Shown in pieces: positions 1-64,000 of a stretch of DNA of 64,000 nucleotides. The notes beneath the pieces were generated by a model, which saw only the letters and a list, made by a program, of their open reading frames with translations, searched no databases and had not been told where the DNA came from. Both the position numbers and the translations under genes were made by a program. This stretch comes from Pigmentiphaga aceris (GTDB taxonomy: Bacteria > Pseudomonadota > Gammaproteobacteria > Burkholderiales > Burkholderiaceae_B), in contig NZ_CP043046.1 in assembly GCF_008119665.1 (NCBI RefSeq), positions 2,418,001-2,482,000 of the forward strand, written 5' to 3'. How positions within the stretch are numbered: the first letter of the stretch is position 1; the number at the start of each line of letters is the position of its first letter.

Positions 1-1
1 C

Positions 2-1114
2 CGCGACGGCACTATCAACTACCTGCGCGGTGGCAAGGTCAGTTCGTTGCATGCCACGCAAGTCGTGCTGGCCAGCGGTGCCATGGAACGCCCGTTCCCC
101 ATCCCGGGTTGGACACTGCCCGGCGTGCTGGGCGCAGGCGCAGCGCAGATTCTGTTGAAGAGCGCAGACCTTGCGCCATCCGAGCCCGTGATATTGGCTG
201 GCTGTGGCCCCTTGCTGTACTTGCTGGGCTGGCAGTACCTGCGTGCCGGTGTGCCGATCAAAGCGGTGATCGACACCACCGACACTACCGATTACGTGCG
301 TGCTGCCGGTCACCTGATCGAAGCACTGGCCGCATGGCCCATGTTGAAGAAGGGCCTGAAGCTGATGAGCGCGCTGAAGAAGGGCAAAGTGCCTTTCTAT
401 CGCGGTGCGACCAACCTGGCGGTTCAGGGTACGGATGCGGCTACCGGCCTGCGCTTTACCGTTGGCGGCAAGGACATGCACGTGGACAGCAAGGTCATCT
501 TGCTGCATCAGGGCGTGGTGCCCAATACTCAGTTCACGTGGTCGCTGCGCGCCAAGCACAGCTGGAACGACGTGCAGCTTTGCTGGACGCCGGATGTCGA
601 TGCCTGGGGCAGGCTTGAAGGGCTGCCCAACATCTATGTGGCCGGTGACGGCCTGGGTATTGGCGGTGCGTTGGCTGCTGCGGTGCAGGGTCAGTTGGCA
701 GGGTTGGAAGTGGCTGCCGTGGCCGGCAAGATCGACGCGGGTGCGCGCGACTCGGCTGCTGCCCCCTTGCGTGCAGAACTGGCCAAACAGCTGCGCATTC
801 GCCCCTTCCTGGATGTGTTGTATCGCCCGAAAGACGCCAACCGTGTGCCTGCCGATGCGGTCACGGTATGCCGCTGCGAAGAGGTCACCGCAGGCGACAT
901 TCGCGGCTACGTGGCGCTGGGTTGTTCCGGTCCCAACCAGACCAAGTCTTTCGGCCGTTGCGGCATGGGACCGTGCCAGGGGCGCTTGTGCGGGTTGACG
1001 GTGACCGAGGTGATTGCGCAGGCGCGTGGCGTGTCGCCGTCAGAAGTCGGCTACTACCGCATCCGTCCGCCGATCAAGCCGGTGACGCTGGGCGAGTTGG
1101 CCAACGAGGCCTGA
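2..1114 (+). CDS. NAD(P)/FAD-dependent oxidoreductase with C-terminal [2Fe-2S] domain, HcnB/OoxA-like (5' truncated by window)
   Basis: The reading frame is open from the first bases, so the N-terminal part with the first FAD Rossmann motif lies outside the window. The visible 370 residues contain a pyridine nucleotide-disulfide reductase-type stretch (ASGAMERPFP near the start, an NAD-binding ILAGCGPLLYLLG segment, and the FAD-contacting VAGDGLGIGGA). They end in a BFD-like [2Fe-2S] domain with CRCEE at visible residues 290-294 and RCGMGPCQGR near 319-328. This matches the alpha subunit of opine oxidase and hydrogen-cyanide-synthase-like dehydrogenases. The DAO-type partner starts 2 bp after the stop and a RidA gene follows, so the complex probably oxidises an imino or D-amino acid. 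The substrate cannot be read from the sequence, and the small ferredoxin subunit usual in such operons would lie upstream. Confidence 0.85.
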   Translation, partial: RDGTINYLRGGKVSSLHATQVVLASGAMERPFPIPGWTLPGVLGAGAAQILLKSADLAPSEPVILAGCGPLLYLLGWQYLRAGVPIKAVIDTTDTTDYVRAAGHLIEALAAWPMLKKGLKLMSALKKGKVPFYRGATNLAVQGTDAATGLRFTVGGKDMHVDSKVILLHQGVVPNTQFTWSLRAKHSWNDVQLCWTPDVDAWGRLEGLPNIYVAGDGLGIGGALAAAVQGQLAGLEVAAVAGKIDAGARDSAAAPLRAELAKQLRIRPFLDVLYRPKDANRVPADAVTVCRCEEVTAGDIRGYVALGCSGPNQTKSFGRCGMGPCQGRLCGLTVTEVIAQARGVSPSEVGYYRIRPPIKPVTLGELANEA

Positions 1115-1115
1115 G

Positions 1116-2318
1116 ATGGTTTCGCAGACGCCTGATCTTTCCAAACGCGAGGCAGACGTCATCGTCATCGGTGGCGGGCTGCATGGCATGTCCAGCGCCT
1201 TCCACCTGGCGCGTCGCGGCAAACGGGTGATCGTGCTGGAGGCCGATTACTGCGGCCGGCACGCGTCTGGCGTCAACGCCGGGGGCGTGCGAACGCTGGG
1301 CCGTGATCTGGCAGAAATCCCGCTGTCCTTGGCTTCGCGCGACATCTGGCATGAGCTGGGAGAATTGCTGGGCGACGATGCTGACTTCACGCCCAGTGGC
1401 CAGTTGCTGGTGGCCGAGAACGAAAAAGATATCGTCACCATCAACAAGCGCGTGGCCTTGCTGGAATCGCATGGGTTCACGCACGAGAAGATCATTGACG
1501 GCAAGACCGCGCATGAACTGGTGCCGACGATTTCGCCGCATGTGTGCGGTGGCATTTGGGTGAAGGACGATGGGCATGCATTGCCTTACCGGGCCGTGAC
1601 TGCCTTCCGTCTGGCCGCTCAGCGCATGGGCGTGGCGGTGCACGAAACCACGCCCGCGCAGCGCCTGGATTGGCGTGACGGCCGCTGGCATGTGACCACA
1701 CCGCGCGGTACCTTCAGCGCGGAACACGTGGTCAACAATGCGGGTGCCTGGGCAGGGGAGTTTGCTGCGCAGGTGGGTGATCCGGTGCCGCTGGAAATCG
1801 GCGGGCTGATGTTGATGATTACCTACCGCTTGCCTGCGTTTGTGAAGCCTGTGTTGGGCGCAGCGGGGCGTCCGTTGTCGTTCAAGCAGTTTGCGAATGG
1901 CACCGTGCTGATTGGTGGTGGTTTGCGTTGTCCGGTGGATGTCATCGGGCGTCATGGCGAGGTGGATTTCATCCGCCTGGCCAGCAGTGCGCAGACCGTG
2001 ACGGACTTGTTCCCGCATTTGCGCGAATTGCCCGTCAACCGCGCGTGGGCGGGGGTTGAGGCCTTCATGCCCGACAATATTCCGGTGATCGGCCCGAGTC
2101 TGTCGTCGCCGAACATCGTGCACGCATTTGGTTTTTCGGCGCACGGATTCGAGCTCGGCCCGATCGTTGGCCGTATCGTGTCCGAGCTGGTGTGCGACGG
2201 TACAACCGCGCACCCCATCGCGCCATTTTCGGCAGGGCGTTTCCGTCCTGTCACAGCGACCGAGGCAGGCGCTGCCGTCCCGGTCCCGTTTTCTATCCCA
2301 ACAGGAGTTCCCCGATGA
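1116..2318 (+). CDS. FAD-dependent oxidoreductase (DAO family), catalytic beta subunit, OoxB/HcnC-like
   Basis: The 400-residue protein begins with the classical dinucleotide-binding fold VIVIGGGLHGMSSAFHLARR (residues about 15-34) and E of VIVLE, which would bind the FAD adenosine ribose. The C-terminal part has the FAD-closing segment (about residues 310-355) with AWAGVEAFMPDNIPVIGPS and HAFGFSAHGFELGP. This is the glycine oxidase/sarcosine oxidase-like DAO fold, and it normally oxidises the C-N bond of an amino acid or opine. It starts 2 bp after the [2Fe-2S] flavoprotein stop and overlaps the RidA start by 4 bp, so the three are co-translated. An amino-acid-type dehydrogenase complex feeding the respiratory chain is inferred; cyanide synthesis is unlikely with RidA attached, but the substrate is unknown. 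Confidence 0.85.
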   Translation: MVSQTPDLSKREADVIVIGGGLHGMSSAFHLARRGKRVIVLEADYCGRHASGVNAGGVRTLGRDLAEIPLSLASRDIWHELGELLGDDADFTPSGQLLVAENEKDIVTINKRVALLESHGFTHEKIIDGKTAHELVPTISPHVCGGIWVKDDGHALPYRAVTAFRLAAQRMGVAVHETTPAQRLDWRDGRWHVTTPRGTFSAEHVVNNAGAWAGEFAAQVGDPVPLEIGGLMLMITYRLPAFVKPVLGAAGRPLSFKQFANGTVLIGGGLRCPVDVIGRHGEVDFIRLASSAQTVTDLFPHLRELPVNRAWAGVEAFMPDNIPVIGPSLSSPNIVHAFGFSAHGFELGPIVGRIVSELVCDGTTAHPIAPFSAGRFRPVTATEAGAAVPVPFSIPTGVPR

Positions 2319-2668
2319 GCGACATTCAACGCCTTGATTCGAACAAGCGCCTTTCCCGCGTCGTGATCCACAACGGTGTGGTGCATGTGGCTGGTGTGAC
2401 GTCCAGCGACCTGTCGGAAGACATTGGCGTGCAGACGCGTGATGTGTTGACCAAGATTGATGGTTACTTGGCTAGCGCTGGTACGGATAAGTCGCGTTTG
2501 CTGACGGTGCAGATCTGGCTGAAGAATATTGACCGTGATTTCGAGGGCATGAACGCGGTGTGGGGCGAGTGGGCTGATATCAACAATATGCCGACGCGTG
2601 CGACGGGTGAGGTGAAGCTGGCTCGGTCGGAGTTGCTGGTTGAGATTATTGTGTCGGCAGCGAAGTAA
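2315..2668 (+). CDS. RidA/YjgF family enamine/imine deaminase
   Basis: This small protein of 117 residues has the YjgF/RidA fold. The C-terminal signature PTRATGEVKLARSELLVEI carries the conserved arginine that holds the carboxylate of the imine, followed by the invariant glutamate. RidA proteins hydrolyse reactive 2-aminoacrylate-type enamines and imines released by amino-acid enzymes. The ATG at 2315 overlaps the preceding oxidoreductase stop (ATGA) and sits 7 bases after the ribosome site AGGAG at 2303-2307, which rejects the longer upstream start. Linkage to a flavin amine/amino-acid dehydrogenase suggests it clears the imino product of that complex. A terminator-like hairpin follows at 2736. 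Confidence 0.9.
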   Translation: MSDIQRLDSNKRLSRVVIHNGVVHVAGVTSSDLSEDIGVQTRDVLTKIDGYLASAGTDKSRLLTVQIWLKNIDRDFEGMNAVWGEWADINNMPTRATGEVKLARSELLVEIIVSAAK

Positions 2669-2735
2669 GTAGCTTGGCGTTGTGGCGGTCCAGGGCTTGG
2701 CTTTGGTTCGCTGCATTGCGCTTCTGTAGGACTAA

Positions 2736-2761
2736 GGCTCTCTAGTTATGGAGGGCCTTTT
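2736..2761 (+). terminator. Rho-independent terminator after the oxidoreductase-ridA operon
   Basis: GGCTCTCT at 2736-2743 pairs with GGAGGGCC at 2750-2757 through two G-T wobbles, with loop AGTTAT, directly followed by TTTT and then GCTTTT. It sits about 70 bp after the ridA stop in the expected orientation. Confidence 0.7.
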
Positions 2762-2790
2762 GCTTTTGTGATGCTGTTGGTTCTTGCGTT

Positions 2791-3012
2791 GGCGGCGGCG
2801 AGGGTGTCAGCCGTGCCCAGCGGGCTCCGGTCCTGGCTGCGCCAGGACTTCCCGGATTTGAGCAGGTGCGCGGGGCGGTCGCGGACTCGCGGGGTGAACA
2901 AGCCCCGGCTTGTTCACAAGCGTCCCGCTCAAACATGCGCTCCCTTGCCTCCCCGCGCACCTGCTCAAATCCGGCGGGCCCAATGGGCACGGCTGACACC
3001 CTCGCCGCCGCC
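2791..3012. repeat. Nested inverted-repeat element (222 bp) with three levels of perfect palindromy
   Basis: The outer arms are 29-bp perfect inverted repeats at 2791-2819 and 2984-3012, beginning GGCGGCGGCGAGGGTGTCAG on either strand. Inside them lie 24-bp perfect arms at 2852-2875 and 2951-2974 (CCGGATTTGAGCAGGTGCGC...). In the centre is an 11-bp hairpin, GTGAACAAGCC at 2894-2904 with GGCTTGTTCAC at 2907-2917. An extra 8-bp hairpin (GTCCTGGC/GCCAGGAC) sits at 2830-2848 on the left side only. No plausible protein is encoded; the reading frames on both strands simply mirror each other. It could be a non-autonomous repeat of MITE or extragenic-palindrome type, or a large structured transcript end. 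No target-site duplication was recognised. Confidence 0.75.
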
Positions 3013-3464
3013 TTGGAAATGTGGGTTCGGAAGGGGGCTTGGCTGGGGCGTCGGTTGAGTTTGCTGTGTTGTTAGTGGCACAAGCGCTTGGCTTTTCAGG
3101 CTGATGTTGGCCTGCCTGATCTGTCGGCAGTTTGGTGATGGCGTCGTTCGGCCTGAGTCTGCTGTGCTGGTATTCCCGTGAAATCAATCTTGACGAGCGT
3201 GTGAAGACGCCACTAAATTGGTTTCACCATGAGCCGCCGCCTCGTCCTTGTTTCTCTCGATCTCACTGCGAACCAGTCGCAGGCGGGCGCGCGCGCGAAA
3301 TCCAAAAAACAGTCGCTCATCTGACCGGAGCGCGCTGTTCCGTCAGTTGAGCGACGGAACAGCATCAGTAGAAGACGGTCTGCCAATTCCCCCTTACTGT
3401 CTTGAGTACGTTTGCTTCGTTGCTTGCCTGCACGGTTTCCGAATCGGTCGATACGGAGCATGCA
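3013..3464. other. Intergenic stretch upstream of the dapA-like gene with an 11-bp inverted repeat
   Basis: No convincing gene is seen in these 452 bp. A short open frame at 3230-3325 (31 codons, MSRRLVLVSLDLTANQ...) resembles nothing recognisable. A perfect inverted repeat GCTGTTCCGTC (3334-3344)/GACGGAACAGC (3353-3363) with an 8-base spacer lies about 100 bp before the dapA-like start. It may be a regulator operator or an attenuating hairpin. No clear sigma-70 promoter was identified. Confidence 0.45.
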
Positions 3465-4361
3465 ATGCAAGAAACGAAGTATCTCTATCGTGGTATCTGG
3501 CTACCTCTGGTCACCCCTTTTCGCAACGGCGAGGTGGATTACGTCGCCCTGCGACAACTGGTGTCCCATTACCGCTGTAGCGGCCTGACGGGATTGGTGG
3601 TGTGCGGCACCACTGGCGAAGCCGCCGCACTCGATGAAACAGAACAGTTGGCTGTGCTGGATACGGTGCTGACTGAGGCCGGGGATTTGCCGGTCATGAT
3701 GGGTTTGGCGGGCAACAATCTTCGGCATGTGTTGAGCCGTCTCGCCACTATCGGCGAGCGGCCATTGGCTGGGGTTCTGGTACCCGCGCCGTATTACATC
3801 AGGCCGTCACAGGAAGGCTTGAAGGCGTACTTCCGCGCATTGGCCGATAGGTCTCAGGCACCGCTGGTGCTGTATGACATCCCTTACCGAACCGGTGTGA
3901 CGCTAAGCGCCGAGACACTGCTCTCGCTGGCGGACCACGGCAATATTCGCGGTATCAAAGACTGCGGTGGTAACGCTGAAACCACGCGGGCGTTAATCGC
4001 CGATGGCCGTTTGGCAGTCCTGGCCGGAGAAGATCAGCAATTGCTTGCCACGCTGTGCATGGGCGGTCAGGGTGCGATCCTTGCATCAGCGCATATTCGG
4101 CCAGATCTTTTCTCGGCCCTGTGGCGCGCAGTGGCAGACCAACGCCTGCATGTCGCCCGTGACCTTTTCCACGCGTTGATGCCGATGATCAGGCTTATGT
4201 TTGCAGAACCCAACCCGGGACCGGTCAAGGCTTTGCTGGCTGGATACGGCTTGATGTCCGATGAGCTACGTTTGCCCATGACGCCGATTTCAACGGAGCT
4301 CGCTCGACAATTGGCAATCGTTCGTGAGGCTTTGGACTTGGTAGAAGCGGACGCGTTGTAA
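3465..4361 (+). CDS. 4-hydroxy-tetrahydrodipicolinate synthase/N-acetylneuraminate lyase family aldolase (DapA-like)
   Basis: The protein is 298 residues, the usual size for this TIM-barrel class I aldolase family. Visible active-site elements are GTTGEA at 48-53, YDIPYRTGV with catalytic Tyr137, and IKDCGG with the Schiff-base Lys165. True DapA condenses pyruvate with aspartate semialdehyde in lysine synthesis, but the family also contains dehydratases and other pyruvate aldolases. The start chosen is ATG 3465, preceded by GGAG at 3455-3458; the longer frame from 3402 has no ribosome site. It stands alone, and Burkholderiales often carry several dapA paralogues, so a sugar-acid or amino-acid catabolic role is as likely as lysine synthesis. 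Confidence 0.85.
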   Translation: MQETKYLYRGIWLPLVTPFRNGEVDYVALRQLVSHYRCSGLTGLVVCGTTGEAAALDETEQLAVLDTVLTEAGDLPVMMGLAGNNLRHVLSRLATIGERPLAGVLVPAPYYIRPSQEGLKAYFRALADRSQAPLVLYDIPYRTGVTLSAETLLSLADHGNIRGIKDCGGNAETTRALIADGRLAVLAGEDQQLLATLCMGGQGAILASAHIRPDLFSALWRAVADQRLHVARDLFHALMPMIRLMFAEPNPGPVKALLAGYGLMSDELRLPMTPISTELARQLAIVREALDLVEADAL

Positions 4362-4380
4362 AAGGTCAGCCTGATACAGG

Positions 4381-4418
4381 CGGGCGCATGCGCGTCATCA
4401 GTCGCATGCGCTTGCCCG
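4381..4418 (+). terminator. Hairpin after the dapA-like gene, candidate terminator; the rest of 4362-4859 holds no recognised gene
   Basis: CGGGCGCATGCGC (4381-4393) pairs with GCATGCGC-TT-GCCCG (4404-4418) around a short loop, with a TT bulge; TTTGCTCTCGTTT follows, so the U-tract is imperfect. The remaining intergenic DNA up to 4859 shows only shadow frames. The promoter of the exported-protein operon must lie in it but was not located. Confidence 0.45.
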
Positions 4419-4859
4419 TTTGCTCTCGTTTCACGAGATTGGCCGGCGGACCTTGTCACTGTAGAAAAGGCCTCACCGCAGTTGGCCCAGGATCGACGCC
4501 GCCAGCGGGATGTTGCTTGCGCCTTTCGACAGTGTTGCTCCGTCGAGACGCTGACATAAAGCAAGTGACCTGAATGGCGACGAGTTGGTAGAGGCGCTCA
4601 CGCTAGCCCGGACAAGGGGTTCAGCAACTTGGTGATGGTGCACTTGCCTTTGGATGTGTGATTTATCTCCCGCTGGCGGACTTTTATTCGGCCTGACTCG
4701 AAGCTGAAGCTGGCATACTCAGTCGTATCAGTTTGTGAGCGCTGTATTATTAGTTACGACGCCTGAGCGTTACCACTTCTGTTCGTCAGAACCCGGTGGA
4801 TGCGATGTCGCTCTTCTTCGTCCGGCGCGGACCATTAACTCCGATATTGTCTGCCGCAC

Positions 4860-5693
4860 ATGCATATTCGATTCCGATTACGCCGCCCAACTTGCTGGTC
4901 CGCTGCGAAGCGCTGCCTTGTTGCATGGATCACGTTGCCGGCGTTGCTGTTCAGCGCATCTGCCCTGCAGGCTCAAACCACGGCTGGGGACGTGGCCCCC
5001 GAGACGCCGGTAGCGATGGCCGCGCCTGTCAGCGTTGTCGAGCCCGCAACGCGCTTGCCAAAAAAGAAGGTCGATGTGACCGAGAAGGTGTGGTCGCAAT
5101 TCTCGGTGTCGGAGCGTGCTGCGATCATGGCGCACGATATCGAGATCGCCATCATTCCTTCCGCGCAGGTTGGAATCGTCCAATCTGCCCAACTCGTCAA
5201 CCGGTCGCAAGCCGGCACAAACTCGGGCGCGTTGCTCGGTGCGGCAGTTGCGCAATCGATGTATATCGATAACCGTCTGCGCGACGGTGGATCGAACTAT
5301 TCGGCCTCCACGCAGATCGGTATCGGCCTCTTGGGCGCTGCGCTTGGCAGTTCCCTGGATAGTGCACCGGTGCGCAAATTCATCATCAACTACGGCATTC
5401 AGACGCTCGATGGCGAAGTGTCGCAGGTGCTGGTGGAATCTGGCGACGAGTTCGTCGCACCTACCGGGCGCTGCGTTTACCTGCCTGGTGTCGAGCCGGC
5501 ACCGAGCAGCCTGTGCAACAACGACAAGCTGGCCTTCCTTTCCCGCCTGAGTGTGCTTGGCCAGGCGGATCCCAATGTCGTCGTGTCGGAACAACCGCTG
5601 GGAATACAGGTGAATTGCCGCGTCCCCGCAGTCGGGCTGATGAGCCTGGACCGTTCGATGTGTACCCAACTTAACGGAACGATTGAAAAATGA
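4860..5693 (+). CDS. Exported protein of unknown function, first gene of a two-gene operon
   Basis: I do not recognise a family. The 277-residue product has basic residues followed by a hydrophobic segment (about 20-38) ending in SALQAQ, a good signal peptidase I site, so it is predicted to be periplasmic. A glycine/alanine-rich stretch GIGLLGAALGSS (about 152-163) could be a short membrane-inserting or glycine-zipper element. Three cysteines near the C-terminus (in GRCVY, SSLCNN and VNCRV) might form disulfides. The start is uncertain because no strong ribosome site precedes ATG 4860. The stop overlaps the next gene, a lipoprotein, by 4 bp, so the two probably work together in the envelope. 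Confidence 0.65.
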   Translation: MHIRFRLRRPTCWSAAKRCLVAWITLPALLFSASALQAQTTAGDVAPETPVAMAAPVSVVEPATRLPKKKVDVTEKVWSQFSVSERAAIMAHDIEIAIIPSAQVGIVQSAQLVNRSQAGTNSGALLGAAVAQSMYIDNRLRDGGSNYSASTQIGIGLLGAALGSSLDSAPVRKFIINYGIQTLDGEVSQVLVESGDEFVAPTGRCVYLPGVEPAPSSLCNNDKLAFLSRLSVLGQADPNVVVSEQPLGIQVNCRVPAVGLMSLDRSMCTQLNGTIEK

Positions 5694-6397
5694 GTTTTTT
5701 GCGCCCGCTTCTTTCTGTATTGGCTGTGGTGATTCTGGCAGGGTGCGCTGCCAAGCCGCAGTTGACCGGCGAAAGCGCCATGCAACCCAAGCAGTTGTCA
5801 TTCCCCGCGGTAGATGCGCCTGCGGTCGCCGCCAAGGGGGGCGTGGTGCATCTGCGCGCCAACTACCTGGGCAGCTATACCTATCGCCTGCGCGACACTT
5901 TGTCAGTGGGGTTCATGCTGGGTCGACTCTCGGTAACGTCTGCCAACGAGTTGCTGGAAGCTGAGCTGCAAGGCGAGCGCATGTATTGCACGCAGCAACG
6001 TGTGTTCTCGGCCATGTTGGAGGGACCCAGTAAACACGCGTGCTTTGGCCGTGGCCCCACCGACGGCGTCTTCAACCGTGTGCGCGTCGCGCCCGGTGAA
6101 TACTGGTTCACCAAAGACCTGCCGCAAGGCGTGCCCTATGTGAGTACCGAGCGCGGCGTGTCGGTGGACGGCAGTCCGTTGAAGCGCGAAATCTATTTCG
6201 AAGGCAGTGAAAACGGCGTCGTGCTGTTCACCGTCAAAACTTACGACCAGAGTCTGGATGGTCAGGCTCGCATGCGCCCAATCATGTTGCCGGTTCCTAC
6301 CTTGCCCGCCACGGTCGATGTAGATGGCGCGCAGATCTTGATCGAGAAAGTCACGCCCAACGCGCTGACCTATCGACTGAAAAAAGGCTTCCTTTGA
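5690..6397 (+). CDS. Lipoprotein of unknown function
   Basis: The N-terminus is a lipoprotein signal: a hydrophobic core then LAGC with the lipid-accepting Cys at about residue 19. The mature domain (about 215 residues) has no recognised family. Its repeated short hydrophobic/polar alternation suggests a beta-rich fold, and Cys residues in MYCTQQ and KHACFG may pair. ATG 5690 overlaps the stop of the exported-protein gene (ATGA), so translation is coupled. Membrane anchoring and joint synthesis with a periplasmic partner suggest an envelope complex; no functional claim can be made. Confidence 0.75.
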   Translation: MSFLRPLLSVLAVVILAGCAAKPQLTGESAMQPKQLSFPAVDAPAVAAKGGVVHLRANYLGSYTYRLRDTLSVGFMLGRLSVTSANELLEAELQGERMYCTQQRVFSAMLEGPSKHACFGRGPTDGVFNRVRVAPGEYWFTKDLPQGVPYVSTERGVSVDGSPLKREIYFEGSENGVVLFTVKTYDQSLDGQARMRPIMLPVPTLPATVDVDGAQILIEKVTPNALTYRLKKGFL

Positions 6398-6499
6398 ATC
6401 AGTGATGTTGGCATACGGAAAGCGGTAAACCCAGCAACGACAGCGGCAGTCCCATCTGCACAAGGTCAATCCCGTTGTGCAGATGGGTACAGATTCCGG

Positions 6500-7624
6500 C
6501 TACTTGACCTTGGTCTGCAGCCAGTTGTTGATCCACGCGGCCACGTCGATATTGTTCTTTTCGAGCATGACCATGTGACCGTTGCCACGTATGCCAACTT
6601 GCTCCAGGCGAACCATGTCGTTCTTGACACCGGCCTGGGTCAGCCAGTTCGACAGGCAGTGGTCGTATTGGGCGTGATACGAAGATTCCGTGATCAGGAC
6701 AAGAATGGGTCGTCCGCCGACATGGCTCAGACGGCGAGCTGGCTCTTTCTGACGCCAGCATGCGACCAGATCGCTGCGGGAGGGCGTGGTTTCCTGCTCC
6801 AGCGCCAGGTCGCTTGCGTCGCGGATGGGCGGGTCGTAGGTGATCGGAATGTCCGACACGCCGAACGCGAGCTGTTTGCCTGCGCCGAAGACAGGCGATG
6901 CCTGAATCGGCGGGGCATTCGGTTCGACGGCGACGATTCCTTTGACGAGGTCGGGCCGTGCGTCGGCCAGCAGCCAGCCGAACGGCCCTGCCTGTGAGTG
7001 CGTCACCAGAACGGCCGGACCGATCCGATCCAGCAAGGCCTGGCCTGCCTGACGAACCAGGGTCTGTGTTTCTGCGTTCGAGGCCAGATACTCGACTTGG
7101 CTGGCATAGAACTGATCGAACACCGGGTCGCCCCGGCGGCCGGTGCCAGGCCACTGCGTGTGCAGCTTGGCTTGCGGCCATTTAGCCAGGTCGGCGGATG
7201 CTGTGAAGAGCTGCTCGATGACGGGTGCCGGGAAGTTGCGCAGCGCCCCGTCGATACCCGGATGCCATGCGGACCGGCCGCGCGCCGGCTGGTCTACCAG
7301 ATAGACATCGTAGCCCTGTGCCACGAAATACTGCGCCCACCCTGGCCGCCCGTCAGGCGTGCTGATCCAGTTCATCGACGTCTGGGCCGCCCCGTGGAAG
7401 AAAACGAGAGGGTAGGGCTGAGTACGGTGGGTAGGTCGCAGATGCTCGACATACATCGCCCCCTGCATCACTTCTTTGCCCTTGTCGCCAACATAAGTGC
7501 CGCCTGCGTAGAACGCCGAGCGATCGGACGAGGTATTGCCAGTGGGCGCTGCGCATGCGCCGAGCAGACTGGCGGCTGTCAGCGCGACAAGGCTTCGCGC
7601 AAGCGTGTACAGAGGGGGATTCAT
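6500..7624 (-). CDS. Lipoprotein alpha/beta hydrolase (esterase-like)
   Basis: The 374-residue product opens with a lipoprotein signal (LLGACAAP). The alpha/beta-hydrolase features are the oxyanion-hole stretch FFHGAAQTS, the nucleophile elbow VTHSQAG with Ser210, and a C-terminal GNGHMVMLEKNN supplying the catalytic His. The start is ATG 7624, five bases after CAGGAG, rather than the GTG one codon earlier. The enzyme is predicted to act in the envelope on a carboxylic ester or similar bond; no substrate can be deduced. It is monocistronic, and its 5' end faces the gldA fragment. Confidence 0.8.
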   Translation of the reverse strand: MNPPLYTLARSLVALTAASLLGACAAPTGNTSSDRSAFYAGGTYVGDKGKEVMQGAMYVEHLRPTHRTQPYPLVFFHGAAQTSMNWISTPDGRPGWAQYFVAQGYDVYLVDQPARGRSAWHPGIDGALRNFPAPVIEQLFTASADLAKWPQAKLHTQWPGTGRRGDPVFDQFYASQVEYLASNAETQTLVRQAGQALLDRIGPAVLVTHSQAGPFGWLLADARPDLVKGIVAVEPNAPPIQASPVFGAGKQLAFGVSDIPITYDPPIRDASDLALEQETTPSRSDLVACWRQKEPARRLSHVGGRPILVLITESSYHAQYDHCLSNWLTQAGVKNDMVRLEQVGIRGNGHMVMLEKNNIDVAAWINNWLQTKVK

Positions 7625-7750
7625 CACAACTCCTGGGTGAGCACGGACGTCTTTGCGTCAGCTTGTTGCATGTTCTTTTGGATAGAACTTTGATCTATTG
7701 TGAAGAACTCTACAGCGGCGCACGATGAACCTGTTATCGGTACCAACCCC

Positions 7751-7930
7751 AGTTACGGTCTGGCGCGCATGTGCCACGACACTTTGCGAGCGTATGGTCC
7801 TTTGGCCTTGCAGGCTTGTAAGCAAGGCGTGGTGATGCCTGCGCTGGAACACATCATCAAGGCAAACACGCTGCTGTCCGGGCTGGGGTTTGAACGCGGC
7901 GGATTGGCTGCGGCACACGCCATTCACAAC
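7751..7930 (+). pseudogene. gldA: Internal fragment of glycerol dehydrogenase (gldA remnant)
   Basis: A frame of about 60 codons reads LARMCHDTLRAYG..., then PALEHIIKANTLLSGLGF, then GGLAAAHAIHN. This corresponds to the central region of GldA (about residues 200-260 of roughly 365), including a zinc-ligand histidine of that iron-type alcohol dehydrogenase. The enclosing open frame (7700-7963) has unrelated sequence on both sides, and neither the NAD-binding N-terminus nor the C-terminal domain is present. It is therefore a decayed fragment left between the hydrolase and the bufferin locus. The similarity is from recognition, not a database search. Confidence 0.75.
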
Positions 7931-7951
7931 GAACCCTTCCCGGTCACACCC

Positions 7952-8593
7952 TTACCAACGTAGCAATCTAGGCCCGATCAACGCACCGAGCAACGCGGGC
8001 AGGCTCATCCCCGCCACGTACCAGACTGCCAGAAACGGCGCCGCCATTTCGGGGCAGTGCAGGGCGTAGATTGCTGCGCCTGAACCCGATGACATCGCGC
8101 CGGCTGCTGCGCCTGCGACGGCGGGCCTGGTGGGGGCCAAGCGCTTGAGTGACCATAGCGCCGCCACAAAGACAGGTGCTGAAATCGCAGTGATGCTGAA
8201 GGCGCAGCTGCGCCATGTCTGACCCATGATCAGCGCGGCGCGGTCTGCTGGAGGAGCGGTCATCAACACAATCACGCCCAATGCCCAGATGAACAATATT
8301 GGGGCAAGCAACCCCATCCAGGTTTGGCGCACGAGCACACCGGGCCGCGCAAGACGTTGCGTGACCGTAAAGCCAAACACGGCAACACAGGCGGGCACCA
8401 GCAGCTTTACCCAGAACATGGGCCATCCGATGGCGGTCGACAAGTCGCTGCGTACGCCGTAACCCATTGCCAGCAACAGGAACGACAGTGGCAGGCTCGC
8501 TGCCAGCGCCAGCCCGATCTGTCGTGATGCCGCCTTGGGCGAGACCGCCTCTACATTTGCGGCCAGCATGGCCACCAGGTTTTCCGTTTTCAT
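7952..8593 (-). CDS. nrsF: NrsF-family (DUF1109) membrane anti-sigma factor
   Basis: The 213-residue protein has a short cytoplasmic N-terminus and about six hydrophobic segments, with the DUF1109 pattern: paired cysteines in RSCAFSI and in [16 protein letters not shown] near the C-terminus. In Caulobacter NrsF holds the ECF factor SigF at the membrane and releases it on metal or redox stress, and its conserved cysteines are central to sensing. Its start overlaps the stop of the sigma gene by 4 bp, the standard sigF-nrsF arrangement. The neighbouring divergent bufferin operon is the expected regulon. Confidence 0.9.
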
Positions 8594-9141
8594 TCGCGAC
8601 TCCGAATTTTCAATGCCAGGGCTTTCAGCCCCCGGTGGATGCCAACCTTGATGGCAGATTCCGACATGCCGGTGCGTTGCGCGGCCTCCACGATCGACAG
8701 GCCTTCCAGCTTTACATGCACGATGGGCAGACGCTGCCGGTCGGGCAGTGTGTCCAACAGTCCGTCCAGGTCACGCTGGGCGTCGCTTGCTTCGGTTGCC
8801 GAATCGGTGAAGACATCCAACTCGTCATCCAAGGGGTCGTGCAACGCTTCTCGTCCGGCCTTGGCGCGCAGCAGATCGATCATCTTGTAGCGGGCAATGG
8901 CATGCACCCAGGCTGTCAGCGGCTGCTCGGGCTGGTAGGTGTGCCGCTGGTTGTGTACGGCAATCAGGCATTCCTGAAGCAGATCTTCCACTTCGTCGGG
9001 CCAGCCAAAAAGCCGACGGCGCAAATACGCGCGCAGGTGTGTGCCAAGTGCCGTCAAAAAGGCGTGATAAGCCTGTGCGTCGCCGCCCAAGCCCTGTATG
9101 AATAGATCGCGAAGTAACTGCTCGGCATCACTTGGCCCCAT
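8590..9141 (-). CDS. sigF: ECF RNA polymerase sigma factor, SigF type
   Basis: The 183-residue product has sigma-70 region 2 ([19 protein letters not shown] and [15 protein letters not shown], about residues 50-95) and region 4 ([20 protein letters not shown], then [20 protein letters not shown], about 130-178). The start is set at 9141 because AGGAGG lies five bases upstream and a perfect GTAACC-N16-CGAA promoter at 9161-9186 would fall inside the coding region of the longer 202-codon frame. It is co-translated with nrsF. SigF proteins direct transcription of bufferin operons in response to excess copper or other metals, and the divergent operon here fits that. Confidence 0.92.
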
Positions 9142-9160
9142 CTGGACCTCCTGATTGGTA

Positions 9161-9186
9161 TTCGTGTCGATCGGGCTTTGGGTTAC
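9161..9186 (-). promoter_or_regulatory. ECF SigF-type promoter of sigF-nrsF (autoregulation)
   Basis: Reading the minus strand, GTAACC (9186-9181) is followed by exactly 16 bases and then CGAA (9164-9161). This equals the Caulobacter SigF consensus GTAACC-N16-CGAA as I know it. The transcript would start a few bases before the AGGAGG ribosome site of sigF. Confidence 0.8.
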
Positions 9187-9230
9187 AGCAAACGCCAAAT
9201 TTATTTATTTATCTTTTTTTCGATGGTGCT

Positions 9231-9256
9231 GTAACCGGCGTGATGCTTGGCCAGAA
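9231..9256 (+). promoter_or_regulatory. ECF SigF-type promoter of the bufferin operon
   Basis: GTAACC at 9231-9236 is followed by 16 bases and AGAA at 9253-9256, one mismatch from GTAACC-N16-CGAA. It points toward bufA with a leader of about 55 bases. A nearby AT-rich run (9197-9220) separates it from the divergent sigF promoter. Confidence 0.7.
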
Positions 9257-9317
9257 CTAACAGATGACTGCGCCGCATTGGCCTGTCGCCAACCATAGTT
9301 TCAGCCGGAGTATCACC

Positions 9318-9617
9318 ATGTCCACCATCACTACCCGTTCGATCGCTGCTACCGCTTTGGCCCTGGGCGCACTCGCTGCAGGGGCCGCAATGGCTGCGGA
9401 TACCAAACCCATGACCGGCAACATGCCCAAGGTCGAGAAGTGCTACGGCGTATCGATGGCCGGCAAGAACGACTGTGCCGCCGGCCCTGGAACCACCTGC
9501 GCCGGCACGTCGAAAATGGACTACCAAGGCAACGCCTGGAAGAACGTGCCCACCGGCACCTGCACCTCGATGAAGACGCCGCGCGGCATGGGCTCGCTCA
9601 CGCCGATCAAGTCCTGA
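9318..9617 (+). CDS. bufA1: BufA1-family bufferin precursor (DUF2282), periplasmic RiPP metallophore
   Basis: The 99-residue precursor has a signal peptide (hydrophobic residues about 9-25, site AMA-AD). The core carries the four-cysteine DUF2282 pattern: C42 in EKCYGV, C53 in GKNDCA, C61 in TTCAG and C82 in TGTC. In bufferins these cysteines are modified by the BufB/BufC enzyme and the exported peptide buffers copper and related metals. The ATG at 9318 has CGGAG seven bases upstream; the upstream extension from 9264 is rejected because it disrupts the signal peptide. It is the first gene of bufA-B-C-doxX and lies about 60 bp after a SigF-type promoter. Confidence 0.92.
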
Positions 9618-9649
9618 TCGTACACGTCAGTCTTCCTGGGCGACCAACC

Positions 9650-10501
9650 ATGCACACCACTCTTACCGCAGGTCTGGGCTTGAAACCCGCGCATTTCGAT
9701 GCTGCCTTGTCCTGCTGCGCGCCGGGCCTGTGGTTTGAGGTGCATCCCGAGAACTATATGGTCGAGGGCGGGCCACGTCTTCGCTGGCTGGACGCCATAC
9801 GAGGATCGCACGCAGTGTCCTTGCATGGTGTGTCCTTGTCGCTGGCCGGCGACGAGGCCCCCGACGCTGCGCACCTGCGACGCTTTGCCGCGTTGGTACA
9901 ACGCATTGAACCCGCGCTGGTGTCCGAACATTTGGCCTGGTCTGCATGGGGGGGCGAGCATTACCCCGACTTGCTGCCGTTTCCGCGCACCACCGCAGCC
10001 TTGCACCGCATTGCTGCCAATATCGAGCAGACGCAGGCAGCGCTGGGCCGCAGTATTGCCATTGAAAATCCCTCGCATTATTTGCAGATCGAACAGCATG
10101 CGTGGGATGAGATCGAATTTCTGACCGAGTTGACCCGTCGCACGGGTTGCAGCTTGTTGCTCGACGTCAATAACGTGTACGTGTCTGCCTGCAATCTGGG
10201 GTTCTCGGCTGAAGCCTATCTCGACCGGTTTCCGGGCTCGGCCGTGGCCGAAATTCACTTGGCCGGATACACGCCAGACCCGACGCTTGGTGCCGCCATG
10301 TTGATCGACTCGCATGATGCTCCCGTGGCACCCGAGGTGTGGGCACTGTATCGCCGCCTGGTCACGCGCATCGGCGCACGGCCCACGCTGGTCGAGCGCG
10401 ATGGCAACGTGCCGCCGTTTGAAGACCTATTGGCCGAGCGCACACAGGCTGCTGATGAGTTGCAGCGGGTGGAGGCTCTTGAAAGCAAGGTGGCAGCATG
10501 A
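9650..10501 (+). CDS. bufB: BufB, MNIO-family (DUF692) multinuclear iron-dependent oxidative enzyme
   Basis: Starting at ATG 9650 the protein has 283 residues, the family norm; the longer frame from 9440 only reads through bufA in another phase. DUF692 TIM-barrel motifs are visible in order: GLGLKPAH, FEVHPENYM, SLHGVSLSL, VSEHLAWS, IENPSHYL, LLLDVNNVYVSACN, EIHLAGY, DSHD and LVERDGN. The His, Asp and Glu residues in them form the two/three-iron site. MNIO enzymes use oxygen to convert peptide cysteines to heterocycles, and with BufC this one should modify BufA1. The bufC ATG overlaps its stop (ATGA). Confidence 0.93.
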   Translation: MHTTLTAGLGLKPAHFDAALSCCAPGLWFEVHPENYMVEGGPRLRWLDAIRGSHAVSLHGVSLSLAGDEAPDAAHLRRFAALVQRIEPALVSEHLAWSAWGGEHYPDLLPFPRTTAALHRIAANIEQTQAALGRSIAIENPSHYLQIEQHAWDEIEFLTELTRRTGCSLLLDVNNVYVSACNLGFSAEAYLDRFPGSAVAEIHLAGYTPDPTLGAAMLIDSHDAPVAPEVWALYRRLVTRIGARPTLVERDGNVPPFEDLLAERTQAADELQRVEALESKVAA

Positions 10502-11262
10502 ATACCGACACCAGCTCGCTCGGCGAATTTCAAAGCGCTTTTGCTGCTGCGCTGTTTGCTGATGACTGCAGCTTCGATCCGATTGCTGCGCTGACGCGGC
10601 AACCCGCTTTTGCGATCTATCGAAACACCGTGCGCAAAGCCTGTATCGATGCGCTGGAAGCAAACTATCCCGCCGTGGCAAGACTGGTGGGCGAAGAATG
10701 GTTTCGTGCAGTTGCTTCCATCTACGCAGTCAGCACGCCGCCGCGTGATGCACGCCTGATGCACTACGGTGCCGATTTCGCAGATTTTCTGGCGAACTTC
10801 GAACCCGCTGCGTCACTGACTTATCTGCCCGATGTGGCTCGACTCGATCGCCTCTGGACCGAAGCGCATGTGGCTGCTGGCACCACCGTTTTGGACGGCA
10901 GCGCATTGGCAAGCCTGCCGCCTGAATCGCTTGGCGCGATGGTGCTTGCGCCGCATCCCGCTGCACGCTGGGCATGGTTCGACAATGAACCTATTCACAC
11001 CATCTGGCACCGCAATCGAGCCGATGAGCACGACACCGCCGACATTGCCTGGCACGGTGAAGGCTCGCTGCTGACCCGGCCGCAAGACAGCGTGTGCTGG
11101 TTTGAACTTGATCGCGGCGATGTTGCATTTCTGAATGCCTGTGAAGCAGGGCAGACGCTTGCGGACGCGGCTTCCGCAAGCTTGCAGGCGCAGCCCGACG
11201 TAGACCTGTCGACACTGCTTGCCAAACTACTGCGCGCCGGTGCCTTCGCCGGTATTCATTGA
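10498..11262 (+). CDS. bufC: BufC, DUF2063-family partner of the MNIO enzyme
   Basis: The 254-residue protein has the DUF2063 N-terminal helical domain (about residues 10-100: FAIYRNTVRKACIDALEANY, then PAVARLVGEEWF) followed by a C-terminal domain similar to the MbnC/BufC type. It recognises the precursor and docks it onto the MNIO enzyme. Its start overlaps the bufB stop by 4 bp, as expected for a stoichiometric heterodimer. A 21-bp gap with a strong ribosome site leads to doxX. Confidence 0.9.
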   Translation: MNTDTSSLGEFQSAFAAALFADDCSFDPIAALTRQPAFAIYRNTVRKACIDALEANYPAVARLVGEEWFRAVASIYAVSTPPRDARLMHYGADFADFLANFEPAASLTYLPDVARLDRLWTEAHVAAGTTVLDGSALASLPPESLGAMVLAPHPAARWAWFDNEPIHTIWHRNRADEHDTADIAWHGEGSLLTRPQDSVCWFELDRGDVAFLNACEAGQTLADAASASLQAQPDVDLSTLLAKLLRAGAFAGIH

Positions 11263-11283
11263 CCCCGCTGGAAGGAGGTCGCC

Positions 11284-11775
11284 ATGACGATCACCACAAG
11301 CCGTATTCCTTCTGCAACCGCTCTTGACGATGCTCCACATGGCCTGCGCGCGCATTGGAACCATGCGGCCGACTGGCTGACTTGGCTGGTGTCGCACAAC
11401 CTACTGGCACTCGCCACCCGGGTGGGTATTGCAGCAACCTTCTTTTTATCCGGCAGGACCAAGGTCGAGGGATTTCTGACCCTAACCGAAGGCACCTACG
11501 AGCTGTTCCGCACGGAATACAAAGTGCCGCTGTTGCCGCCCGAGATTGCTGCCCATCTTGCGGCCTACGCCGAGCATCTGTTTCCCGTGCTGCTGGTGCT
11601 TGGGCTGTTCACGCGAGTGTCGGCGCTGGCCTTGCTTGGCATGACCTTCGTCATTCAGGTGTTCGTCTATCCCGACGCATGGCCGACGCATCTGTCCTGG
11701 GCGGCGATGTTGCTGTACTTGGTTGGGCGTGGCGGTGGGGCGTTTTCGCTGGATAGAGTGCTGCGTATTGCCTGA
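11284..11775 (+). CDS. bufD: DoxX-family membrane protein of the bufferin operon
   Basis: The 163-residue protein has four hydrophobic segments (about 42-60, 85-108, 110-130 and 137-155) and the DoxX-type first helix with [19 protein letters not shown]. DoxX proteins are small quinone-reactive membrane proteins that often close bufferin operons, where they may supply or accept electrons; the exact role is not established. ATG 11284 follows an AAGGAGG ribosome site by six bases. A hairpin at 11863-11901 ends the operon against the convergent transporter gene. Confidence 0.88.
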
Positions 11776-11862
11776 GTCGTTCGGCGCATGAAGGGTGCGA
11801 AGGAATCGGCTTGGTTGCAGATCGATCCTGCAAATCCACAATGCAAATCAACCAGGTACTTT

Positions 11863-11901
11863 GGCGATGGCTGACGCAACATCTGTGCGCCAGCCATCGC
11901 C
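11863..11901. terminator. Hairpin between convergent doxX and EamA genes
   Basis: GGCGATGGCTG (11863-11873) and CAGCCATCGCC (11891-11901) are perfect 11-bp arms. Neither strand has a long T-tract after it, so it may be a weak bidirectional terminator or an mRNA-stabilising 3' end. Confidence 0.5.
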
Positions 11902-11904
11902 TGT

Positions 11905-12783
11905 TCACACTGCCGGCTTCTTCTTCATCAGCGCCACCAGCAGCCCAGCCACCACCAAGGCCCCGCCGAACCACAGCGCCATAGTCATCGGCTCATCAAG
12001 TATCCACACGGCCTGGGTCAGGCCAAGCACCGGTGTGAGTGCGACGAACATCTGCGCTTTTGCGCCCAGGTAGCGGACCGCCAGCGTGAACAGCACGCTT
12101 CCCGCAACCCCTACACCCAGGCCGAAGTACAGGCCCTGGCCGACGACGGCGGTCCAGGCGGCGTGGTGGATGCCAGTGTCGAAGAACAGCAGGTAGGCCA
12201 AGGCAACGGGCAGGCCGCTGAGCTGTACGCCGATGACGCCGTCTACGACGGGGATTGCCCAGCGTCGCAGCAAGATGGTGTAGCCCGCCCAGACGAAGGC
12301 GGTGGTGACGAGCAGCAGGTCGCCGAACCAGGCCGTGGCGGTGTTTTGCGACAGGGTGGTGAAGATGTCGAATTTGGCGCAGATGACGCCGGTGATCAGC
12401 AGTAGCAATGCCAGGGTGGGCGTGCGGTCTGCTGCTGACAGCGCGCGGCGAGCGATCAGCGCGGTGAAGACGGGCGTCAGCGCCGGGAAGATCAGGGCGG
12501 AGTGGGACGCCGGGGCGTAGACCATGGCACCAACGAAGGCCATGACGTAGAGCGGACCGGCCATCAAGGACAGGACGGCCAAGCGTTTCATGGAGATACG
12601 CAGGAAGCGGCGCTGGTACAGCAGCCACCCCAGCGCTGGCACCAGCACCATACCGGAGAACAGGTAGCGCAGCATGGTCAGGTCTACCGGGCTCAGACCC
12701 TGCTGTGCGCCAAAGCGCCCGGCAACGGCTTGCGCCGAGAAGATCGTCACGGCGGTCATGCCGCAAAGAATCCCTGGGTTCAT
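11905..12783 (-). CDS. DMT-superfamily EamA transporter (drug/metabolite exporter)
   Basis: The 292-residue product has about ten hydrophobic helices arranged as two EamA repeats (about 5-135 and 148-285). The second repeat ends in the typical ALTPVLGLTQAVWILDEPMT stretch. Family members export amino acids or other small metabolites through the inner membrane, but substrate cannot be predicted. The start is ATG 12783. It is monocistronic and convergent with the bufferin operon; nothing suggests co-regulation. Confidence 0.85.
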   Translation of the reverse strand: MNPGILCGMTAVTIFSAQAVAGRFGAQQGLSPVDLTMLRYLFSGMVLVPALGWLLYQRRFLRISMKRLAVLSLMAGPLYVMAFVGAMVYAPASHSALIFPALTPVFTALIARRALSAADRTPTLALLLLITGVICAKFDIFTTLSQNTATAWFGDLLLVTTAFVWAGYTILLRRWAIPVVDGVIGVQLSGLPVALAYLLFFDTGIHHAAWTAVVGQGLYFGLGVGVAGSVLFTLAVRYLGAKAQMFVALTPVLGLTQAVWILDEPMTMALWFGGALVVAGLLVALMKKKPAV

Positions 12784-13093
12784 GGTGCGTGGGGTGTGGT
12801 CGTTCGCGGGTCACGCAGCAAGGCGTGACCGTGCAGATGATTATTGTTTGGGTGCGCGCAGGCTGGTGTCAGTCGGGCGTCGGCAGAGGCGTGTCTTGCG
12901 CAGGGCAGCTTCATGCAGATCCTGAATACGCACGGCGGTCGCTACGCAAAATCATGTCGGCGTGGGAAGTGCACGGCTGCCGCTTCGCATCTTCATGCCG
13001 AGCCTCATGTGCTCGGCATGTTCAGCGGGCAACCGATGAAGTGATGCTGCGTCCGATGGAGAACCATTTCCGCCAGACCGGCAGCTTGCGCCA
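12784..13093. other. Intergenic region between serB and the EamA gene, with a 9-bp hairpin
   Basis: No gene is seen. CATGCCGAG (12994-13002) and CTCGGCATG (13012-13020) form a perfect hairpin about 75 bp past the serB stop, a plausible 3' end for the serB transcript though without a T-tract. The EamA promoter should lie in the part nearest 12784. Confidence 0.5.
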
Positions 13094-13951
13094 TCACGCA
13101 CTGACGTCGTCGAACCAGGCCAGCATGCCATCCAGGCCACTGACGTTCAGTGCTTGTGATGCGGTATGACGCACAACCGGCTTGGCGTGATAGGCCACGC
13201 CCATGCCTGCGGCCGCCATCATCTTCAAGTCGTTTGCGCCGTCGCCCAGGGCAATGGCTTGCGAGGGCTGTGCGTCGTACTTGGCGACGAAGGCGCGCAG
13301 GTGGGTGGCCTTGGCCTCGGCGTCCAGAATGTCGCCTACCAGCTTGCCGGTCAGGTGGCCATCGGCTTCGGCCAGCGTGTTGGAATATGCGGCGGTCAGT
13401 TGCAGGCGATTGCGCACGCGGTCGGTGAAGAAGGTGAAGCCGCCCGATACCAGCAAGGTTTTCAGGCCAGCGGCGTGCACGGTTGCGATCAGGCGTTCTG
13501 CGCCGGGGTTCAGTTGCAGGCGTTCTGCATACACACGGCTCAGCGCATCCACCGGCGTGCCTTCCAGCAGCGCCACACGACGGCGCAGGCTTTCCTTGAA
13601 ATCGATCTCGCCGCGCATGGCCGACTCGGTGATTTCCGAGACTTCCGCCTTGCGGTTGATCATGCCGGCGATCTCGTCGATGCACTCGATGTTGATCATG
13701 GTCGAGTCCATGTCCATCACCAGCGCTTTCCACGACGACAGCAGGAATTCGTCGGGAATGAACGCGGCGTCGATGCCCATCTCGAAGGCGGTGTCGCGCA
13801 CTGCAATGCGCGTGGCCTCGTCGTCTGCCACGCCATGCAGGCGCAATACGGTCTCGGTGACGCCTTCTTCGCGCTGCGGGCGTGCCAGGGCAAGAATGGG
13901 GGCGACGCGTTCGCTGTCGAGGTCGGGGGCTTGGAGGACGAGACGGGTCAT
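13094..13951 (-). CDS. serB: Phosphoserine phosphatase SerB
   Basis: The 285-residue protein has a short N-terminal regulatory-type domain (about 1-75) and a HAD core. HAD motif I is VMDMDSTMI with the nucleophilic and acid/base Asp residues, motif II SGGFTFF, and motif IV ALGDGANDLKMM. It hydrolyses O-phosphoserine in the last step of serine synthesis. The lysine of motif III lies in the GDILDAEAKA region. It is monocistronic and downstream of mfd on the same strand, separated by 272 bp. Confidence 0.95.
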   Translation of the reverse strand: MTRLVLQAPDLDSERVAPILALARPQREEGVTETVLRLHGVADDEATRIAVRDTAFEMGIDAAFIPDEFLLSSWKALVMDMDSTMINIECIDEIAGMINRKAEVSEITESAMRGEIDFKESLRRRVALLEGTPVDALSRVYAERLQLNPGAERLIATVHAAGLKTLLVSGGFTFFTDRVRNRLQLTAAYSNTLAEADGHLTGKLVGDILDAEAKATHLRAFVAKYDAQPSQAIALGDGANDLKMMAAAGMGVAYHAKPVVRHTASQALNVSGLDGMLAWFDDVSA

Positions 13952-14008
13952 GGTGAGGTCAGTGGCTGAAGATTGACGGCAGAGCAGGCCGAATTAAGGT
14001 TTTTAGCG

Positions 14009-14039
14009 CGATCCGCAAGAGTTGGCGTTTTGCGGATCG
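14009..14039. repeat. 10-bp inverted repeat between mfd and serB
   Basis: CGATCCGCAA (14009-14018) and TTGCGGATCG (14030-14039) flank an 11-base spacer, about 60 bp upstream of the serB start. It may be a regulator site for serB or the mfd transcript end; no T-tract follows on either strand. Confidence 0.45.
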
Positions 14040-14223
14040 TGTCGTATGTCTTTGAATTTGGATGAAGAAACGTGCTGCTGACGAACAGCGTGGTCGAATG
14101 GTACGGGTAGTGCGGGCTGAAAAATCGTCCAGCAAACGGGTAAGTGTCATCCCACGGACAACATCAGATCCACGCGGTGGGCTGACGCGGTCTTCATTAA
14201 CCGTGCCCACCCGCACACACCAC

Positions 14224-17200
14224 TTACACCAAGGATCGCATCAGCGCCCGCACCGCATCGACCCGAGCTTTTATATCCGTGCCCTTGATCTCGGCACGCA
14301 AACGATCCTGGCCGACGATGCGAACATTTTTGTTCTTCTGCACCAGCTGCATGATGCGCAGCGGGTCAATCGGCGGATTCGGGATGAATTGCAGCACGGC
14401 AGTCGACTCACTGGCGTCGATCTTCATAACACCCAGCGGCTTGGCGTCCAGACGCAGGCGGTGGATTTCGATCAGCGCGCGCGTGGCGTCCGGCAGCTTG
14501 CCGAAACGGTCGATCAATTCCTCTTGGATGGCAATGATCGCATCGGCATCCTGGCAGTTGGCCAGGCGCTTGTACACCGACAGGCGCGCATGCACGTCAC
14601 CGCAGTAATCGTTCGGCAACAGGGCAGGTACGTGCAGGTTGATCTCGGTCGTGACCGACATCGGCGCGTTCAGATCGGGTTCCTTGCCATCGCGCAGGGC
14701 GCGCACGGCTTCGTTCAGCATGTCGTTGTACATCTGGAAGCCGACTTCCTGGATGTTGCCCGACTGCGAATCGCCCAGCACTTCACCCGTGCCGCGAATT
14801 TCCAGATCATGCATGGCCAGGAAGAAGCCGGAACCCAGTTCTTCCATCGCCTGAATTGCTTCCAGCCGCTTCTTGGCATTGCTGGTGATCGCATCTTCAC
14901 CCGGCGTCATCAGGTAGGCATAAGCTTGGTGGTGCGAACGCCCCACACGGCCGCGCAGCTGGTGAAGCTGCGCCAGGCCAAAGCGATCAGCGCGGTGAAT
15001 AACGATCGTGTTGGCAGTCGGCACATCAATGCCGGTTTCGATGATGGTGGTACACAGCAGCACGTTGAACTTCTGCTGGTAGAAGGCCTTCATCACCTGT
15101 TCCAGCTCGCGCTCCGGCATTTGCCCGTGGGCCACCGCAATACGCGCTTCCGGCACCAGTTCTTCCAGCTTCGCACGACGATTGTGGATGGTGTCCACCT
15201 CGTTATGCAGGAAGTAAATTTGCCCGCCGCGCTTCAGTTCGCGCAGCAAGGCTTCACGAATGGTGCTGTTGTCTTCACGGCGCACGAAGGTCTTGATGGC
15301 CAGGCGCTTTTGCGGCGCGGTGGCAATCACCGAGAAGTCACGAATGCCTTCCAGCGACATGCCAAGCGTGCGCGGAATAGGCGTGGCGGTCAGGGTCAGC
15401 ACATCCACTTCAGAGCGCAATGCCTTCAGCGCTTCCTTCTGACGCACCCCAAAGCGATGTTCCTCGTCGATGATGACCAGGCCCAGGCGCTTGAACTTCA
15501 CCTTGTCCGACAGGATCTTGTGCGTGCCGATTACGATGTCCACGCGCCCATCGTTGATCTGCTCGATGGCTGCGCTGATCTCCTTGGCTGACTTGAAGCG
15601 CGACAGCTCGACGACCTTCACCGGCCAGTCTGCAAAGCGATCCGAGAAGTTCTGCGCATGTTGCTCGGCCAGCAGCGTGGTCGGGCACAGAATGGCAACT
15701 TGCTTGTCGTTGGCCACCGCCATGAACGCGGCGCGCAAGGCGACCTCGGTCTTGCCAAAGCCCACGTCGCCGCATACCAAGCGGTCCATGGGCTTGCCCG
15801 ACACCATGTCGGCCAGCACAGCCTCGATGGCCGCGGCTTGGTCCACGGTTTCTTCGAAACCGAAGGAATTGGCGAAAGTTTCGTAATCCGCCAAGGGCAG
15901 CTTGAACGCAAAGCCCTGACGCGCGGCGCGGCGGGCGTAGATGTTCAGCAATTCCGCAGCGGTATCGCGCGCCTGCTGCGCAGCCTTGCGACGTGCCTTT
16001 TCCCACTGGCCTGAACCCAGCGAATGCAGCGGCGCGGTTTCCGGGTCGGCACCGCTGTAGCGGGCGATCACATGCAACTGCGACACCGGCACATACAAAG
16101 TGCTGCCACCCGAATACTCGAGATGCAGAAACTCCATCTCGCCTTCGCCAATGTCCATCGTCACCAGGCCGTGATAACGCCCGATGCCATGCTGCGCATG
16201 CACCACCGGGTCGCCCACACGCAACTCGGACAGATCGCGCACCATCGATTCGATGTCGCTGGCGCGTTCCTGGCCGCGCTTGCCACGGCGGACTGTATGA
16301 CCGGCGAACAAGTCCGCTTCGGTCAACACACTTAAATGCTGCTTGGGCAGCACAAAGCCAGACGACAGCGGCGCAATACCAATAGAGAAGGGCGTCGGCG
16401 CATCCAGGAAGGCCGGGATATCAGCCACCGGTTCCGGGTGCAGGCCGAAGTCGCTCAACATCTGCGTGATGGTTTCACGGCGACCGGCAGATTCCGCACA
16501 CAACAAGACCTGCGCATCGGGCTGGCTGACCAACGCGCGCAGACGCGACACCGGGTCATCGGCCTTGCGATGCACCGACACATCGGGCGGCAGGCGGAAA
16601 TCCGGGTGCGTGCGCTCGGCGGTGAATGCCAACCGTGCAAACGCACGTAGATGCCCATACAAACCTTCCGTATCCAGGAAAATCGATTCCGGCGGCAACA
16701 CAGGGCGCTCGCGATCGCTTTTCAGGAAGTTGTAGCGAGTGGCAGTGTCTTGCGCAAAACGGCGAATGGCATCGTCCAGATCGCCAATGGTGACGGTAAT
16801 GCTCTGGTCCGACAGATAATCGAACAGCGTAGCCGTCTGGTCAAAGAACAGCGGCAGGTAATACTCGACACCCGGGAACGCAATACCGTTGCCAATATCC
16901 TTGTAAGGCAGTGCCCGCGACGGATCGCCCTCAAACACCTCACGGAAACGCGCGCGGAAATCATTGCGTGCCGACTCGTCCATCGGGAATTCACGGCCCG
17001 GCAGCAACTGCACGGTCTTCACCGGATACAGGCTGCGCTGCGTATCGATATCAAACGCACGAATCGACTCGATCACGTTGTCGAACAAGTCTAGCCGATA
17101 CGGCACAGCCGAGCCCATTGGGAACAAGTCGATCAAGCCCCCGCGAATGCAGAACTCACCCGGCGCAGTGACTTGCGTCACGTGTTCGTAATTGGCCAGC

Positions 17201-17709
17201 GTCAACTGCGTGCGCAAGGCCTGCTCGTTCAGCTTGTCACCCTGCTTGAACGAGAACGTGTAGGCCGCCATGAACGCAGGCGGCCCCAGGCGATGCAGGG
17301 CGGTCGTCACCGGCACCGTCAACACGTCCACCGCGTTCAGCGACAGCGCATGCAAGGTCTTCAACCGCTCGGACACCAAGTCCTCGTGCGGCGAGAACGC
17401 GTCGTAGGGCAGCGTTTCCCAGTCAGGGAACTGATGCACCCGCAATTCCGGCGCAAACAAGCGCACTTCCTCGGCCAGGCGCTGGGCGTCCAGCGGGTCA
17501 GCACTAAGAATCACCAGCGGGCGCTTGGCCAAACGAGCCAATTCCGCCAGCAACCAGGCATCACCCGCGCCCGCAGGGCGGGGCTGCGCGTAGCGCTCCC
17601 CGGACTTCAAGCCAGCCAGAATCGACCGGGCAAGATCGGCAAGCGGGCTGGCAAAAGAAGTGACAGACGCGTCTAGCGGGTTGGCTAGTGGTTGGGAGGA
17701 GTCAGACAT
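14224..17709 (-). CDS. mfd: Transcription-repair coupling factor Mfd
   Basis: This 1161-residue protein is full length for Mfd. In order it has a UvrB-like N-terminal module without ATPase motifs, and a CarD/RNAP-interacting domain (about 490-590, LRVGDPVVHAQHGIGRYHGL). Next come the RecG-like translocase with Walker A GDVGFGKTEVALR, Walker B DEEHRFG and TATPIPRTLGMS, and then the C-terminal TRCF domain. Mfd displaces RNA polymerase stalled at lesions and recruits UvrA. A 509-codon open frame on the opposite strand is a base-composition shadow. The start at 17709 gives a typical N-terminus. Confidence 0.97.
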   Translation of the reverse strand: MSDSSQPLANPLDASVTSFASPLADLARSILAGLKSGERYAQPRPAGAGDAWLLAELARLAKRPLVILSADPLDAQRLAEEVRLFAPELRVHQFPDWETLPYDAFSPHEDLVSERLKTLHALSLNAVDVLTVPVTTALHRLGPPAFMAAYTFSFKQGDKLNEQALRTQLTLANYEHVTQVTAPGEFCIRGGLIDLFPMGSAVPYRLDLFDNVIESIRAFDIDTQRSLYPVKTVQLLPGREFPMDESARNDFRARFREVFEGDPSRALPYKDIGNGIAFPGVEYYLPLFFDQTATLFDYLSDQSITVTIGDLDDAIRRFAQDTATRYNFLKSDRERPVLPPESIFLDTEGLYGHLRAFARLAFTAERTHPDFRLPPDVSVHRKADDPVSRLRALVSQPDAQVLLCAESAGRRETITQMLSDFGLHPEPVADIPAFLDAPTPFSIGIAPLSSGFVLPKQHLSVLTEADLFAGHTVRRGKRGQERASDIESMVRDLSELRVGDPVVHAQHGIGRYHGLVTMDIGEGEMEFLHLEYSGGSTLYVPVSQLHVIARYSGADPETAPLHSLGSGQWEKARRKAAQQARDTAAELLNIYARRAARQGFAFKLPLADYETFANSFGFEETVDQAAAIEAVLADMVSGKPMDRLVCGDVGFGKTEVALRAAFMAVANDKQVAILCPTTLLAEQHAQNFSDRFADWPVKVVELSRFKSAKEISAAIEQINDGRVDIVIGTHKILSDKVKFKRLGLVIIDEEHRFGVRQKEALKALRSEVDVLTLTATPIPRTLGMSLEGIRDFSVIATAPQKRLAIKTFVRREDNSTIREALLRELKRGGQIYFLHNEVDTIHNRRAKLEELVPEARIAVAHGQMPERELEQVMKAFYQQKFNVLLCTTIIETGIDVPTANTIVIHRADRFGLAQLHQLRGRVGRSHHQAYAYLMTPGEDAITSNAKKRLEAIQAMEELGSGFFLAMHDLEIRGTGEVLGDSQSGNIQEVGFQMYNDMLNEAVRALRDGKEPDLNAPMSVTTEINLHVPALLPNDYCGDVHARLSVYKRLANCQDADAIIAIQEELIDRFGKLPDATRALIEIHRLRLDAKPLGVMKIDASESTAVLQFIPNPPIDPLRIMQLVQKNKNVRIVGQDRLRAEIKGTDIKARVDAVRALMRSLV

Positions 17710-17902
17710 CAGCAGGTGGGGACGGGCCAGAACTTCGGCGGCCGGGGAGGCAAAAATCTATTATAGGAGCGTCAGGCCGGGCTGGGCGGCATGCCCCTGC
17801 GGGGCTTGTGCGAATGCGTAACGCCCGTTGGTGATGGCCGTGACGCAGGTTCCAGCGCTGGGACACCTTGGACAAAACAGGACACTTCAGAGGACACACC
17901 AG

Positions 17903-18280
17903 ATGAGCATCTCGATCTACTACAGTGCCGACCGTGACCACCCGCTGTCCGAGGCCGAACAACGCAGCATCGACGCCTGCATCGCGAAATACCCGCCACC
18001 CGCACCAAAACGCCGCTTCTTCCTGTTCAAAGGCGAAGCATGGGAAAGCTTCTGCGTCTACGCCCGCACACCACGCACCGACGCAAACCGCATCTTCCAG
18101 GGCGCAACCAAACTATCCGGGCCGGGCGCGGAAGACATCTGGGAAGGCGTCCAGCACTGGTGCGCGTTGTTGACCGAAATCCGCCGAGTCGTACCTGACG
18201 CCCAGTGGGACGTATCGGTAGACGACCAGAAAATCGTCTGGGACGACGAAGCAAGGATGTATCGGCCCGAACTCGAATGA
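17903..18280 (+). CDS. Conserved hypothetical protein, 125 aa
   Basis: No family is recognised. The protein is soluble, begins MSISIYYSADRDHPLSEAE and is rich in Trp and charged residues (WESFCVYARTP, WDVSVDDQKIVWDDEARMY). The ATG at 17903 follows AGAGGA; the longer frame from 17828 has no ribosome site. It runs divergently from mfd and ends about 20 bp before the foldable leader of ispD, so it might share a transcript with ispDF. GC-rich codon use matches the chromosome. Confidence 0.7.
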   Translation: MSISIYYSADRDHPLSEAEQRSIDACIAKYPPPAPKRRFFLFKGEAWESFCVYARTPRTDANRIFQGATKLSGPGAEDIWEGVQHWCALLTEIRRVVPDAQWDVSVDDQKIVWDDEARMYRPELE

Positions 18281-18299
18281 GAATGGTGTAATAGGACTG

Positions 18300-18365
18300 G
18301 CGCGGTGAGCCGCTCGCTTTTGAAGCGGGCAGTGCTCCAGGGAGCTGGATACCTGACCACCGCGC
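18300..18365 (+). ncRNA. Candidate structured leader (three-way junction) upstream of ispDF
   Basis: GCGCGGTG (18300-18307) pairs with CACCGCGC (18358-18365) to close two hairpins. The first is an 8-bp stem 18312-18319/18323-18330 with a 3-base loop and one G-U pair; the second is TCCAG/CTGGA at 18336-18349 with loop GGAG. It lies 25 bp before the ispD start. I do not recognise a known riboswitch class, and a fortuitous fold in GC-rich DNA is possible. Confidence 0.3.
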
Positions 18366-18390
18366 TGCCCCATTGATTCAAAGAGACCGA

Positions 18391-19131
18391 ATGTCGCACA
18401 CCGCATCCAGGATGATCGCCATCGTGCCCGCCGCCGGCGTCGGCGCGCGCGCCGCCCAAGACACCGGAACCGCGTCGCCCATCCCCAAGCAATACCGCCT
18501 GCTGCACGGCCAACCCATGCTGCGCCACGCCGTGGCCGCGCTATTGGCCGAACGCCGCATCGCCCGCGTCATCGTCGCTGTCAGCCCCAGCGACGCCTGG
18601 GTAGACACTGCATTGTCCGGCTTGCCACGCACCGACGTCTTCGCCTGCGGCGGCCCCACCCGGGCAGAAACCGTACAAGCCGCGCTACGCGCCAGCGGCT
18701 GCACCGAACACGATTGGGTCCTGGTCCACGACGCCGCCCGCCCAGGCCTGCCGCTGGCCGCACTGCAGCGCCTGATCGACGCCTGCGTACGCAGCGGCAC
18801 CGGCGGCCTGCTGGCCATCCCTGTGGCCGACACGATCAAACTGCAAGACAACGACCCGTCGCCCGCCGACGACGACATGCCCCAACTGCGCCGCGTTGCT
18901 CAAACCGTACCGCGCGCCGGCCTGTGGCAAGCCCAAACCCCCCAGATGTTTCAAGCCGGTGTATTACGCCGCGCATTCGCCGAAGCCATATTAGCCGGCG
19001 TGGACATGACCGATGAAGCCAGCGCAGTAGAAGCGCTGGGCCAGCCGCCCTTGCTGGTGCAAGGCTCGCCCCGCAACTTCAAGGTCACCTGGCCCGAAGA
19101 TTTCGATTTGATGGAACGTTGGATGTCATGA
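18391..19131 (+). CDS. ispD: 2-C-methyl-D-erythritol 4-phosphate cytidylyltransferase IspD
   Basis: The 246-residue protein has the nucleotidyltransferase signature [10 protein letters not shown] at about 11-20, the [20 protein letters not shown] stretch, the VHDAARP metal/nucleotide loop and the C-terminal [12 protein letters not shown]. IspD couples CTP to MEP in isoprenoid synthesis. ATG 18391 is chosen over the TTG at 18373 because AAAGAGA precedes it. The stop overlaps the ispF start (ATGA), the standard ispDF pair. Confidence 0.95.
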
Positions 19132-19637
19132 GCAATACCACTTCGAATTTGTCGCAGTTTCCGTTTCGTGTGGGGCAGGGGACTGATGTCCATGCCTTGG
19201 TGACTGGTCGGCCGCTGATTATTGGCGGAGTGATCATTCCTCACACGCATGGTTTGGCGGGGCACTCAGATGCTGATGTTTTGCTTCATGCGATTACGGA
19301 TGCGATTTTGGGTGCTGCGGGGCTTGGGGATATTGGCAGGCACTTCCCTGATACCGATCCTACTTATAAAGGCGCAGATAGTCGGGTATTGTTGCGTGTC
19401 GCTTACGAGCGAGTTCAGGCGGCGGGGTGGGGCGTGGTGAATGTGGATGCGACAGTGCATGCGCAGGCACCGAAGATTGGGCCGCATGCGGCGGCGATGG
19501 TGGCGAATATTGCTGCGGATCTGGGGATTGATCCGGGGTGTGTGAATGTGAAGGCCAAGACCAATGAGGGGATTGGGCACATTGGGAGGAAGGAGGGGAT
19601 TGGGGCTAGTGTTGTTGCGATGGTGGCGCGGCCTTGA
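19128..19637 (+). CDS. ispF: 2-C-methyl-D-erythritol 2,4-cyclodiphosphate synthase IspF
   Basis: The 169-residue protein carries the zinc-ligand motif [38 protein letters not shown] and the C-terminal [17 protein letters not shown]. It forms MEcPP in the MEP pathway as a homotrimer. ATG 19128 overlaps the ispD stop. Third codon positions here are noticeably richer in T and A than in ispD. The accessory island starts immediately after its stop, so the gene has either drifted or been partly replaced next to an insertion hot spot. Confidence 0.95.
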
Positions 19638-19831
19638 AACTACGGCGTGATGCCGAATAAACTAAGACTGAGTTTCTTGAGGTTGCTTGGGTCGTGGGTG
19701 ATAATGGATTTTATTTTCCGGTGGGGGCGCCGAGTCGAATTTCCTATTTCCGTTGCTTCCGTTGATAGCGGGAGGCATTATCAAAGTGTAGCCGGTTTGG
19801 CTGATTGGAATACGTCTTGGGGGGAGGTGAT

Positions 19832-21658
19832 ATGCGCTTGGAGGCTGTTAGCATTAGCAATTTCCGCTGCTACGCAGAAGAGATTCGAGTCGAGCTCGAC
19901 GATTTGACAACTTTTGTCGGTCGAAATGATATAGGAAAGTCAACGATCCTAGAGGCATTGGAGATATTCTTTAATGGGGATATCGTGTCAATGGAGCAAG
20001 GTGATGCACACGTTCACAATGCCGATAAGAATGTACTAATCACCTGCGAGTTTTCGGACCTCCCGCGCACGCTTACCCTGGACGCTGGCGCTGAGACAAC
20101 CTTAGCCGATGAATACTTGTTGGCTGAGGATGGGCGGCTGAAGATCCGGAAAATTTTCGATTGTTCAAACAAAAAGCCGTCTGCAGATGTCGTAGTCATC
20201 GCTTACCATCCTACCGCTGCCGATTGTGGAAATTTGCTAGAACTAAAAGAAAAAGACCTTCAGAAGAAAGTCAAGGATCTCGGACTGAAAGTTGCTTTGA
20301 AAGGAAATCCGGGAATGAGGCGCGCCATCTGGGAAGCCGTCGGTGATTTGCAACTTCAAGAGGTCGTTATTCCGGTAGGTCGTTCTAAGGAGGATGTGAA
20401 GCGGATCTGGGAGCAAATCGACCCACACTTGCCCATATTTGCGCTCTTCCAGAGCGATCGGAGTAGCAGAGATTCCGACGATGAGGTCCAAAGTCCTATG
20501 AAAGCCGCAGTGGCCGCTGCCATTGCGGAGGTTCAGGATGACATTGCACGAATTCAAGCCAAGGTGCGCGAGAAGGCGGAAGAGATTGCGCTAAATACGC
20601 ACGCTGCATTAGCCACAATCGATCCAAATCTAGCCCGCGAACTTGTGCCTGAGTTCACCCCACCTACCGCATCAAAATGGCAAGGTCTATTTGCCCTTGG
20701 CCTAAATACCGACGATGGAATACCGTTGAATAAGCGAGGTAGCGGTGTGCGGCGGTTGGTTCTGGTGAGCTTTTTTAAGGCAGAGGCGGAGCGTCGTCTT
20801 AAGACCAGCGCTAAACGTAGCATCATCTACGCCATCGAGGAGCCGGAGACCGCGCAGCACCCGAACAATCAGCGCATTCTCATTGAGTCATTTAAAGCGC
20901 TAGCAGAAGATTCTGGTTGCCAAGTGCTCTTGACAACTCACAGCCCCGGGTTTGCTTCCTCGCTTCCCCAGGAGAGTATCCGATATGTTTCGCGCGATTC
21001 TGAGACAAAAAAGCCCGAGATCCAGTCCGGAGTCGACGTGTTCGACCAAGTTGCAGCAGCACTTGGAGTAACGCCTGATAGTAGAGTTCAAATTTTAGTC
21101 TGTGTCGAAGGACCCACCGACGTTCTCGCTTTGAAAGCCCTGTCCAAAGCACTGCATCAATCTGACTCGACCTTACCAAACCTGGCCCTTGATGGACGCC
21201 TGGCCTTCGTTGTTCTTGGCGGTGGCACTCTGGAACATTGGGTCAATCAGCATTACTTGCGTGGCCTAAATAAACGCGAAGTGCATATCTACGATGCAGA
21301 CGTACCTGATTATGCTGAGTCAGTAAAGCAGGTCAATGCGCGAGGAGACGGCTCTTGGGCGGTGATTACTGCCAAGCACGAAATTGAAAGTTATTTGCAT
21401 AAAGCTGCTATAGCGCAGGCCTTTAGCTTTGCCATCGAGGTTACGGACCATCCAGTTGGGGGTAAAGCAACACCCAAGGTTTTTGGAGAAGCGTTTGCGG
21501 CACACGTCGGCCATGGAAAACCTCTCAAAGACTCCACCGCAAAAAGAAAGCTTGCTCAACAAGCATTTCCATATATGACAGCGGCAATGCTAGATGAAAG
21601 AGATCCAAATGGAGAGGTTCGCGAATGGTTTCGTCGAATGGGAGCAATGCTTAGTTAG
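19832..21658 (+). CDS. OLD-family ATP-dependent nuclease (ABC-type ATPase fused to Toprim)
   Basis: The 608-residue protein has an N-terminal SMC/RecF-type ATPase with Walker A GRNDIGKST (30-38), a signature-like GSGVRRLVL, Walker B IIYAIEEPET with Glu336/337, and the H-loop LLTTHSPGF. A C-terminal Toprim domain follows with the acidic centres VEGPTD (Glu426), YDADV (Asp488, Asp490) and KHEIESYL. OLD nucleases such as P2 Old and Gabija GajA act in phage exclusion. No UvrD-like GajB follows, so this is a stand-alone type. ATG 19832 is backed by GGGGAGGTGA. Codon use is AT-richer than the core genome, consistent with recent transfer. Confidence 0.9.
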   Translation: MRLEAVSISNFRCYAEEIRVELDDLTTFVGRNDIGKSTILEALEIFFNGDIVSMEQGDAHVHNADKNVLITCEFSDLPRTLTLDAGAETTLADEYLLAEDGRLKIRKIFDCSNKKPSADVVVIAYHPTAADCGNLLELKEKDLQKKVKDLGLKVALKGNPGMRRAIWEAVGDLQLQEVVIPVGRSKEDVKRIWEQIDPHLPIFALFQSDRSSRDSDDEVQSPMKAAVAAAIAEVQDDIARIQAKVREKAEEIALNTHAALATIDPNLARELVPEFTPPTASKWQGLFALGLNTDDGIPLNKRGSGVRRLVLVSFFKAEAERRLKTSAKRSIIYAIEEPETAQHPNNQRILIESFKALAEDSGCQVLLTTHSPGFASSLPQESIRYVSRDSETKKPEIQSGVDVFDQVAAALGVTPDSRVQILVCVEGPTDVLALKALSKALHQSDSTLPNLALDGRLAFVVLGGGTLEHWVNQHYLRGLNKREVHIYDADVPDYAESVKQVNARGDGSWAVITAKHEIESYLHKAAIAQAFSFAIEVTDHPVGGKATPKVFGEAFAAHVGHGKPLKDSTAKRKLAQQAFPYMTAAMLDERDPNGEVREWFRRMGAMLS

Positions 21659-22097
21659 AGAGCCAATTGGGGGGGGCTTGGCAGTAAGTGCCGTGTTTGA
21701 GTCATGCGCGTCGTATGCTTCGGGCGAATTTGTCAAGTCATTCCCGTCGATATGATTCTAGTTTTTTGGCAGTAATAATGTCGTCAAGCCGATCAGCGGT
21801 TCACGAGATCGTCCGAGAAAAAACCGGACGGGGTTTATGCCGACAAGTATACGACGACAAGATGTACAGTAAAGCGCTACGGCGACGAGCATTCAAGACA
21901 GAGTTGCGCGACGAGTATCGAAAACAGCAAGCGACTCGGACGTCGTCTTTATCTGTCGAACGAAAGCCCGCGTTTGATCCCCAAGGGGAGCATAATATGC
22001 GGGTCGGCTTCGAGCGCCAACCAGAAAGGCGCAGGAACCATTGGAATGCAGCACTTGCGAATGTTGTACTTTTAGAGACTAGCCACTTGCGCGCTAT
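21659..22097. other. Non-coding or unassigned stretch inside the island
   Basis: This stretch separates the OLD gene from the oppositely oriented nuclease-like gene. An open frame on the plus strand (21688-22305) runs antisense through the last 208 bp of that gene and has no ribosome site. Its first half cannot be excluded as a remnant but is not recognisable. No repeat or terminator was evident. Confidence 0.4.
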
Positions 22098-22715
22098 CTA
22101 TCCTAAAGTCCCTTTTATCGCAATTCCTCTCGGTATTTGTAGATCGTCGAACTTTGCGGAAGTTATATTCCGATCTCCAGTTGTACACCTGAATAGTTCT
22201 AAGAAGAACCGATATGATGTCAGGTTGCAAGAGTCATGCAGAATACGGCTGCTTGCTCCTGCGATCTTCGTCGCAGAAGCACATCGCATCTCTGATTTTG
22301 TATAGTTAAAAACGAACGAAGCCGGTGTAATGCTAAGCATTTTGTCGCACTGGGCGGCGAGTTCTTTGTGGCTTGCAACGGTCATCGTTGCACCATCATC
22401 AATCCTCTTTGATTGAATAAGAACGCCTTTTGAGTAAGTTAGCTGGCGTGTCTTAATTGAAACGTGAAACAGCATATCGGCGCCAGCTTTCTTCTCTTGT
22501 GCTGCCACTCCTTTACGGTGCCGAAGAATGGATGAGGACCATGAGACGCCACCAATCTTCTGGTCAAATGCGGAGTCAAGCCGACCTATTAATGCCCCTG
22601 TGATGTCGTCTTCGTCGGTGATTAGTTCATCAGCATACTTCTGCATAGCAGCGCTGACGGCACGATCTGCGGCATGTGCCGCTGCACGAAAAGCTTCTTC
22701 GAGCCTGTTTTCCAT
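22098..22715 (-). CDS. Candidate PD-(D/E)xK-like nuclease or restriction-fold protein, 205 aa
   Basis: No named family is recognised. After an N-terminal helical region comes an acidic stretch ITDEDDITGALIGRLD (residues 32-47). It is followed by GADMLFHV with Asp80 and, 17 residues later, GVLIQSKR with Gln101-x-Lys103. The order acidic helix, D, then (E/Q)xK on a beta strand is that of restriction-endonuclease folds. The segment ELAAQCDKMLSITPASFVFN is a further helix-strand unit. It is the last of five minus-strand genes of the cluster and converges with the OLD nuclease. The nuclease assignment is inference only. Confidence 0.6.
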   Translation of the reverse strand: MENRLEEAFRAAAHAADRAVSAAMQKYADELITDEDDITGALIGRLDSAFDQKIGGVSWSSSILRHRKGVAAQEKKAGADMLFHVSIKTRQLTYSKGVLIQSKRIDDGATMTVASHKELAAQCDKMLSITPASFVFNYTKSEMRCASATKIAGASSRILHDSCNLTSYRFFLELFRCTTGDRNITSAKFDDLQIPRGIAIKGTLG

Positions 22716-22765
22716 CTAAGCTCCAAGGCAAGCCGAGTATTCACACGGCGTCAATAAATTGATTT

Positions 22766-23011
22766 TTATTGCTTGAGTCGATTTAATTTATCTTTTGTCA
22801 ACGCTGCTGCATATTTACGATTTTCCTCTGACGCAGGTAGTTCTTCAACTGCACCGTTAGGGAAAATTAACTGAATAATTTCCTCGTAGTCTGACGGGTT
22901 TCCTGATTGGTCGACCGATTTGGCTCGGAATTTTCCCGTGATGATGGCTGTTATGTTTTTTGCGGAAATCGGGCCAATATTTGTGTGTTCGAACTGATAT
23001 TTTTCGGACAT
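22766..23011 (-). CDS. Small protein of unknown function, 81 aa
   Basis: It begins MSEKYQFEHTNIGPISAKNI and ends in a basic helix KDKLNRLKQ. The composition is soluble, with a likely beta-rich first half (ITAIITGKFRAKSVD). It lies 50 bp upstream of the nuclease-like gene and 122 bp downstream of the HNH gene, all on the minus strand, so it is probably part of the same transcript. A partial ribosome site TGGAAA precedes ATG 23011. It might be an accessory or inhibitor protein of a neighbouring nuclease, but nothing in the sequence proves that. Confidence 0.5.
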   Translation of the reverse strand: MSEKYQFEHTNIGPISAKNITAIITGKFRAKSVDQSGNPSDYEEIIQLIFPNGAVEELPASEENRKYAAALTKDKLNRLKQ

Positions 23012-23133
23012 AAGTTTCCAGGTAAAAGTCTAATTTTTGATGTCTGTCGAATGAGCTATATGTTAGTCTGTTTTCGGATCGGCAAATAATTTAATTTGAG
23101 ATGCCTGTTGATATATAAAAGCCCATTTTTTTA

Positions 23134-23904
23134 TCAGCCAATAAAAGATGCCAGATGAACTTCTTGGTAGTTGTATTTCAGGAACTGCAAAAGGCCGTCG
23201 TAGCTCTTAAGGAGTTTGTTGAGGCAATCCTCAATATCTTGATTTACTTCCTGTCGCTGCTCATAGGTCAGCTTTCTTGATATGTGTAAATTTTTAAAGT
23301 CACCATTACTAATCTTATACAAGGCACTGTGATTGTAGCTGGTTGCCCGAACGTAGTTGTTTAAGTGGCAGAGATCAGACCAGAATGCGTAGAAGTGACC
23401 TTCTAAGTGGCTGTCAAAGAAAGGGCGGCAGTGCGGAAAGTCTTTGCCGAAATTCTCACAGACCTCTTCCACGGTAAAGAGATTCATGTTGAAGATTGCA
23501 GGCAATCCGTCCACTAGGGCAGGCGTTTGGATAAGGGGTAAGTATCTCATTAATCCCACAAGCGCACCAATATCCATCGATCGCGCTTGCGTTCGATGCT
23601 TGAACACTTGACTCACGTAGTATTCGTGCTCATTTTTTAAACGATGCAACTTTTCTGGCGGATAGTTGGCTTCATCGTTATCAACCTCTGTGTGGTGATT
23701 CGGGCACAAAAGAATAAGATTTTCGTAGTCGTCTCTATGTCCATTAAACGGAAGATCGCCGCGCGCCCCTCCAGTATTTTTGGCGATGATGTGCGCCATC
23801 TCTCCAATTTTCACGCGGTGCTTAACGACAGGCTCCTTGCAAATGCTGCACCGCCCCGCTGCCAATCCAAATAGTTTGGACACCGTATGAATTGTTATGG
23901 CCAC
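23134..23904 (-). CDS. HNH endonuclease-domain protein with C-terminal domain of unknown function
   Basis: Residues 19-75 form a zinc-bound HNH module: CSIC (19-22), MAHIIA with His38, then NLILLCPNHHTEVD with Cys67, His70 and His71. This is the pattern of HNH effector domains in bacterial defence proteins. The remaining 170 residues are helical, contain repeated aromatic/His positions and are not recognised; they may sense or bind a partner. The only usable start is GTG 23904. Codon use is AT-rich like the OLD gene. Its place in the minus-strand nuclease cluster suggests a role against invading DNA. Confidence 0.75.
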   Translation of the reverse strand: MAITIHTVSKLFGLAAGRCSICKEPVVKHRVKIGEMAHIIAKNTGGARGDLPFNGHRDDYENLILLCPNHHTEVDNDEANYPPEKLHRLKNEHEYYVSQVFKHRTQARSMDIGALVGLMRYLPLIQTPALVDGLPAIFNMNLFTVEEVCENFGKDFPHCRPFFDSHLEGHFYAFWSDLCHLNNYVRATSYNHSALYKISNGDFKNLHISRKLTYEQRQEVNQDIEDCLNKLLKSYDGLLQFLKYNYQEVHLASFIG

Positions 23905-24217
23905 AACCTCACCCCCGTTTCGAAGAAATATCCGTTACATATTAGCATTGACAGCAGGTCTGCACTCGACGTGCCGTGATTTTTGTATCACCCTAGCGTG
24001 GTGCGATTTGCTTAAGAATATGTAATGACTTTTCGGCAGTAATGCAGGCAACAACGTCAAGCAGGCCGCATAGACACAAGACATCGACTTGCAGATCGTC
24101 AAGCTGGCTGACGCCAAGAAGGCTTTGTCCAGCGCGCTACGCAGATACTGTCCACAGCGGGAAGTTCGTAACACGCGCCAGATATGGGAGTGGTTTGTTG
24201 TAGCCATTTATTGTGAG
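23905..24217. other. Unassigned stretch between HNH and membrane-protein genes
   Basis: No supportable gene. A 65-codon frame on the plus strand (24089-24286) overlaps the neighbouring gene and is not recognised. The stretch 24060-24200 appears more GC-rich than its surroundings, which could mean it is a leftover fragment of chromosomal sequence. Confidence 0.4.
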
Positions 24218-24523
24218 CTAGTCGGTGGTTTCGGTCTTGTGAATAGTTTCTCGCTTTATTCGTTGCAGAAGGTTGCTATTTTCTGATGAAAATTTCCATG
24301 AATAGGCTATGCAAAATAAGCCGAATAAGATGCTGGTGATCTTTATTGCGGTCCAAGTTGCGTAAGTGGTTGGCGGGATGGAATCAACAGCTGTAGATAA
24401 TGTTAGCCAGATACTTGCTGAGAATCCTATCGACGCTGATCCAAGCGACAGGAAAGTTGCTGCATGAGTACGTAATGTTCCGATGTTATCTAAGGTTTCG
24501 TCTGTGACAGCGTACTCCTTCAC
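24218..24523 (-). CDS. Small membrane protein with two helices, 101 aa
   Basis: Two hydrophobic segments (about 24-46, FLSLGSASIGFSASIWLTL, and 60-80, ITSILFGLFCIAYSW) are joined by a short polar loop. The C-terminus is charged (ENSNLLQRIKRETIHK). The start appears to be GTG 24523. It follows the zinc-ribbon gene by 57 bp on the same strand. Two-helix proteins often serve as membrane effectors or anchors in defence operons; here that is only suggested by position. Confidence 0.55.
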   Translation of the reverse strand: MKEYAVTDETLDNIGTLRTHAATFLSLGSASIGFSASIWLTLSTAVDSIPPTTYATWTAIKITSILFGLFCIAYSWKFSSENSNLLQRIKRETIHKTETTD

Positions 24524-24580
24524 CTCTCGCCGGCCAGAAACATGGCGAACCGTACTTCCTTGGGGGAGGAGGGGCCTCTT

Positions 24581-24889
24581 TCAAGACCGTTTTTCATCAG
24601 GCTTGCTTTCCGTCGTTAAAACGTCGATCCCCAGAACACGTGCTACGAAATGGGTCGCGTGCCCACATTGTTTGCAGTACGTCACCACTGTAGGTAGCCG
24701 ACTATGCGGGGCTATTACGGAAACGGTGTCTGATCGATTTGCAAGCAGAGCGGGATGTATAAAAAATTCTTGTGATCCACAGGTTGGGCACGGTGGCTTG
24801 CCAGAGGGAAGCCGGTTCCAAAAGCTTGTTAATTTTTGTACAACTGTACTGAATTCATGGTCAGTGAGGGTCCCATCCGGTCGGGGCAT
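24581..24889 (-). CDS. Zinc-ribbon protein, 102 aa
   Basis: CPTCG and, about 38 residues later, CKQCG form a two-knuckle zinc ribbon in the middle of a short soluble protein. The N-terminal part (DHEFSTVVQKLTSFW) is helical. I place the start at ATG 24889, five bases after AAGAAGG; the longer GTG frame from 24922 lacks a ribosome site. It is first in the minus-strand run that includes the membrane and HNH genes. A function in nucleic-acid or protein binding is possible but unproven. Confidence 0.55.
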   Translation of the reverse strand: MPRPDGTLTDHEFSTVVQKLTSFWNRLPSGKPPCPTCGSQEFFIHPALLANRSDTVSVIAPHSRLPTVVTYCKQCGHATHFVARVLGIDVLTTESKPDEKRS

Positions 24890-24989
24890 AAAGGCCTTCT
24901 TGAAAATTTGACGTGATGACACTGGGAGTTTATTTGATTTTAGCCATAGTTTGCCTCAGGTAGGCGTAATTAAAGGGGACGTGCAAGTC

Positions 24990-25279
24990 TTATTGACCGT
25001 GCTCTTGGTTCAATGCATTTTCCCACTCAAAGCTCGCGCCGCCGTAACAACCCTCTGTACAAACCCCTCTGGCATCCAATCAGAAAACAATCTGGAGATA
25101 TGAGTCGCCCCCAGCGGTTCCCACGCGCACCTGTTCCACCAACTCTCGAATCCTCACCGGATCGGTAATCGTGAACCGCGTCATCGGCTTCAACAGCACC
25201 CTCGCCAAATATCGTCTACCTGCTCGGAAGATAAGTGCAAAATGATCACCCGCCCTCCGGACGAAGAGGGAACGGGCAT
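24990..25279 (-). pseudogene. Decayed small gene, copy 1 (unnamed family, MPV...TRFTITDP...YGGA)
   Basis: From ATG 25279 one frame reads MPVPSSSGGRVIILHLSSEQ then VDDI. A one-base shift near 25215 continues in a second frame with LLKPMTRFTITDPVRIREL, and an in-frame TGA at 25080-25082 interrupts it before a tail containing CYGGASFEWENALNQEHG. The same order of motifs occurs in copy 2 at 26177-26412, which shows both derive from one gene of about 95 residues. I do not know the family. The pattern of one frameshift plus one stop argues for decay rather than two short genes. Confidence 0.65.
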
Positions 25280-25364
25280 GCGGCAGGAGTTGCTGGCGCT
25301 GACCGCACAGCAATTGAATTCAGCGGTGCAAGACGGCGCATTACAGGAGATCTGCCATGACTAA
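25242..25364 (+). pseudogene. C-terminal stump of a HigB/RelE-type toxin
   Basis: A 40-codon frame ends MRQELLALTAQQLNSAVQDG then ALQEICHD, the usual C-terminal helix of HigB-2/RelE-like toxins. It overlaps the antitoxin start by 8 bp, the normal toxin-antitoxin junction. The catalytic beta-sheet part is missing; upstream DNA belongs to the decayed small gene on the other strand. The toxin identity rests on this tail and its position before an HTH antitoxin. Confidence 0.5.
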
Positions 25365-25677
25365 GCCCAAAGCAAAAAGCCGAATTCTGGATGCGATCCA
25401 AGAGACGGCTGGTGATCTGCACCGTTTGGGTTTCATCGAAAAGCGCAAGCAGGAAAAGCTGGAGGTGCTATGCCTCCCACCAATTCCGCCTTATAATCGC
25501 GCGCGAATCCGTGCGTTGCGCGAACGATTGCAGCTAAGCCAGACGGTGCTCGCATCGGTGCTCAACATAAGTCCGTCCACGTTACGTAAGTGGGAGATTG
25601 GCGAAAAGCACCCTAGCGGGGCTTCGCTGAAGCTGCTTGATCTGCTGGCGCGCAAGGGCTTGGAGGCAGTGCTTTGA
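25357..25677 (+). CDS. HTH (XRE/HigA-like) antitoxin-type regulator, orphan
   Basis: The 106-residue protein has a helix-turn-helix at about 50-95: RIRALRERLQLSQTVLASVL, then NISPSTLRKWEIGEKHPSG, followed by a short C-terminal helix. This is the HigA/NadS-like class whose gene normally follows its toxin. CAGGAGA precedes ATG 25357. Only the last 40 codons of the toxin remain upstream, so it is an orphan antitoxin or free regulator that may still bind its own promoter region. The next gene starts inside its stop codon. Confidence 0.8.
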   Translation: MTKPKAKSRILDAIQETAGDLHRLGFIEKRKQEKLEVLCLPPIPPYNRARIRALRERLQLSQTVLASVLNISPSTLRKWEIGEKHPSGASLKLLDLLARKGLEAVL

Positions 25678-26228
25678 ATGATGCCGTGTCTTATTTGAAG
25701 TGCACGGGCGAGGTGCAAAAGGCGATTGGCCTCGACAAGAAGGCGCTTGCCGAGGCATCGCCGGCTTTGTCCCCGTTGGGGCATTGGTATGTCCACCGTT
25801 TTTCGGTGGGGCGGACGAAATTTTTCTTGTTCATGAGCGAGGTTTCTCTTCTTTCCTTCGTCCTCCAGAAGAGCAAAACGCCAGTCACAACCAAGACTTT
25901 GCCCACCCTGTTCCTGCTAGGGCTTAGCCAATTGCTGTCCATGAAAGGCATTGACGCCGCCACAATTGAAAAAACCGTGGCACCTTATCTTTCCGGTCGC
26001 TTTGCCAAAACCGATAGCCGCAAGACCTTGGGCTGCATGAACGATCTCGTGTTCCAGTACACGGCGATGGTGGAGCAGGGTGGTGGCGCGGCCTCTTGCG
26101 ACCTGTCGGACGTCATCTGGCGGGCCAATGAAATACCGCAGCGGACGCTGGGGTGGGAGAAGTCTTGGGTGGTCACTCAGTCGCTTATCGAGGGTACAGA
26201 CCCAGTCCTCAAGTCCGCTTCCAGATAA
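25674..26228 (+). CDS. DUF6933-like protein, 184 aa
   Basis: The protein resembles DUF6933 proteins: an N-terminal CTGEVQKAIGL helix, LGHWYVHRFSVGRTKFFLFM (the WY and LF strand-turn typical of the family), a hydrophobic TLPTLFLLGLSQLL helix and KTDSRKTLGCMNDLVFQY. The function of that family is unknown to me. The start is TTG 25674, overlapping the antitoxin stop with GGAGG eight bases upstream, so translation is coupled. The last 50 bp overlap the decayed copy 2 on the other strand, and the native C-terminus may have been replaced. Confidence 0.65.
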   Translation: MNDAVSYLKCTGEVQKAIGLDKKALAEASPALSPLGHWYVHRFSVGRTKFFLFMSEVSLLSFVLQKSKTPVTTKTLPTLFLLGLSQLLSMKGIDAATIEKTVAPYLSGRFAKTDSRKTLGCMNDLVFQYTAMVEQGGGAASCDLSDVIWRANEIPQRTLGWEKSWVVTQSLIEGTDPVLKSASR

Positions 26229-26412
26229 ACGCCCGCGCCGCCGTAATCCTCATCGACCTTTGACTTTGTCAACAGTTTGCGGATCGTGGCCGGGTCCGTG
26301 ATCCTGTATCGCGTAAAGACTTCAAAGATGAACGCGCAATAACATCGTCCATATGCTCGTCCGGGAAGTACGCCATGACGGCGCGCCTATCGGGTGCACA
26401 GAAGACCGGCAT
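26177..26412 (-). pseudogene. Decayed small gene, copy 2 (paralogue of copy 1)
   Basis: From ATG 26412 a frame reads MPVFCAPDRRAVMAYFPDEH then MDDVIARSSLKS. After a one-base shift near 26310 it continues TRYRITDPATIRKLLTKSKV and DEDYGGAGVYLEADL before a stop at 26177. Motif order and spacing match copy 1 (MPV, R-[AV]-V, E-x-[MV]-DD, TR[FY]xITDP, YGGA), with low overall identity, so these are diverged paralogues. The shifts are at different places, so the copies decayed independently. The stretch 26229-26499 holds nothing else recognised. Confidence 0.65.
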
Positions 26413-26499
26413 GCTACGGCCTAAAAGCTTCGCAAAGCACGGCTGCCGCTAGCTCTGCATACGCAGCGCATGAAACGATGTCCAGGTCGTCGAAGACGC

Positions 26500-26778
26500 T
26501 CAGGTCTGCAAAGCAGTACCTTGCGCTTGGATGCTCGCATGCAACGCATCTGGCGCTAGGTCGACCTCGCCCAGCCAAGTCACCGCGCCGTGATCAACGT
26601 AGACTTGCGCAAATATGCTGAGATCGCGCAGCATGGCAAAGACGCCCGCATCTTCTGAGCAAATCAAATCCTTCAAGTCAGCTACCCCACGAAGTCCGTC
26701 TTGAAAGACAACTTCAATTTTCCACGCTGACACCACTCTCACAGAAAGCACATGCCAGGGCGGTGGGTTCTTGCTCAT
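26500..26778 (-). CDS. DUF2442 protein, partner of a DUF4160 protein
   Basis: From ATG 26778 the product has 92 residues: MSKNPPPWHVLSVRVVSAWK, VVFQDGLRGVADLKDLI and VYVDHGAVTWLGEVDLAPD. This is the DUF2442 pattern, which ends in a Trp and a [DE]-[IVL]-[DA]-P motif. ATG 26778 overlaps the stop of the DUF4160 gene by 4 bp. The pair recurs in mobile and accessory DNA and is often suggested to be a toxin-antitoxin-like module, but no activity is established as far as I know. The longer frame to 26865 is an artefact of the overlap. Confidence 0.8.
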   Translation of the reverse strand: MSKNPPPWHVLSVRVVSAWKIEVVFQDGLRGVADLKDLICSEDAGVFAMLRDLSIFAQVYVDHGAVTWLGEVDLAPDALHASIQAQGTALQT

Positions 26779-27035
26779 GGCAACGGGCGAATCTTGCGCG
26801 GTGCCTGTCTCATCTCGCATAGCTTCCAATCCTCCATCAGTTCCGCCCGATGTTCTTGCGCCCATTCCAGTACAAGCGCATTGGCTCTGCGCGGCAACTG
26901 ACCTTCGATCACGGTAAGCGTTCTGATGTCTATCAGCGCCTCTGCGTCAGCATACAGCGCGTGGAAATGAGGTGGTGCGTGATCCTGGAAGTACATCTTG
27001 ATCAAAATTCCGTAGAACGCACTGATCGTCGGCAT
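26775..27035 (-). CDS. DUF4160 protein
   Basis: From ATG 27035 the 86-residue product reads MPTISAFYGILIKMYFQDHA, PPHFHALYADAEALIDI and VLEWAQEHRAELMEDWKLC, the complete DUF4160 signature with the DHxPPHFHA histidine cluster that resembles a metal site. The upstream 15 codons are excluded because homologues start MPTI. It forms a 4-bp-overlap pair with the DUF2442 gene. The biological role is unproven; a selfish or defence-related role is only inferred from location. Confidence 0.85.
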   Translation of the reverse strand: MPTISAFYGILIKMYFQDHAPPHFHALYADAEALIDIRTLTVIEGQLPRRANALVLEWAQEHRAELMEDWKLCEMRQAPRKIRPLP

Positions 27036-27363
27036 CGTTAACTGGTGAATTTTAGAGCTGCAGAATGCCCGCTCCATCACACATGAGCTTATTTGGCATG
27101 TCTGCGTGCTTCAACGCCGTTTGTAGCTTGATGTCCTAGGCAGATCGCATATGGTCGAGGTGAGCAGGGCGTGAATCGCTCACCCAAATCGCCAAACCTG
27201 CGATTTTAGTTCCGCTTCAAGCTAGTGCTTGCCCTGCCACCCGCCCATTCTCCACCCCGCCAGCTGCATCGCCGACACCCGCGCAAACAAACTCCGCAAC
27301 GCCCGGTCATTGGCAGAATCCTCTGTCTTCCGCGTCATCATTCGACCCCAATCCGCTGCCAGC

Positions 27364-27459
27364 CATTTGCCCGAAGACGAATGGGAAACGCTGTACCGAT
27401 GCGCTGACCGGCTGCTTTACGAGGCGAAGCGCAGTGGCCGGAACCCGGTGGTCCATGGT
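27364..27459 (+). pseudogene. 3' tail of a GGDEF (diguanylate cyclase) gene; rest of 27036-27500 unassigned
   Basis: The reading HLPEDEWETLYRCADRLLYE then AKRSGRNPVV is the last helix and end motif of GGDEF domains (ADxALYxAKxxGRNxV). No GGDEF motif or N-terminal part lies upstream, so only the tail survives. The frame stays open until a stop overlapping the dioxygenase start at 27501. The piece marks the right edge of the island and suggests that the insertion or a deletion cut a cyclase gene. 27036-27363 has no recognised gene. Confidence 0.7.
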
Positions 27460-27500
27460 AGAAGCAGCCTTACCCCTATGACGATTTCGGAAGTTCCCAC

Positions 27501-28475
27501 ATGAGCATCATCCTCAAACAGCCCCTGACCGGTCCCGCCACATGGCGCGGTGCCGACCTGGTCAACGACACGTCCTGGATCAAGCACCTGTCAGCCGACA
27601 TGATTGCCGAACTGGATGCGGCGCTGGCTGAAGTGAAGCGACGGGGCTTGTCGTTCCCGAATTTCTCTGCCGACGATTTCCCGATCCAGACGCTCAAGCC
27701 CTTGCTGGATGCCATCTCTGAAGAACTGGAGAACGGCCGCGGCTTTTCTTTGCTGCGTGGGTTGCCGGTGGAACGCTATAGCGACGATGAGATCCACATC
27801 ATCAACTACGGCATTGGCCTGCACATGGGTGAACCGGTGCGGCAAAACGCCAAGGGTGATTTGCTGGGCTTGGTGCAGCACGTCGGCGACGTGACCAAGA
27901 AGGAAACGCGCGTCTATCAGACCAACCTGTACTTGCCGTATCACTCTGACCCGTCGGACGTGGTGGGCCTGCTGTGCGTGCGCAAGGCGAAGCAGGGCGG
28001 GGTCAGCAGTTTGATCAGCGTGGGGGCGATCTATAACGAGCTGCTGAAGAACAGCCCGGAATACTTGGGGCTTTACTACCGCCCGATGTTCTACGCCCAC
28101 CTAGATCAGGACCTGCGCTCGCCGCTGTTCAGCTACCACGCGGGCAAGCTCAGCTGTCGCTATTTGCGGCAGTACATCGAGCTTGGGCACGAGCAGAACA
28201 ATCGGCCCTTGTCGCAGGTCGAAGTGGAAGCGCTGGACGCGTTCGATGCCGCCATGCAGAAGCCGGAATTGCGGCTGGATATGATGCTGGAACCGGGTGA
28301 CCTGCAGTTCGCCAATAATTATGCGGTGCTTCATTCGCGCAATGCGTTCGAGGATTTCGAGGAAGAAGACAAGCGCCGCAAGATGTATCGGCTGTGGTTG
28401 AAGATGCCGAATGCGCGCGCCTTGTCGCCGGAGTTTCCCGGGCGTAGTGGGTTCTCGGGCGTTGCTGCTGGCTGA
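27501..28475 (+). CDS. TauD/TfdA-family Fe(II)/2-oxoglutarate dioxygenase
   Basis: The 324-residue protein has the facial triad of this family: H148-x-D150 in YHSDPSD and the distal H278 in VLHSRNAFED, followed by an arginine-containing RRKMYRLWLK expected to hold 2-oxoglutarate. The segment PDFRGFSLLRGLP-like (GRGFSLLRGLPVER) is a typical substrate-side loop. These enzymes hydroxylate small acids or decarboxylate; substrate is not predictable. It starts with ATG inside the stop of the GGDEF remnant and is apparently monocistronic. Codon use is GC-rich, so it belongs to the core side of the island border. Confidence 0.85.
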   Translation: MSIILKQPLTGPATWRGADLVNDTSWIKHLSADMIAELDAALAEVKRRGLSFPNFSADDFPIQTLKPLLDAISEELENGRGFSLLRGLPVERYSDDEIHIINYGIGLHMGEPVRQNAKGDLLGLVQHVGDVTKKETRVYQTNLYLPYHSDPSDVVGLLCVRKAKQGGVSSLISVGAIYNELLKNSPEYLGLYYRPMFYAHLDQDLRSPLFSYHAGKLSCRYLRQYIELGHEQNNRPLSQVEVEALDAFDAAMQKPELRLDMMLEPGDLQFANNYAVLHSRNAFEDFEEEDKRRKMYRLWLKMPNARALSPEFPGRSGFSGVAAG

Positions 28476-28633
28476 ATAAGCGCCAAATCATGCGAGAGCA
28501 AGCCTAGTGCTACCGCCGCCTTGCAATGGCTTGGTCGATTTCCGCAAAAGCGGCTCTAGGATGGGATCAAAGTTTGTGTTTCATTGCTGGGCAGCGACAA
28601 CGCTGCCATTCAAGAGAAACACCGAGGACCATC

Positions 28634-29260
28634 ATGTACTTGCCCGCCCACTTCGAAGAGAATCGCGTCGAAGAACTCCATCGCATCATTACCGAATTTC
28701 CATTTGGTGCGTTGGTGATGAACGGTCCGAATGGCTTGGATGCGAACCATTTTCCGTTCATGTTCGACGTGCAAGCGGGCGGGCAGGGCAAGTTGCTGGC
28801 GCACGTGGCACGCAACAATCCGGTCTGGCAGGACGCCTGTGATGGCGACGATGTGTTGGTGATCTTCCGGGCGGGCCAAGCGTATGTGTCGCCGAATTGG
28901 CTGCCCAGCAAGCATGAAGAGCATCGTCAGGTTCCCACCTGGAATTACCAGGTGGTGAACGTCCACGGCAAGATCACCATTCGGGACGATGCGCGTTTTC
29001 TGCGGGGCTTGCTGGCGCGGTTGACCCGCACGCACGAAGCGCGCATGGGTGAGGCCAAGCCCTGGAAGATGGGCGATGCCGACCCTGCATTCATCGATGG
29101 CCGGTTGGCTGAAATCGTCGGCATCGAGATCGACATCACGAAGATCGTTGGTAAATCCAAGCTCAGTCAGAACAAGGACGCGCGTGACCGCGCGGGCATC
29201 GTGCAGGCTTTGCGTGCGCGGGGTGAGGATGACACGGCGAACGCGATGCTGAATACGTAG
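28634..29260 (+). CDS. PaiB-like FMN-binding split-barrel protein
   Basis: From ATG 28634 (GAGGA upstream) the product is 208 residues, matching PaiB length. It starts MYLPAHFEENRVEELHRIIT and contains the PaiB landmarks LDANHFPFMFD, HVARNNPVW, YVSPNWLPSK and VPTWNYQVVNVHG. The family binds FMN in a split beta-barrel; Bacillus PaiB represses sporulation and protease genes but the bacterial-wide role is unclear. The upstream extension to 28526 lacks a start signal. Confidence 0.88.
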   Translation: MYLPAHFEENRVEELHRIITEFPFGALVMNGPNGLDANHFPFMFDVQAGGQGKLLAHVARNNPVWQDACDGDDVLVIFRAGQAYVSPNWLPSKHEEHRQVPTWNYQVVNVHGKITIRDDARFLRGLLARLTRTHEARMGEAKPWKMGDADPAFIDGRLAEIVGIEIDITKIVGKSKLSQNKDARDRAGIVQALRARGEDDTANAMLNT

Positions 29261-29460
29261 CAGCGTCGGGTGCTGAAAAACCGCCGAGGTGAACGAAAAC
29301 GCATACCTCGCGCGCCCATTGGCACCCTCACGATAAAAGCAATTGCTACCAAGATTTGCGATGGCGCTTGCGGGTGAAGGCGGCCGCTAGAATGGCGCGC
29401 CCGTCAGCGCCTCTCAACCGGTGCTGGATTTCACCGAACACCTTGTTTTCATCGACCATC

Positions 29461-30111
29461 ATGTATCCCTTGTTGAGCGCCGTCGTGTTGTGCGTGTTGC
29501 TGCACACGTTCGTCATCGCCTTGTGCGCAGCAGCCTTCGGCATCAAAGTGCGCGAGGTGTCTATTGGCCTTGGACCTACCGCGTTCAGCATTGGTCGCCT
29601 AACGCTCCGCGCGCTTTCTTTCGGCAGTTCTGTGCGCTTCAAGGATTCGCGGGAAGAAGAACTCGACGAGTCCGACATGCACGATGCCTTTGACGGTCGC
29701 TCGGCGTTGGTGCAAATGTTGATCGGTCTGTCTGGCTGTATCGCACTGGTGGCCTTGTCTGCTGCTATCTGGCAGTCCGAAGCCATCCGCTTGGTGTTGG
29801 ATGGCTTCGTGCAGATCTTGTGGGGTGCTGCGTCGCCGCGTGTGAAGGCGCAGGCTTTCTTGGCGCAGGCGGAACAGGTGCTGGCTGGGCTGCCGTTTCT
29901 GGCGGTGCTTGGCTTGGTGGCAGCAAAGCTGGCTGCGTTCAACTTGCTGCCTTTGCCTGCGGCAAACGGTGGCTTTGTGCTGGCGACCTTGGGCCGCGTG
30001 TTTGGCATTGCCCAGCAGTGGCCGGAAAAGCTGACCTCGGGTTTGCTGCTGGTTTATTTCGCGATCGCCTTGTCTTGGTTGGCAGCCTTGGTCATGTATC
30101 TGCTGCGCTAA
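29461..30111 (+). CDS. Polytopic membrane protein resembling a catalytically dead site-2 protease (M50)
   Basis: The 216-residue product has about four membrane helices. The first helix contains HTFVI (residues 15-19) where M50 proteases have HExxH. It is followed by FGIKVREVSIGLGPTAFSIG, very like the M50 sequence after the metal site. The last third has NLLPLPAANGG (161-171), matching the M50 NxxPxPxLDGG motif with the Asp replaced by Asn. Loss of the catalytic Glu, second His and Asp would abolish metal-protease activity. The start is ATG 29461. Whether this is a non-proteolytic relative with a binding role cannot be judged here. Confidence 0.65.
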   Translation: MYPLLSAVVLCVLLHTFVIALCAAAFGIKVREVSIGLGPTAFSIGRLTLRALSFGSSVRFKDSREEELDESDMHDAFDGRSALVQMLIGLSGCIALVALSAAIWQSEAIRLVLDGFVQILWGAASPRVKAQAFLAQAEQVLAGLPFLAVLGLVAAKLAAFNLLPLPAANGGFVLATLGRVFGIAQQWPEKLTSGLLLVYFAIALSWLAALVMYLLR

Positions 30112-30115
30112 TGCA

Positions 30116-30631
30116 TTACGTCTGAGCCACCGCCATCGCCGCAAGGATGGCCAGTGCGATGAGAAAGCTGATCAGCATTTGCTTTTGCTGACGCATATCG
30201 GTGGCAAGCACTGCACCCTTTGAGCGCGCATCGCGTATGACGCTGATCTGGCGATTCTGCAGCAACTGACGCCAGTCATCGTCGGTCATCCAGCAGGCCG
30301 CCAGGTTCTCGGGTTCGCCAAGCGCAATGAATACGTCTCGACACGGCACGGGGCCAAGCGAAAACTGAGATTGCCGAATCGAGTCCTCCAGGTGCAAATG
30401 GATCATCGGGCGAGCATCGCTGGCATCGCTCTGTGTCAGATCAGGGATGGAAATCTCAAAGCCCGTTACACGCGCTTCCGTTGCGCGTATCAAAGCCTGT
30501 CGGGCGAATGTCGCTATTTTCTTGAAGAGATAATAATAAGCAAGGCCGCACAGCGCCACCATGGCGAGGAAGGCCAGCCCAAGAAAGCCAAGAAGCAAGA
30601 CGAGAAACACCGCTTCGAAGAATGTTCCCAT
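30116..30631 (-). CDS. Membrane protein of unknown function, 171 aa
   Basis: There is an N-terminal hydrophobic segment (about 7-36), a soluble central domain of about 110 residues and a second helix at the C-terminus (150-168). No family is recognised. Its start codon overlaps by one base the stop of the upstream membrane-protein gene (TGATG), so both are translated together. The pair likely forms one envelope complex. Confidence 0.65.
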   Translation of the reverse strand: MGTFFEAVFLVLLLGFLGLAFLAMVALCGLAYYYLFKKIATFARQALIRATEARVTGFEISIPDLTQSDASDARPMIHLHLEDSIRQSQFSLGPVPCRDVFIALGEPENLAACWMTDDDWRQLLQNRQISVIRDARSKGAVLATDMRQQKQMLISFLIALAILAAMAVAQT

Positions 30632-31101
30632 CAGAGTTTCCAGAAAAGCAGGAAAGGTGCTGTCATCCAGCTGGCAGCAATCAGTGCCGCGATGGCGATC
30701 AGCCCATAGAATAGTTGGCTAGTATTCGCTTCTGCACGGGCATTGCCTGGCTGGTCGTGCGGAACGTAAAGGGTGAGGCTGCGCGCCTGCTTATCCAGAT
30801 TTACGTTGTTTTCTTCCGTGACCAAGTACTCGATCTCATAAATTCTATTATCGAATTCATATCTCAGAAGATAGATATTTCGTACGCCAATTCGGCTTAT
30901 TTTTCTGGCATGAATGCGGGCGCTGATTTTTCTTTGGTCCACGATCTGCGCTTCGATCAGGCTATGCGGTCGGAACATATCGCGCGCACCTTCGACTACC
31001 CAGCTTCCCAGCCCGCTCATCAGCAGCAGCCAAAAAGACAGCAATAGGGGCGCAGCCAGCAATGTCATCAGGCCCATCGATACGTTGAAAATGTCGTCCA
31101 T
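30631..31101 (-). CDS. Membrane protein with extracytoplasmic-type middle domain, DUF3592-like, 156 aa
   Basis: Hydrophobic segments at about 10-35 and 130-152 flank a central domain with alternating charged and hydrophobic residues (RNIYLLRYEFDNRIYEIEYL, LTLYVPHDQPGNA). The arrangement is reminiscent of DUF3592 proteins, but the similarity is weak. It is the first gene of a two-gene unit with the 171-residue membrane protein. Confidence 0.6.
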   Translation of the reverse strand: MDDIFNVSMGLMTLLAAPLLLSFWLLLMSGLGSWVVEGARDMFRPHSLIEAQIVDQRKISARIHARKISRIGVRNIYLLRYEFDNRIYEIEYLVTEENNVNLDKQARSLTLYVPHDQPGNARAEANTSQLFYGLIAIAALIAASWMTAPFLLFWKL

Positions 31102-31261
31102 GAAATATCGCTTCGTTGAAAAATCGACGGATTTTGCCGTAATAGTACCGGTTGCTTTCTGAAGCTGAACGCAAGCCCCCGGCGGTTCGTCTAGCGTTGC
31201 TTGTTGGCAGACCCAGGGATGATAAATTCAGTCTCTGCCTCCACTGTGATGAGTTCACGCC

Positions 31262-31717
31262 ATGCCATTTATCACCGTTCGCCAAGCCGTGCTTTGTGAT
31301 TTGGATGCATGCGCTGTCCTGTTTGACGAGTATCGCCAGTTTCAAGGGCGGGAAAGTGATCTGCCAGCAGCGCGTGCGTTTATCCGTGCGCGTGTCGATC
31401 ATGGTGAATCGGTGATCTTTCTGGCGTACGAGGGTGATACGCCGCTGGGTTTTACGCAGCTTTATCCAATCTTTTCGTCGGTGTCGATGGCGCGTGTTTT
31501 CATCCTCAACGATTTGTTTGTGCGTGAGGCTGGTCGCAGAAAAGGGGTCGCCTCTCACTTGCTGAATGCGGCAGAAGCCTACGCGCGCGAGTTGGGAGCG
31601 GTACGTCTGTCCTTGGTTGCTGCGGTCGACAATGTCTCCGCTCACCAGCTGTACGAATCGCGGGGCTGGAAGCCGGATCAACAGTTTGTGGCATACCACC
31701 AGGCGCTTCAGTCATAG
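31262..31717 (+). CDS. GNAT-family N-acetyltransferase
   Basis: The 151-residue protein fits the GNAT fold: N-terminal strand-helix (VRQAVLCDLDACAVLFDEYR), central beta strand FILNDLFVREAGRRKGVASH containing the acetyl-CoA pyrophosphate loop R-R-K-G-V-A, and the C-terminal NVSAHQLYESRGW. It transfers an acetyl group to an unknown amine. It is monocistronic with GC-rich codon use. Confidence 0.88.
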   Translation: MPFITVRQAVLCDLDACAVLFDEYRQFQGRESDLPAARAFIRARVDHGESVIFLAYEGDTPLGFTQLYPIFSSVSMARVFILNDLFVREAGRRKGVASHLLNAAEAYARELGAVRLSLVAAVDNVSAHQLYESRGWKPDQQFVAYHQALQS

Positions 31718-31828
31718 AACGCACTACGCGCGACGTTTGCGTCTTGCTACATCTCGTGCACGCTGAAAACGCGTGATTTTTCTCGACCGCCATTACAGTC
31801 ACGGCAGTACCGATCTGGAGTGCAGCGA

Positions 31829-32764
31829 ATGACCAATGCCTTGTCTACCCCCGGCTATCAACGCCTGCTCGAACTGCAAGTGAATCTGCTCGGCGTCGCG
31901 CAGGAAACCGCCGCCGAATACGATTTGGATGTGACATCCCCGAGCCATCCTCTTTGGGCGGTGCAGTACTCGTACCTGAGCATGGCACCCATGCGCAACG
32001 GACTGCACGTTGAGTATTTTGGCGGTACCTGGGGTGATGAGCTGGACATGACGCTGGCTTGCCTGGCCCGTCAGGACGTTGCGGATGTGATCAGCTCGTT
32101 GGCATTTTCCGGGCCGGATGAGGGTGCCAATGGCACACGGGAGTGGACGCTGGAACCTTTACTGCGTGCCAACGTCAGTTTTCCGATTCTGCGCTCGCTA
32201 TACATCCGGCCGACTGAGCCTGATCACCACAATAGCTCGCTGATCTCTCACGACGGCAGCATCATGGACGAAGGCGGCGACATTGCTCGCCTGGTCGCAA
32301 AGATGCCTTTCCTGACCGAGATGACCGTGCCCAATGCGCCCGATGCAAGCTTCTTCCAGCAGGCTTTGCCACATCTGAAGACACTGCGCATTGGTGGAAA
32401 TTTCAATACGCAGAATTTCATTCGAAACCTGGCCGGGGCAAGCAACTTGCCCAGCCTGACGAGCCTGGACTTCACAGAATCGACCGAGCTGCAGATGACG
32501 TGGGCGAAGGATCGCGAAGATGCATACGTCACTTCATTCGACGCCTATGAGCAGTTGTTCAAAAGCCCGATCGGAGAACAGCTGAAGGTCTTGGTGCTGC
32601 GGAACACAAGGCTTAGTCGCGAGGAACTGGAACACCTGCAATCTCTGCGCAAGAAGCTGCAATTCATGGTGATCCAGGCTGCGCAGGGCGGGTATGTGAG
32701 CCACTTTGCACATAACGCCTTCCCGTGGAAGCACTTGGTGCAGGCAGACCCGGGCGTTAATTGA
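31829..32764 (+). CDS. Leucine-rich-repeat-like protein, 311 aa
   Basis: From ATG 31829 (TGGAG eight bases upstream) the protein shows an N-terminal domain followed by imperfect LRR units such as FPILRSLYIRPTEPD, MPFLTEMTVPNAPD, LPHLKTLRIGGNF, LPSLTSLDFTES and LKVLVLRNTRLSREE. Solitary cytosolic LRR proteins of this kind occur in many proteobacteria without known function; they usually bind protein. No signal peptide or membrane helix is visible. It lies between GNAT and LysR genes and shares no obvious operon. Confidence 0.65.
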   Translation: MTNALSTPGYQRLLELQVNLLGVAQETAAEYDLDVTSPSHPLWAVQYSYLSMAPMRNGLHVEYFGGTWGDELDMTLACLARQDVADVISSLAFSGPDEGANGTREWTLEPLLRANVSFPILRSLYIRPTEPDHHNSSLISHDGSIMDEGGDIARLVAKMPFLTEMTVPNAPDASFFQQALPHLKTLRIGGNFNTQNFIRNLAGASNLPSLTSLDFTESTELQMTWAKDREDAYVTSFDAYEQLFKSPIGEQLKVLVLRNTRLSREELEHLQSLRKKLQFMVIQAAQGGYVSHFAHNAFPWKHLVQADPGVN

Positions 32765-32832
32765 TCCAAGGCAATCGCGGCGGCTGAACTTGAATCAGCT
32801 GCCGGCCACGCGCCCACATCTACGCAGCTTTC

Positions 32833-33750
32833 ATGGACCACCTTCACGCCATCCGTGTTTTTCTTCGCGTTGTTGATGCGGGCAGTTTCACGCGTGCGGC
32901 TGACACCATGGGCATGCCGCGTTCTTCAGTGACCAGCTTGGTCAAACAACTGGAAGCACACGTAGGCGTGGTGCTGATTCAACGCAGTACACGCAGCTTC
33001 AGCCTGACTGAACAGGGCGAGCAATACCACCGTTATTGTGTCGACGTGCTGGCTGGTCTGGAGAACATGGAAGCGAGCCTGCGTGGGGATACTGCCAAGC
33101 CGCGTGGGCGTGTGCGCGTGGACATGCCGGGTGCGCTGGCGCGGGCATTGGTGTTGCCGCAGATGAAGGAATTTCAGCAGCGGTATCCCGACATCGAAAT
33201 AAGCCTTGGCCTGAATGACCGCAATGTCGATGTGATTGGCGAAGGCATTGACTGCGCAGTGCGCACTGGGCCGCTGCCGGATTCCAGCTTGGTTGCCAGG
33301 TCACTTGGCAGCTTGCAGTGGATCATCTGCGCGGCCACGACGTATTTGAATCAGCATGGCGAGCCGGAAAATCTTGAACAGCTTCGCCAGCACGAGATCG
33401 TGAACTACGCGTCGGCCACCACAGGACGTGCGCGTGAATGGGTGTTTCAGGTGGACGGGCAGAACGCGGCAATCGCGTTGCCCGGGCGATTGCTGGTGAA
33501 CGAAACCGATGCCTATCTACAGTGCGCATTGGAAGGCCTGGGCATGATCCAGCTGACGGAATTCCTGGCTCGCCCTTACTTGCAAAGCGGTCGGCTGCGT
33601 GAGGTGCTGCGCCACTTGCGCCCGCCACCCATGCCAGTGTCCGTGGTGTACGCCAGTCGGCAACACCAGCCGCAGGCCGTGCGGGTGTTCATCGAGTGGC
33701 TAACCGAGCTGGTGGCGCAGAACCCGCTTTCCAGTGATGGGGCTGATTGA
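32833..33750 (+). CDS. LysR-family transcriptional regulator
   Basis: The 305-residue protein has the LysR winged helix at 1-60 (VDAGSFTRAADTMGMPRSSV then TSLVKQLEAHVG) and a periplasmic-binding-protein-like effector domain at about 90-295 (RVRVDMPGALARALVLPQMK). It is of the CrgA/DntR-like type that often controls a neighbouring oxidoreductase. The adjacent NmrA-like gene converges with it rather than diverging, so that relation is not the classical one. The last 51 bp overlap that gene's 3' end. Confidence 0.9.
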   Translation: MDHLHAIRVFLRVVDAGSFTRAADTMGMPRSSVTSLVKQLEAHVGVVLIQRSTRSFSLTEQGEQYHRYCVDVLAGLENMEASLRGDTAKPRGRVRVDMPGALARALVLPQMKEFQQRYPDIEISLGLNDRNVDVIGEGIDCAVRTGPLPDSSLVARSLGSLQWIICAATTYLNQHGEPENLEQLRQHEIVNYASATTGRAREWVFQVDGQNAAIALPGRLLVNETDAYLQCALEGLGMIQLTEFLARPYLQSGRLREVLRHLRPPPMPVSVVYASRQHQPQAVRVFIEWLTELVAQNPLSSDGAD

Positions 33751-34644
33751 CGACTGACCCAGCTTCGGCAGCAGGGCGTCGCGCATGAAGTCCTCGAAGT
33801 GAACCGACCCTGTGCTTTGCGCGCCTCTAGGCTGTTCCGCCCGAATCAATCCGCTGTTGATCCCGGCCACGACTTCGGTCATCAGCCCGATGATGTTCTC
33901 GGAAGCACCTGCCTCGCGCAGCGATTGGGCGAATGCTGCTTCGGTGATCTGCCGGAAGGGTAGATCGGGTCGGCCAATGGCTGCGCCGATCTTCTTTGTG
34001 ACCTCCAACAAGCTCAAGTCTTCTGCACCATGAAGCTCCTGCACGTGCTTGCCGCTGAAGTCCCGCAACAGCAGGTGTTCTGCGGCGGCTTGCGCGACGT
34101 CTTCCGTAGCGATCAGCGGCAGCTTCAGATCACCGTTGAAGGGGCTAAGCACCGCCCCATGGGACAGAATCGAATCCACAAACGGCAAGGTGTTTTCCAT
34201 GAAGTAGCCGGCGCGCAGGTTCATCACATGCAAGTCGTCATGACTGGACAACATCTGCTCCATGGCATGCAACCCCGCCACGGGGCCGTTGCCACGGAAC
34301 AAGCCTGCACCCCAGCTGCTTAACGCAACCACGTGTTGGACGGATGATGCGGCGAGCGCTTCCGACAGGGCGGCGATGATGCTGTCTTGAAACGCCCGGA
34401 AGTCGGGGCTGTCCAGCACATAGTTGGGTTGCAGCATGACCCACGCGGCGTCTGCGCCATGAAAGGCTTGTACAAGTGCCTGGGCGTCGGCGGGGTCTGC
34501 TTCAAAAGCCTGTGCGCCCAGGTCGACCAAGTCTTGCAGGCGGGCGGCGCTGCGCCCGATCACACGAACAGCTTTGCCTTGTTGCAGCAGATGGCGGGCG
34601 ATTTGCGAGCCGGTTCGGCTGGTGGCTCCGGTGATGACGTACAT
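33700..34644 (-). CDS. NmrA-like NAD(P)-binding protein (SDR, azoreductase-like)
   Basis: The 314-residue product has the Rossmann motif ITGATSRTGSQIARHLL at the N-terminus, GRSAARLQDL with basic residues suggesting NADP(H), VVALSSWGA and an extended substrate domain (NLRAGYFMENTLPF). It belongs to the NmrA/HSCARG-like atypical SDR group, which includes quinone and azo reductases and redox sensors. The start at 34644 follows AGGAAA. Its last 51 bp run antisense to the LysR 3' end. Confidence 0.85.
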   Translation of the reverse strand: MYVITGATSRTGSQIARHLLQQGKAVRVIGRSAARLQDLVDLGAQAFEADPADAQALVQAFHGADAAWVMLQPNYVLDSPDFRAFQDSIIAALSEALAASSVQHVVALSSWGAGLFRGNGPVAGLHAMEQMLSSHDDLHVMNLRAGYFMENTLPFVDSILSHGAVLSPFNGDLKLPLIATEDVAQAAAEHLLLRDFSGKHVQELHGAEDLSLLEVTKKIGAAIGRPDLPFRQITEAAFAQSLREAGASENIIGLMTEVVAGINSGLIRAEQPRGAQSTGSVHFEDFMRDALLPKLGQSSISPITGKRVLRHQLG

Positions 34645-34771
34645 GCAGTTTTCCTGGCGGTGTTGGACAGCCGCCAGACTAGGTCAGGGCGCGGCCGGCA
34701 TTGTTCGTCATGCATGAACACAGTTCGCCGCAATGGCGAACCTGCCTGGCCTTTTACTCTGCCCAACTCCC

Positions 34772-35179
34772 TTACCGCTGCACCATGCCTGCAAGCTCTG
34801 CCGCGCGGCTGGCGGTGGCATTCATGAAGCACACATTGGCGCTGACGCTGGCCAGCGTGCCGCCATTCGGATCTGCATAGAATTTGCAGTTGGCCTCCCG
34901 ATACTTCAGCCACATGCGCTGCACCTCGGTCAGCTGCTTTTTGCGCGCCGGGGTTTGCGCGTCCATCACGTTTTTGTAGGCCTCGTTGAGCGTTACGTCC
35001 TGGCGTTTGGTTTCCGCGCTGATGCAGTCTTGCATCTTGACGGTGACACCCCCTGAATTGTCCATGCACGCGGAATATTGCTTGCTGAGCAAGTCGTCGC
35101 CGTTGGCGGCGTGTGCGCCGATATGTGCGCCCATGGTGGTACTGAGTGCGAGTGCGCCAAGCAAAAGGTGAATACGCAA
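34772..35179 (-). CDS. LprI-like (DUF1311) exported protein, putative lysozyme inhibitor-type
   Basis: A signal peptide (about 1-24, ending AHA) precedes a DUF1311 domain: SACMDNSGGVTVKMQDCISA, then ETKRQDVTLNEAYK and QRMWLKYREANCKFYA. The four conserved cysteines in these segments would form disulfides in the periplasm. Mycobacterial LprI binds lysozyme; most family members have no tested function. It runs divergently from the ABC transporter operon. Confidence 0.85.
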   Translation of the reverse strand: MRIHLLLGALALSTTMGAHIGAHAANGDDLLSKQYSACMDNSGGVTVKMQDCISAETKRQDVTLNEAYKNVMDAQTPARKKQLTEVQRMWLKYREANCKFYADPNGGTLASVSANVCFMNATASRAAELAGMVQR

Positions 35180-35367
35180 GGTGTTGCTCCGTCGGAATGT
35201 AGCGATGGCAGCACTTCAGCAGCGTTCATGCCGCCCCGCTGAAACCAATGGTGAAGGCGCGCAGCGCAAGGATTCAGCCTTCAAGAATGCTGTCTTCAAC
35301 CTTCCGCCCCAAAAATTCCATCACGTCGGCCGGTTATTCTGTCCGTCCCGGCGCTACGAGAGTCCCC

Positions 35368-36033
35368 GTGCTAATTGTCGAGAACGTCTGCAAGTCTTTC
35401 ACCACCGCCCAAGGCGTGTTGCCGGTATTGCGCGGCGTTGACCTGGAACTGCCGCAGGGCCAGAGCCTTGCCCTGATGGGAGAATCGGGAAGCGGCAAAA
35501 GCACACTGCTGCACTTGGTGGCCGGGCTGGAACGGCCTGACAGCGGGCGCATTCTGGTCGATGGAGTGCCGCTCGATGGCCGCCGCGAAGCAGACTTGGC
35601 GCGCTGGCGGCGCGAAGGTATTGGCCTGGTGTTCCAGCAGTACAACCTGATCAGCAGCCTGACGGTGGCGTCGAACCTGGCTTTCCAGGCGCGACTGGCG
35701 GGGCGTCATGATCCGAAGTGGGTCGATTATCTGGCCGAGCGGCTGGGCCTGAGCAAGTTGTTGCAGCGCTACCCGGAACAGCTGTCTGGCGGGCAGCAGC
35801 AGCGCGTCGCCATCGGCCGGGCGCTTGCGGCAAAACCTGCGTTGGTGCTGGCTGACGAACCGACTGGCAGCCTGGACGAAGCCAGCAGCGAGGCTGTCAT
35901 TGCCTTGTTGCTGCAATTGGTGGCTGAAGCTGGCAGCAGCCTGCTGATGGTGACCCACAGCGCCTTGCTGGCGTCACGGCTGTCACGCAGTCTGCATCTG
36001 CATCTGGGCCTTGTCACCGCGCAGGACGCATGA
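35368..36033 (+). CDS. ABC transporter ATP-binding protein (MacB/LolD type)
   Basis: From GTG 35368 the product is 221 residues, the usual size for LolD/MacB-type ATPases. Motifs are Walker A GESGSGKST, Q-loop VFQQYNLI, signature LSGGQQQRVAIGRALA, Walker B LVLADEPTGSLDE and H-loop VTHS. The frame is open further upstream to 35248, so a longer N-terminus is possible but would not be family-like. The stop overlaps the permease ATG, and the third gene is an AttH-like lipoprotein, forming a lipoprotein- or envelope-related export operon. Confidence 0.88.
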   Translation: MLIVENVCKSFTTAQGVLPVLRGVDLELPQGQSLALMGESGSGKSTLLHLVAGLERPDSGRILVDGVPLDGRREADLARWRREGIGLVFQQYNLISSLTVASNLAFQARLAGRHDPKWVDYLAERLGLSKLLQRYPEQLSGGQQQRVAIGRALAAKPALVLADEPTGSLDEASSEAVIALLLQLVAEAGSSLLMVTHSALLASRLSRSLHLHLGLVTAQDA

Positions 36034-38513
36034 TGGCAACGCTGCGCATTACCCTTGCCGCGCTGCTGAGCCATTGGCGACGGCACCCGCTGCAGTTCTT
36101 CAGCATTCTTACCGGCCTGTGGCTGGCAACCGCTTTGTGGACCGGCGTGGAAGCGTTGAACAGCCAAGCGCGCGCCGATTACGCACGTGCCAGCGCAGTG
36201 CTCAGTGGGCCGTCGCAGGCGCAGATCGTGCCCAGCAAGGGCGAGCGTTTCGATCAAGCTGCTTATGTGCAGTTGCGCCAGCGTGGTTGGCAGGTGTCGC
36301 CCGTGCTGGAAGGGCGTGTGAGATTCGCCGGTGGCGAAGACACCGCACGCATACAGGTGCTGGGCATCGAACCACTGAGCCTGCCGCACGGCACATCTGT
36401 TGCCGGTCAGCCAGGCAGTTCGCTGGATCTGGGGCCGTTCATGGGCGAACCCGGCCAGTCGTGGATTGCGCCAGATACCCTGCAACGCCTGGGTTTCAAC
36501 GCGGGTGAACAACCCGTCACCACCGAGGGCAAGCGCTTGCCGCCCTTGCAGGTTCATCCCCAGTTGGCCCCGGGTGTGGTCATCATGGATATCGGGCACG
36601 CACAGACGCTGCTGCAAGCGCCAGGGCAGTTGTCGCGGCTGTTGCTCGGCACCGATTCCCTGACCAAGCAAGCCGAGCTGCCAAGCGATTTGGCCAGTCC
36701 GCTGGAAATACGCCAGTCTTCTGATAGCGGCGACCTGCAACGCCTGACCGACAGCTTCCACCTGAACCTGCGCGCCTTGGGCATGCTGGCCTTTATCGTC
36801 GGGCTGTTTATCGTCAACGCGGCCATCGGGCTGGCGCTTGAACAGCGCCGTGGCCTGTTGCGTACTTTGCGGGCGTGCGGCATCAGTCTGCGTAGTCTGA
36901 TCACGGCGCTGGCCATCGAGTTGGGCCTGTTTGCTGTACTCAGTGGTTTGGCAGGCGTGGCCAGCGGTTACCTGTTGGCCAGTGTGCTGCTGGGCAATGT
37001 CGCCGCCAGCCTGCGCGGCTTATACGGTGCCGAAGTGGCAGGGCAGCTCAGCTTGTCGCCACAGTGGTGGTTGGCAGGCATTGCCATCAGTCTGTTGGGT
37101 GCCTTGCTGGCCGGTGGCAGCAGCCTGGTGCGTGCGGCGCGCCTGCCGATTCTGGCGCTGGCACAGGCCCAGGCGTGGCGGCTGGCGCAAAGCGTGTGGT
37201 TGAAGCGGCAAGCCATGGTGTCGGTGCTGCTGGCCGTATTTGCAGCGCTGTGCTGGCGCGTTGGCGACAGCCTGCTCAGCGCATTGTTGATGCTGGGTGC
37301 CATCTTGTTGGCCGGGGCCTTGGCGCTGCCCGCGTTGCTGGACGGCGCGCTGGCGGTGTTGTCCCGCTACTGCCGCAGTCCGCTGTCCGAGTGGTTCGTG
37401 GCGGACAGTCGTCAGCAGTTGCCTGCCGTATCACTCGCCTTGATGGCCTTGTTGCTGGCCTTGGCCGCAAGCGTTGGCGTGGGCAGCATGACGGAAGGTT
37501 TTCGCAAGACCTTCATTGGTTGGCTGGACCAGCGTTTGTCTGCCGATCTTTATCTGACGCCGCGTGACACCGCGCAGTCGCTGGAGATCAGTACGTGGCT
37601 GAAGACCCAGCCGGGCGTCACGCTGGTGTTGCCACGTTGGCATATCGATCAACGTCTGCAAGGCTGGCCGGTGCAGGTGGAAGGGGTGGTCGACGACCCC
37701 AGCTACCGCAGGCAGTGGCCGCTGCTGTCGCAGACCACCGGCGCGTGGTCGCAACTGGCTGCGGGGCAGGGCACGATGCTGAGCGAGCAGTTCGCCAGGC
37801 GCTTGAAGCTGGACTTGGGCGATACCGTGAAGGTACCCGCCGTGGATGGTGAGAAAACGCTGACAGTGGTGGGCTTGTACGCGGACTACGGCAATCCGCG
37901 CGGGCACATGCTGCTGAACGCAGACTGGTTGCGTCGATATTGGCCAGATGCCACCTTGGCCAATCTGGGTGTGCATGTCATGCCAGACCAGATGAACCCG
38001 CTGCGCGCGCAGCTTGAACAGCGCTTTGGTCTGGACAGCACCCGCCTGATCGACCAGACCTCGCTGAAACGCTGGTCTACCGAGGTGTTCGAACGCACGT
38101 TTGCGGCCACCGGTGCGCTCAATGCGCTGACCTTGGCGGTGGCGGGCATTGCCTTGTTCATCAGCCTGCTGACACTTGGGCATAGCCGCTTGGCGCAATT
38201 GGCACCGCTGTGGGCCTTGGGTGTCAATCGTGGGCGGCTGGGTTGGTTGAGTCTGGGGCAGACCTTGATGCTGGCTGGTCTTACCGTGCTGCTGGCCATG
38301 CCGCTGGGCCTGTTGTTGGCGTGGTGCATGGTGGCGGTGCTGAACGTGCAGGCCTTTGGGTGGCGATTGCCCTTGCAGATATTCCCCGACCAGTTGTTGC
38401 GACTGGGTTTGCTGGGCCTGTTCACCAGCCTGTTGGCCGCAGCCGGCCCCTTGTGGCAGGTGGCGCGTCGCCAGCCCGCAGATTTGTTGAGGCAGTTTGC
38501 CGATGAGCGTTGA
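36030..38513 (+). CDS. FtsX-like ABC transporter permease, double-module (827 aa)
   Basis: This large permease has an N-terminal helix (about 25-45), an extracytoplasmic MacB_PCD-like domain (about 50-245), then membrane helices at about 250-420 and, after a second extracytoplasmic domain (about 480-690), further helices 695-810. It resembles a fused pair of FtsX modules, so one polypeptide may do the work of a LolCE-type heterodimer. Start ATG 36030 overlaps the ATPase stop; the second in-frame ATG at 36033 is equally possible. The AttH-like gene starts 11 bp before its stop. Confidence 0.85.
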   Translation: MMATLRITLAALLSHWRRHPLQFFSILTGLWLATALWTGVEALNSQARADYARASAVLSGPSQAQIVPSKGERFDQAAYVQLRQRGWQVSPVLEGRVRFAGGEDTARIQVLGIEPLSLPHGTSVAGQPGSSLDLGPFMGEPGQSWIAPDTLQRLGFNAGEQPVTTEGKRLPPLQVHPQLAPGVVIMDIGHAQTLLQAPGQLSRLLLGTDSLTKQAELPSDLASPLEIRQSSDSGDLQRLTDSFHLNLRALGMLAFIVGLFIVNAAIGLALEQRRGLLRTLRACGISLRSLITALAIELGLFAVLSGLAGVASGYLLASVLLGNVAASLRGLYGAEVAGQLSLSPQWWLAGIAISLLGALLAGGSSLVRAARLPILALAQAQAWRLAQSVWLKRQAMVSVLLAVFAALCWRVGDSLLSALLMLGAILLAGALALPALLDGALAVLSRYCRSPLSEWFVADSRQQLPAVSLALMALLLALAASVGVGSMTEGFRKTFIGWLDQRLSADLYLTPRDTAQSLEISTWLKTQPGVTLVLPRWHIDQRLQGWPVQVEGVVDDPSYRRQWPLLSQTTGAWSQLAAGQGTMLSEQFARRLKLDLGDTVKVPAVDGEKTLTVVGLYADYGNPRGHMLLNADWLRRYWPDATLANLGVHVMPDQMNPLRAQLEQRFGLDSTRLIDQTSLKRWSTEVFERTFAATGALNALTLAVAGIALFISLLTLGHSRLAQLAPLWALGVNRGRLGWLSLGQTLMLAGLTVLLAMPLGLLLAWCMVAVLNVQAFGWRLPLQIFPDQLLRLGLLGLFTSLLAAAGPLWQVARRQPADLLRQFADER

Positions 38514-39618
38514 TATGTTGATGCGTGGATCGACAAGATCCCTGCGGGGTTTCGGGCTGTGCCTGATCTTGCTGGCAAGCCTGCTGTTGGGAGCGTGCGG
38601 TGACAAGTCTGCGCCGTCCAGTGGGTTTGCCGGGCTGGGCCAGGAGGCCGGCGACTTCAACAAGGTCGAACGTGGTCGGGTGCTGCAATTCCCGGTCGAT
38701 CATGGGCAGCACGATGGCTATCGCATCGAGTGGTGGTACATCACGGCCAACTTGAAAGATGAGGCTGGCCAGGACTGGGGTGTGCAGTGGACGCTGTTCC
38801 GTTCTGCCTTGCGCCCGGGTCAGGAACAGGCCGGCTGGAACAGTCCGAACGTCTGGATGGGGCACGCGGCCCTGAGCAGCCCGAACGGCCATCAGTTTGC
38901 GGAAACCTTGGCGCGTGGCGGCGTGGGGCAAGCTGGTGTCGAGGCCCAGCCCTTCAAGGCCTGGATCGATGATTGGGCGCTGCAAAGCACGGGTGGCGAG
39001 GGCATTGACCAGCTTCAGATGCGGGCTGCGGGCAAGGATTTCCGTTATCAGCTGGAACTGCTTGCCCAGGGGCCGCTGGTGCAGCACGGCGATCAGGGAT
39101 ACAGCGAAAAATCAGGGCAGGGGCAGGCTTCTTACTACTACAGTCAACCGTTCTACCAGGTGAAAGGCGAGGTCGAACGCGACGGGAAAAAGCACCGGGT
39201 TAGAGGCCAGGCCTGGCTGGATCGCGAATGGAGCAGCCAGCCTTTGTCCAAGTCGCAGCAGGGCTGGGACTGGTTCTCGCTGCACCTGGATAGCGGTGCG
39301 AAGGTAATGCTGTTCCAGGTGCGTCAGTCAGACGGCAAGCCTTACCGTGCGGGGACCTGGATCACGCCAGACGGCAAAGCGCAGCCTTTGCGCGGCGACC
39401 AGATTTTGCTGACCGATCAGGCTACGACCACGCAGGACAACCAGCGCAAAGTGCCTACCCGCTGGCGGGTGCAAATTCCCGACTTCAAGCTTGATGTGCA
39501 GACCGAGGCGATCCAGCCACGCGCGTGGATGGGGACATCGTTTGCGTACTGGGAGGGGCCGGTCAGCCTGACAGGCAGTGCTGGTGGGCGTGGGTATCTG
39601 GAGATGACGGGGTACTGA
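38503..39618 (+). CDS. AttH/CrtC-like lipocalin-domain lipoprotein
   Basis: The product has a lipoprotein signal (LLGACGDK, Cys about residue 32) and two lipocalin-like halves with the AttH/hydroxyneurosporene-synthase features: RIEWWYITANL, QWTLFRSAL, MGHAALS, YYYSQPFY and GQAWLDREWSSQPL, GWDWFSLHL. AttH-type genes sit beside an ABC-FtsX transporter in several proteobacteria, as here, but the transported substance is not known to me. The ATG at 38503 overlaps the permease 3' end by 11 bp, so translation is coupled. Confidence 0.85.
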   Translation: MSVDMLMRGSTRSLRGFGLCLILLASLLLGACGDKSAPSSGFAGLGQEAGDFNKVERGRVLQFPVDHGQHDGYRIEWWYITANLKDEAGQDWGVQWTLFRSALRPGQEQAGWNSPNVWMGHAALSSPNGHQFAETLARGGVGQAGVEAQPFKAWIDDWALQSTGGEGIDQLQMRAAGKDFRYQLELLAQGPLVQHGDQGYSEKSGQGQASYYYSQPFYQVKGEVERDGKKHRVRGQAWLDREWSSQPLSKSQQGWDWFSLHLDSGAKVMLFQVRQSDGKPYRAGTWITPDGKAQPLRGDQILLTDQATTTQDNQRKVPTRWRVQIPDFKLDVQTEAIQPRAWMGTSFAYWEGPVSLTGSAGGRGYLEMTGY

Positions 39619-39676
39619 TCAGAGAAAATCGCAATCGGAAGGAAAGGCAGAAAGAACCGCGAACGAACGCCGATCT

Positions 39677-40171
39677 TCAGACCGCCCCGAATTGCCGCAG
39701 ACCCACCCAGACTATCGCAACACACAGCACTGCCAACAGCACTTGCGCGACGCGTTTGGCAACACTGGTCTGCGGCACCGCACCGGGTGCAAGGGAAGGG
39801 TCTGTCATCGTTTGGCGAGCCGGGGACGCGCCTATTTCGCTCGTTGCGGCGCTCTGACTCTCCGCCGCAGCCATGGCCGTGACCTGCTCAAGCAATTGCT
39901 TCAGATTGCCATCCGCGTCCATACCCTTGCGCAGGCTTTCAATCCGCTCGCGGTCAGCCGCCGGCACCGCGTCCATGCTGTCGTACCAAGTACCGTTGAC
40001 CAGCACTGACCCGTCCTTGATCTCTGCCGAGAATGTGTCATTGGGGCCTGCGCCGTTCCCCTTGGACTCGAACTTTTCAACGCTGCCTTGCCGCGAGGAT
40101 GACAGTCCGTTGATATTCCAGCTTCGGGTCGTGGTGACTGTCATGCGTCGGGTGAATGGTTCGTCGGCCAT
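39677..40171 (-). CDS. Tail-anchored-type hypothetical protein, 164 aa
   Basis: No family is recognised. The N-terminal 130 residues are hydrophilic, with GNGAGPNDTFSAEIKDGSVL then VNGTWYDSMDAVPAAD, a segment like a small beta unit. The only hydrophobic stretch (VAQVLLAVLCVAIVWVGL, about 140-157) is at the C-terminus. It converges with the AttH-like gene; 59 bp separate the stops. Confidence 0.65.
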   Translation of the reverse strand: MADEPFTRRMTVTTTRSWNINGLSSSRQGSVEKFESKGNGAGPNDTFSAEIKDGSVLVNGTWYDSMDAVPAADRERIESLRKGMDADGNLKQLLEQVTAMAAAESQSAATSEIGASPARQTMTDPSLAPGAVPQTSVAKRVAQVLLAVLCVAIVWVGLRQFGAV

Positions 40172-40343
40172 GGGGCAAGACCTTCAATAAAATCGTGTGG
40201 GCTGGCGACAGGATATCGCGCCGCTTGTGCAGGGATGTTGTGCAGCTAAGTTGTGTAGTTATTTTGCGTAAGTAAGCATGCTGACATGCGTGCTGTGACG
40301 GTCAACGAAGTGAGCGGGTGTCAGGACATCGACAATCCGGCCC

Positions 40344-40757
40344 ATGCATCCCAATCATCCCCTTGATGCGGCCTCGCACCGCAACCCGTATCCCTATTAC
40401 CGGCATCTGTTGACCCGCGCGCCGCTGGTCTACAACGATGATCTGCGCCTGTGGATCGCCGCGCGATCATCGACTGTCTACGAGATATTCGAGCACCCGG
40501 CGTGTCGCGTCCGGCCAGCCTCCGAGCCGGTTCCCTTGAGGCTTGATCGACCGCAGCGGCGCATATTCGGTTTTGGCCGGGGTGCCCATGCCTGCCCGGG
40601 GCAGTTACTGGCCACCAATATCGTCAGCACCGCGCTGGCGGTCTTGTTAGATAAGCTGGACGAACAGGACTTGGCGCACCTGAATTGGCATTACCTGCCT
40701 TACTCCAATGGCCGTCTTCCGCAATTTACGGCCGCCAAGCCCCGATGGCCGCTATGA
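40344..40757 (+). pseudogene. Cytochrome P450 with large internal in-frame deletion
   Basis: The 137-codon frame joins a P450 N-terminus (NPYPYYRHLLTRAPLVYNDD, then LRLWIAARSSTVYEIFEHPA) to a P450 C-terminus with the heme loop FGFGRGAHACPG, Cys84, and LATNIVSTALAVLLD. About 270 residues, including the I helix and the ExxR motif, are missing; the join falls near residues 62-68 after RPASEPVPL. The reading frame is intact across the join. A folded, active P450 is impossible, so this is a deletion pseudogene. It precedes osmC closely. Confidence 0.85.
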
Positions 40758-40785
40758 TTCCAGCTCATCCCACCGGAGCGCTTCT

Positions 40786-41262
40786 GTGCACGAATACACC
40801 GCCAATGTCGTCTGGTCGCGTGGCGATCAGCATTTTCTGGACAATCGCTACAGCCGTCGTCACCTGATTTCGTTCGATAGCGGTGTGGAAATTCCGGGGT
40901 CATCATCCCCGCATGTCGTGCCCTTGCCGATGTCGGACGAAACGGCTGTAGACCCGGAAGAGACCTTTGTTGCGTCCCTGGCCAGCTGCCACATGCTGTG
41001 GTTCCTGGGCATCGCCGCCAAGCGTAAGTTCTGTGTGGATCGCTATGTCGATCATGCCAGCGGCATGATGGGGGCCAACGCGCAGGGCAAGGTGGCGATG
41101 TTGTCGGTAACGCTGCGCCCGGAAGTCAGTTTCTCTGGCGAGCGCCAACCTGATCGCGCGCAGCTGGATGCCATGCATCACCAGGCGCACGAGCAGTGTT
41201 TCATTGCCAATTCGGTGCTGACCGACGTGCGCTGCGAGCCAGTGCTGCCTTCTGCTGCTTGA
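40786..41262 (+). CDS. OsmC-family peroxiredoxin-like protein
   Basis: From GTG 40786 (GGAG eight bases upstream) the product has 158 residues, typical of OsmC. It has the two redox cysteines: one in ASLASCHMLWFL and the other in HEQCFIANSVLTDVR. OsmC reduces organic hydroperoxides with lipoyl or thiol reductants in the cytoplasm. The longer 184-codon frame begins inside the P450 remnant and is not used. The palindrome CTGTCATATGACAG at 41278-41291 lies just after the stop. Confidence 0.9.
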   Translation: MHEYTANVVWSRGDQHFLDNRYSRRHLISFDSGVEIPGSSSPHVVPLPMSDETAVDPEETFVASLASCHMLWFLGIAAKRKFCVDRYVDHASGMMGANAQGKVAMLSVTLRPEVSFSGERQPDRAQLDAMHHQAHEQCFIANSVLTDVRCEPVLPSAA

Positions 41263-41430
41263 TGGCACCACATGACACTGTCATATGACAGCCTGATTGC
41301 GTTGATGGCACTTTGATTTTATTTATCCCTGTCAGTTCTGGCAGGGTTTCCGCAGGTCTGGCCCGGAAGCGCCACCTATCAAGAGCTGGTTATATAAAAA
41401 TCGGCGGGCCTTGATAATGGTGCTCCCGCT

Positions 41431-42615
41431 TTGATTTCCACGATTCTCGAATGGTCGATCCCGCTGGCATTCTGGTTGTCGGGGATCGGCTTTTTCATTC
41501 TCAGCAAATTCGGTTTTGATACACGCCGCTGGGCGTCGGCGTTTTGTCTGCTGGGAACCGGCTATGGGTTGATGACGTATCGGCTGGATCATTGGTCAAT
41601 CTTCAAGCCGTTGCTTGAAGACTTGTTCCTGATGCTGGGCACGGTGGGCATGACGGCTGCGTTATCGCACCGGTTTGCAGCGAAGCCCAAGTGGCGAATC
41701 AAGGCCGGGATCATCGCGGCATCTATCGCCGGAGCCGCTTGGTGTCTGGCGGTCTGGCACAGCGTCCGTCTGGAAACCTTTGCCATACAAAGCGGCTGTG
41801 TGCTGATCGTGCTGACAGCATTGTTGTCCCGGGATGCGCGCCCGCTGAGCAAGGGCGACCGGGTGCTGTACGTGACTTTTGCGGTGGTCTGCGCGGCCTT
41901 GTTCCTGGAATGTGTAGGGTATTTGTTTGCGCCAGAAATGGGGCATAAAACAGGTGCCTGGCGGGCATCGATCTGGGGCTTCATGATGCAGCTGACGGGC
42001 GGAATCATCGCGGTCAGCCTGAGCTTTGCCATCTTGCTGGCGGTCAGTCTGGACGTGATGGACAGACTGCGCCTGGTGTCTCAAACCGATGCGTTGACCG
42101 GTCTGTTGAACCGTAGTGGCATGGAAGAGGCCTGTACGCGGCTGCGTAAATCAGCGCGTGGAAAGCTGCCGCTGGCAGTCATTCGTGTGGATCTGGACCA
42201 ATTCAAGCGGATCAATGACAGTTTCGGGCACGAGGCCGGCGACACCGTGATCGTGCGCATGGCGCAGCTCTTGAAACTCGCGGTGGATTCTCGGGGCGAA
42301 GCCGGGCGGACAGGTGCCGATGATTTTGTCGTGATCGTGCAGGATCACGATCTGGAGGCCGCAGCGGCGCTGGCGAACCGGGTGAAGAACGCGTTTTCGC
42401 ACATTGTCTGGCCGTTTGACCCACTGGGTGCTGGCCGGACAGCCAGCTTTGGCATCACCATGTTTGCGCCTGAGGACACCTGCGCGACGGTAACGGCGCG
42501 TGCCGAAGCCATGCTCTATCTGGCCAAGCATTCCGGCCGCAATCGCGTGATGTACCACGAGACGTCTGAGCAAGCGCCGGTGATCTCGGGCGGTTCTGCC
42601 TCGGCGCGTACCTGA
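41431..42615 (+). CDS. Membrane GGDEF-domain protein with degenerate active-site motif (GADDF)
   Basis: About seven hydrophobic helices (residues 5-215) precede a GGDEF domain (about 225-375) with DALTGLLNRSGMEEA, VDLDQFKRINDSFGHEAGD and AEAMLYLAKHSGRNRV. The motif itself reads TGADDF (Gly295-Phe299 in GADDF): second Gly is Ala and Glu is Asp. Such changes usually impair cyclase activity, so the protein may be inactive or act as a GTP/c-di-GMP sensor. The only in-frame start is TTG 41431. It converges with an HD-GYP/hybrid kinase operon. Confidence 0.8.
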   Translation: MISTILEWSIPLAFWLSGIGFFILSKFGFDTRRWASAFCLLGTGYGLMTYRLDHWSIFKPLLEDLFLMLGTVGMTAALSHRFAAKPKWRIKAGIIAASIAGAAWCLAVWHSVRLETFAIQSGCVLIVLTALLSRDARPLSKGDRVLYVTFAVVCAALFLECVGYLFAPEMGHKTGAWRASIWGFMMQLTGGIIAVSLSFAILLAVSLDVMDRLRLVSQTDALTGLLNRSGMEEACTRLRKSARGKLPLAVIRVDLDQFKRINDSFGHEAGDTVIVRMAQLLKLAVDSRGEAGRTGADDFVVIVQDHDLEAAAALANRVKNAFSHIVWPFDPLGAGRTASFGITMFAPEDTCATVTARAEAMLYLAKHSGRNRVMYHETSEQAPVISGGSASART

Positions 42616-42623
42616 CGGCATGT

Positions 42624-42662
42624 ATGGATAACATGCATGGACAACATGCACGGGCAATATGC
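42624..42662. repeat. Three 13-bp tandem imperfect repeats
   Basis: ATGGATAACATGC (42624-42636), ATGGACAACATGC (42637-42649) and ACGGGCAATATGC (42650-42662) lie between the convergent stops of the GGDEF and HD-GYP genes. They may be a short slippage product; no function is evident. Confidence 0.6.
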
Positions 42663-42670
42663 AGCGCTTC

Positions 42671-43827
42671 CTATCGCAGCGAATTTTCCTGCGCAGCTTC
42701 CACCCGTGCACGCACCGCATCCATGTCTGCATCGCTGTCGCGAAAACGGTCGGCAACCTTGCGGAACTCGGTTTCCAGCTGCAGAAACGCGTCCAGCACG
42801 TCCGGGTCGAAATGGGTGCCGCGACCTTTCACCATGATCTCGCGGGCCGCGTCGTGTGACATGGACGGTTTGTAGACGCGACGGCTGATCAGCGCGTCGT
42901 AGACGTCTGCCACGGCCATCAGGCGGGCAGACGGCGGAATGTCTTCGCCAACCAGGCCTTGCGGGTAGCCCGAGCCGTCCCACTTCTCCTGGTGCCCGTA
43001 GGCGATTTCCTTGGCGTAATAAAGAAAATCCACCTTCATGCCAAGCTGTCGTTCGGCGTTTTCGATCGTCTCCAGCCCCAGCGTGGTGTGGGTCTTCATG
43101 ATCTCGAACTCTTCCGGCGTCAGACGCCCCGGTTTCAGCAGAATATGATCCGGGATGCCCACCTTGCCGATGTCGTGCAAGGGGGCAGATTTGAACAGCA
43201 AGTCGATGGTGGCAGGCGTCAACCAGTGCTTGAAGCGCGGGTGGTCGCACAGCTGTTCCGCCAGCAGCTTCACATAATACTGCGTGCGCCGGATGTGATT
43301 GCCGGTTTCGTTGTCGCGGGTCTCTGCCAGCGACGCCATCGCCATGATGGTGACGTCCTGAATCGCCTGAGCGTCTCGGGTACGGCGCTGGATTTCGCGT
43401 TCCAGATAATCGTTCTGATCGCGCAGGAAGTCTGCATTGGCTTTCACCGCCAAGTGCGCCTTGATACGCGCCAGCACAATCGGCGGGCTGATGGGTTTGG
43501 CGATGTAGTCCACCGCCCCCAGTTCCAGCCCCACCTGTTCGTCTTCCAGGTCGCTGCGCGCCGTCAGGAAAATGACCGGGATGTCGCGCGTGGCCAGGTC
43601 TGCTTTCAGTTGGCGGCAGACATCGTAGCCATTCATCTCGGGCATCATCACATCGAGCAGAATCAGGTCGGGCGCTTCTGTGCCACGTGCGATCTGCAGC
43701 GCGCGTGCGCCGCTGTTGGCCACCTTCACGCGGTACAGACCTCGCAGCAGGCGACTCATTAAGGCCAGGTTGTCGGGCGTGTCATCGACGACCAGCACGA
43801 TGGGCAGTGCGGGATCGAGTTCGGACA

Positions 43828-43831
<4 letters not shown>
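42671..43831 (-). CDS. Response regulator with HD-GYP c-di-GMP phosphodiesterase domain (RpfG-like)
   Basis: Residues 10-125 form a receiver domain with phosphoacceptor Asp about 59 in [13 protein letters not shown] and the KP of YIAKPIS. After a coiled linker comes an HD-GYP domain with [19 protein letters not shown] (His about 215) and [19 protein letters not shown] enzymes hydrolyse c-di-GMP. ATG 43831 overlaps the hybrid kinase stop by 4 bp, so that kinase is presumably the phosphate source. The facing degenerate GGDEF protein may act in the same pathway. Confidence 0.92.
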
Positions 43832-48324
<4,493 letters not shown>

Positions 48325-48559
48325 ATGGGGAAAACGGGCAGGTGGAACAGCGGGTGTCGGTTGCCGACGAAATCCCGCCAGGGGATATTCGAGAACTGCC
48401 GGAATTTTTGCGTGGCTTCAGTGATGTAACAGATATGCTGTTTTGTTACAAGGAGATACTGTGCCGAAGGCGTGCCCTTGGTAATGGTGCTTCACCCTGG
48501 CTCGCCCTTAAAGTGACATGGATGCCGCGCATTGCACATCGGCCAAAGGAGACATACCC

Positions 48560-49531
48560 GTGACAGATTCCATTCACCTGGTGCTGATAGACCCGCAAAA
48601 TGATTTTTGCGATCTGCCGGCGGGTTGGTGTGGGAGTGATCCGTTGAGCGAGTCTGCGGGTGGTCTCACGGCGGGTCTTACAACCGGTCCCCAGACTGCC
48701 GCGTTCATCGGTTCCCTGGTCGATCCGCTCGCTGATCCCGCTGGTCCCACCGCTGCAAAGCTACATGCCCCCGCCTTGCCTGTCCCCGGCGCGCACCAGG
48801 ACATGCTGCGCATTGCCCGTCTGATCGATGAGGCCAGCGAGCGCATCAGCGCGATCACCGTCACGCTGGATTCTCATCACCGTCTGGATATTGCGCACCC
48901 GGGGTTCTGGACGACCCGGGACGACTTGCCTGTCGCTGCATTCACGCAGATCACCGCGGCACAACTACGTGCTGGGGACTATCGGCCACGCGACGCAACT
49001 GCCTTGGCACGTGCGCAGCGCTATCTGGACGAACTGGAACAACGCGGGCGCTACACGCTGATGGTGTGGCCGGTGCACTGCGAAATCGGTAGTTGGGGGC
49101 ATAACGTGCATCCGGCGGTGAAGGCCGCCTATAACCGCTGGGAAGATCAGCACCTGCGTGTGGTCGGCAAGCTGAGCAAGGGCAGCAACCCCTGGACCGA
49201 GCATTACAGCGCGGTACGGGCCGAGGTGCCTGATGCCAACGACCCGGCAACGCAGCTGAACGCGGCGTGGTTGGCCGAGCTTGATCGCGCGGATCAGATC
49301 GTGATTGCAGGCGAGGCGGGCAGCCACTGCGTGCGCGCCACGGTGGAAGATATCGCTGACCATCTGCCGTCGCAGCGCTTGGACAAGCTGGTGTTGCTGA
49401 CTGACTGCATGAGCCCGGTTGGTGGGTTCGACGCCCAGCAGCAGACTTTTCTGGACAACATGCGCAAGCGAGGGCTGCGTCTTTGCAGCAGTGCGGACTT
49501 TCTGTCGGCCGTTGCGGCGCGCAGGGCATGA
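48560..49531 (+). CDS. Isochorismatase/nicotinamidase-like cysteine hydrolase
   Basis: From GTG 48560 with AAGGAGA upstream, 323 residues. The catalytic triad positions are visible: Asp in LVLIDPQNDFCD, Lys in VGKLSKGSN and Cys in GEAGSHCVRATVEDI. The insert between residues 25 and 75 is longer than in PncA and rich in Pro/Gly, so this is not a minimal nicotinamidase. The substrate may be nicotinamide, an amide or a related compound; context gives no clue. Confidence 0.85.
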   Translation: MTDSIHLVLIDPQNDFCDLPAGWCGSDPLSESAGGLTAGLTTGPQTAAFIGSLVDPLADPAGPTAAKLHAPALPVPGAHQDMLRIARLIDEASERISAITVTLDSHHRLDIAHPGFWTTRDDLPVAAFTQITAAQLRAGDYRPRDATALARAQRYLDELEQRGRYTLMVWPVHCEIGSWGHNVHPAVKAAYNRWEDQHLRVVGKLSKGSNPWTEHYSAVRAEVPDANDPATQLNAAWLAELDRADQIVIAGEAGSHCVRATVEDIADHLPSQRLDKLVLLTDCMSPVGGFDAQQQTFLDNMRKRGLRLCSSADFLSAVAARRA

Positions 49532-49700
49532 GGCTTCGGCAGCCTGAAGCTTCAGGCCTGCTGCTTGAAGGATGACTCCAGGGGCATGATGTTTAAAGCA
49601 CATCCCCCCAAAGACTTGACCCTTGGTAAATCGTCTCTGACGCAAAGCCGATGAGGGTCTATGCTGCGGCTCTTGATGTCATCGTCTTACAAGGAACCGC

Positions 49701-50810
49701 ATGAATCGCGTCCGTCGCCTGCTCGATCCCGCCACCGGTAAAACCTGGTCCACCCGCTGTGATGGGGAACTGGTCATCATCAGCAATGGATTTCCCGGCA
49801 AGGAAAAGCATGCCGACAAACCCAAGGCGGACGCCGAGACGGCACGCATCTGGGCCGAGAAAGAGGAATGGGCGCGACTGAAAAAGAACATGGTGCTGGT
49901 CACCCCCGACGCAGCCCCTGGCGAACCGCGCATGCACTGCTACCTAGGTGGTGCCTACACCGGTTCACTCGCGCTGGCCGATGTCGGTGGGCGGATCATG
50001 TGCAGCCGCAGCGGCGACAGCGAACACTTGGTGTTTGTCAGTGCCGACGGCGTGATCAGCAAGCCGATGGACCTGCCGCCGAATCGCCTGGCGTGGAAAA
50101 TCATCCATGCGCCGGCCCTGGACCGCGTGTTGGTGCAGGCCGATGACCAGGTCATAGCCTGGTCTGATGCCAGCGGGGCCTTTGAAGCGCTGACCGAATC
50201 GCGTGCCAGACATGGCAGCTTCCTGGATGCGGCAGGCACACGCATCGCGTGGTACGACGCGCCCGATGTGGTCGTGAAAGACATTGCCACCGGCAAAGAA
50301 CTGTTCCGCCGCAAATTCGAGGCGCAGATCTACAAGGGCAGCGTGCAGATGACGGGTGCGCTGTCACCCGATGGCAGCACGGTGGCTGCCTGCGCGCAGG
50401 AAGGCGAGGTGGTGTTGTTCGATATTGCCAGCGGCGAGTCGCGCACCTGGCAGGGCAGCTTCACGCAGATCGACAAGCTGGAATTTTCTGGCGACGGCCG
50501 TTGGCTGATTGCCAAGGGACGTTATGCCGGCTGGGGCTTGCATTGCTTTGACGTGGCCGCGGGCGCAGCGCGCACTGACTGGCCGGACTTGGGTGACCTG
50601 GGCAATGGCGATTTTGCCATCGACCCCACTGGCACACGCTTGGCCGTCACGCATCGTGGCCACATCGAGGTCTTCGATCTGGCCACGATGCAAAGCGTGC
50701 TGCGTTTCCGGGTCGAGCACATCGTGCGTCGTGCCGATATTGCGTGGATGGGCACTGACACCATCGCGGTGCGCACCGATTATGCGTGCGCAAGTTTGTA
50801 CGCGGTGTAA
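49701..50810 (+). CDS. Beta-propeller-like protein with short WGR-like N-terminus, 369 aa
   Basis: The N-terminal 45 residues (DPATGKTWSTRCDGELVIIS) resemble the start of WGR-type domains but are too short to be sure. The rest shows repeated W/D-rich strands of a beta-propeller: ALSPDGSTVAACAQEGEVVL, LEFSGDGRWLIAKGRY and IDPTGTRLAVTHRGHIEVFD. No signal peptide is present, so it is cytosolic and probably binds protein. It has its own ATG with AAGGAA upstream. Confidence 0.65.
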   Translation: MNRVRRLLDPATGKTWSTRCDGELVIISNGFPGKEKHADKPKADAETARIWAEKEEWARLKKNMVLVTPDAAPGEPRMHCYLGGAYTGSLALADVGGRIMCSRSGDSEHLVFVSADGVISKPMDLPPNRLAWKIIHAPALDRVLVQADDQVIAWSDASGAFEALTESRARHGSFLDAAGTRIAWYDAPDVVVKDIATGKELFRRKFEAQIYKGSVQMTGALSPDGSTVAACAQEGEVVLFDIASGESRTWQGSFTQIDKLEFSGDGRWLIAKGRYAGWGLHCFDVAAGAARTDWPDLGDLGNGDFAIDPTGTRLAVTHRGHIEVFDLATMQSVLRFRVEHIVRRADIAWMGTDTIAVRTDYACASLYAV

Positions 50811-50903
50811 TACAGCCATGCTTGTATGGCTGATCTGAATCCAGACTCAAGCCAGCAAGCATCGCGGTGGGAAATCTCAGCTAGCAATTGCAGTTGAACT
50901 TCG

Positions 50904-50936
50904 ATTTGAACGGCGCGGCTGCACCGCCGTTCAAAT
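50904..50936. terminator. 12-bp perfect hairpin between propeller gene and LLM gene
   Basis: ATTTGAACGGCG (50904-50915) and CGCCGTTCAAAT (50925-50936) flank the loop CGGCTGCAC. It lies about 95 bp past the plus-strand stop and 55 bp past the minus-strand stop (50992), so it can serve both transcripts, though no T-tract is present. Confidence 0.55.
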
Positions 50937-50991
50937 TCTCAGTTGACTTTGACGGCGCTGACCTACGCAACGCCAATATCAACGCAGCCGA

Positions 50992-52350
50992 TCACGCCGC
51001 CTGCGCAGCAACCTTCGCACCCGCGTACCGGCTGACCGGCCTGCGCAAGCCCAGATTCTCACGCAGGGTCTTGCCTTCATATTCCGTGCGGAACAGGCCG
51101 CGGCGGCGCAGTTCTGGCAGCACCAGTTCGATGAAGTCTTCCAGCCCGCTGGGCAGCGATGGCGACATGATGTTGAAGCCGTCGGCACCTTCTTCTTCGA
51201 ACCACTGCTGCAACTGGTCTGCCACCTGCGTGACCGACCCCACCACCTGTTGATGCCCACGCGCCCCGGCAATGCGCAGATACAGATCGCGGATGGTCAA
51301 ATTGTCGCGTCGAGCCAAGTCCAGCAGCAGACGCTGGCGGCTCTTGCCGCCGTTGGTTTCGGGAAGTTCCGGCACCGGGCCATCGATCGGATAACCCGAC
51401 AGATCAACGCCGCCAATCATGTTCGACAACAGCGACAGGCCCACGTCCGGGTGGATCAGGTCTTGCAGGCGACCGAACTTGTCTTCGGCCTCGGCCTGCG
51501 TGCGGCCCACTACGGGGAAGATGCCGGGCATTACCTTCAAGTCATCGGGATGGCGGCCGTAACGCGCCAGCCGTCCCTTGATGTCGCGATAGAAATCCTG
51601 CGCCTCGCCAAAGGTCTGGTGCGCCACAAAAATCACTTCCGCTGTGCGTGCCGCCAGTTCCTTGCCGGCTTCCGATGCTCCCGCCTGCACCACGACCGGC
51701 CAGCCCTGCGGCGGTCGCGCCACGTTCAAAGGGCCGCGTACCTGGAAGTGTTCGCCCTGGTAGCCCAGCACATGCAGCTTGTTCGGGTCGTGGTAGATGC
51801 CGCTTTCCTTGTCGCGCAGAAACGCGTCGTCGTCCCACGAGTCCCACAGCCCAGTCACCACGTCATAGAACTCGCCTGCGCGTTCGTATCGCAGACCATG
51901 CTGAAGATGCTCGCTGCGGTTGAAGTTGTGCGCCTCGCCGTTGCCGCTGGATGTGACCAGATTCCAGCCTGCGCGCCCGCCGCTCAGGTGATCCAGCGAC
52001 GCAAACTTGCGCGCCACATTGAAAGGTTCGTTGAAGCTGGTGGAAACGGTGGCGATCAGACCGATGCGCTCGGTCACCACCGACAGCGCCGACAGCAAGG
52101 TCAGTGGTTCGAAATGATCGCTGCGCGCGGTGCGGTGCAGAGAGGTCGGGTCTTCATTGCGCACACCTACTGAATCGGCAAAAAAGATCGTGTCGAACTT
52201 GGCGGCCTCGGCTTTCTTGGCCAGCTCGGCAAAACGCTTGAAACTCTGTCCGTCATCGGCATGGGTTTCGGGCAGACGCCAGGCGGCGATATGGTGCCCG
52301 GTCTGCATCAGAAATGCGCCTAGCTTGATTTGTCGGGGAGTCTTGGGCAT
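50992..52350 (-). CDS. LLM-class flavin-dependent monooxygenase (NtaA/SnaA/DszA family)
   Basis: The 452-residue protein fits the bacterial luciferase-like NtaA/DszA family: KLGAFLMQTGHHIAAWRLPE, FDTIFFADS, EPLTLLSALSVVTERIGLIA, VSTSFNEPFNVARKFASLDH and SGGRAGWNLVTSSGN. The family uses FMNH2 and oxygen to open C-N or C-S bonds of xenobiotics or chelators such as NTA, sulfonates and sulfones. No flavin reductase is adjacent, so a general one would be used. ATG 52350 gives the typical N-terminus. Confidence 0.92.
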   Translation of the reverse strand: MPKTPRQIKLGAFLMQTGHHIAAWRLPETHADDGQSFKRFAELAKKAEAAKFDTIFFADSVGVRNEDPTSLHRTARSDHFEPLTLLSALSVVTERIGLIATVSTSFNEPFNVARKFASLDHLSGGRAGWNLVTSSGNGEAHNFNRSEHLQHGLRYERAGEFYDVVTGLWDSWDDDAFLRDKESGIYHDPNKLHVLGYQGEHFQVRGPLNVARPPQGWPVVVQAGASEAGKELAARTAEVIFVAHQTFGEAQDFYRDIKGRLARYGRHPDDLKVMPGIFPVVGRTQAEAEDKFGRLQDLIHPDVGLSLLSNMIGGVDLSGYPIDGPVPELPETNGGKSRQRLLLDLARRDNLTIRDLYLRIAGARGHQQVVGSVTQVADQLQQWFEEEGADGFNIMSPSLPSGLEDFIELVLPELRRRGLFRTEYEGKTLRENLGLRRPVSRYAGAKVAAQAA

Positions 52351-52567
52351 GGCGATATCTCTGATGGAAGCGGTGGCGGGAAGGTGTCAACCTGAGCCGG
52401 GCGGGGCAGGTCGCCCACCCATCGATGCATCCTAGAAGCGCAGTCGATCGGAACCAACGAACGATTCATCCTATCCAAATAAGTGATAAAGACATGCAAA
52501 TCGGACGATTGCCTCGTCCGGCTTGGGTTCATAGTTGCACTATCCCTTCCTGAGAGAGAACAGACAC

Positions 52568-53617
52568 ATGCCGATCGTCAATGGTTACGCCGCTCCCGCC
52601 GCAGGCGCTCCGCTGCAACCCTTCAGTTTCGAACGCCGCGAGCTGCGCGACGATGACGTCGATATCGCCATCCACTATTGCGGCGTCTGCCACTCCGACA
52701 TCCACCAGGCCCGCGACGAGTGGGGCGGTTCGATGTTCCCGATGGTGCCGGGCCACGAGATCGCGGGTGTCGTGACGGCAGTCGGCAAGGCCGTCACCAA
52801 GTTCAAGGTGGGTGACCGCGTGGGCGTGGGTTGCTTTGTGGATTCGTGCACCAAGTGCAAGACGCGCGACGTCGACAACGAGCAATACATGGCTGGCCTG
52901 ATCCAGACCTACAACAGCCTGGAAGCCGATGGCGTCACGCCCACCTTTGGCGGCTATTCCTCGCGCATTGCGGTCAAGGAAGGCTACGTGCTGTCCATTC
53001 CCGATTCGCTGCCGCTGGACGCTGCTGCGCCGCTGCTGTGCGCCGGTATCACCCTGTATTCACCGCTCAAACACTGGAAGGTCGGGCCGGGCAAGAAGGT
53101 TGCCATCGTGGGCCTGGGCGGGCTGGGGCACATGGGGGTAAAGCTGGCGCACGCGATGGGTGCCGAAGTCACGGTGTTGAGCCAGACGCTGAACAAGGAA
53201 GCAGACGGCAAACGCATGGGTGCCGATCACTTCTTCGCGACCAGCGACCTGCAGACCTTCGTTGATCTGCAAGGCTATTTCGACGTCATCATCAACACGG
53301 TTGGCGCAAGCATCGACTGGACCGACTATCTGAACCTGTTGGCGCTCGACGGCAGCATGGTGCTGGTTGGCATCCCGGAATCGCCTGCGCCGGTGCATGC
53401 GTTCGCACTGGTCGGTGGCCGCCGCTCGCTGTCCGGGTCGATGATCGGTTCGATCAAGGAAACCCAGGAAATGCTCGATTTCTGCGGCGAACACGGCATC
53501 GTGTCCGACATCGAACTCATCAAGATTCAGGACATCAACGAGGCTTACGAGCGCGTGGTGCGCAGCGATGTGCGCTTCCGCTTTGTGATCGATATGAGTT
53601 CGCTGGAAGCGGCGTAA
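52568..53617 (+). CDS. NAD(P)-dependent zinc alcohol dehydrogenase (YahK-like) with altered structural zinc site
   Basis: The 349-residue protein has the catalytic-zinc ligands YCGVCHSD (Cys38) and GHE, and the Rossmann loop [10 protein letters not shown]. The structural-zinc loop reads [17 protein letters not shown]: Cys94 and Cys97 are present, but the third and fourth ligands are Arg100 and Met108. YahK-type enzymes normally carry four cysteines there. It reduces aldehydes with NADPH in the family. ATG 52568 follows GAGAGA. A long hairpin at 53664-53695 follows the stop. Confidence 0.9.
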
Positions 53618-53663
53618 TCAACGTGCTTGATTCACTGCGTTGATCGACACATCGTTGATCGAC

Positions 53664-53695
53664 ACATGGAACCTGCGAATGCGCAGGTTCCATGT
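53664..53695. terminator. 14-bp perfect hairpin after the alcohol dehydrogenase gene
   Basis: ACATGGAACCTGCG (53664-53677) and CGCAGGTTCCATGT (53682-53695) close a 4-base loop AATG. It is preceded by two copies of GTTGATCGACACAT about 15 bp apart. A likely transcript end for the ADH gene; T-richness after it is weak. The region 53696-53866 has no gene. Confidence 0.6.
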
Positions 53696-53866
53696 AGCAC
53701 GGTCGGCGTGTCTGCGTGTTTTCTGTCTTCTGTGCCTGAAGCAGATCGCGCGCAGCAATCACAGACAGCAGGGCTGTGGTGGCCGACGCGCTGGCCGACG
53801 CGCTGACAAACGACGGCTGGACAAGCCGCCGTTTGCCAGCGAAGTTGCAGATACTGCTATGACCGG

Positions 53867-55219
53867 TCAGGCTGCGTTGCGAGGGGCAGCAGGCAACACC
53901 ACCCGGCCAATCAAGCCGCCACCAGGACGCGGCAGCAGTTCAATTGTGCCGCCAACCCGTTGCAGCAGGCGTCGCACAATAGCCAGGCCCAAGCCCGCGC
54001 CACCCGCATCGGTGCGCGCCTCGGACCCACGCGTGAACGGACGCAGCATGCGCGGCACATCCGATGCCGGAATGCCCGGGCCACGGTCGCAGACATCGAT
54101 ATGAATATTGCCCTGCGACGCATGCAAGATCAGATCGATGGCAACCGGACGACCTTCGTCATGGCCATACTTGCGCGCGTTTTCAACCAGGTTGCAGACC
54201 GCGCGTTCCAGGTCGGACGGTGCCACGCGCGCTTTCAGATCGCCCGCCACATTCGCGACCAGCGTGCCGCCCATCAATTCCGTGTGCGCGCGTTCGCGTT
54301 CGGCCAGATCAGTAATCAGCCCGGACACATCGATGACCTGATCAGGCGTGGTGGCCGGACGCGCATAGACCATGAACTGGCCAATGGTGCGGTCAAGCTG
54401 CGCTACGTCTTCGTCAATGGCGTGCCGGCTTTCTTCGGTCAGGCCGCTGAGTTCCAATTCCAGGCGCAGACGCGTCAAGGGCGTGCGCAGATCGTGCGAA
54501 ATACCGGCTAGCATCAGTGCGCGATCGGCTTCCGCACGATCCAGTTCTTCCACCATCCGGTTGAAGCTGGCGTTCACGCTGCGGATCTCGTCCGGCCCCA
54601 TTTCGGGCAGGGGAGAAGGCTTTTCACCCAAAGACAGGGCTTGCGCTGCACGTGCCAGCCGCGACAGCGGCCGGTTCACGAAGCTCACGATCATGGCTGC
54701 GCCAAGCAGCGACAACAACAAGGCTGCCGCACCCCAGCCCAGCCATTCCACGCCGGGTGCACGTTCCACGCGGTCGCGTTCGATCACGACCCAATAGTCG
54801 TCGTCATCGATGGCAAAGCTGACCCACAGGCCAGGGATGCGATTGACCTCCCAGACCACCTGCGCGGTGGGACCAAGACGGTCGATCACATAGACGGCGA
54901 CCCGCTGCAGGATCTCGCGATCCGGGATGGGTTGCGTCTTGTCGGTGGTTTCACGGGGATAGACCTGAATACCTTCATTGGTAGCCAGATCCAGCATCAG
55001 ATCGCGACGTACGCGGGGAGCGGAATGGACCAGCGCCGCACGCGTGATATTGACCACGGTCACGATCTGCTGGGCGATTTGTTGTGCCCGCGGCTCGATT
55101 TCCATGTTGCGGAAGGCTTGAAGCCATACGGCAAGGCTGGCCGTCATCAACACGGTCAACAACAGGAAAGTGCGGCCGAACAGGCCTAGGCGAGAGACTA
55201 CGCGAAGGGCGACCGACAT
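53867..55219 (-). CDS. risS: EnvZ/RisS-type sensor histidine kinase
   Basis: From ATG 55219 the product has 450 residues with TM1 (about 12-32), a periplasmic domain (about 35-160) and TM2 (about 167-188). A HAMP domain follows, with NRPLSRLARAAQALSLGE, then HisKA with AGISHDLRTPLTR (His242) and the ATPase with GPGIPASDVPRM and GGAGLGLAIVRRLL. It pairs with the OmpR/RisA-like regulator, whose stop is 83 bp upstream of this start. The start at 55219 is preferred over 55282 because the latter adds 21 residues with no membrane-related meaning. The ris name rests on resemblance to Bordetella. Confidence 0.85.
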   Translation of the reverse strand: MSVALRVVSRLGLFGRTFLLLTVLMTASLAVWLQAFRNMEIEPRAQQIAQQIVTVVNITRAALVHSAPRVRRDLMLDLATNEGIQVYPRETTDKTQPIPDREILQRVAVYVIDRLGPTAQVVWEVNRIPGLWVSFAIDDDDYWVVIERDRVERAPGVEWLGWGAAALLLSLLGAAMIVSFVNRPLSRLARAAQALSLGEKPSPLPEMGPDEIRSVNASFNRMVEELDRAEADRALMLAGISHDLRTPLTRLRLELELSGLTEESRHAIDEDVAQLDRTIGQFMVYARPATTPDQVIDVSGLITDLAERERAHTELMGGTLVANVAGDLKARVAPSDLERAVCNLVENARKYGHDEGRPVAIDLILHASQGNIHIDVCDRGPGIPASDVPRMLRPFTRGSEARTDAGGAGLGLAIVRRLLQRVGGTIELLPRPGGGLIGRVVLPAAPRNAA

Positions 55220-55302
55220 CGGGGGGAACTCGGAAAGGCTAGCGCCAATACGACAAACGGCGACTCGGGTCGCCGTTTGCACTCATGACGGAGAAAGAAC
55301 GT

Positions 55303-56028
55303 TCAACCGCCGTCGGGAACAAAGACGTAGCCAAGCCCCCATACGGTTTGAATGAAGACGGGTTTGGCGGGATCGGGTTCGAGCAGTTTGCGCAAACGCG
55401 AAATCTGCACGTCCAGGCTTCGATCGAAAGCTTCGTATTCGCGACCGCGTGCAAGCTCCATGAGCTTGTCGCGCGACAGCGGGATTTTGGGGTGACGGGC
55501 AAACACTTTCAGGACCGAGAACTCGCCAGTGGTGAGCGGAACTGCTTCGCCACTGCGGGTCAGGGTGCGGGTTGCCAGATTGAGCAGGTAGGGGCCGAAG
55601 CTGACCGTCTCGTTGTCCTGGCTAGGCGCGCCCGGATGTTCGTCCGGACCTTTGCGACGCAGCACAGCGTTTACGCGGGCAAGCAGTTCGCGGGGGTTGA
55701 AAGGTTTGGGCAGATAATCATCCGCGCCCATTTCGAGCCCGACGATGCGATCCACGTCTTCGCCCTTGGCGGTCAACATGATGATCGGGGTGTTATCCCG
55801 GGCACCACGCAGACGGCGACAGATGGACAGGCCATCTTCACCAGGAAGCATCAGATCGAGGACCAGCAGGTCGAAGCGCTCGCGTTGCCATAGCTTGTTC
55901 ATGCTCTGGGCGTTTTCGGCCACCCAGACAGAGAAGCCTTGCTCGGCGAGATAACGTCGAAGCAGGTCGCGGAGACGCACGTCGTCGTCGACGACGAGGA
56001 TTTTTTTAGGGGCGTTGGCGAGTGACAT
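55303..56028 (-). CDS. risA: OmpR/RisA-type response regulator
   Basis: The 241-residue protein has a receiver domain with VVDDD and phosphoacceptor Asp in LLVLDLMLPGEDG. Its C-terminal OmpR winged helix contains VPLTTGEFSVLKVFARHP and RSLDVQISRLRKLLEPD, ending VQTVWGLGYVFVPDGG-like. The N-terminal RDLLRRYLAEQGF and VAENAQSMNKLW match Bordetella RisA as I recall it. Start is ATG 56028; the longer frame has no ribosome site. The regulator gene precedes its kinase. Confidence 0.92.
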   Translation of the reverse strand: MSLANAPKKILVVDDDVRLRDLLRRYLAEQGFSVWVAENAQSMNKLWQRERFDLLVLDLMLPGEDGLSICRRLRGARDNTPIIMLTAKGEDVDRIVGLEMGADDYLPKPFNPRELLARVNAVLRRKGPDEHPGAPSQDNETVSFGPYLLNLATRTLTRSGEAVPLTTGEFSVLKVFARHPKIPLSRDKLMELARGREYEAFDRSLDVQISRLRKLLEPDPAKPVFIQTVWGLGYVFVPDGG

Positions 56029-56148
56029 GGCAGAAATGTATCCGAGACTAGTGGGCGAATCAGTACGGGTCATTGCTTGTTACAGAAATCAGAAGCTCGT
56101 CACCGGCAAGCGCCAAATCGCGTTAAAGATGCGCTTTATCATTGAGTT

Positions 56149-56742
56149 GTGAACATTGTCGCCCACCTCCCATCGCGAAATCCAAGCGCTTGCGTGTCTG
56201 ACGCAGGACGTCTTCTTGCTACGGTCATCCTTGGTGTAGCCGGGGTGTCTGCCGTATTGCCTGTGCGTGCTCAGAATAATGCACTCCCGGGCACACTTTC
56301 GCTATCGAGTTCTGCTGTGCAGTCATCGAGCGTGTCGGGTGGCGATCAAACTGGCCGTTCCGGGTCTCGGGTGATCCTGTCCACAGGAGCTTCACAGGCG
56401 TCCTCGTCTTCCGCACCTTCAGCGTCTTCTTCTGTTTCCAATGGCCAGAGCGTAAGCAGCCTCGCGCCTCCTACACCTGCTTCGCAACCACCTGCCTACG
56501 GTACGGGCGGTGTGGTGTATGGGTCGAGCAATGGCGATCTGGGTTATATCGGTGTGGTGCCCCACGCAGTAATGCCGCATACCGTGATGCCCGGTCACGC
56601 GGATTCCGACTGGGCAGGCCCGGTGCTTCCCGGCGAGCGCGTGCACGTGCCCAAGCGCCTGTCTACGGAAGAACGTTTGCGTTTGCGCAGCGATATTCGA
56701 GACGCGTCGCGCAATATGTACGAGCATCCTCGCAGTCGCTGA
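56149..56742 (+). CDS. Exported Ser-rich protein with conserved C-terminal helix, 197 aa
   Basis: A GTG start at 56149 leads to a signal peptide (about 20-42, ending VRAQ), then a Ser/Pro/Gly-rich low-complexity region (about 45-125) and a C-terminal segment LSTEERLRLRSDIRDASRNM (172-191). That C-terminal helix recurs in small exported Burkholderiales proteins. It would be a loosely structured periplasmic protein. It is divergent from risA, and its promoter may share the 56029-56148 gap. Confidence 0.65.
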   Translation: MNIVAHLPSRNPSACVSDAGRLLATVILGVAGVSAVLPVRAQNNALPGTLSLSSSAVQSSSVSGGDQTGRSGSRVILSTGASQASSSSAPSASSSVSNGQSVSSLAPPTPASQPPAYGTGGVVYGSSNGDLGYIGVVPHAVMPHTVMPGHADSDWAGPVLPGERVHVPKRLSTEERLRLRSDIRDASRNMYEHPRSR

Positions 56743-56846
56743 TTGATGGCCATGCCTGGTCATGATTGTTGGCCATTGGTCGCCGCGTTAACACCGACGC
56801 GTGTTTGGCCGTCAGCGTTGGCTGCTTAGCTCGTACAATTCCATTC

Positions 56847-57635
56847 ATGACTCAATACATTCTTGCCCTGGAAACTTCCGGTGCGTGTTGCGGCGTTGCG
56901 CTCTTGTGCGACGCAAGCGGTGCGCAGCGGGTCGTGTTGCGCGAGCATCACGGCACCAAAGAACATTCCGAACGCCTGTTGCCGATGGTCGACGAAGTCT
57001 TGGCCGAGGCGGGCATTGCTGCCACCGCGCTCAGCGCGATTGCCTTCGGGCAAGGTCCTGGCGGCTTCACGGGCTTGCGGGTGGCGTGTGGTGTGGCGCA
57101 GGGCCTGGGTTTTGCACTTGAACTGCCGCTGGCGCCCGTGGTGTCGCTGGCGGCGCTGGCATTGGCAAGCGAAGCCACGACTGGCCAGGTGGTACTGGTG
57201 GCCATGGATGCACGCATGGACGAGGTGTATGCCGGTGCCTACCGCATCGTCGATGACGCGGGCTGGCGCGACGTGGTGGCGCTCGATGGACCGATTCTGC
57301 TGGGTGCTGCCGACCTGCTGACCTGGGCACGCATGCAATCCTGGTGGACCGACGCCGTGCTGCATGTCGGTGACGCGGCGCTTGCTTATCCGACGCAGGT
57401 CGGTCTTTCTGATACCGCCCCGCGTTCCGAAATTGTTCGACCGACTGCCGATGCGGTGGCCTTGCTGGCGGCGGGCATGTTGCGTCGTGGCGAGTGTGTG
57501 CCGGCCGATCAGGCAAGCCCGCTTTATGTTCGCGACAAAGTGGCTTTCACCACCGCTGAACGGGCATCCGGTCTGGGTGGGAATCCTCGTGTCACCTTGC
57601 CGCAGGTAGGGGTGGCAAACGGAGTGGCAGGATGA
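56847..57635 (+). CDS. tsaB: tRNA threonylcarbamoyladenosine biosynthesis protein TsaB
   Basis: From ATG 56847, 262 residues with the ASKHA/actin-like fold: ILALETSGACCGVALL, EHSERLLPMVDEVL, FGQGPGGFTGLRVACGVAQG and VVLVAMDARMDEVYAGAY. TsaB is the scaffold of the TsaBDE complex that puts t6A on tRNAs. It overlaps rimI by 4 bp. The longer frame from 56766 is rejected because the family starts MTxxILALETS. Confidence 0.93.
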   Translation: MTQYILALETSGACCGVALLCDASGAQRVVLREHHGTKEHSERLLPMVDEVLAEAGIAATALSAIAFGQGPGGFTGLRVACGVAQGLGFALELPLAPVVSLAALALASEATTGQVVLVAMDARMDEVYAGAYRIVDDAGWRDVVALDGPILLGAADLLTWARMQSWWTDAVLHVGDAALAYPTQVGLSDTAPRSEIVRPTADAVALLAAGMLRRGECVPADQASPLYVRDKVAFTTAERASGLGGNPRVTLPQVGVANGVAG

Positions 57636-58165
57636 ATACGCAGCCTTTCAACCGACCGGACGCATCGAACACGAACACGCGTGAAACCGTGGCGGGCTTG
57701 CCCGCATCGTTGTCTGTCGCGCGCATGCGCGAGGAAGACCTCGATGAAGTCATGATCATTGAGCGTCGCATCTACGAGTTTCCCTGGACCCGTGCCAACT
57801 TTTCTGACTCGATCGCAAGCGGGCACAGCGTCTGGGTAGCGCGAAGCGCGGAAGGGCTTGAAGGCTATTGCGTCATCATGGTGGTGCTCGATGAAGTGCA
57901 CCTGCTCAATCTCAGCGTGGCCCCGCTTGCACAGGGCAAGGGGGTAGGGCGCGGCTTGCTGAACTGGACCGAGGTGGTGGCGGGTCGATACCTGGCGTCC
58001 AGCGTGTTGCTTGAAGTCCGCCCAAGCAATCTGCGAGCGTTGGGTCTGTATGAACGTATCGGTTATGAACGCGTCGGCATTCGACGCGGTTACTACCCTG
58101 CCACCCGGGGCCGTGAAGATGCGATCGTCATGCGCAAACCCCTGCATCGGGCAGGGCCGGCATGA
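57632..58165 (+). CDS. rimI: RimI-type ribosomal protein S18 N-acetyltransferase
   Basis: The 177-residue GNAT protein has an unusual 25-residue N-terminal extension, then VARMREEDLDEVMIIERRIY, FPWTRANFSDSI, the acetyl-CoA loop QGKGVGRGLLNW and VRPSNLRALGLYERIGYERV. It acetylates the N-terminus of ribosomal protein S18. It overlaps tsaB and the UDG gene by 4 bp each; this order is common in proteobacteria. Confidence 0.92.
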   Translation: MNTQPFNRPDASNTNTRETVAGLPASLSVARMREEDLDEVMIIERRIYEFPWTRANFSDSIASGHSVWVARSAEGLEGYCVIMVVLDEVHLLNLSVAPLAQGKGVGRGLLNWTEVVAGRYLASSVLLEVRPSNLRALGLYERIGYERVGIRRGYYPATRGREDAIVMRKPLHRAGPA

Positions 58166-59124
58166 GCGTGGCACCGGATGTCTCCTCGCCCTTGCGTCGT
58201 GCCTGGTTGCGTGAGCTGGGTATTGAACGTGTCTGGGCCGCGACGCCGCCCGCGCAGGTAGCAAGTCAGGCACCACAAGTCAGTGCGCAAGCGCTTGCCG
58301 AAGCACCTGCCGAGACTGCTTCGCCAGCCGCTGCATCTGTCGTCGCGCCGCCCGCTCGCATGGAAAGTCCTGCGGCAGCTGCTCGTCCGGCCGAGGGTGG
58401 TGCTCGTGCCACCACACCGCGCACGACCACTGGCCGTATGGGACCTGCCCAGGTACACCGAGACGCGCTCGCCAGCATGGTCGCAGCACCAAAAGCGAAC
58501 GCGGCACCGCCCGTGACGCAGGCGCAGGCAATCGAATGGGCCTCAGGCGATCCGGAAGCCGCCTGGGCTGCCTTGCAGGCGGAAGTGTCGGTCTGCACAA
58601 AATGTGCGCTCAGCAAAGGCCGCACGCAGTCGGTGTTCGGATCCGGGCCGCGCAGTGCGCAATGGCTGCTGATTGGCGAAGCACCCGGTGAGCAAGAGGA
58701 CCGCCAAGGCGTGCCTTTTGTGGGGCGTTCGGGCCAATTGCTGGAAAACATGCTGGGTGCGATCGGCGTGCAACGTGCGAAGGGTGATGCGTTCGTCACC
58801 AACATCGTCAAATGCCGGCCGCCGAACAACCGCAATCCTGAACCCGAAGAGGCCGCTGCCTGTCGACCCTACCTGGAACGTCAGGTAGCGTTGCTCAACC
58901 CACAGCGCGCGTTGGCGGTGGGTCGGGTGGCCGCGCAGAACGTGCTTGGCACTGATGCGACCATCGGCAGCCTGCGCGGTCGTGTGCACAGGCTGGGGCT
59001 GGGCGGCAAGGATATCCCGATGGTGGTGAGTTACCACCCCGCTTATCTGCTGCGCGCGCCACTTGAAAAAATCAAGGCATGGCACGATCTGAAGCTGGTG
59101 TCCGGCATTGGCGAGCCGCAATAG
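58162..59124 (+). CDS. Uracil-DNA glycosylase, family 4 (iron-sulfur type)
   Basis: The 320-residue protein has an Ala/Pro-rich N-terminal 130 residues and the UDG core from about 135: CTKCALSKGRTQSVFG, LLIGEAPGEQEDRQGVPFVG, NIVKCRPPNNRNPEPEE, CRPYLERQ and VVSYHPAYLLR. The four cysteines in CTKC, KCRP and ACRP positions hold the [4Fe-4S] cluster. It removes uracil from DNA. ATG 58162 overlaps rimI; translation is coupled in a tsaB-rimI-udg operon. Confidence 0.93.
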   Translation: MSVAPDVSSPLRRAWLRELGIERVWAATPPAQVASQAPQVSAQALAEAPAETASPAAASVVAPPARMESPAAAARPAEGGARATTPRTTTGRMGPAQVHRDALASMVAAPKANAAPPVTQAQAIEWASGDPEAAWAALQAEVSVCTKCALSKGRTQSVFGSGPRSAQWLLIGEAPGEQEDRQGVPFVGRSGQLLENMLGAIGVQRAKGDAFVTNIVKCRPPNNRNPEPEEAAACRPYLERQVALLNPQRALAVGRVAAQNVLGTDATIGSLRGRVHRLGLGGKDIPMVVSYHPAYLLRAPLEKIKAWHDLKLVSGIGEPQ

Positions 59125-59204
59125 GCCGTCGCCGGCTAACGATCGGATCGCGCCTAGACGACCTTTGCGTCGCGCCTCCATTCAAAGATTTCTTGGGAGA
59201 ACCC

Positions 59205-59399
59205 ATGCGACTGATACTGGCCATTTTGCTTCCCTGGCTGCAGTTCTTCACCATTGGCCGGCCGTTTGCCGGCATCATCTGCCTGATTCTGCAGATCACG
59301 CTGATCGGCTGGATTCCCGCTGCGATCTGGTCGGTGTATGCGCTTAGCCAATACACCACAGACCAGAAGATTTCGCGTGCAATTCGCGGGACGCGTTGA
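59205..59399 (+). CDS. YqaE/Pmp3-family small membrane protein, 64 aa
   Basis: From ATG 59205 (GGGAGA upstream) the product begins MRLILAILLPWLQFFTIGRP, then FAGIICLILQITLIGWIPAAIW: two helices with the QITLIGWIPA motif of Pmp3/YqaE peptides. These peptides help keep membrane potential under stress. It follows the UDG gene by 80 bp and ends before a strong terminator. Confidence 0.88.
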   Translation: MRLILAILLPWLQFFTIGRPFAGIICLILQITLIGWIPAAIWSVYALSQYTTDQKISRAIRGTR

Positions 59400-59481
59400 T
59401 CCTCAGGTTTGATGCTTAAGTAGTTCGGGTTCTTCAGCGACCTGACTCCTTGGGTCGCATCTGAAATCTGAAGCGCGAGAC

Positions 59482-59518
59482 AAAAAATAACAGCCCCGAA
59501 TCGGGGCTGTTATTTTTT
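59482..59518. terminator. Bidirectional rho-independent terminator
   Basis: AAAAAATAACAGCCCCGA (59482-59499) and TCGGGGCTGTTATTTTTT (59501-59518) are perfectly complementary, with A-tract and T-tract on both sides. It serves the Pmp3-like gene on the plus strand and lplT on the minus strand. Confidence 0.95.
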
Positions 59519-59556
59519 GCGCCACCGTTTCCAGTGGCGCATGCCTTCACTTGGCG

Positions 59557-60894
59557 TCAGTGCTTGTGCGCTTTTTCGTCGCCGCTCAATGCAATGCCAT
59601 GTGCGTGGCTGCCGATCAGTTCATCAAGGTTCGGGAAGCGGCGATGGTTGTGCCGGTTCCAGGCCATGATGATCAGCATCAACCCGGCCACCAACAGGCC
59701 GAAGATCACGATGATGGCGTTGACCGATACGTTCAGCGCCAGCAGCAGCGAGTACGAAGCTACCATCAACAGGATGTTCAACTGCTCGTTGAAATTCTGC
59801 ACGGCAATCGAATGGCCTGCCGACAGAAGCACATGGCCGCGATGTTGCAGCAAGGCGTTCATCGGGACGACAAAGAACCCGCCCAGACCGCCGATCAGGA
59901 TCAGCAGGGTATAGACGAACCAGCGGTCGTAGGCCACCGGCATCAGCATCACCACGAAGCCCATCAGCACACCAAAGGGCAGTACCTTCAAGGCTGCATG
60001 CAGCGGGATGAAGCGCCCGGCGATGATTGCACCGAAGATCGTGCCGACCGAGGCAACCCCCATCAGGATGGATGCCTGGTTCAGCGGCAGGCCAAGTTGC
60101 ACGCGGCCCCACTCGATCACGATCAGCTGCAGCGTGGCACCCGCGCCCCAGAAGAGCGTGGTGACGGCCAGCGAAATCTGGCCCAGCTTGTCGTGCCACA
60201 GGGTGCGAATGAAGCCACCGAAAGTCTTCACCAGACGGATCGGGTTCTTCTGCTGCTTCGGGTAGACCACACCGGTGTCCGGAATCGTCAGGTTGAAGCC
60301 GGTCGCAATCAGATAGATCACGGCAATCACAACGATGGCAGCTTCAGCCGGCGGCGTGCCGCTGTGCATGCCCGGAATGAGGTTCAGATTCAGCAACCAG
60401 CTGGACACGGCAGGGCTGATCAGCGCACCGCCAACCACCACCCCCAGGATGATGGAGACAACTGTCAGGCCTTCGATCCAGCCATTGCCCTTGACCAACT
60501 GGTCTGGCGGCAACAGCTCGGTGATGATCCCGTACTTGGCAGGTGAATATGCTGCCGCCCCGATACCGACCAGCGCATAGGCCAGGCAGATCAGATAGAC
60601 CTCTTGATGGGAGGGCAAGCCAAGGCTGCCGTACAGGAACATCAACAGACAGCCACAGATCTTGATCGCGTTGGTCGCGAACATGACCTTGCCCTTGGGG
60701 TAGGAGTCGGCGAATGCGCCGACGAAGGCTGCAAGCAGTACGTAGGACAGCGCAAATGACCATTTGATCATTGGCGTCATCCAGGCTGGGCCGTGGAGTT
60801 GCTGAATCAGTGCAACGGCTGCAATGAATAGGGCGTTATCGGCGAGCGAAGAAAAAAACTGCGCTGCCATGATTCGGTAAAAGCCTCGTTTCAT
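59557..60894 (-). CDS. lplT: Lysophospholipid transporter LplT
   Basis: From ATG 60894 the product has 445 residues and about 12 membrane helices of the MFS type. It starts MKRGFYRIMAAQFFSSLADN and includes ALFIAAVALIQQL and AYSPAKYGIITELLPPDQLV, as in LplT. It flips lysophospholipids inward for re-acylation. The longer 465-codon frame adds a polar extension without a ribosome site. It ends against the bidirectional terminator. Confidence 0.92.
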   Translation of the reverse strand: MKRGFYRIMAAQFFSSLADNALFIAAVALIQQLHGPAWMTPMIKWSFALSYVLLAAFVGAFADSYPKGKVMFATNAIKICGCLLMFLYGSLGLPSHQEVYLICLAYALVGIGAAAYSPAKYGIITELLPPDQLVKGNGWIEGLTVVSIILGVVVGGALISPAVSSWLLNLNLIPGMHSGTPPAEAAIVVIAVIYLIATGFNLTIPDTGVVYPKQQKNPIRLVKTFGGFIRTLWHDKLGQISLAVTTLFWGAGATLQLIVIEWGRVQLGLPLNQASILMGVASVGTIFGAIIAGRFIPLHAALKVLPFGVLMGFVVMLMPVAYDRWFVYTLLILIGGLGGFFVVPMNALLQHRGHVLLSAGHSIAVQNFNEQLNILLMVASYSLLLALNVSVNAIIVIFGLLVAGLMLIIMAWNRHNHRRFPNLDELIGSHAHGIALSGDEKAHKH

Positions 60895-61120
60895 CGGATC
60901 CCGTATGTCGTGCTGCAAGTCGGAGTGGAAAGTGCGAAGTCCGGCTGGCCGCATGGCCTTAGTCGATGCCGACGCCGCGAGTTATAGCACGCGATTACGC
61001 CCGATGGCATGCTTCTGCGCACCATTGGTGCAAGCCGGCAGAAAGTCTGCCAGTGTGGGCGTGCCGGCTCTTGACAACAGCCGGCTGCGAAGTGTTCGGC
61101 TGACGCTTCGCGATGCGGGC

Positions 61121-61546
61121 TTATCCGCGCATGTTGCCGTGCGGCAGGCTGTCGAATTGATGCAGTGCCACAGCGGGGGCAGGGGTCCAGCCCGGCTTGC
61201 GGTGTTCAGCGACGACGGTAGTGAAAATACCGCCACGCACGTACCACTTGGCCGTCAGGCGGAAGTAGCGCGGGTCGAGTGCGGCAACCAGATCGTCCAG
61301 GATCTTGTTGGTCACGGCTTCGTGGAAGGCACCCTCGTTGCGGAAGCTCCAGGTGTACATCTTCAGGCTTTTCAGCTCGACACAGCGTTCGTCGGGGATG
61401 TAGTCCAGCAGCAGCACTGCGAAATCAGGCTGTCCGGTCAGCGGGCAGAGGCAGGTGAATTCGGGGACTTCGATGTGAATCTGATAGTCGCGCCCGGCAT
61501 TCGGGTTCGGAAAAGTATCGAGGGTCTTGCTGGGCAAGGAAGGCAT
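61121..61546 (-). CDS. queF: NADPH-dependent 7-cyano-7-deazaguanine reductase QueF
   Basis: From ATG 61546 the product has 141 residues, the type I (YkvM-like) QueF length. It contains [15 protein letters not shown] with the catalytic cysteine, the NADPH/substrate stretch [20 protein letters not shown] and [12 protein letters not shown]. It reduces preQ0 to preQ1 for queuosine in tRNA. No preQ1 riboswitch was seen upstream. It runs divergently from smc. Confidence 0.93.
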
Positions 61547-61716
61547 GGCGGTGTCCAGAAATCGGTAAATGGGACTCAAGTGAGCCTTTATCGGCCTTTG
61601 CGCGCCGGTGCGCGCGGCGAAAGGTGGTCCCTTTGGTATTATACGAAGCGCTTCGCATACCCGCCTCGGGCATCAACGGTACGCCGTTAACCAACACTTT
61701 CTACTGCCTCGTATCG

Positions 61717-64000
61717 GTGCGACTCACCCAGATCAAACTCGCGGGCTTCAAATCCTTTGTCGACCCGACTGCTATTTCAGTTCCCAGCCAGCTGGTAGGG
61801 GTCGTCGGCCCTAACGGTTGCGGCAAGTCGAACATCATCGACGCCGTACGCTGGGTGCTGGGCGAATCCAAGGCCTCTGAGCTGCGTGGCGAATCCATGC
61901 AGGACGTGATTTTCAATGGCTCCGGCCATCGGAAGCCGTCGGCGCGCGCGTCTGTCGAACTGGTGTTCGACAACGGCGAAGGACGGGCTGCCGGCCAGTG
62001 GAGCCAGTACGCGGAAGTGGCCGTCAAGCGTGTGCTCACGCGCGATGGCAACAGCAGCTACTACGTCAATCAGCAGCAGGTTCGCCGGCGCGACATTCAC
62101 GACATATTCCTGGGTACCGGCCTGGGTGCACGCGGCTACGCGATCATCGGCCAGGGCATGATCAACCGGATCATCGAGGCGCGCCCTGAAGAACTGCGGG
62201 TGTTCCTGGAAGAAGCGGCTGGGGTGTCGCGCTACAAGGAACGTCGCCGCGAAACCGAGAACCGCCTGGGCGACACGCGCGAAAACCTCACGCGCCTGGA
62301 AGATATCGTGCGCGAACTCACGTCGCAGCTGGACAAGCTCGAAGTGCAGGCCGAAGTGGCGCAGCGTTTCCAGAATCTGCAAGGCGACCACGACCTGAAG
62401 CAGCGCTTCCTGTGGCTGCTGCGCAAGCGCGAGGCCGATGCCGAGCGCCATCGTTTTGCGCTGGAAATCGAAAAAGCCCAGCTTGAACTCGATGCCTCGA
62501 TGGCAGATTTGCGTCGCATCGAAGCGCAGCTTGAAAGCCAGCGCCAGGCCCACTACGAGGCCGGTGACGCCGTTCATACGTCTCAGGGCAAGCTCTACGA
62601 GGCCAATGGCGAAGTCAGCAAGCTGGAAGCTGAGATCAAGTACGTGGTGGAATCGCGCAACCGCATGCATGCGCAGTTGCAGCAGTTGCAAGAACAGGCA
62701 GCGCACTGGGCAGAGCAAAGCGAAACCGGTGCGGAATCGCTGGCCATGGCTGAAGAAAGCCTGATCGAGGGTGAAGCGCGCGCGGAAGAATCGCGCGGCA
62801 TTGCCGAAGATGCGCAGGCGCGGCTGCCCGATACCGAAAACCTGTTGCGTGACCAGGCGGCTGCGCTTGCCGCCATGCGGGCATCGCTGGCGCAGGTCGA
62901 ACAGGCGTTGGCGCTCAGCGCCCAGGCCCAGCGTGATGCCGACCGGCAATTGCAGGCCCTGGCGCAACGGCGCGAGCGCCTTGACCTGGAATCGCGCAAC
63001 CTGCAGCGGCCCGATACCGACCGTCTGGAACAACTGACGGGCGACTTGGCCGACACCACGCAGCGCGTGGCGCAGGCCAAGGAAGAACTCGAATCGCTGG
63101 ACGTGCAGATGCCGCAAGCCGATGCACAGCGCCGACAAGCCCAGGAAGCCGCCCAGACTGAAGCGCGGGCGGTAGCCCAGTTGGAAGCCCGTCTGTCGGC
63201 ACTGACGCGCTTGCAGCAGGATGTGCAGAAACAGGGTGCCCTGCAGCCCTGGCTGGAAAAGCACGAGCTCGACAAGCACGGCCGGCTTTGGCAGAAGCTG
63301 CACATCGAAGCCGGATGGGAAGCCGCGCTGGAATCCATCCTGCGCGAGCGCATGACCTCGCTGGAGATGAGCAAGCTGGACTGGGCGCGTGCGTTCTTCT
63401 CGGACGCCCCGCCAGCCCGACTGGCTTTCCATCAGATGCCGGTCGCAGGCGGCACCCCCGAGTCCGCAAGCGGCCTGACGCCGCTGACCAGCTTGCTGCG
63501 CCTGAGCGATCCGGCGCTGCGCAGCTTGCTGAACGACTGGTTGCGCGATGTCTACATCGCAACCGACGCCACGCAGGCCATTGCTGCACGCGCGCAACTG
63601 CCGGATGGCGGCTGTTTTGTGGTCCGCGAGGGGCATCAGATCAGTGCCCACAGCGTGCGGTTCTATGCGCCGGATTCCGAGCAGGCCGGCATGCTGGCGC
63701 GCCAGCAGGAAATCGAAAACCTGCAACGCCAGTTGAAAGCCCATCAGCTGATCAGCGACGAAGCGCGTTCAGGCGTTGCCCGCGCCGAAGCCGCCTACCA
63801 ACAGGTTGCCCAGGCGCAGCCAGCGGCGCGCCAGCGTCTGTCTGAAGTCACCCAGCGACTGCATGCCATCCAGCTGGAACACTCGCGTCTGTCGCAGCAG
63901 GCGGCGCAATCTGCCGAGCGGGCAGGGCGTATCGACGAAGAAATCGCCGAAATCCGCGCGCAGCAGGAAGAATTGCTGATCGTCAAGGAAGAGGCCGAGG
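61717..64000 (+). CDS. smc: Chromosome segregation protein SMC (3' end beyond window)
   Basis: From GTG 61717, at least 761 codons are present and the frame continues past the window. The head has KLAGFKSFVDPT, Walker A GPNGCGKSNIIDAVRWV, SSYYVNQQQVRRRDIHDIFL and GARGYAIIGQGMI, followed by a long coiled coil and the hinge (about 510-640, LTSLLRLSDPALRSLLNDWL). SMC dimers with ScpA/ScpB condense and segregate the chromosome. The signature motif and Walker B of the C-terminal head lie outside. A 655-codon minus-strand frame is a shadow. Confidence 0.97.
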   Translation, partial: MRLTQIKLAGFKSFVDPTAISVPSQLVGVVGPNGCGKSNIIDAVRWVLGESKASELRGESMQDVIFNGSGHRKPSARASVELVFDNGEGRAAGQWSQYAEVAVKRVLTRDGNSSYYVNQQQVRRRDIHDIFLGTGLGARGYAIIGQGMINRIIEARPEELRVFLEEAAGVSRYKERRRETENRLGDTRENLTRLEDIVRELTSQLDKLEVQAEVAQRFQNLQGDHDLKQRFLWLLRKREADAERHRFALEIEKAQLELDASMADLRRIEAQLESQRQAHYEAGDAVHTSQGKLYEANGEVSKLEAEIKYVVESRNRMHAQLQQLQEQAAHWAEQSETGAESLAMAEESLIEGEARAEESRGIAEDAQARLPDTENLLRDQAAALAAMRASLAQVEQALALSAQAQRDADRQLQALAQRRERLDLESRNLQRPDTDRLEQLTGDLADTTQRVAQAKEELESLDVQMPQADAQRRQAQEAAQTEARAVAQLEARLSALTRLQQDVQKQGALQPWLEKHELDKHGRLWQKLHIEAGWEAALESILRERMTSLEMSKLDWARAFFSDAPPARLAFHQMPVAGGTPESASGLTPLTSLLRLSDPALRSLLNDWLRDVYIATDATQAIAARAQLPDGGCFVVREGHQISAHSVRFYAPDSEQAGMLARQQEIENLQRQLKAHQLISDEARSGVARAEAAYQQVAQAQPAARQRLSEVTQRLHAIQLEHSRLSQQAAQSAERAGRIDEEIAEIRAQQEELLIVKEEAE

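Follow-up and report, generated by a model that had tools for sequence, protein, structure and literature searches.

The closest described systems are sigF–nrsF with CC3254–CC3257 in Caulobacter vibrioides/crescentus and rpoQ–rsqA with gigPABT in Cupriavidus metallidurans CH34. CC3252–CC3257 of Caulobacter constitute a copper-induced Buf1 (DUF2282) locus, in which the sigF–nrsF pair is CC3253–CC3252. Copper raises the Caulobacter SigF targets more than twofold, while two peroxides, paraquat or diamide raise them at most twofold (PMC3511200), and a sigF mutant is reported to be copper-sensitive with unchanged sensitivity to chromate and cadmium. A role of the NrsF cysteines C131 and C181 has been reported, and sigF was found not to be strongly autoregulated under chromate (PMC3511200). 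The gig operon of C. metallidurans, named for its induction by gold, is induced by copper as well, and deletion of rpoQ raised rather than lowered gig expression in metal-treated cells, a result that its authors explain by compensation from other sigma factors. For the rpoQ–rsqA pair, dependence on the housekeeping sigma factor was reported; deletion of gig alone left the copper resistance of the parent unaffected, and Gig contributes in some multiple mutants. In Sinorhizobium meliloti (RpoE7–EcfR7/SMb20527–SMb20530), an ECF16 factor is reported to activate a divergent four-gene operon orthologous to CC3254–CC3257 and absent from a close relative; this operon was not induced by peroxide, cadmium or chromate, and the study found no inducer. 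Buf1 precursors are modified at the central pair of cysteines, and a disulphide links the outer pair (PMC12452194); both Cu(I) and Cu(II) are bound by a Buf1 that has been studied.

Positions 7952–11775 of the window (the whole 64,000-nucleotide stretch of Pigmentiphaga aceris DNA that was analysed) carry sigF–nrsF divergent from bufA–bufB–bufC–doxX, with all six frames open, uninterrupted and matching the expected families (Table 1). The locus resembles that of Caulobacter in content, divergent order, NrsF cysteines and DUF2282 precursor, with similar promoters on both operons. The likewise betaproteobacterial C. metallidurans locus has the same six genes in the same orientation and both promoter-like sites, with 65% (BufB), 55% (BufA) and 42% (NrsF) identity over the aligned parts, and lies on a chromid; its strain possesses numerous copper systems. 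The analysis confirmed what a preliminary description had proposed, an ECF SigF/NrsF switch adjoining a bufferin (DUF2282) locus, including the intact gene order and the coupling overlaps of 4 bases each (sigF/nrsF at 8590–8593, bufB/bufC at 10498–10501). The searches with DUF2282, DUF2063 and MbnB_TglH_ChrH gave the scores in Table 1, and all Pfam scores for the six genes exceed the curated cut-offs.

Table 1. Genes and predicted promoters of the bufferin locus (positions in the window)
Feature	Position	Strand	Assignment and support
nrsF	7952..8593	-	membrane anti-sigma factor; Pfam NrsF 232 bits, E 7.7e-69
sigF	8590..9141	-	ECF sigma factor; Pfam Sigma70_r2 43.8 bits, Sigma70_r4 47.2 bits
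predicted sigF promoter	9161..9187	-	TGTAACC-N16-CGAA; exact fit to the ECF16 consensus (PMC8315932)
predicted bufA operon promoter	9230..9256	+	TGTAACC-N16-AGAA; one mismatch to CGAA
bufA	9318..9617	+	Buf1 bufferin precursor, 99 residues; Pfam DUF2282 (PF10048) 87.1 bits
bufB	9650..10501	+	MNIO maturase; Pfam MbnB_TglH_ChrH 322 bits
bufC	10498..11262	+	DUF2063 partner protein; Pfam DUF2063 80.9 bits, E 8.2e-23
doxX	11284..11775	+	membrane protein of the DoxX family, encoded at the end of the operon; Pfam DoxX 67.2 bits

The framing of the locus as new for betaproteobacteria did not survive the comparison: gigPABT beside rpoQ–rsqA is the same locus, the survey of the MNIO landscape already models a Cupriavidus Buf1 bufferin (PMC12452194), and some close relatives are already listed in databases as 'BufA1 family periplasmic bufferin-type metallophore'. 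The locus type is known and ordinary for its family; what is added here, and gives the locus its value as evidence on regulation and transfer, is a promoter-like pair, its conservation, the confinement of a strict motif to these sites and a signal of horizontal origin. Among the best 80 of 489 confirmed related loci, a sample that favours close relatives, 66 encode nrsF and sigF together on the strand opposite to bufA, bufB and bufC (SigF matches below 40 bits being ignored), so the arrangement is more than chance; DoxX was additionally detected in 62 of the 80. Rfam and tRNA searches across the window gave no matches.

The DUF2282 score of BufA compares with a cut-off of 22.4 bits. The preliminary description spoke of a leader peptide with four cysteines; the cysteines are present (C42, C53, C61 and C82), but by eye all of them follow a signal-peptide-like N-terminus, with a hydrophobic stretch ending in AMA, and would thus lie in the exported part. 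We considered whether this cysteine pattern is unusual and rejected the idea, as the 11-8-21 spacing is common to 98 of 99 distinct loci, the window counted; a single BufA, which the preliminary description also pointed out, is the usual state among the related loci seen. Assignment to Buf2, with six or twelve conserved cysteines, was rejected as well, given the four cysteines and a BufA2 score of 19.7 bits against a cut-off of 60. How the cysteines are processed had been described as unknown, which is too cautious: by analogy with Buf1, C53 and C61 are predicted to be modified and C42 and C82 to form a disulphide. A single-sequence search of solved structures with BufA returned just three chance-like matches (E 0.15–0.19).

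The operon encodes both an MNIO maturase and its DUF2063 partner (Pfam, NCBIfam). BufB, starting at 9650, matches the NCBIfam model NF050167 ('MNIO family bufferin maturase') with 355.9 bits against a cut-off of 310 and the solved structures 3BWW and MbnB by sequence, and its D251, in the ERDGN motif, is present in 100 of 100 aligned rows. Against NCBIfam HvfC, with its cut-off of 142, BufC reaches only 23.4 bits, and it matched no solved structure in a single-sequence search, and the DoxX protein scores 48.5 bits to HvfX (cut-off 80).

On the regulatory side, sigF scores 300.5 bits to the NCBIfam subfamily PRK12536 (cut-off 250). Its start is likely ATG 9141, which is preceded by AGGAGG; another in-frame candidate, TTG 9198, is situated upstream of the predicted sigF promoter site. 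The adjoining gene encodes an NrsF (DUF1109) anti-sigma factor with two conserved cysteines, as expected of an ECF16 pair, although its 141.1 bits fall below the cut-off of 300 of the NCBIfam NrsF equivalog. These cysteines, C130 (67 of 67 aligned rows having a letter there) and C180 (66 of 66), are the positional counterparts of C131 and C181 in Caulobacter NrsF. Judging from the anti-sigma partner and the promoter motif, SigF appears to be of the ECF16 type.

The 176-base gap between sigF and bufA contains two back-to-back ECF16-type promoter-like sites. The published consensus for ECF16 target promoters is (T/C)GTAAC-N17-CGAA (PMC8315932); the sigF-side site fits it exactly, and the bufA-side site does not, having A for C at the first −10 base, where only 3 of the 64 matched loci have A and 61 have C. 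The promoter count omitted 14 of the 80 loci, in which no divergent SigF–BufA pair was detected (some being on short contigs), and its 68 rows include the window twice. In the other 66, an ECF16-type site was found on the sigF side in 62, on the bufA side in 64 and on both sides in 60, whereas mononucleotide shuffling, which keeps base composition only, would yield totals of 0.36 and 0.58 sites per side over all 68 rows. Conservation of the promoter-like pair extends over loci of beta-, gamma- and alphaproteobacteria. The pair is relevant to the question of direct gig control by RpoQ/SigF, which the Cupriavidus papers describe as an assumption yet to be demonstrated.

Across the 6.17-Mb genome, the strict motif occurred at just two places, both in this gap, so that SigF may govern no locus other than this one, with the proviso that a strict pattern overlooks degenerate promoters. 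The published consensus showed no enrichment, with 10 matches genome-wide against 30 for the control; six other consensus matches have open frames around them, which is no proof of coding in a GC-rich genome. Beyond its own locus, Caulobacter SigF controls another DUF2282 operon as well as a gene for YedY (PMC3511200), whereas this genome has a single DUF2282 match and a single NrsF match. A gene of the msrP family was considered as a further motif carrier and rejected, since the 3462 bases examined for the genome's single PF00174 (MsrP/YedY family) match revealed no fitting site.

Could something other than SigF drive the operon here, so that bufA would depend on the housekeeping polymerase or on a copper regulator while SigF serves itself or different genes? 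The rise of gig expression upon rpoQ deletion would fit such an arrangement, as would the mismatch before bufA and the seven Variovorax loci (L006, L008, L011, L012, L014, L021 and L028) that, unlike the window, lack sigF–nrsF beside the buf operon. Nevertheless, the near-universal retention of the bufA-side site and the direct promoter evidence from Caulobacter make it quite unlikely.

We consider it highly probable that the Buf1 locus, horizontally acquired from a Variovorax-like lineage, is a self-contained copper-stress module, with its inducer, sigma dependence, chemistry, export and copper binding carried over by analogy from relatives. A surplus of copper in the periplasm, and possibly of gold, silver, cadmium or chromate too, would disturb the two conserved NrsF cysteines and free SigF, which would fire its own promoter and that of bufABC–doxX. 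In the cytoplasm, BufB with BufC would turn C53 and C61 of the precursor into thiooxazoles; after export of BufA by the Sec machinery and formation of the C42–C82 disulphide, the mature peptide would bind copper in the periplasm. The metal, which had been called unknown, is not wholly so: copper induces both studied relatives, and loss of sigF in Caulobacter has a copper phenotype.

That the module chiefly buffers another metal, such as gold, silver or cadmium, seems improbable to us. Relatives do answer to gold (hence the name gig), silver, cadmium and chromate, and MerC–bufferin fusions are known (PMC12452194); against this stand the metal phenotypes reported for the Caulobacter sigF mutant and the copper binding of the studied Buf1. 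A response mainly to reactive chlorine or oxygen, with the bufferin as part of a periplasmic oxidant response, would be in line with the ECF16 pairs of Brucella (BcrS/AbcS) and Azospira suillum, which respond to hypochlorite or reactive chlorine and are tied to genes for a methionine-rich peptide and methionine sulfoxide reductase. The present locus, however, has no methionine sulfoxide reductase gene. Together with the lack of a fitting site in the stretch examined for the PF00174 match and the preference of the Caulobacter targets for copper over oxidants, this renders a primarily oxidant-driven switch rather unlikely, and copper remains the favoured inducer.

Considering the locus a trait of the genus was rejected: it is present in 1 of 11 genomes, and none of the 10 congeners has a DUF2282 match. 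The locus looks to have been acquired horizontally from a different family, with a Variovorax-like (Comamonadaceae) lineage as the probable donor group. Loci of the Variovorax/Polaromonas/Ramlibacter group are the nearest by sequence among the best 80 of 489: BufB is 70–77% identical in 17 of them (L002–L018, of which L016 is an unclassified bin), and SigF is 71–82% identical in the seven compared. BufB identity reaches 77% in Variovorax but at most 52% in the own family, while the nearby Mfd shows the reverse, with 82–83% in five congeners and 62–63% in five Comamonadaceae genomes. In a BufB tree of the 80 best hits (of 489 confirmed), C. metallidurans and 29 of 36 own-family matches, the window falls within a 30-row clade (99/97), placed in the clade as a whole and not beside one particular sister; the label Comamonadaceae applies to 26 of the 29 remaining rows. 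The own-family proteins, among which the program flagged long branches, lie across a 100/100 branch.

Vertical inheritance followed by loss in the other sampled members of the genus and family would accommodate two observations, namely that the GC content runs through the locus without a step and equals that of its surroundings, and that the own family has other buf loci, with DUF2282 in 25 of 267 other genomes. It is at odds with the tree position and the opposite identity patterns of BufB and Mfd, and the short flanks of 19 own-family buf loci (38 bases upstream only in L098) contained no SigF or NrsF match; we regard it as very unlikely and retain horizontal acquisition. A search for an empty insertion site or boundary against five congeners yielded none that could be drawn, because of the 16 window proteins at 47–17709 just SerB and Mfd match the corresponding stretches (one of which ends at 7151 bases, its contig end); the left flank is therefore variable in the genus. 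The contrasting ancestries of BufB and Mfd suggest that the copper-buffering operon moves jointly with its switch. With moderate confidence, we propose a mobile one-locus regulon, in which the only two genomic promoters of SigF would be its own and that of the bufferin operon, and which would pass from one Burkholderiales family to another without losing its regulation, independent of the host stress network.

The preliminary description's account of an intact sigF-nrsF pair facing bufA-bufB-bufC-doxX was borne out: all six frames are open across window positions 7952-11775, and the profile search it had proposed (DUF2282, DUF2063 and the maturase families) placed each product in its expected Pfam family above the cut-off. 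BufB also exceeded the NCBIfam cut-off as a bufferin maturase, and the NrsF, BufC and DoxX scores fell below the cut-offs of the narrower NCBIfam equivalog models. BufA has precisely the four cysteines previously listed (C42, C53, C61 and C82) and no histidine, and the genome holds one DUF2282 match and one NrsF match. The locus is of a known kind, and we judge it ordinary in kind, intact, and informative on control and transfer.

Features of the bufferin locus, the rest of the window and related loci (window positions unless a locus is named)
Feature	Position	Strand	Remarks
nrsF	7952-8593	minus	open frame; expected Pfam family, above cut-off
sigF	8590-9141	minus	open frame; expected Pfam family, above cut-off
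predicted sigF promoter	9187 down to 9161	minus	TGTAACC-N16-CGAA
predicted bufA promoter	9230-9256	plus	TGTAACC-N16-AGAA
bufA	9318-9617	plus	open frame; expected Pfam family, above cut-off
bufB	9650-10501	plus	open frame; expected Pfam family, above cut-off; NCBIfam bufferin maturase
bufC	10498-11262	plus	open frame; expected Pfam family, above cut-off
doxX	11284-11775	plus	open frame; expected Pfam family, above cut-off
AAA_15/OLD-type ATPase	19805-21658		best PADLOC match AriA, next Old and GajA
HNH protein	23134-23904		N-terminus matches SAVED-HNH effectors
small FPSAA-like frame	L032 4213-4575		
small FPSAA-like frame	L026 4175-4540		
small FPSAA-like frame	L039 4106-4495		
small FPSAA-like frame	L022 2892-3320		

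Among the best 80 of 489 confirmed related loci, nrsF and sigF lie on one strand opposite bufA, bufB and bufC in 66, with a DoxX frame additionally present in 62. Counting the window, 98 of 99 distinct loci share the BufA cysteine spacing 11-8-21; the sole exception, L086, has one more residue in the second gap and extra cysteines in the frame, and for L030 no BufA was found in this comparison. In the rows covering these positions, the four BufA cysteines, NrsF C130 and C180, and BufB E30, H32, H59, H94, E139, D172, H203, D220, H222, E249 and D251 are invariant. A second NrsF lies on the same strand, at the opposite flank of sigF, in five of the 80 loci (L040, L062, L068, L069 and L076, from three Herbaspirillum, one Collimonas and an unclassified Burkholderiales bin); the L040 copies are at 2488-3180 and 3839-4543, and L076 has a TetR-like frame between the second NrsF and sigF. 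The second copies retain the two conserved cysteines and have YC.EM in place of HCPEM; that of L040 scored 236.9 bits against Pfam NrsF. One sigma factor with two anti-sigma factors may mean two inducers.

The 176-base sigF-bufA gap holds one candidate site per direction, the bufA-side site being one base off the ECF16 consensus quoted in PMC8315932, (T/C)GTAAC-N17-CGAA. Among the 66 other loci having both genes, the pattern GTAAC-N17-(C/A)GA picks out a bufA-side site in 64, a sigF-side site in 62 and the two together in 60, against totals of 0.36 and 0.58 expected from shuffled sequence across all 68 rows. The CGAA-N-TA consensus is tighter on the bufA side (T 64/64, A 61/64). Both sites also occur between rpoQ and gigP of C. 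metallidurans CH34, where RpoQ control of gig is assumed, without demonstration, in Cupriavidus papers (including PMC11022561); under metal treatment, cells deleted for rpoQ are reported there to express gig more strongly, an effect that the authors explain by compensation. Use of both sites by SigF is predicted here, conservation being no substitute for experiment. In some betaproteobacterial loci (L022, L026, L032 and L039), the stretch between sigF and bufA also encodes a small protein that looks exported and repeats FPSAA-like motifs; the two such proteins run against Pfam gave no match. A second SigF-type motif stands beside sigF, ahead of bufA's own, in L026 (4159), L029 (4159), L032 (4209) and L039 (4110).

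In the 6.17-Mb genome, the strict motif TGTAACC-N16-(C/A)GAA occurs twice, both times in this gap (control, the pattern read backwards: 1), and the published consensus is not enriched, with 10 occurrences versus 30 for the control. One of the ten is the sigF-side site, six lie inside open frames (337 to 545 codons long), and three are mutually identical, the one inspected (L177) being within 23S rRNA; the bufA-side site is missing because of its mismatch. YedY is a reported SigF target in Caulobacter (PMC3511200), and the single PF00174 (YedY family) match here has no fitting site in the 3462 bases inspected. Together these results argue that, as far as pattern matching can tell, the SigF regulon is probably the sigF/buf locus alone.

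In Caulobacter, SigF/NrsF are reported to control the orthologous operon, mutation of NrsF C131 or C181 raises expression, and sigF autoregulation under chromate is described as not strong (PMC3511200); copper induces the regulon in every condition tried there, and the sigF mutant is copper-sensitive (PMC8224329). Related SigF/NrsF pairs respond to hypochlorite (PMC8315932, PMC4623255), and S. meliloti RpoE7 is reported not to respond to three agents tried (PMC6180224). Because these responses come from relatives, the inducer in P. aceris is a prediction by analogy. For Buf1 products, members of a group named captophorins (PMC13097082), the central cysteines are reported to be modified and the outer pair to form a disulphide, with sigma factor and NrsF genes in Buf1 and not Buf2 clusters (PMC12452194).

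DUF2282 was found in none of ten other genomes of the genus and in 25 of 267 other family genomes; BufB relatives (E <= 1e-20) occur in 34 of these 267, at 33-52% identity, and identity reaches 77% in Variovorax among the best 80 of 489 loci. The identity of Mfd, encoded 2.4 kb past the locus, is 82-83% for five congeners, falling to 71-78% for five further members of the family and to 62-63% for five genomes of Variovorax, Ramlibacter and Polaromonas (a Xenophilus match is split into pieces of 64% and 59%). A maximum-likelihood tree of 111 rows puts the window BufB in a 30-row clade (support 99/97) with 26 of 29 co-members labelled Comamonadaceae, and all 29 own-family rows beyond a 100/100 branch. 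Transfer from a Variovorax-like donor is the simplest reading; GC content is even across the locus and no insertion boundary was found when sought, so such a transfer is either not recent or impossible to delimit. No SigF (>= 40 bits) or NrsF was found in the short flanks of 19 own-family loci (about 1.2-1.4 kb before the BufA frame in 18, just 38 bases in L098). Seven Variovorax buf operons (L006, L008, L011, L012, L014, L021 and L028) have no NrsF match and no SigF match of at least 40 bits in the roughly 5 kb of sequence fetched upstream of bufB.

Elsewhere, window 4860-6397 holds two overlapping frames for exported-looking proteins of 277 and 235 residues, neither with a Pfam match, the shorter lipoprotein-like by eye. 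GC content drops to 0.45-0.51 from about 20 to about 26 kb, and the ATPase and HNH protein suggest a defence island near ispD (19805-23904).
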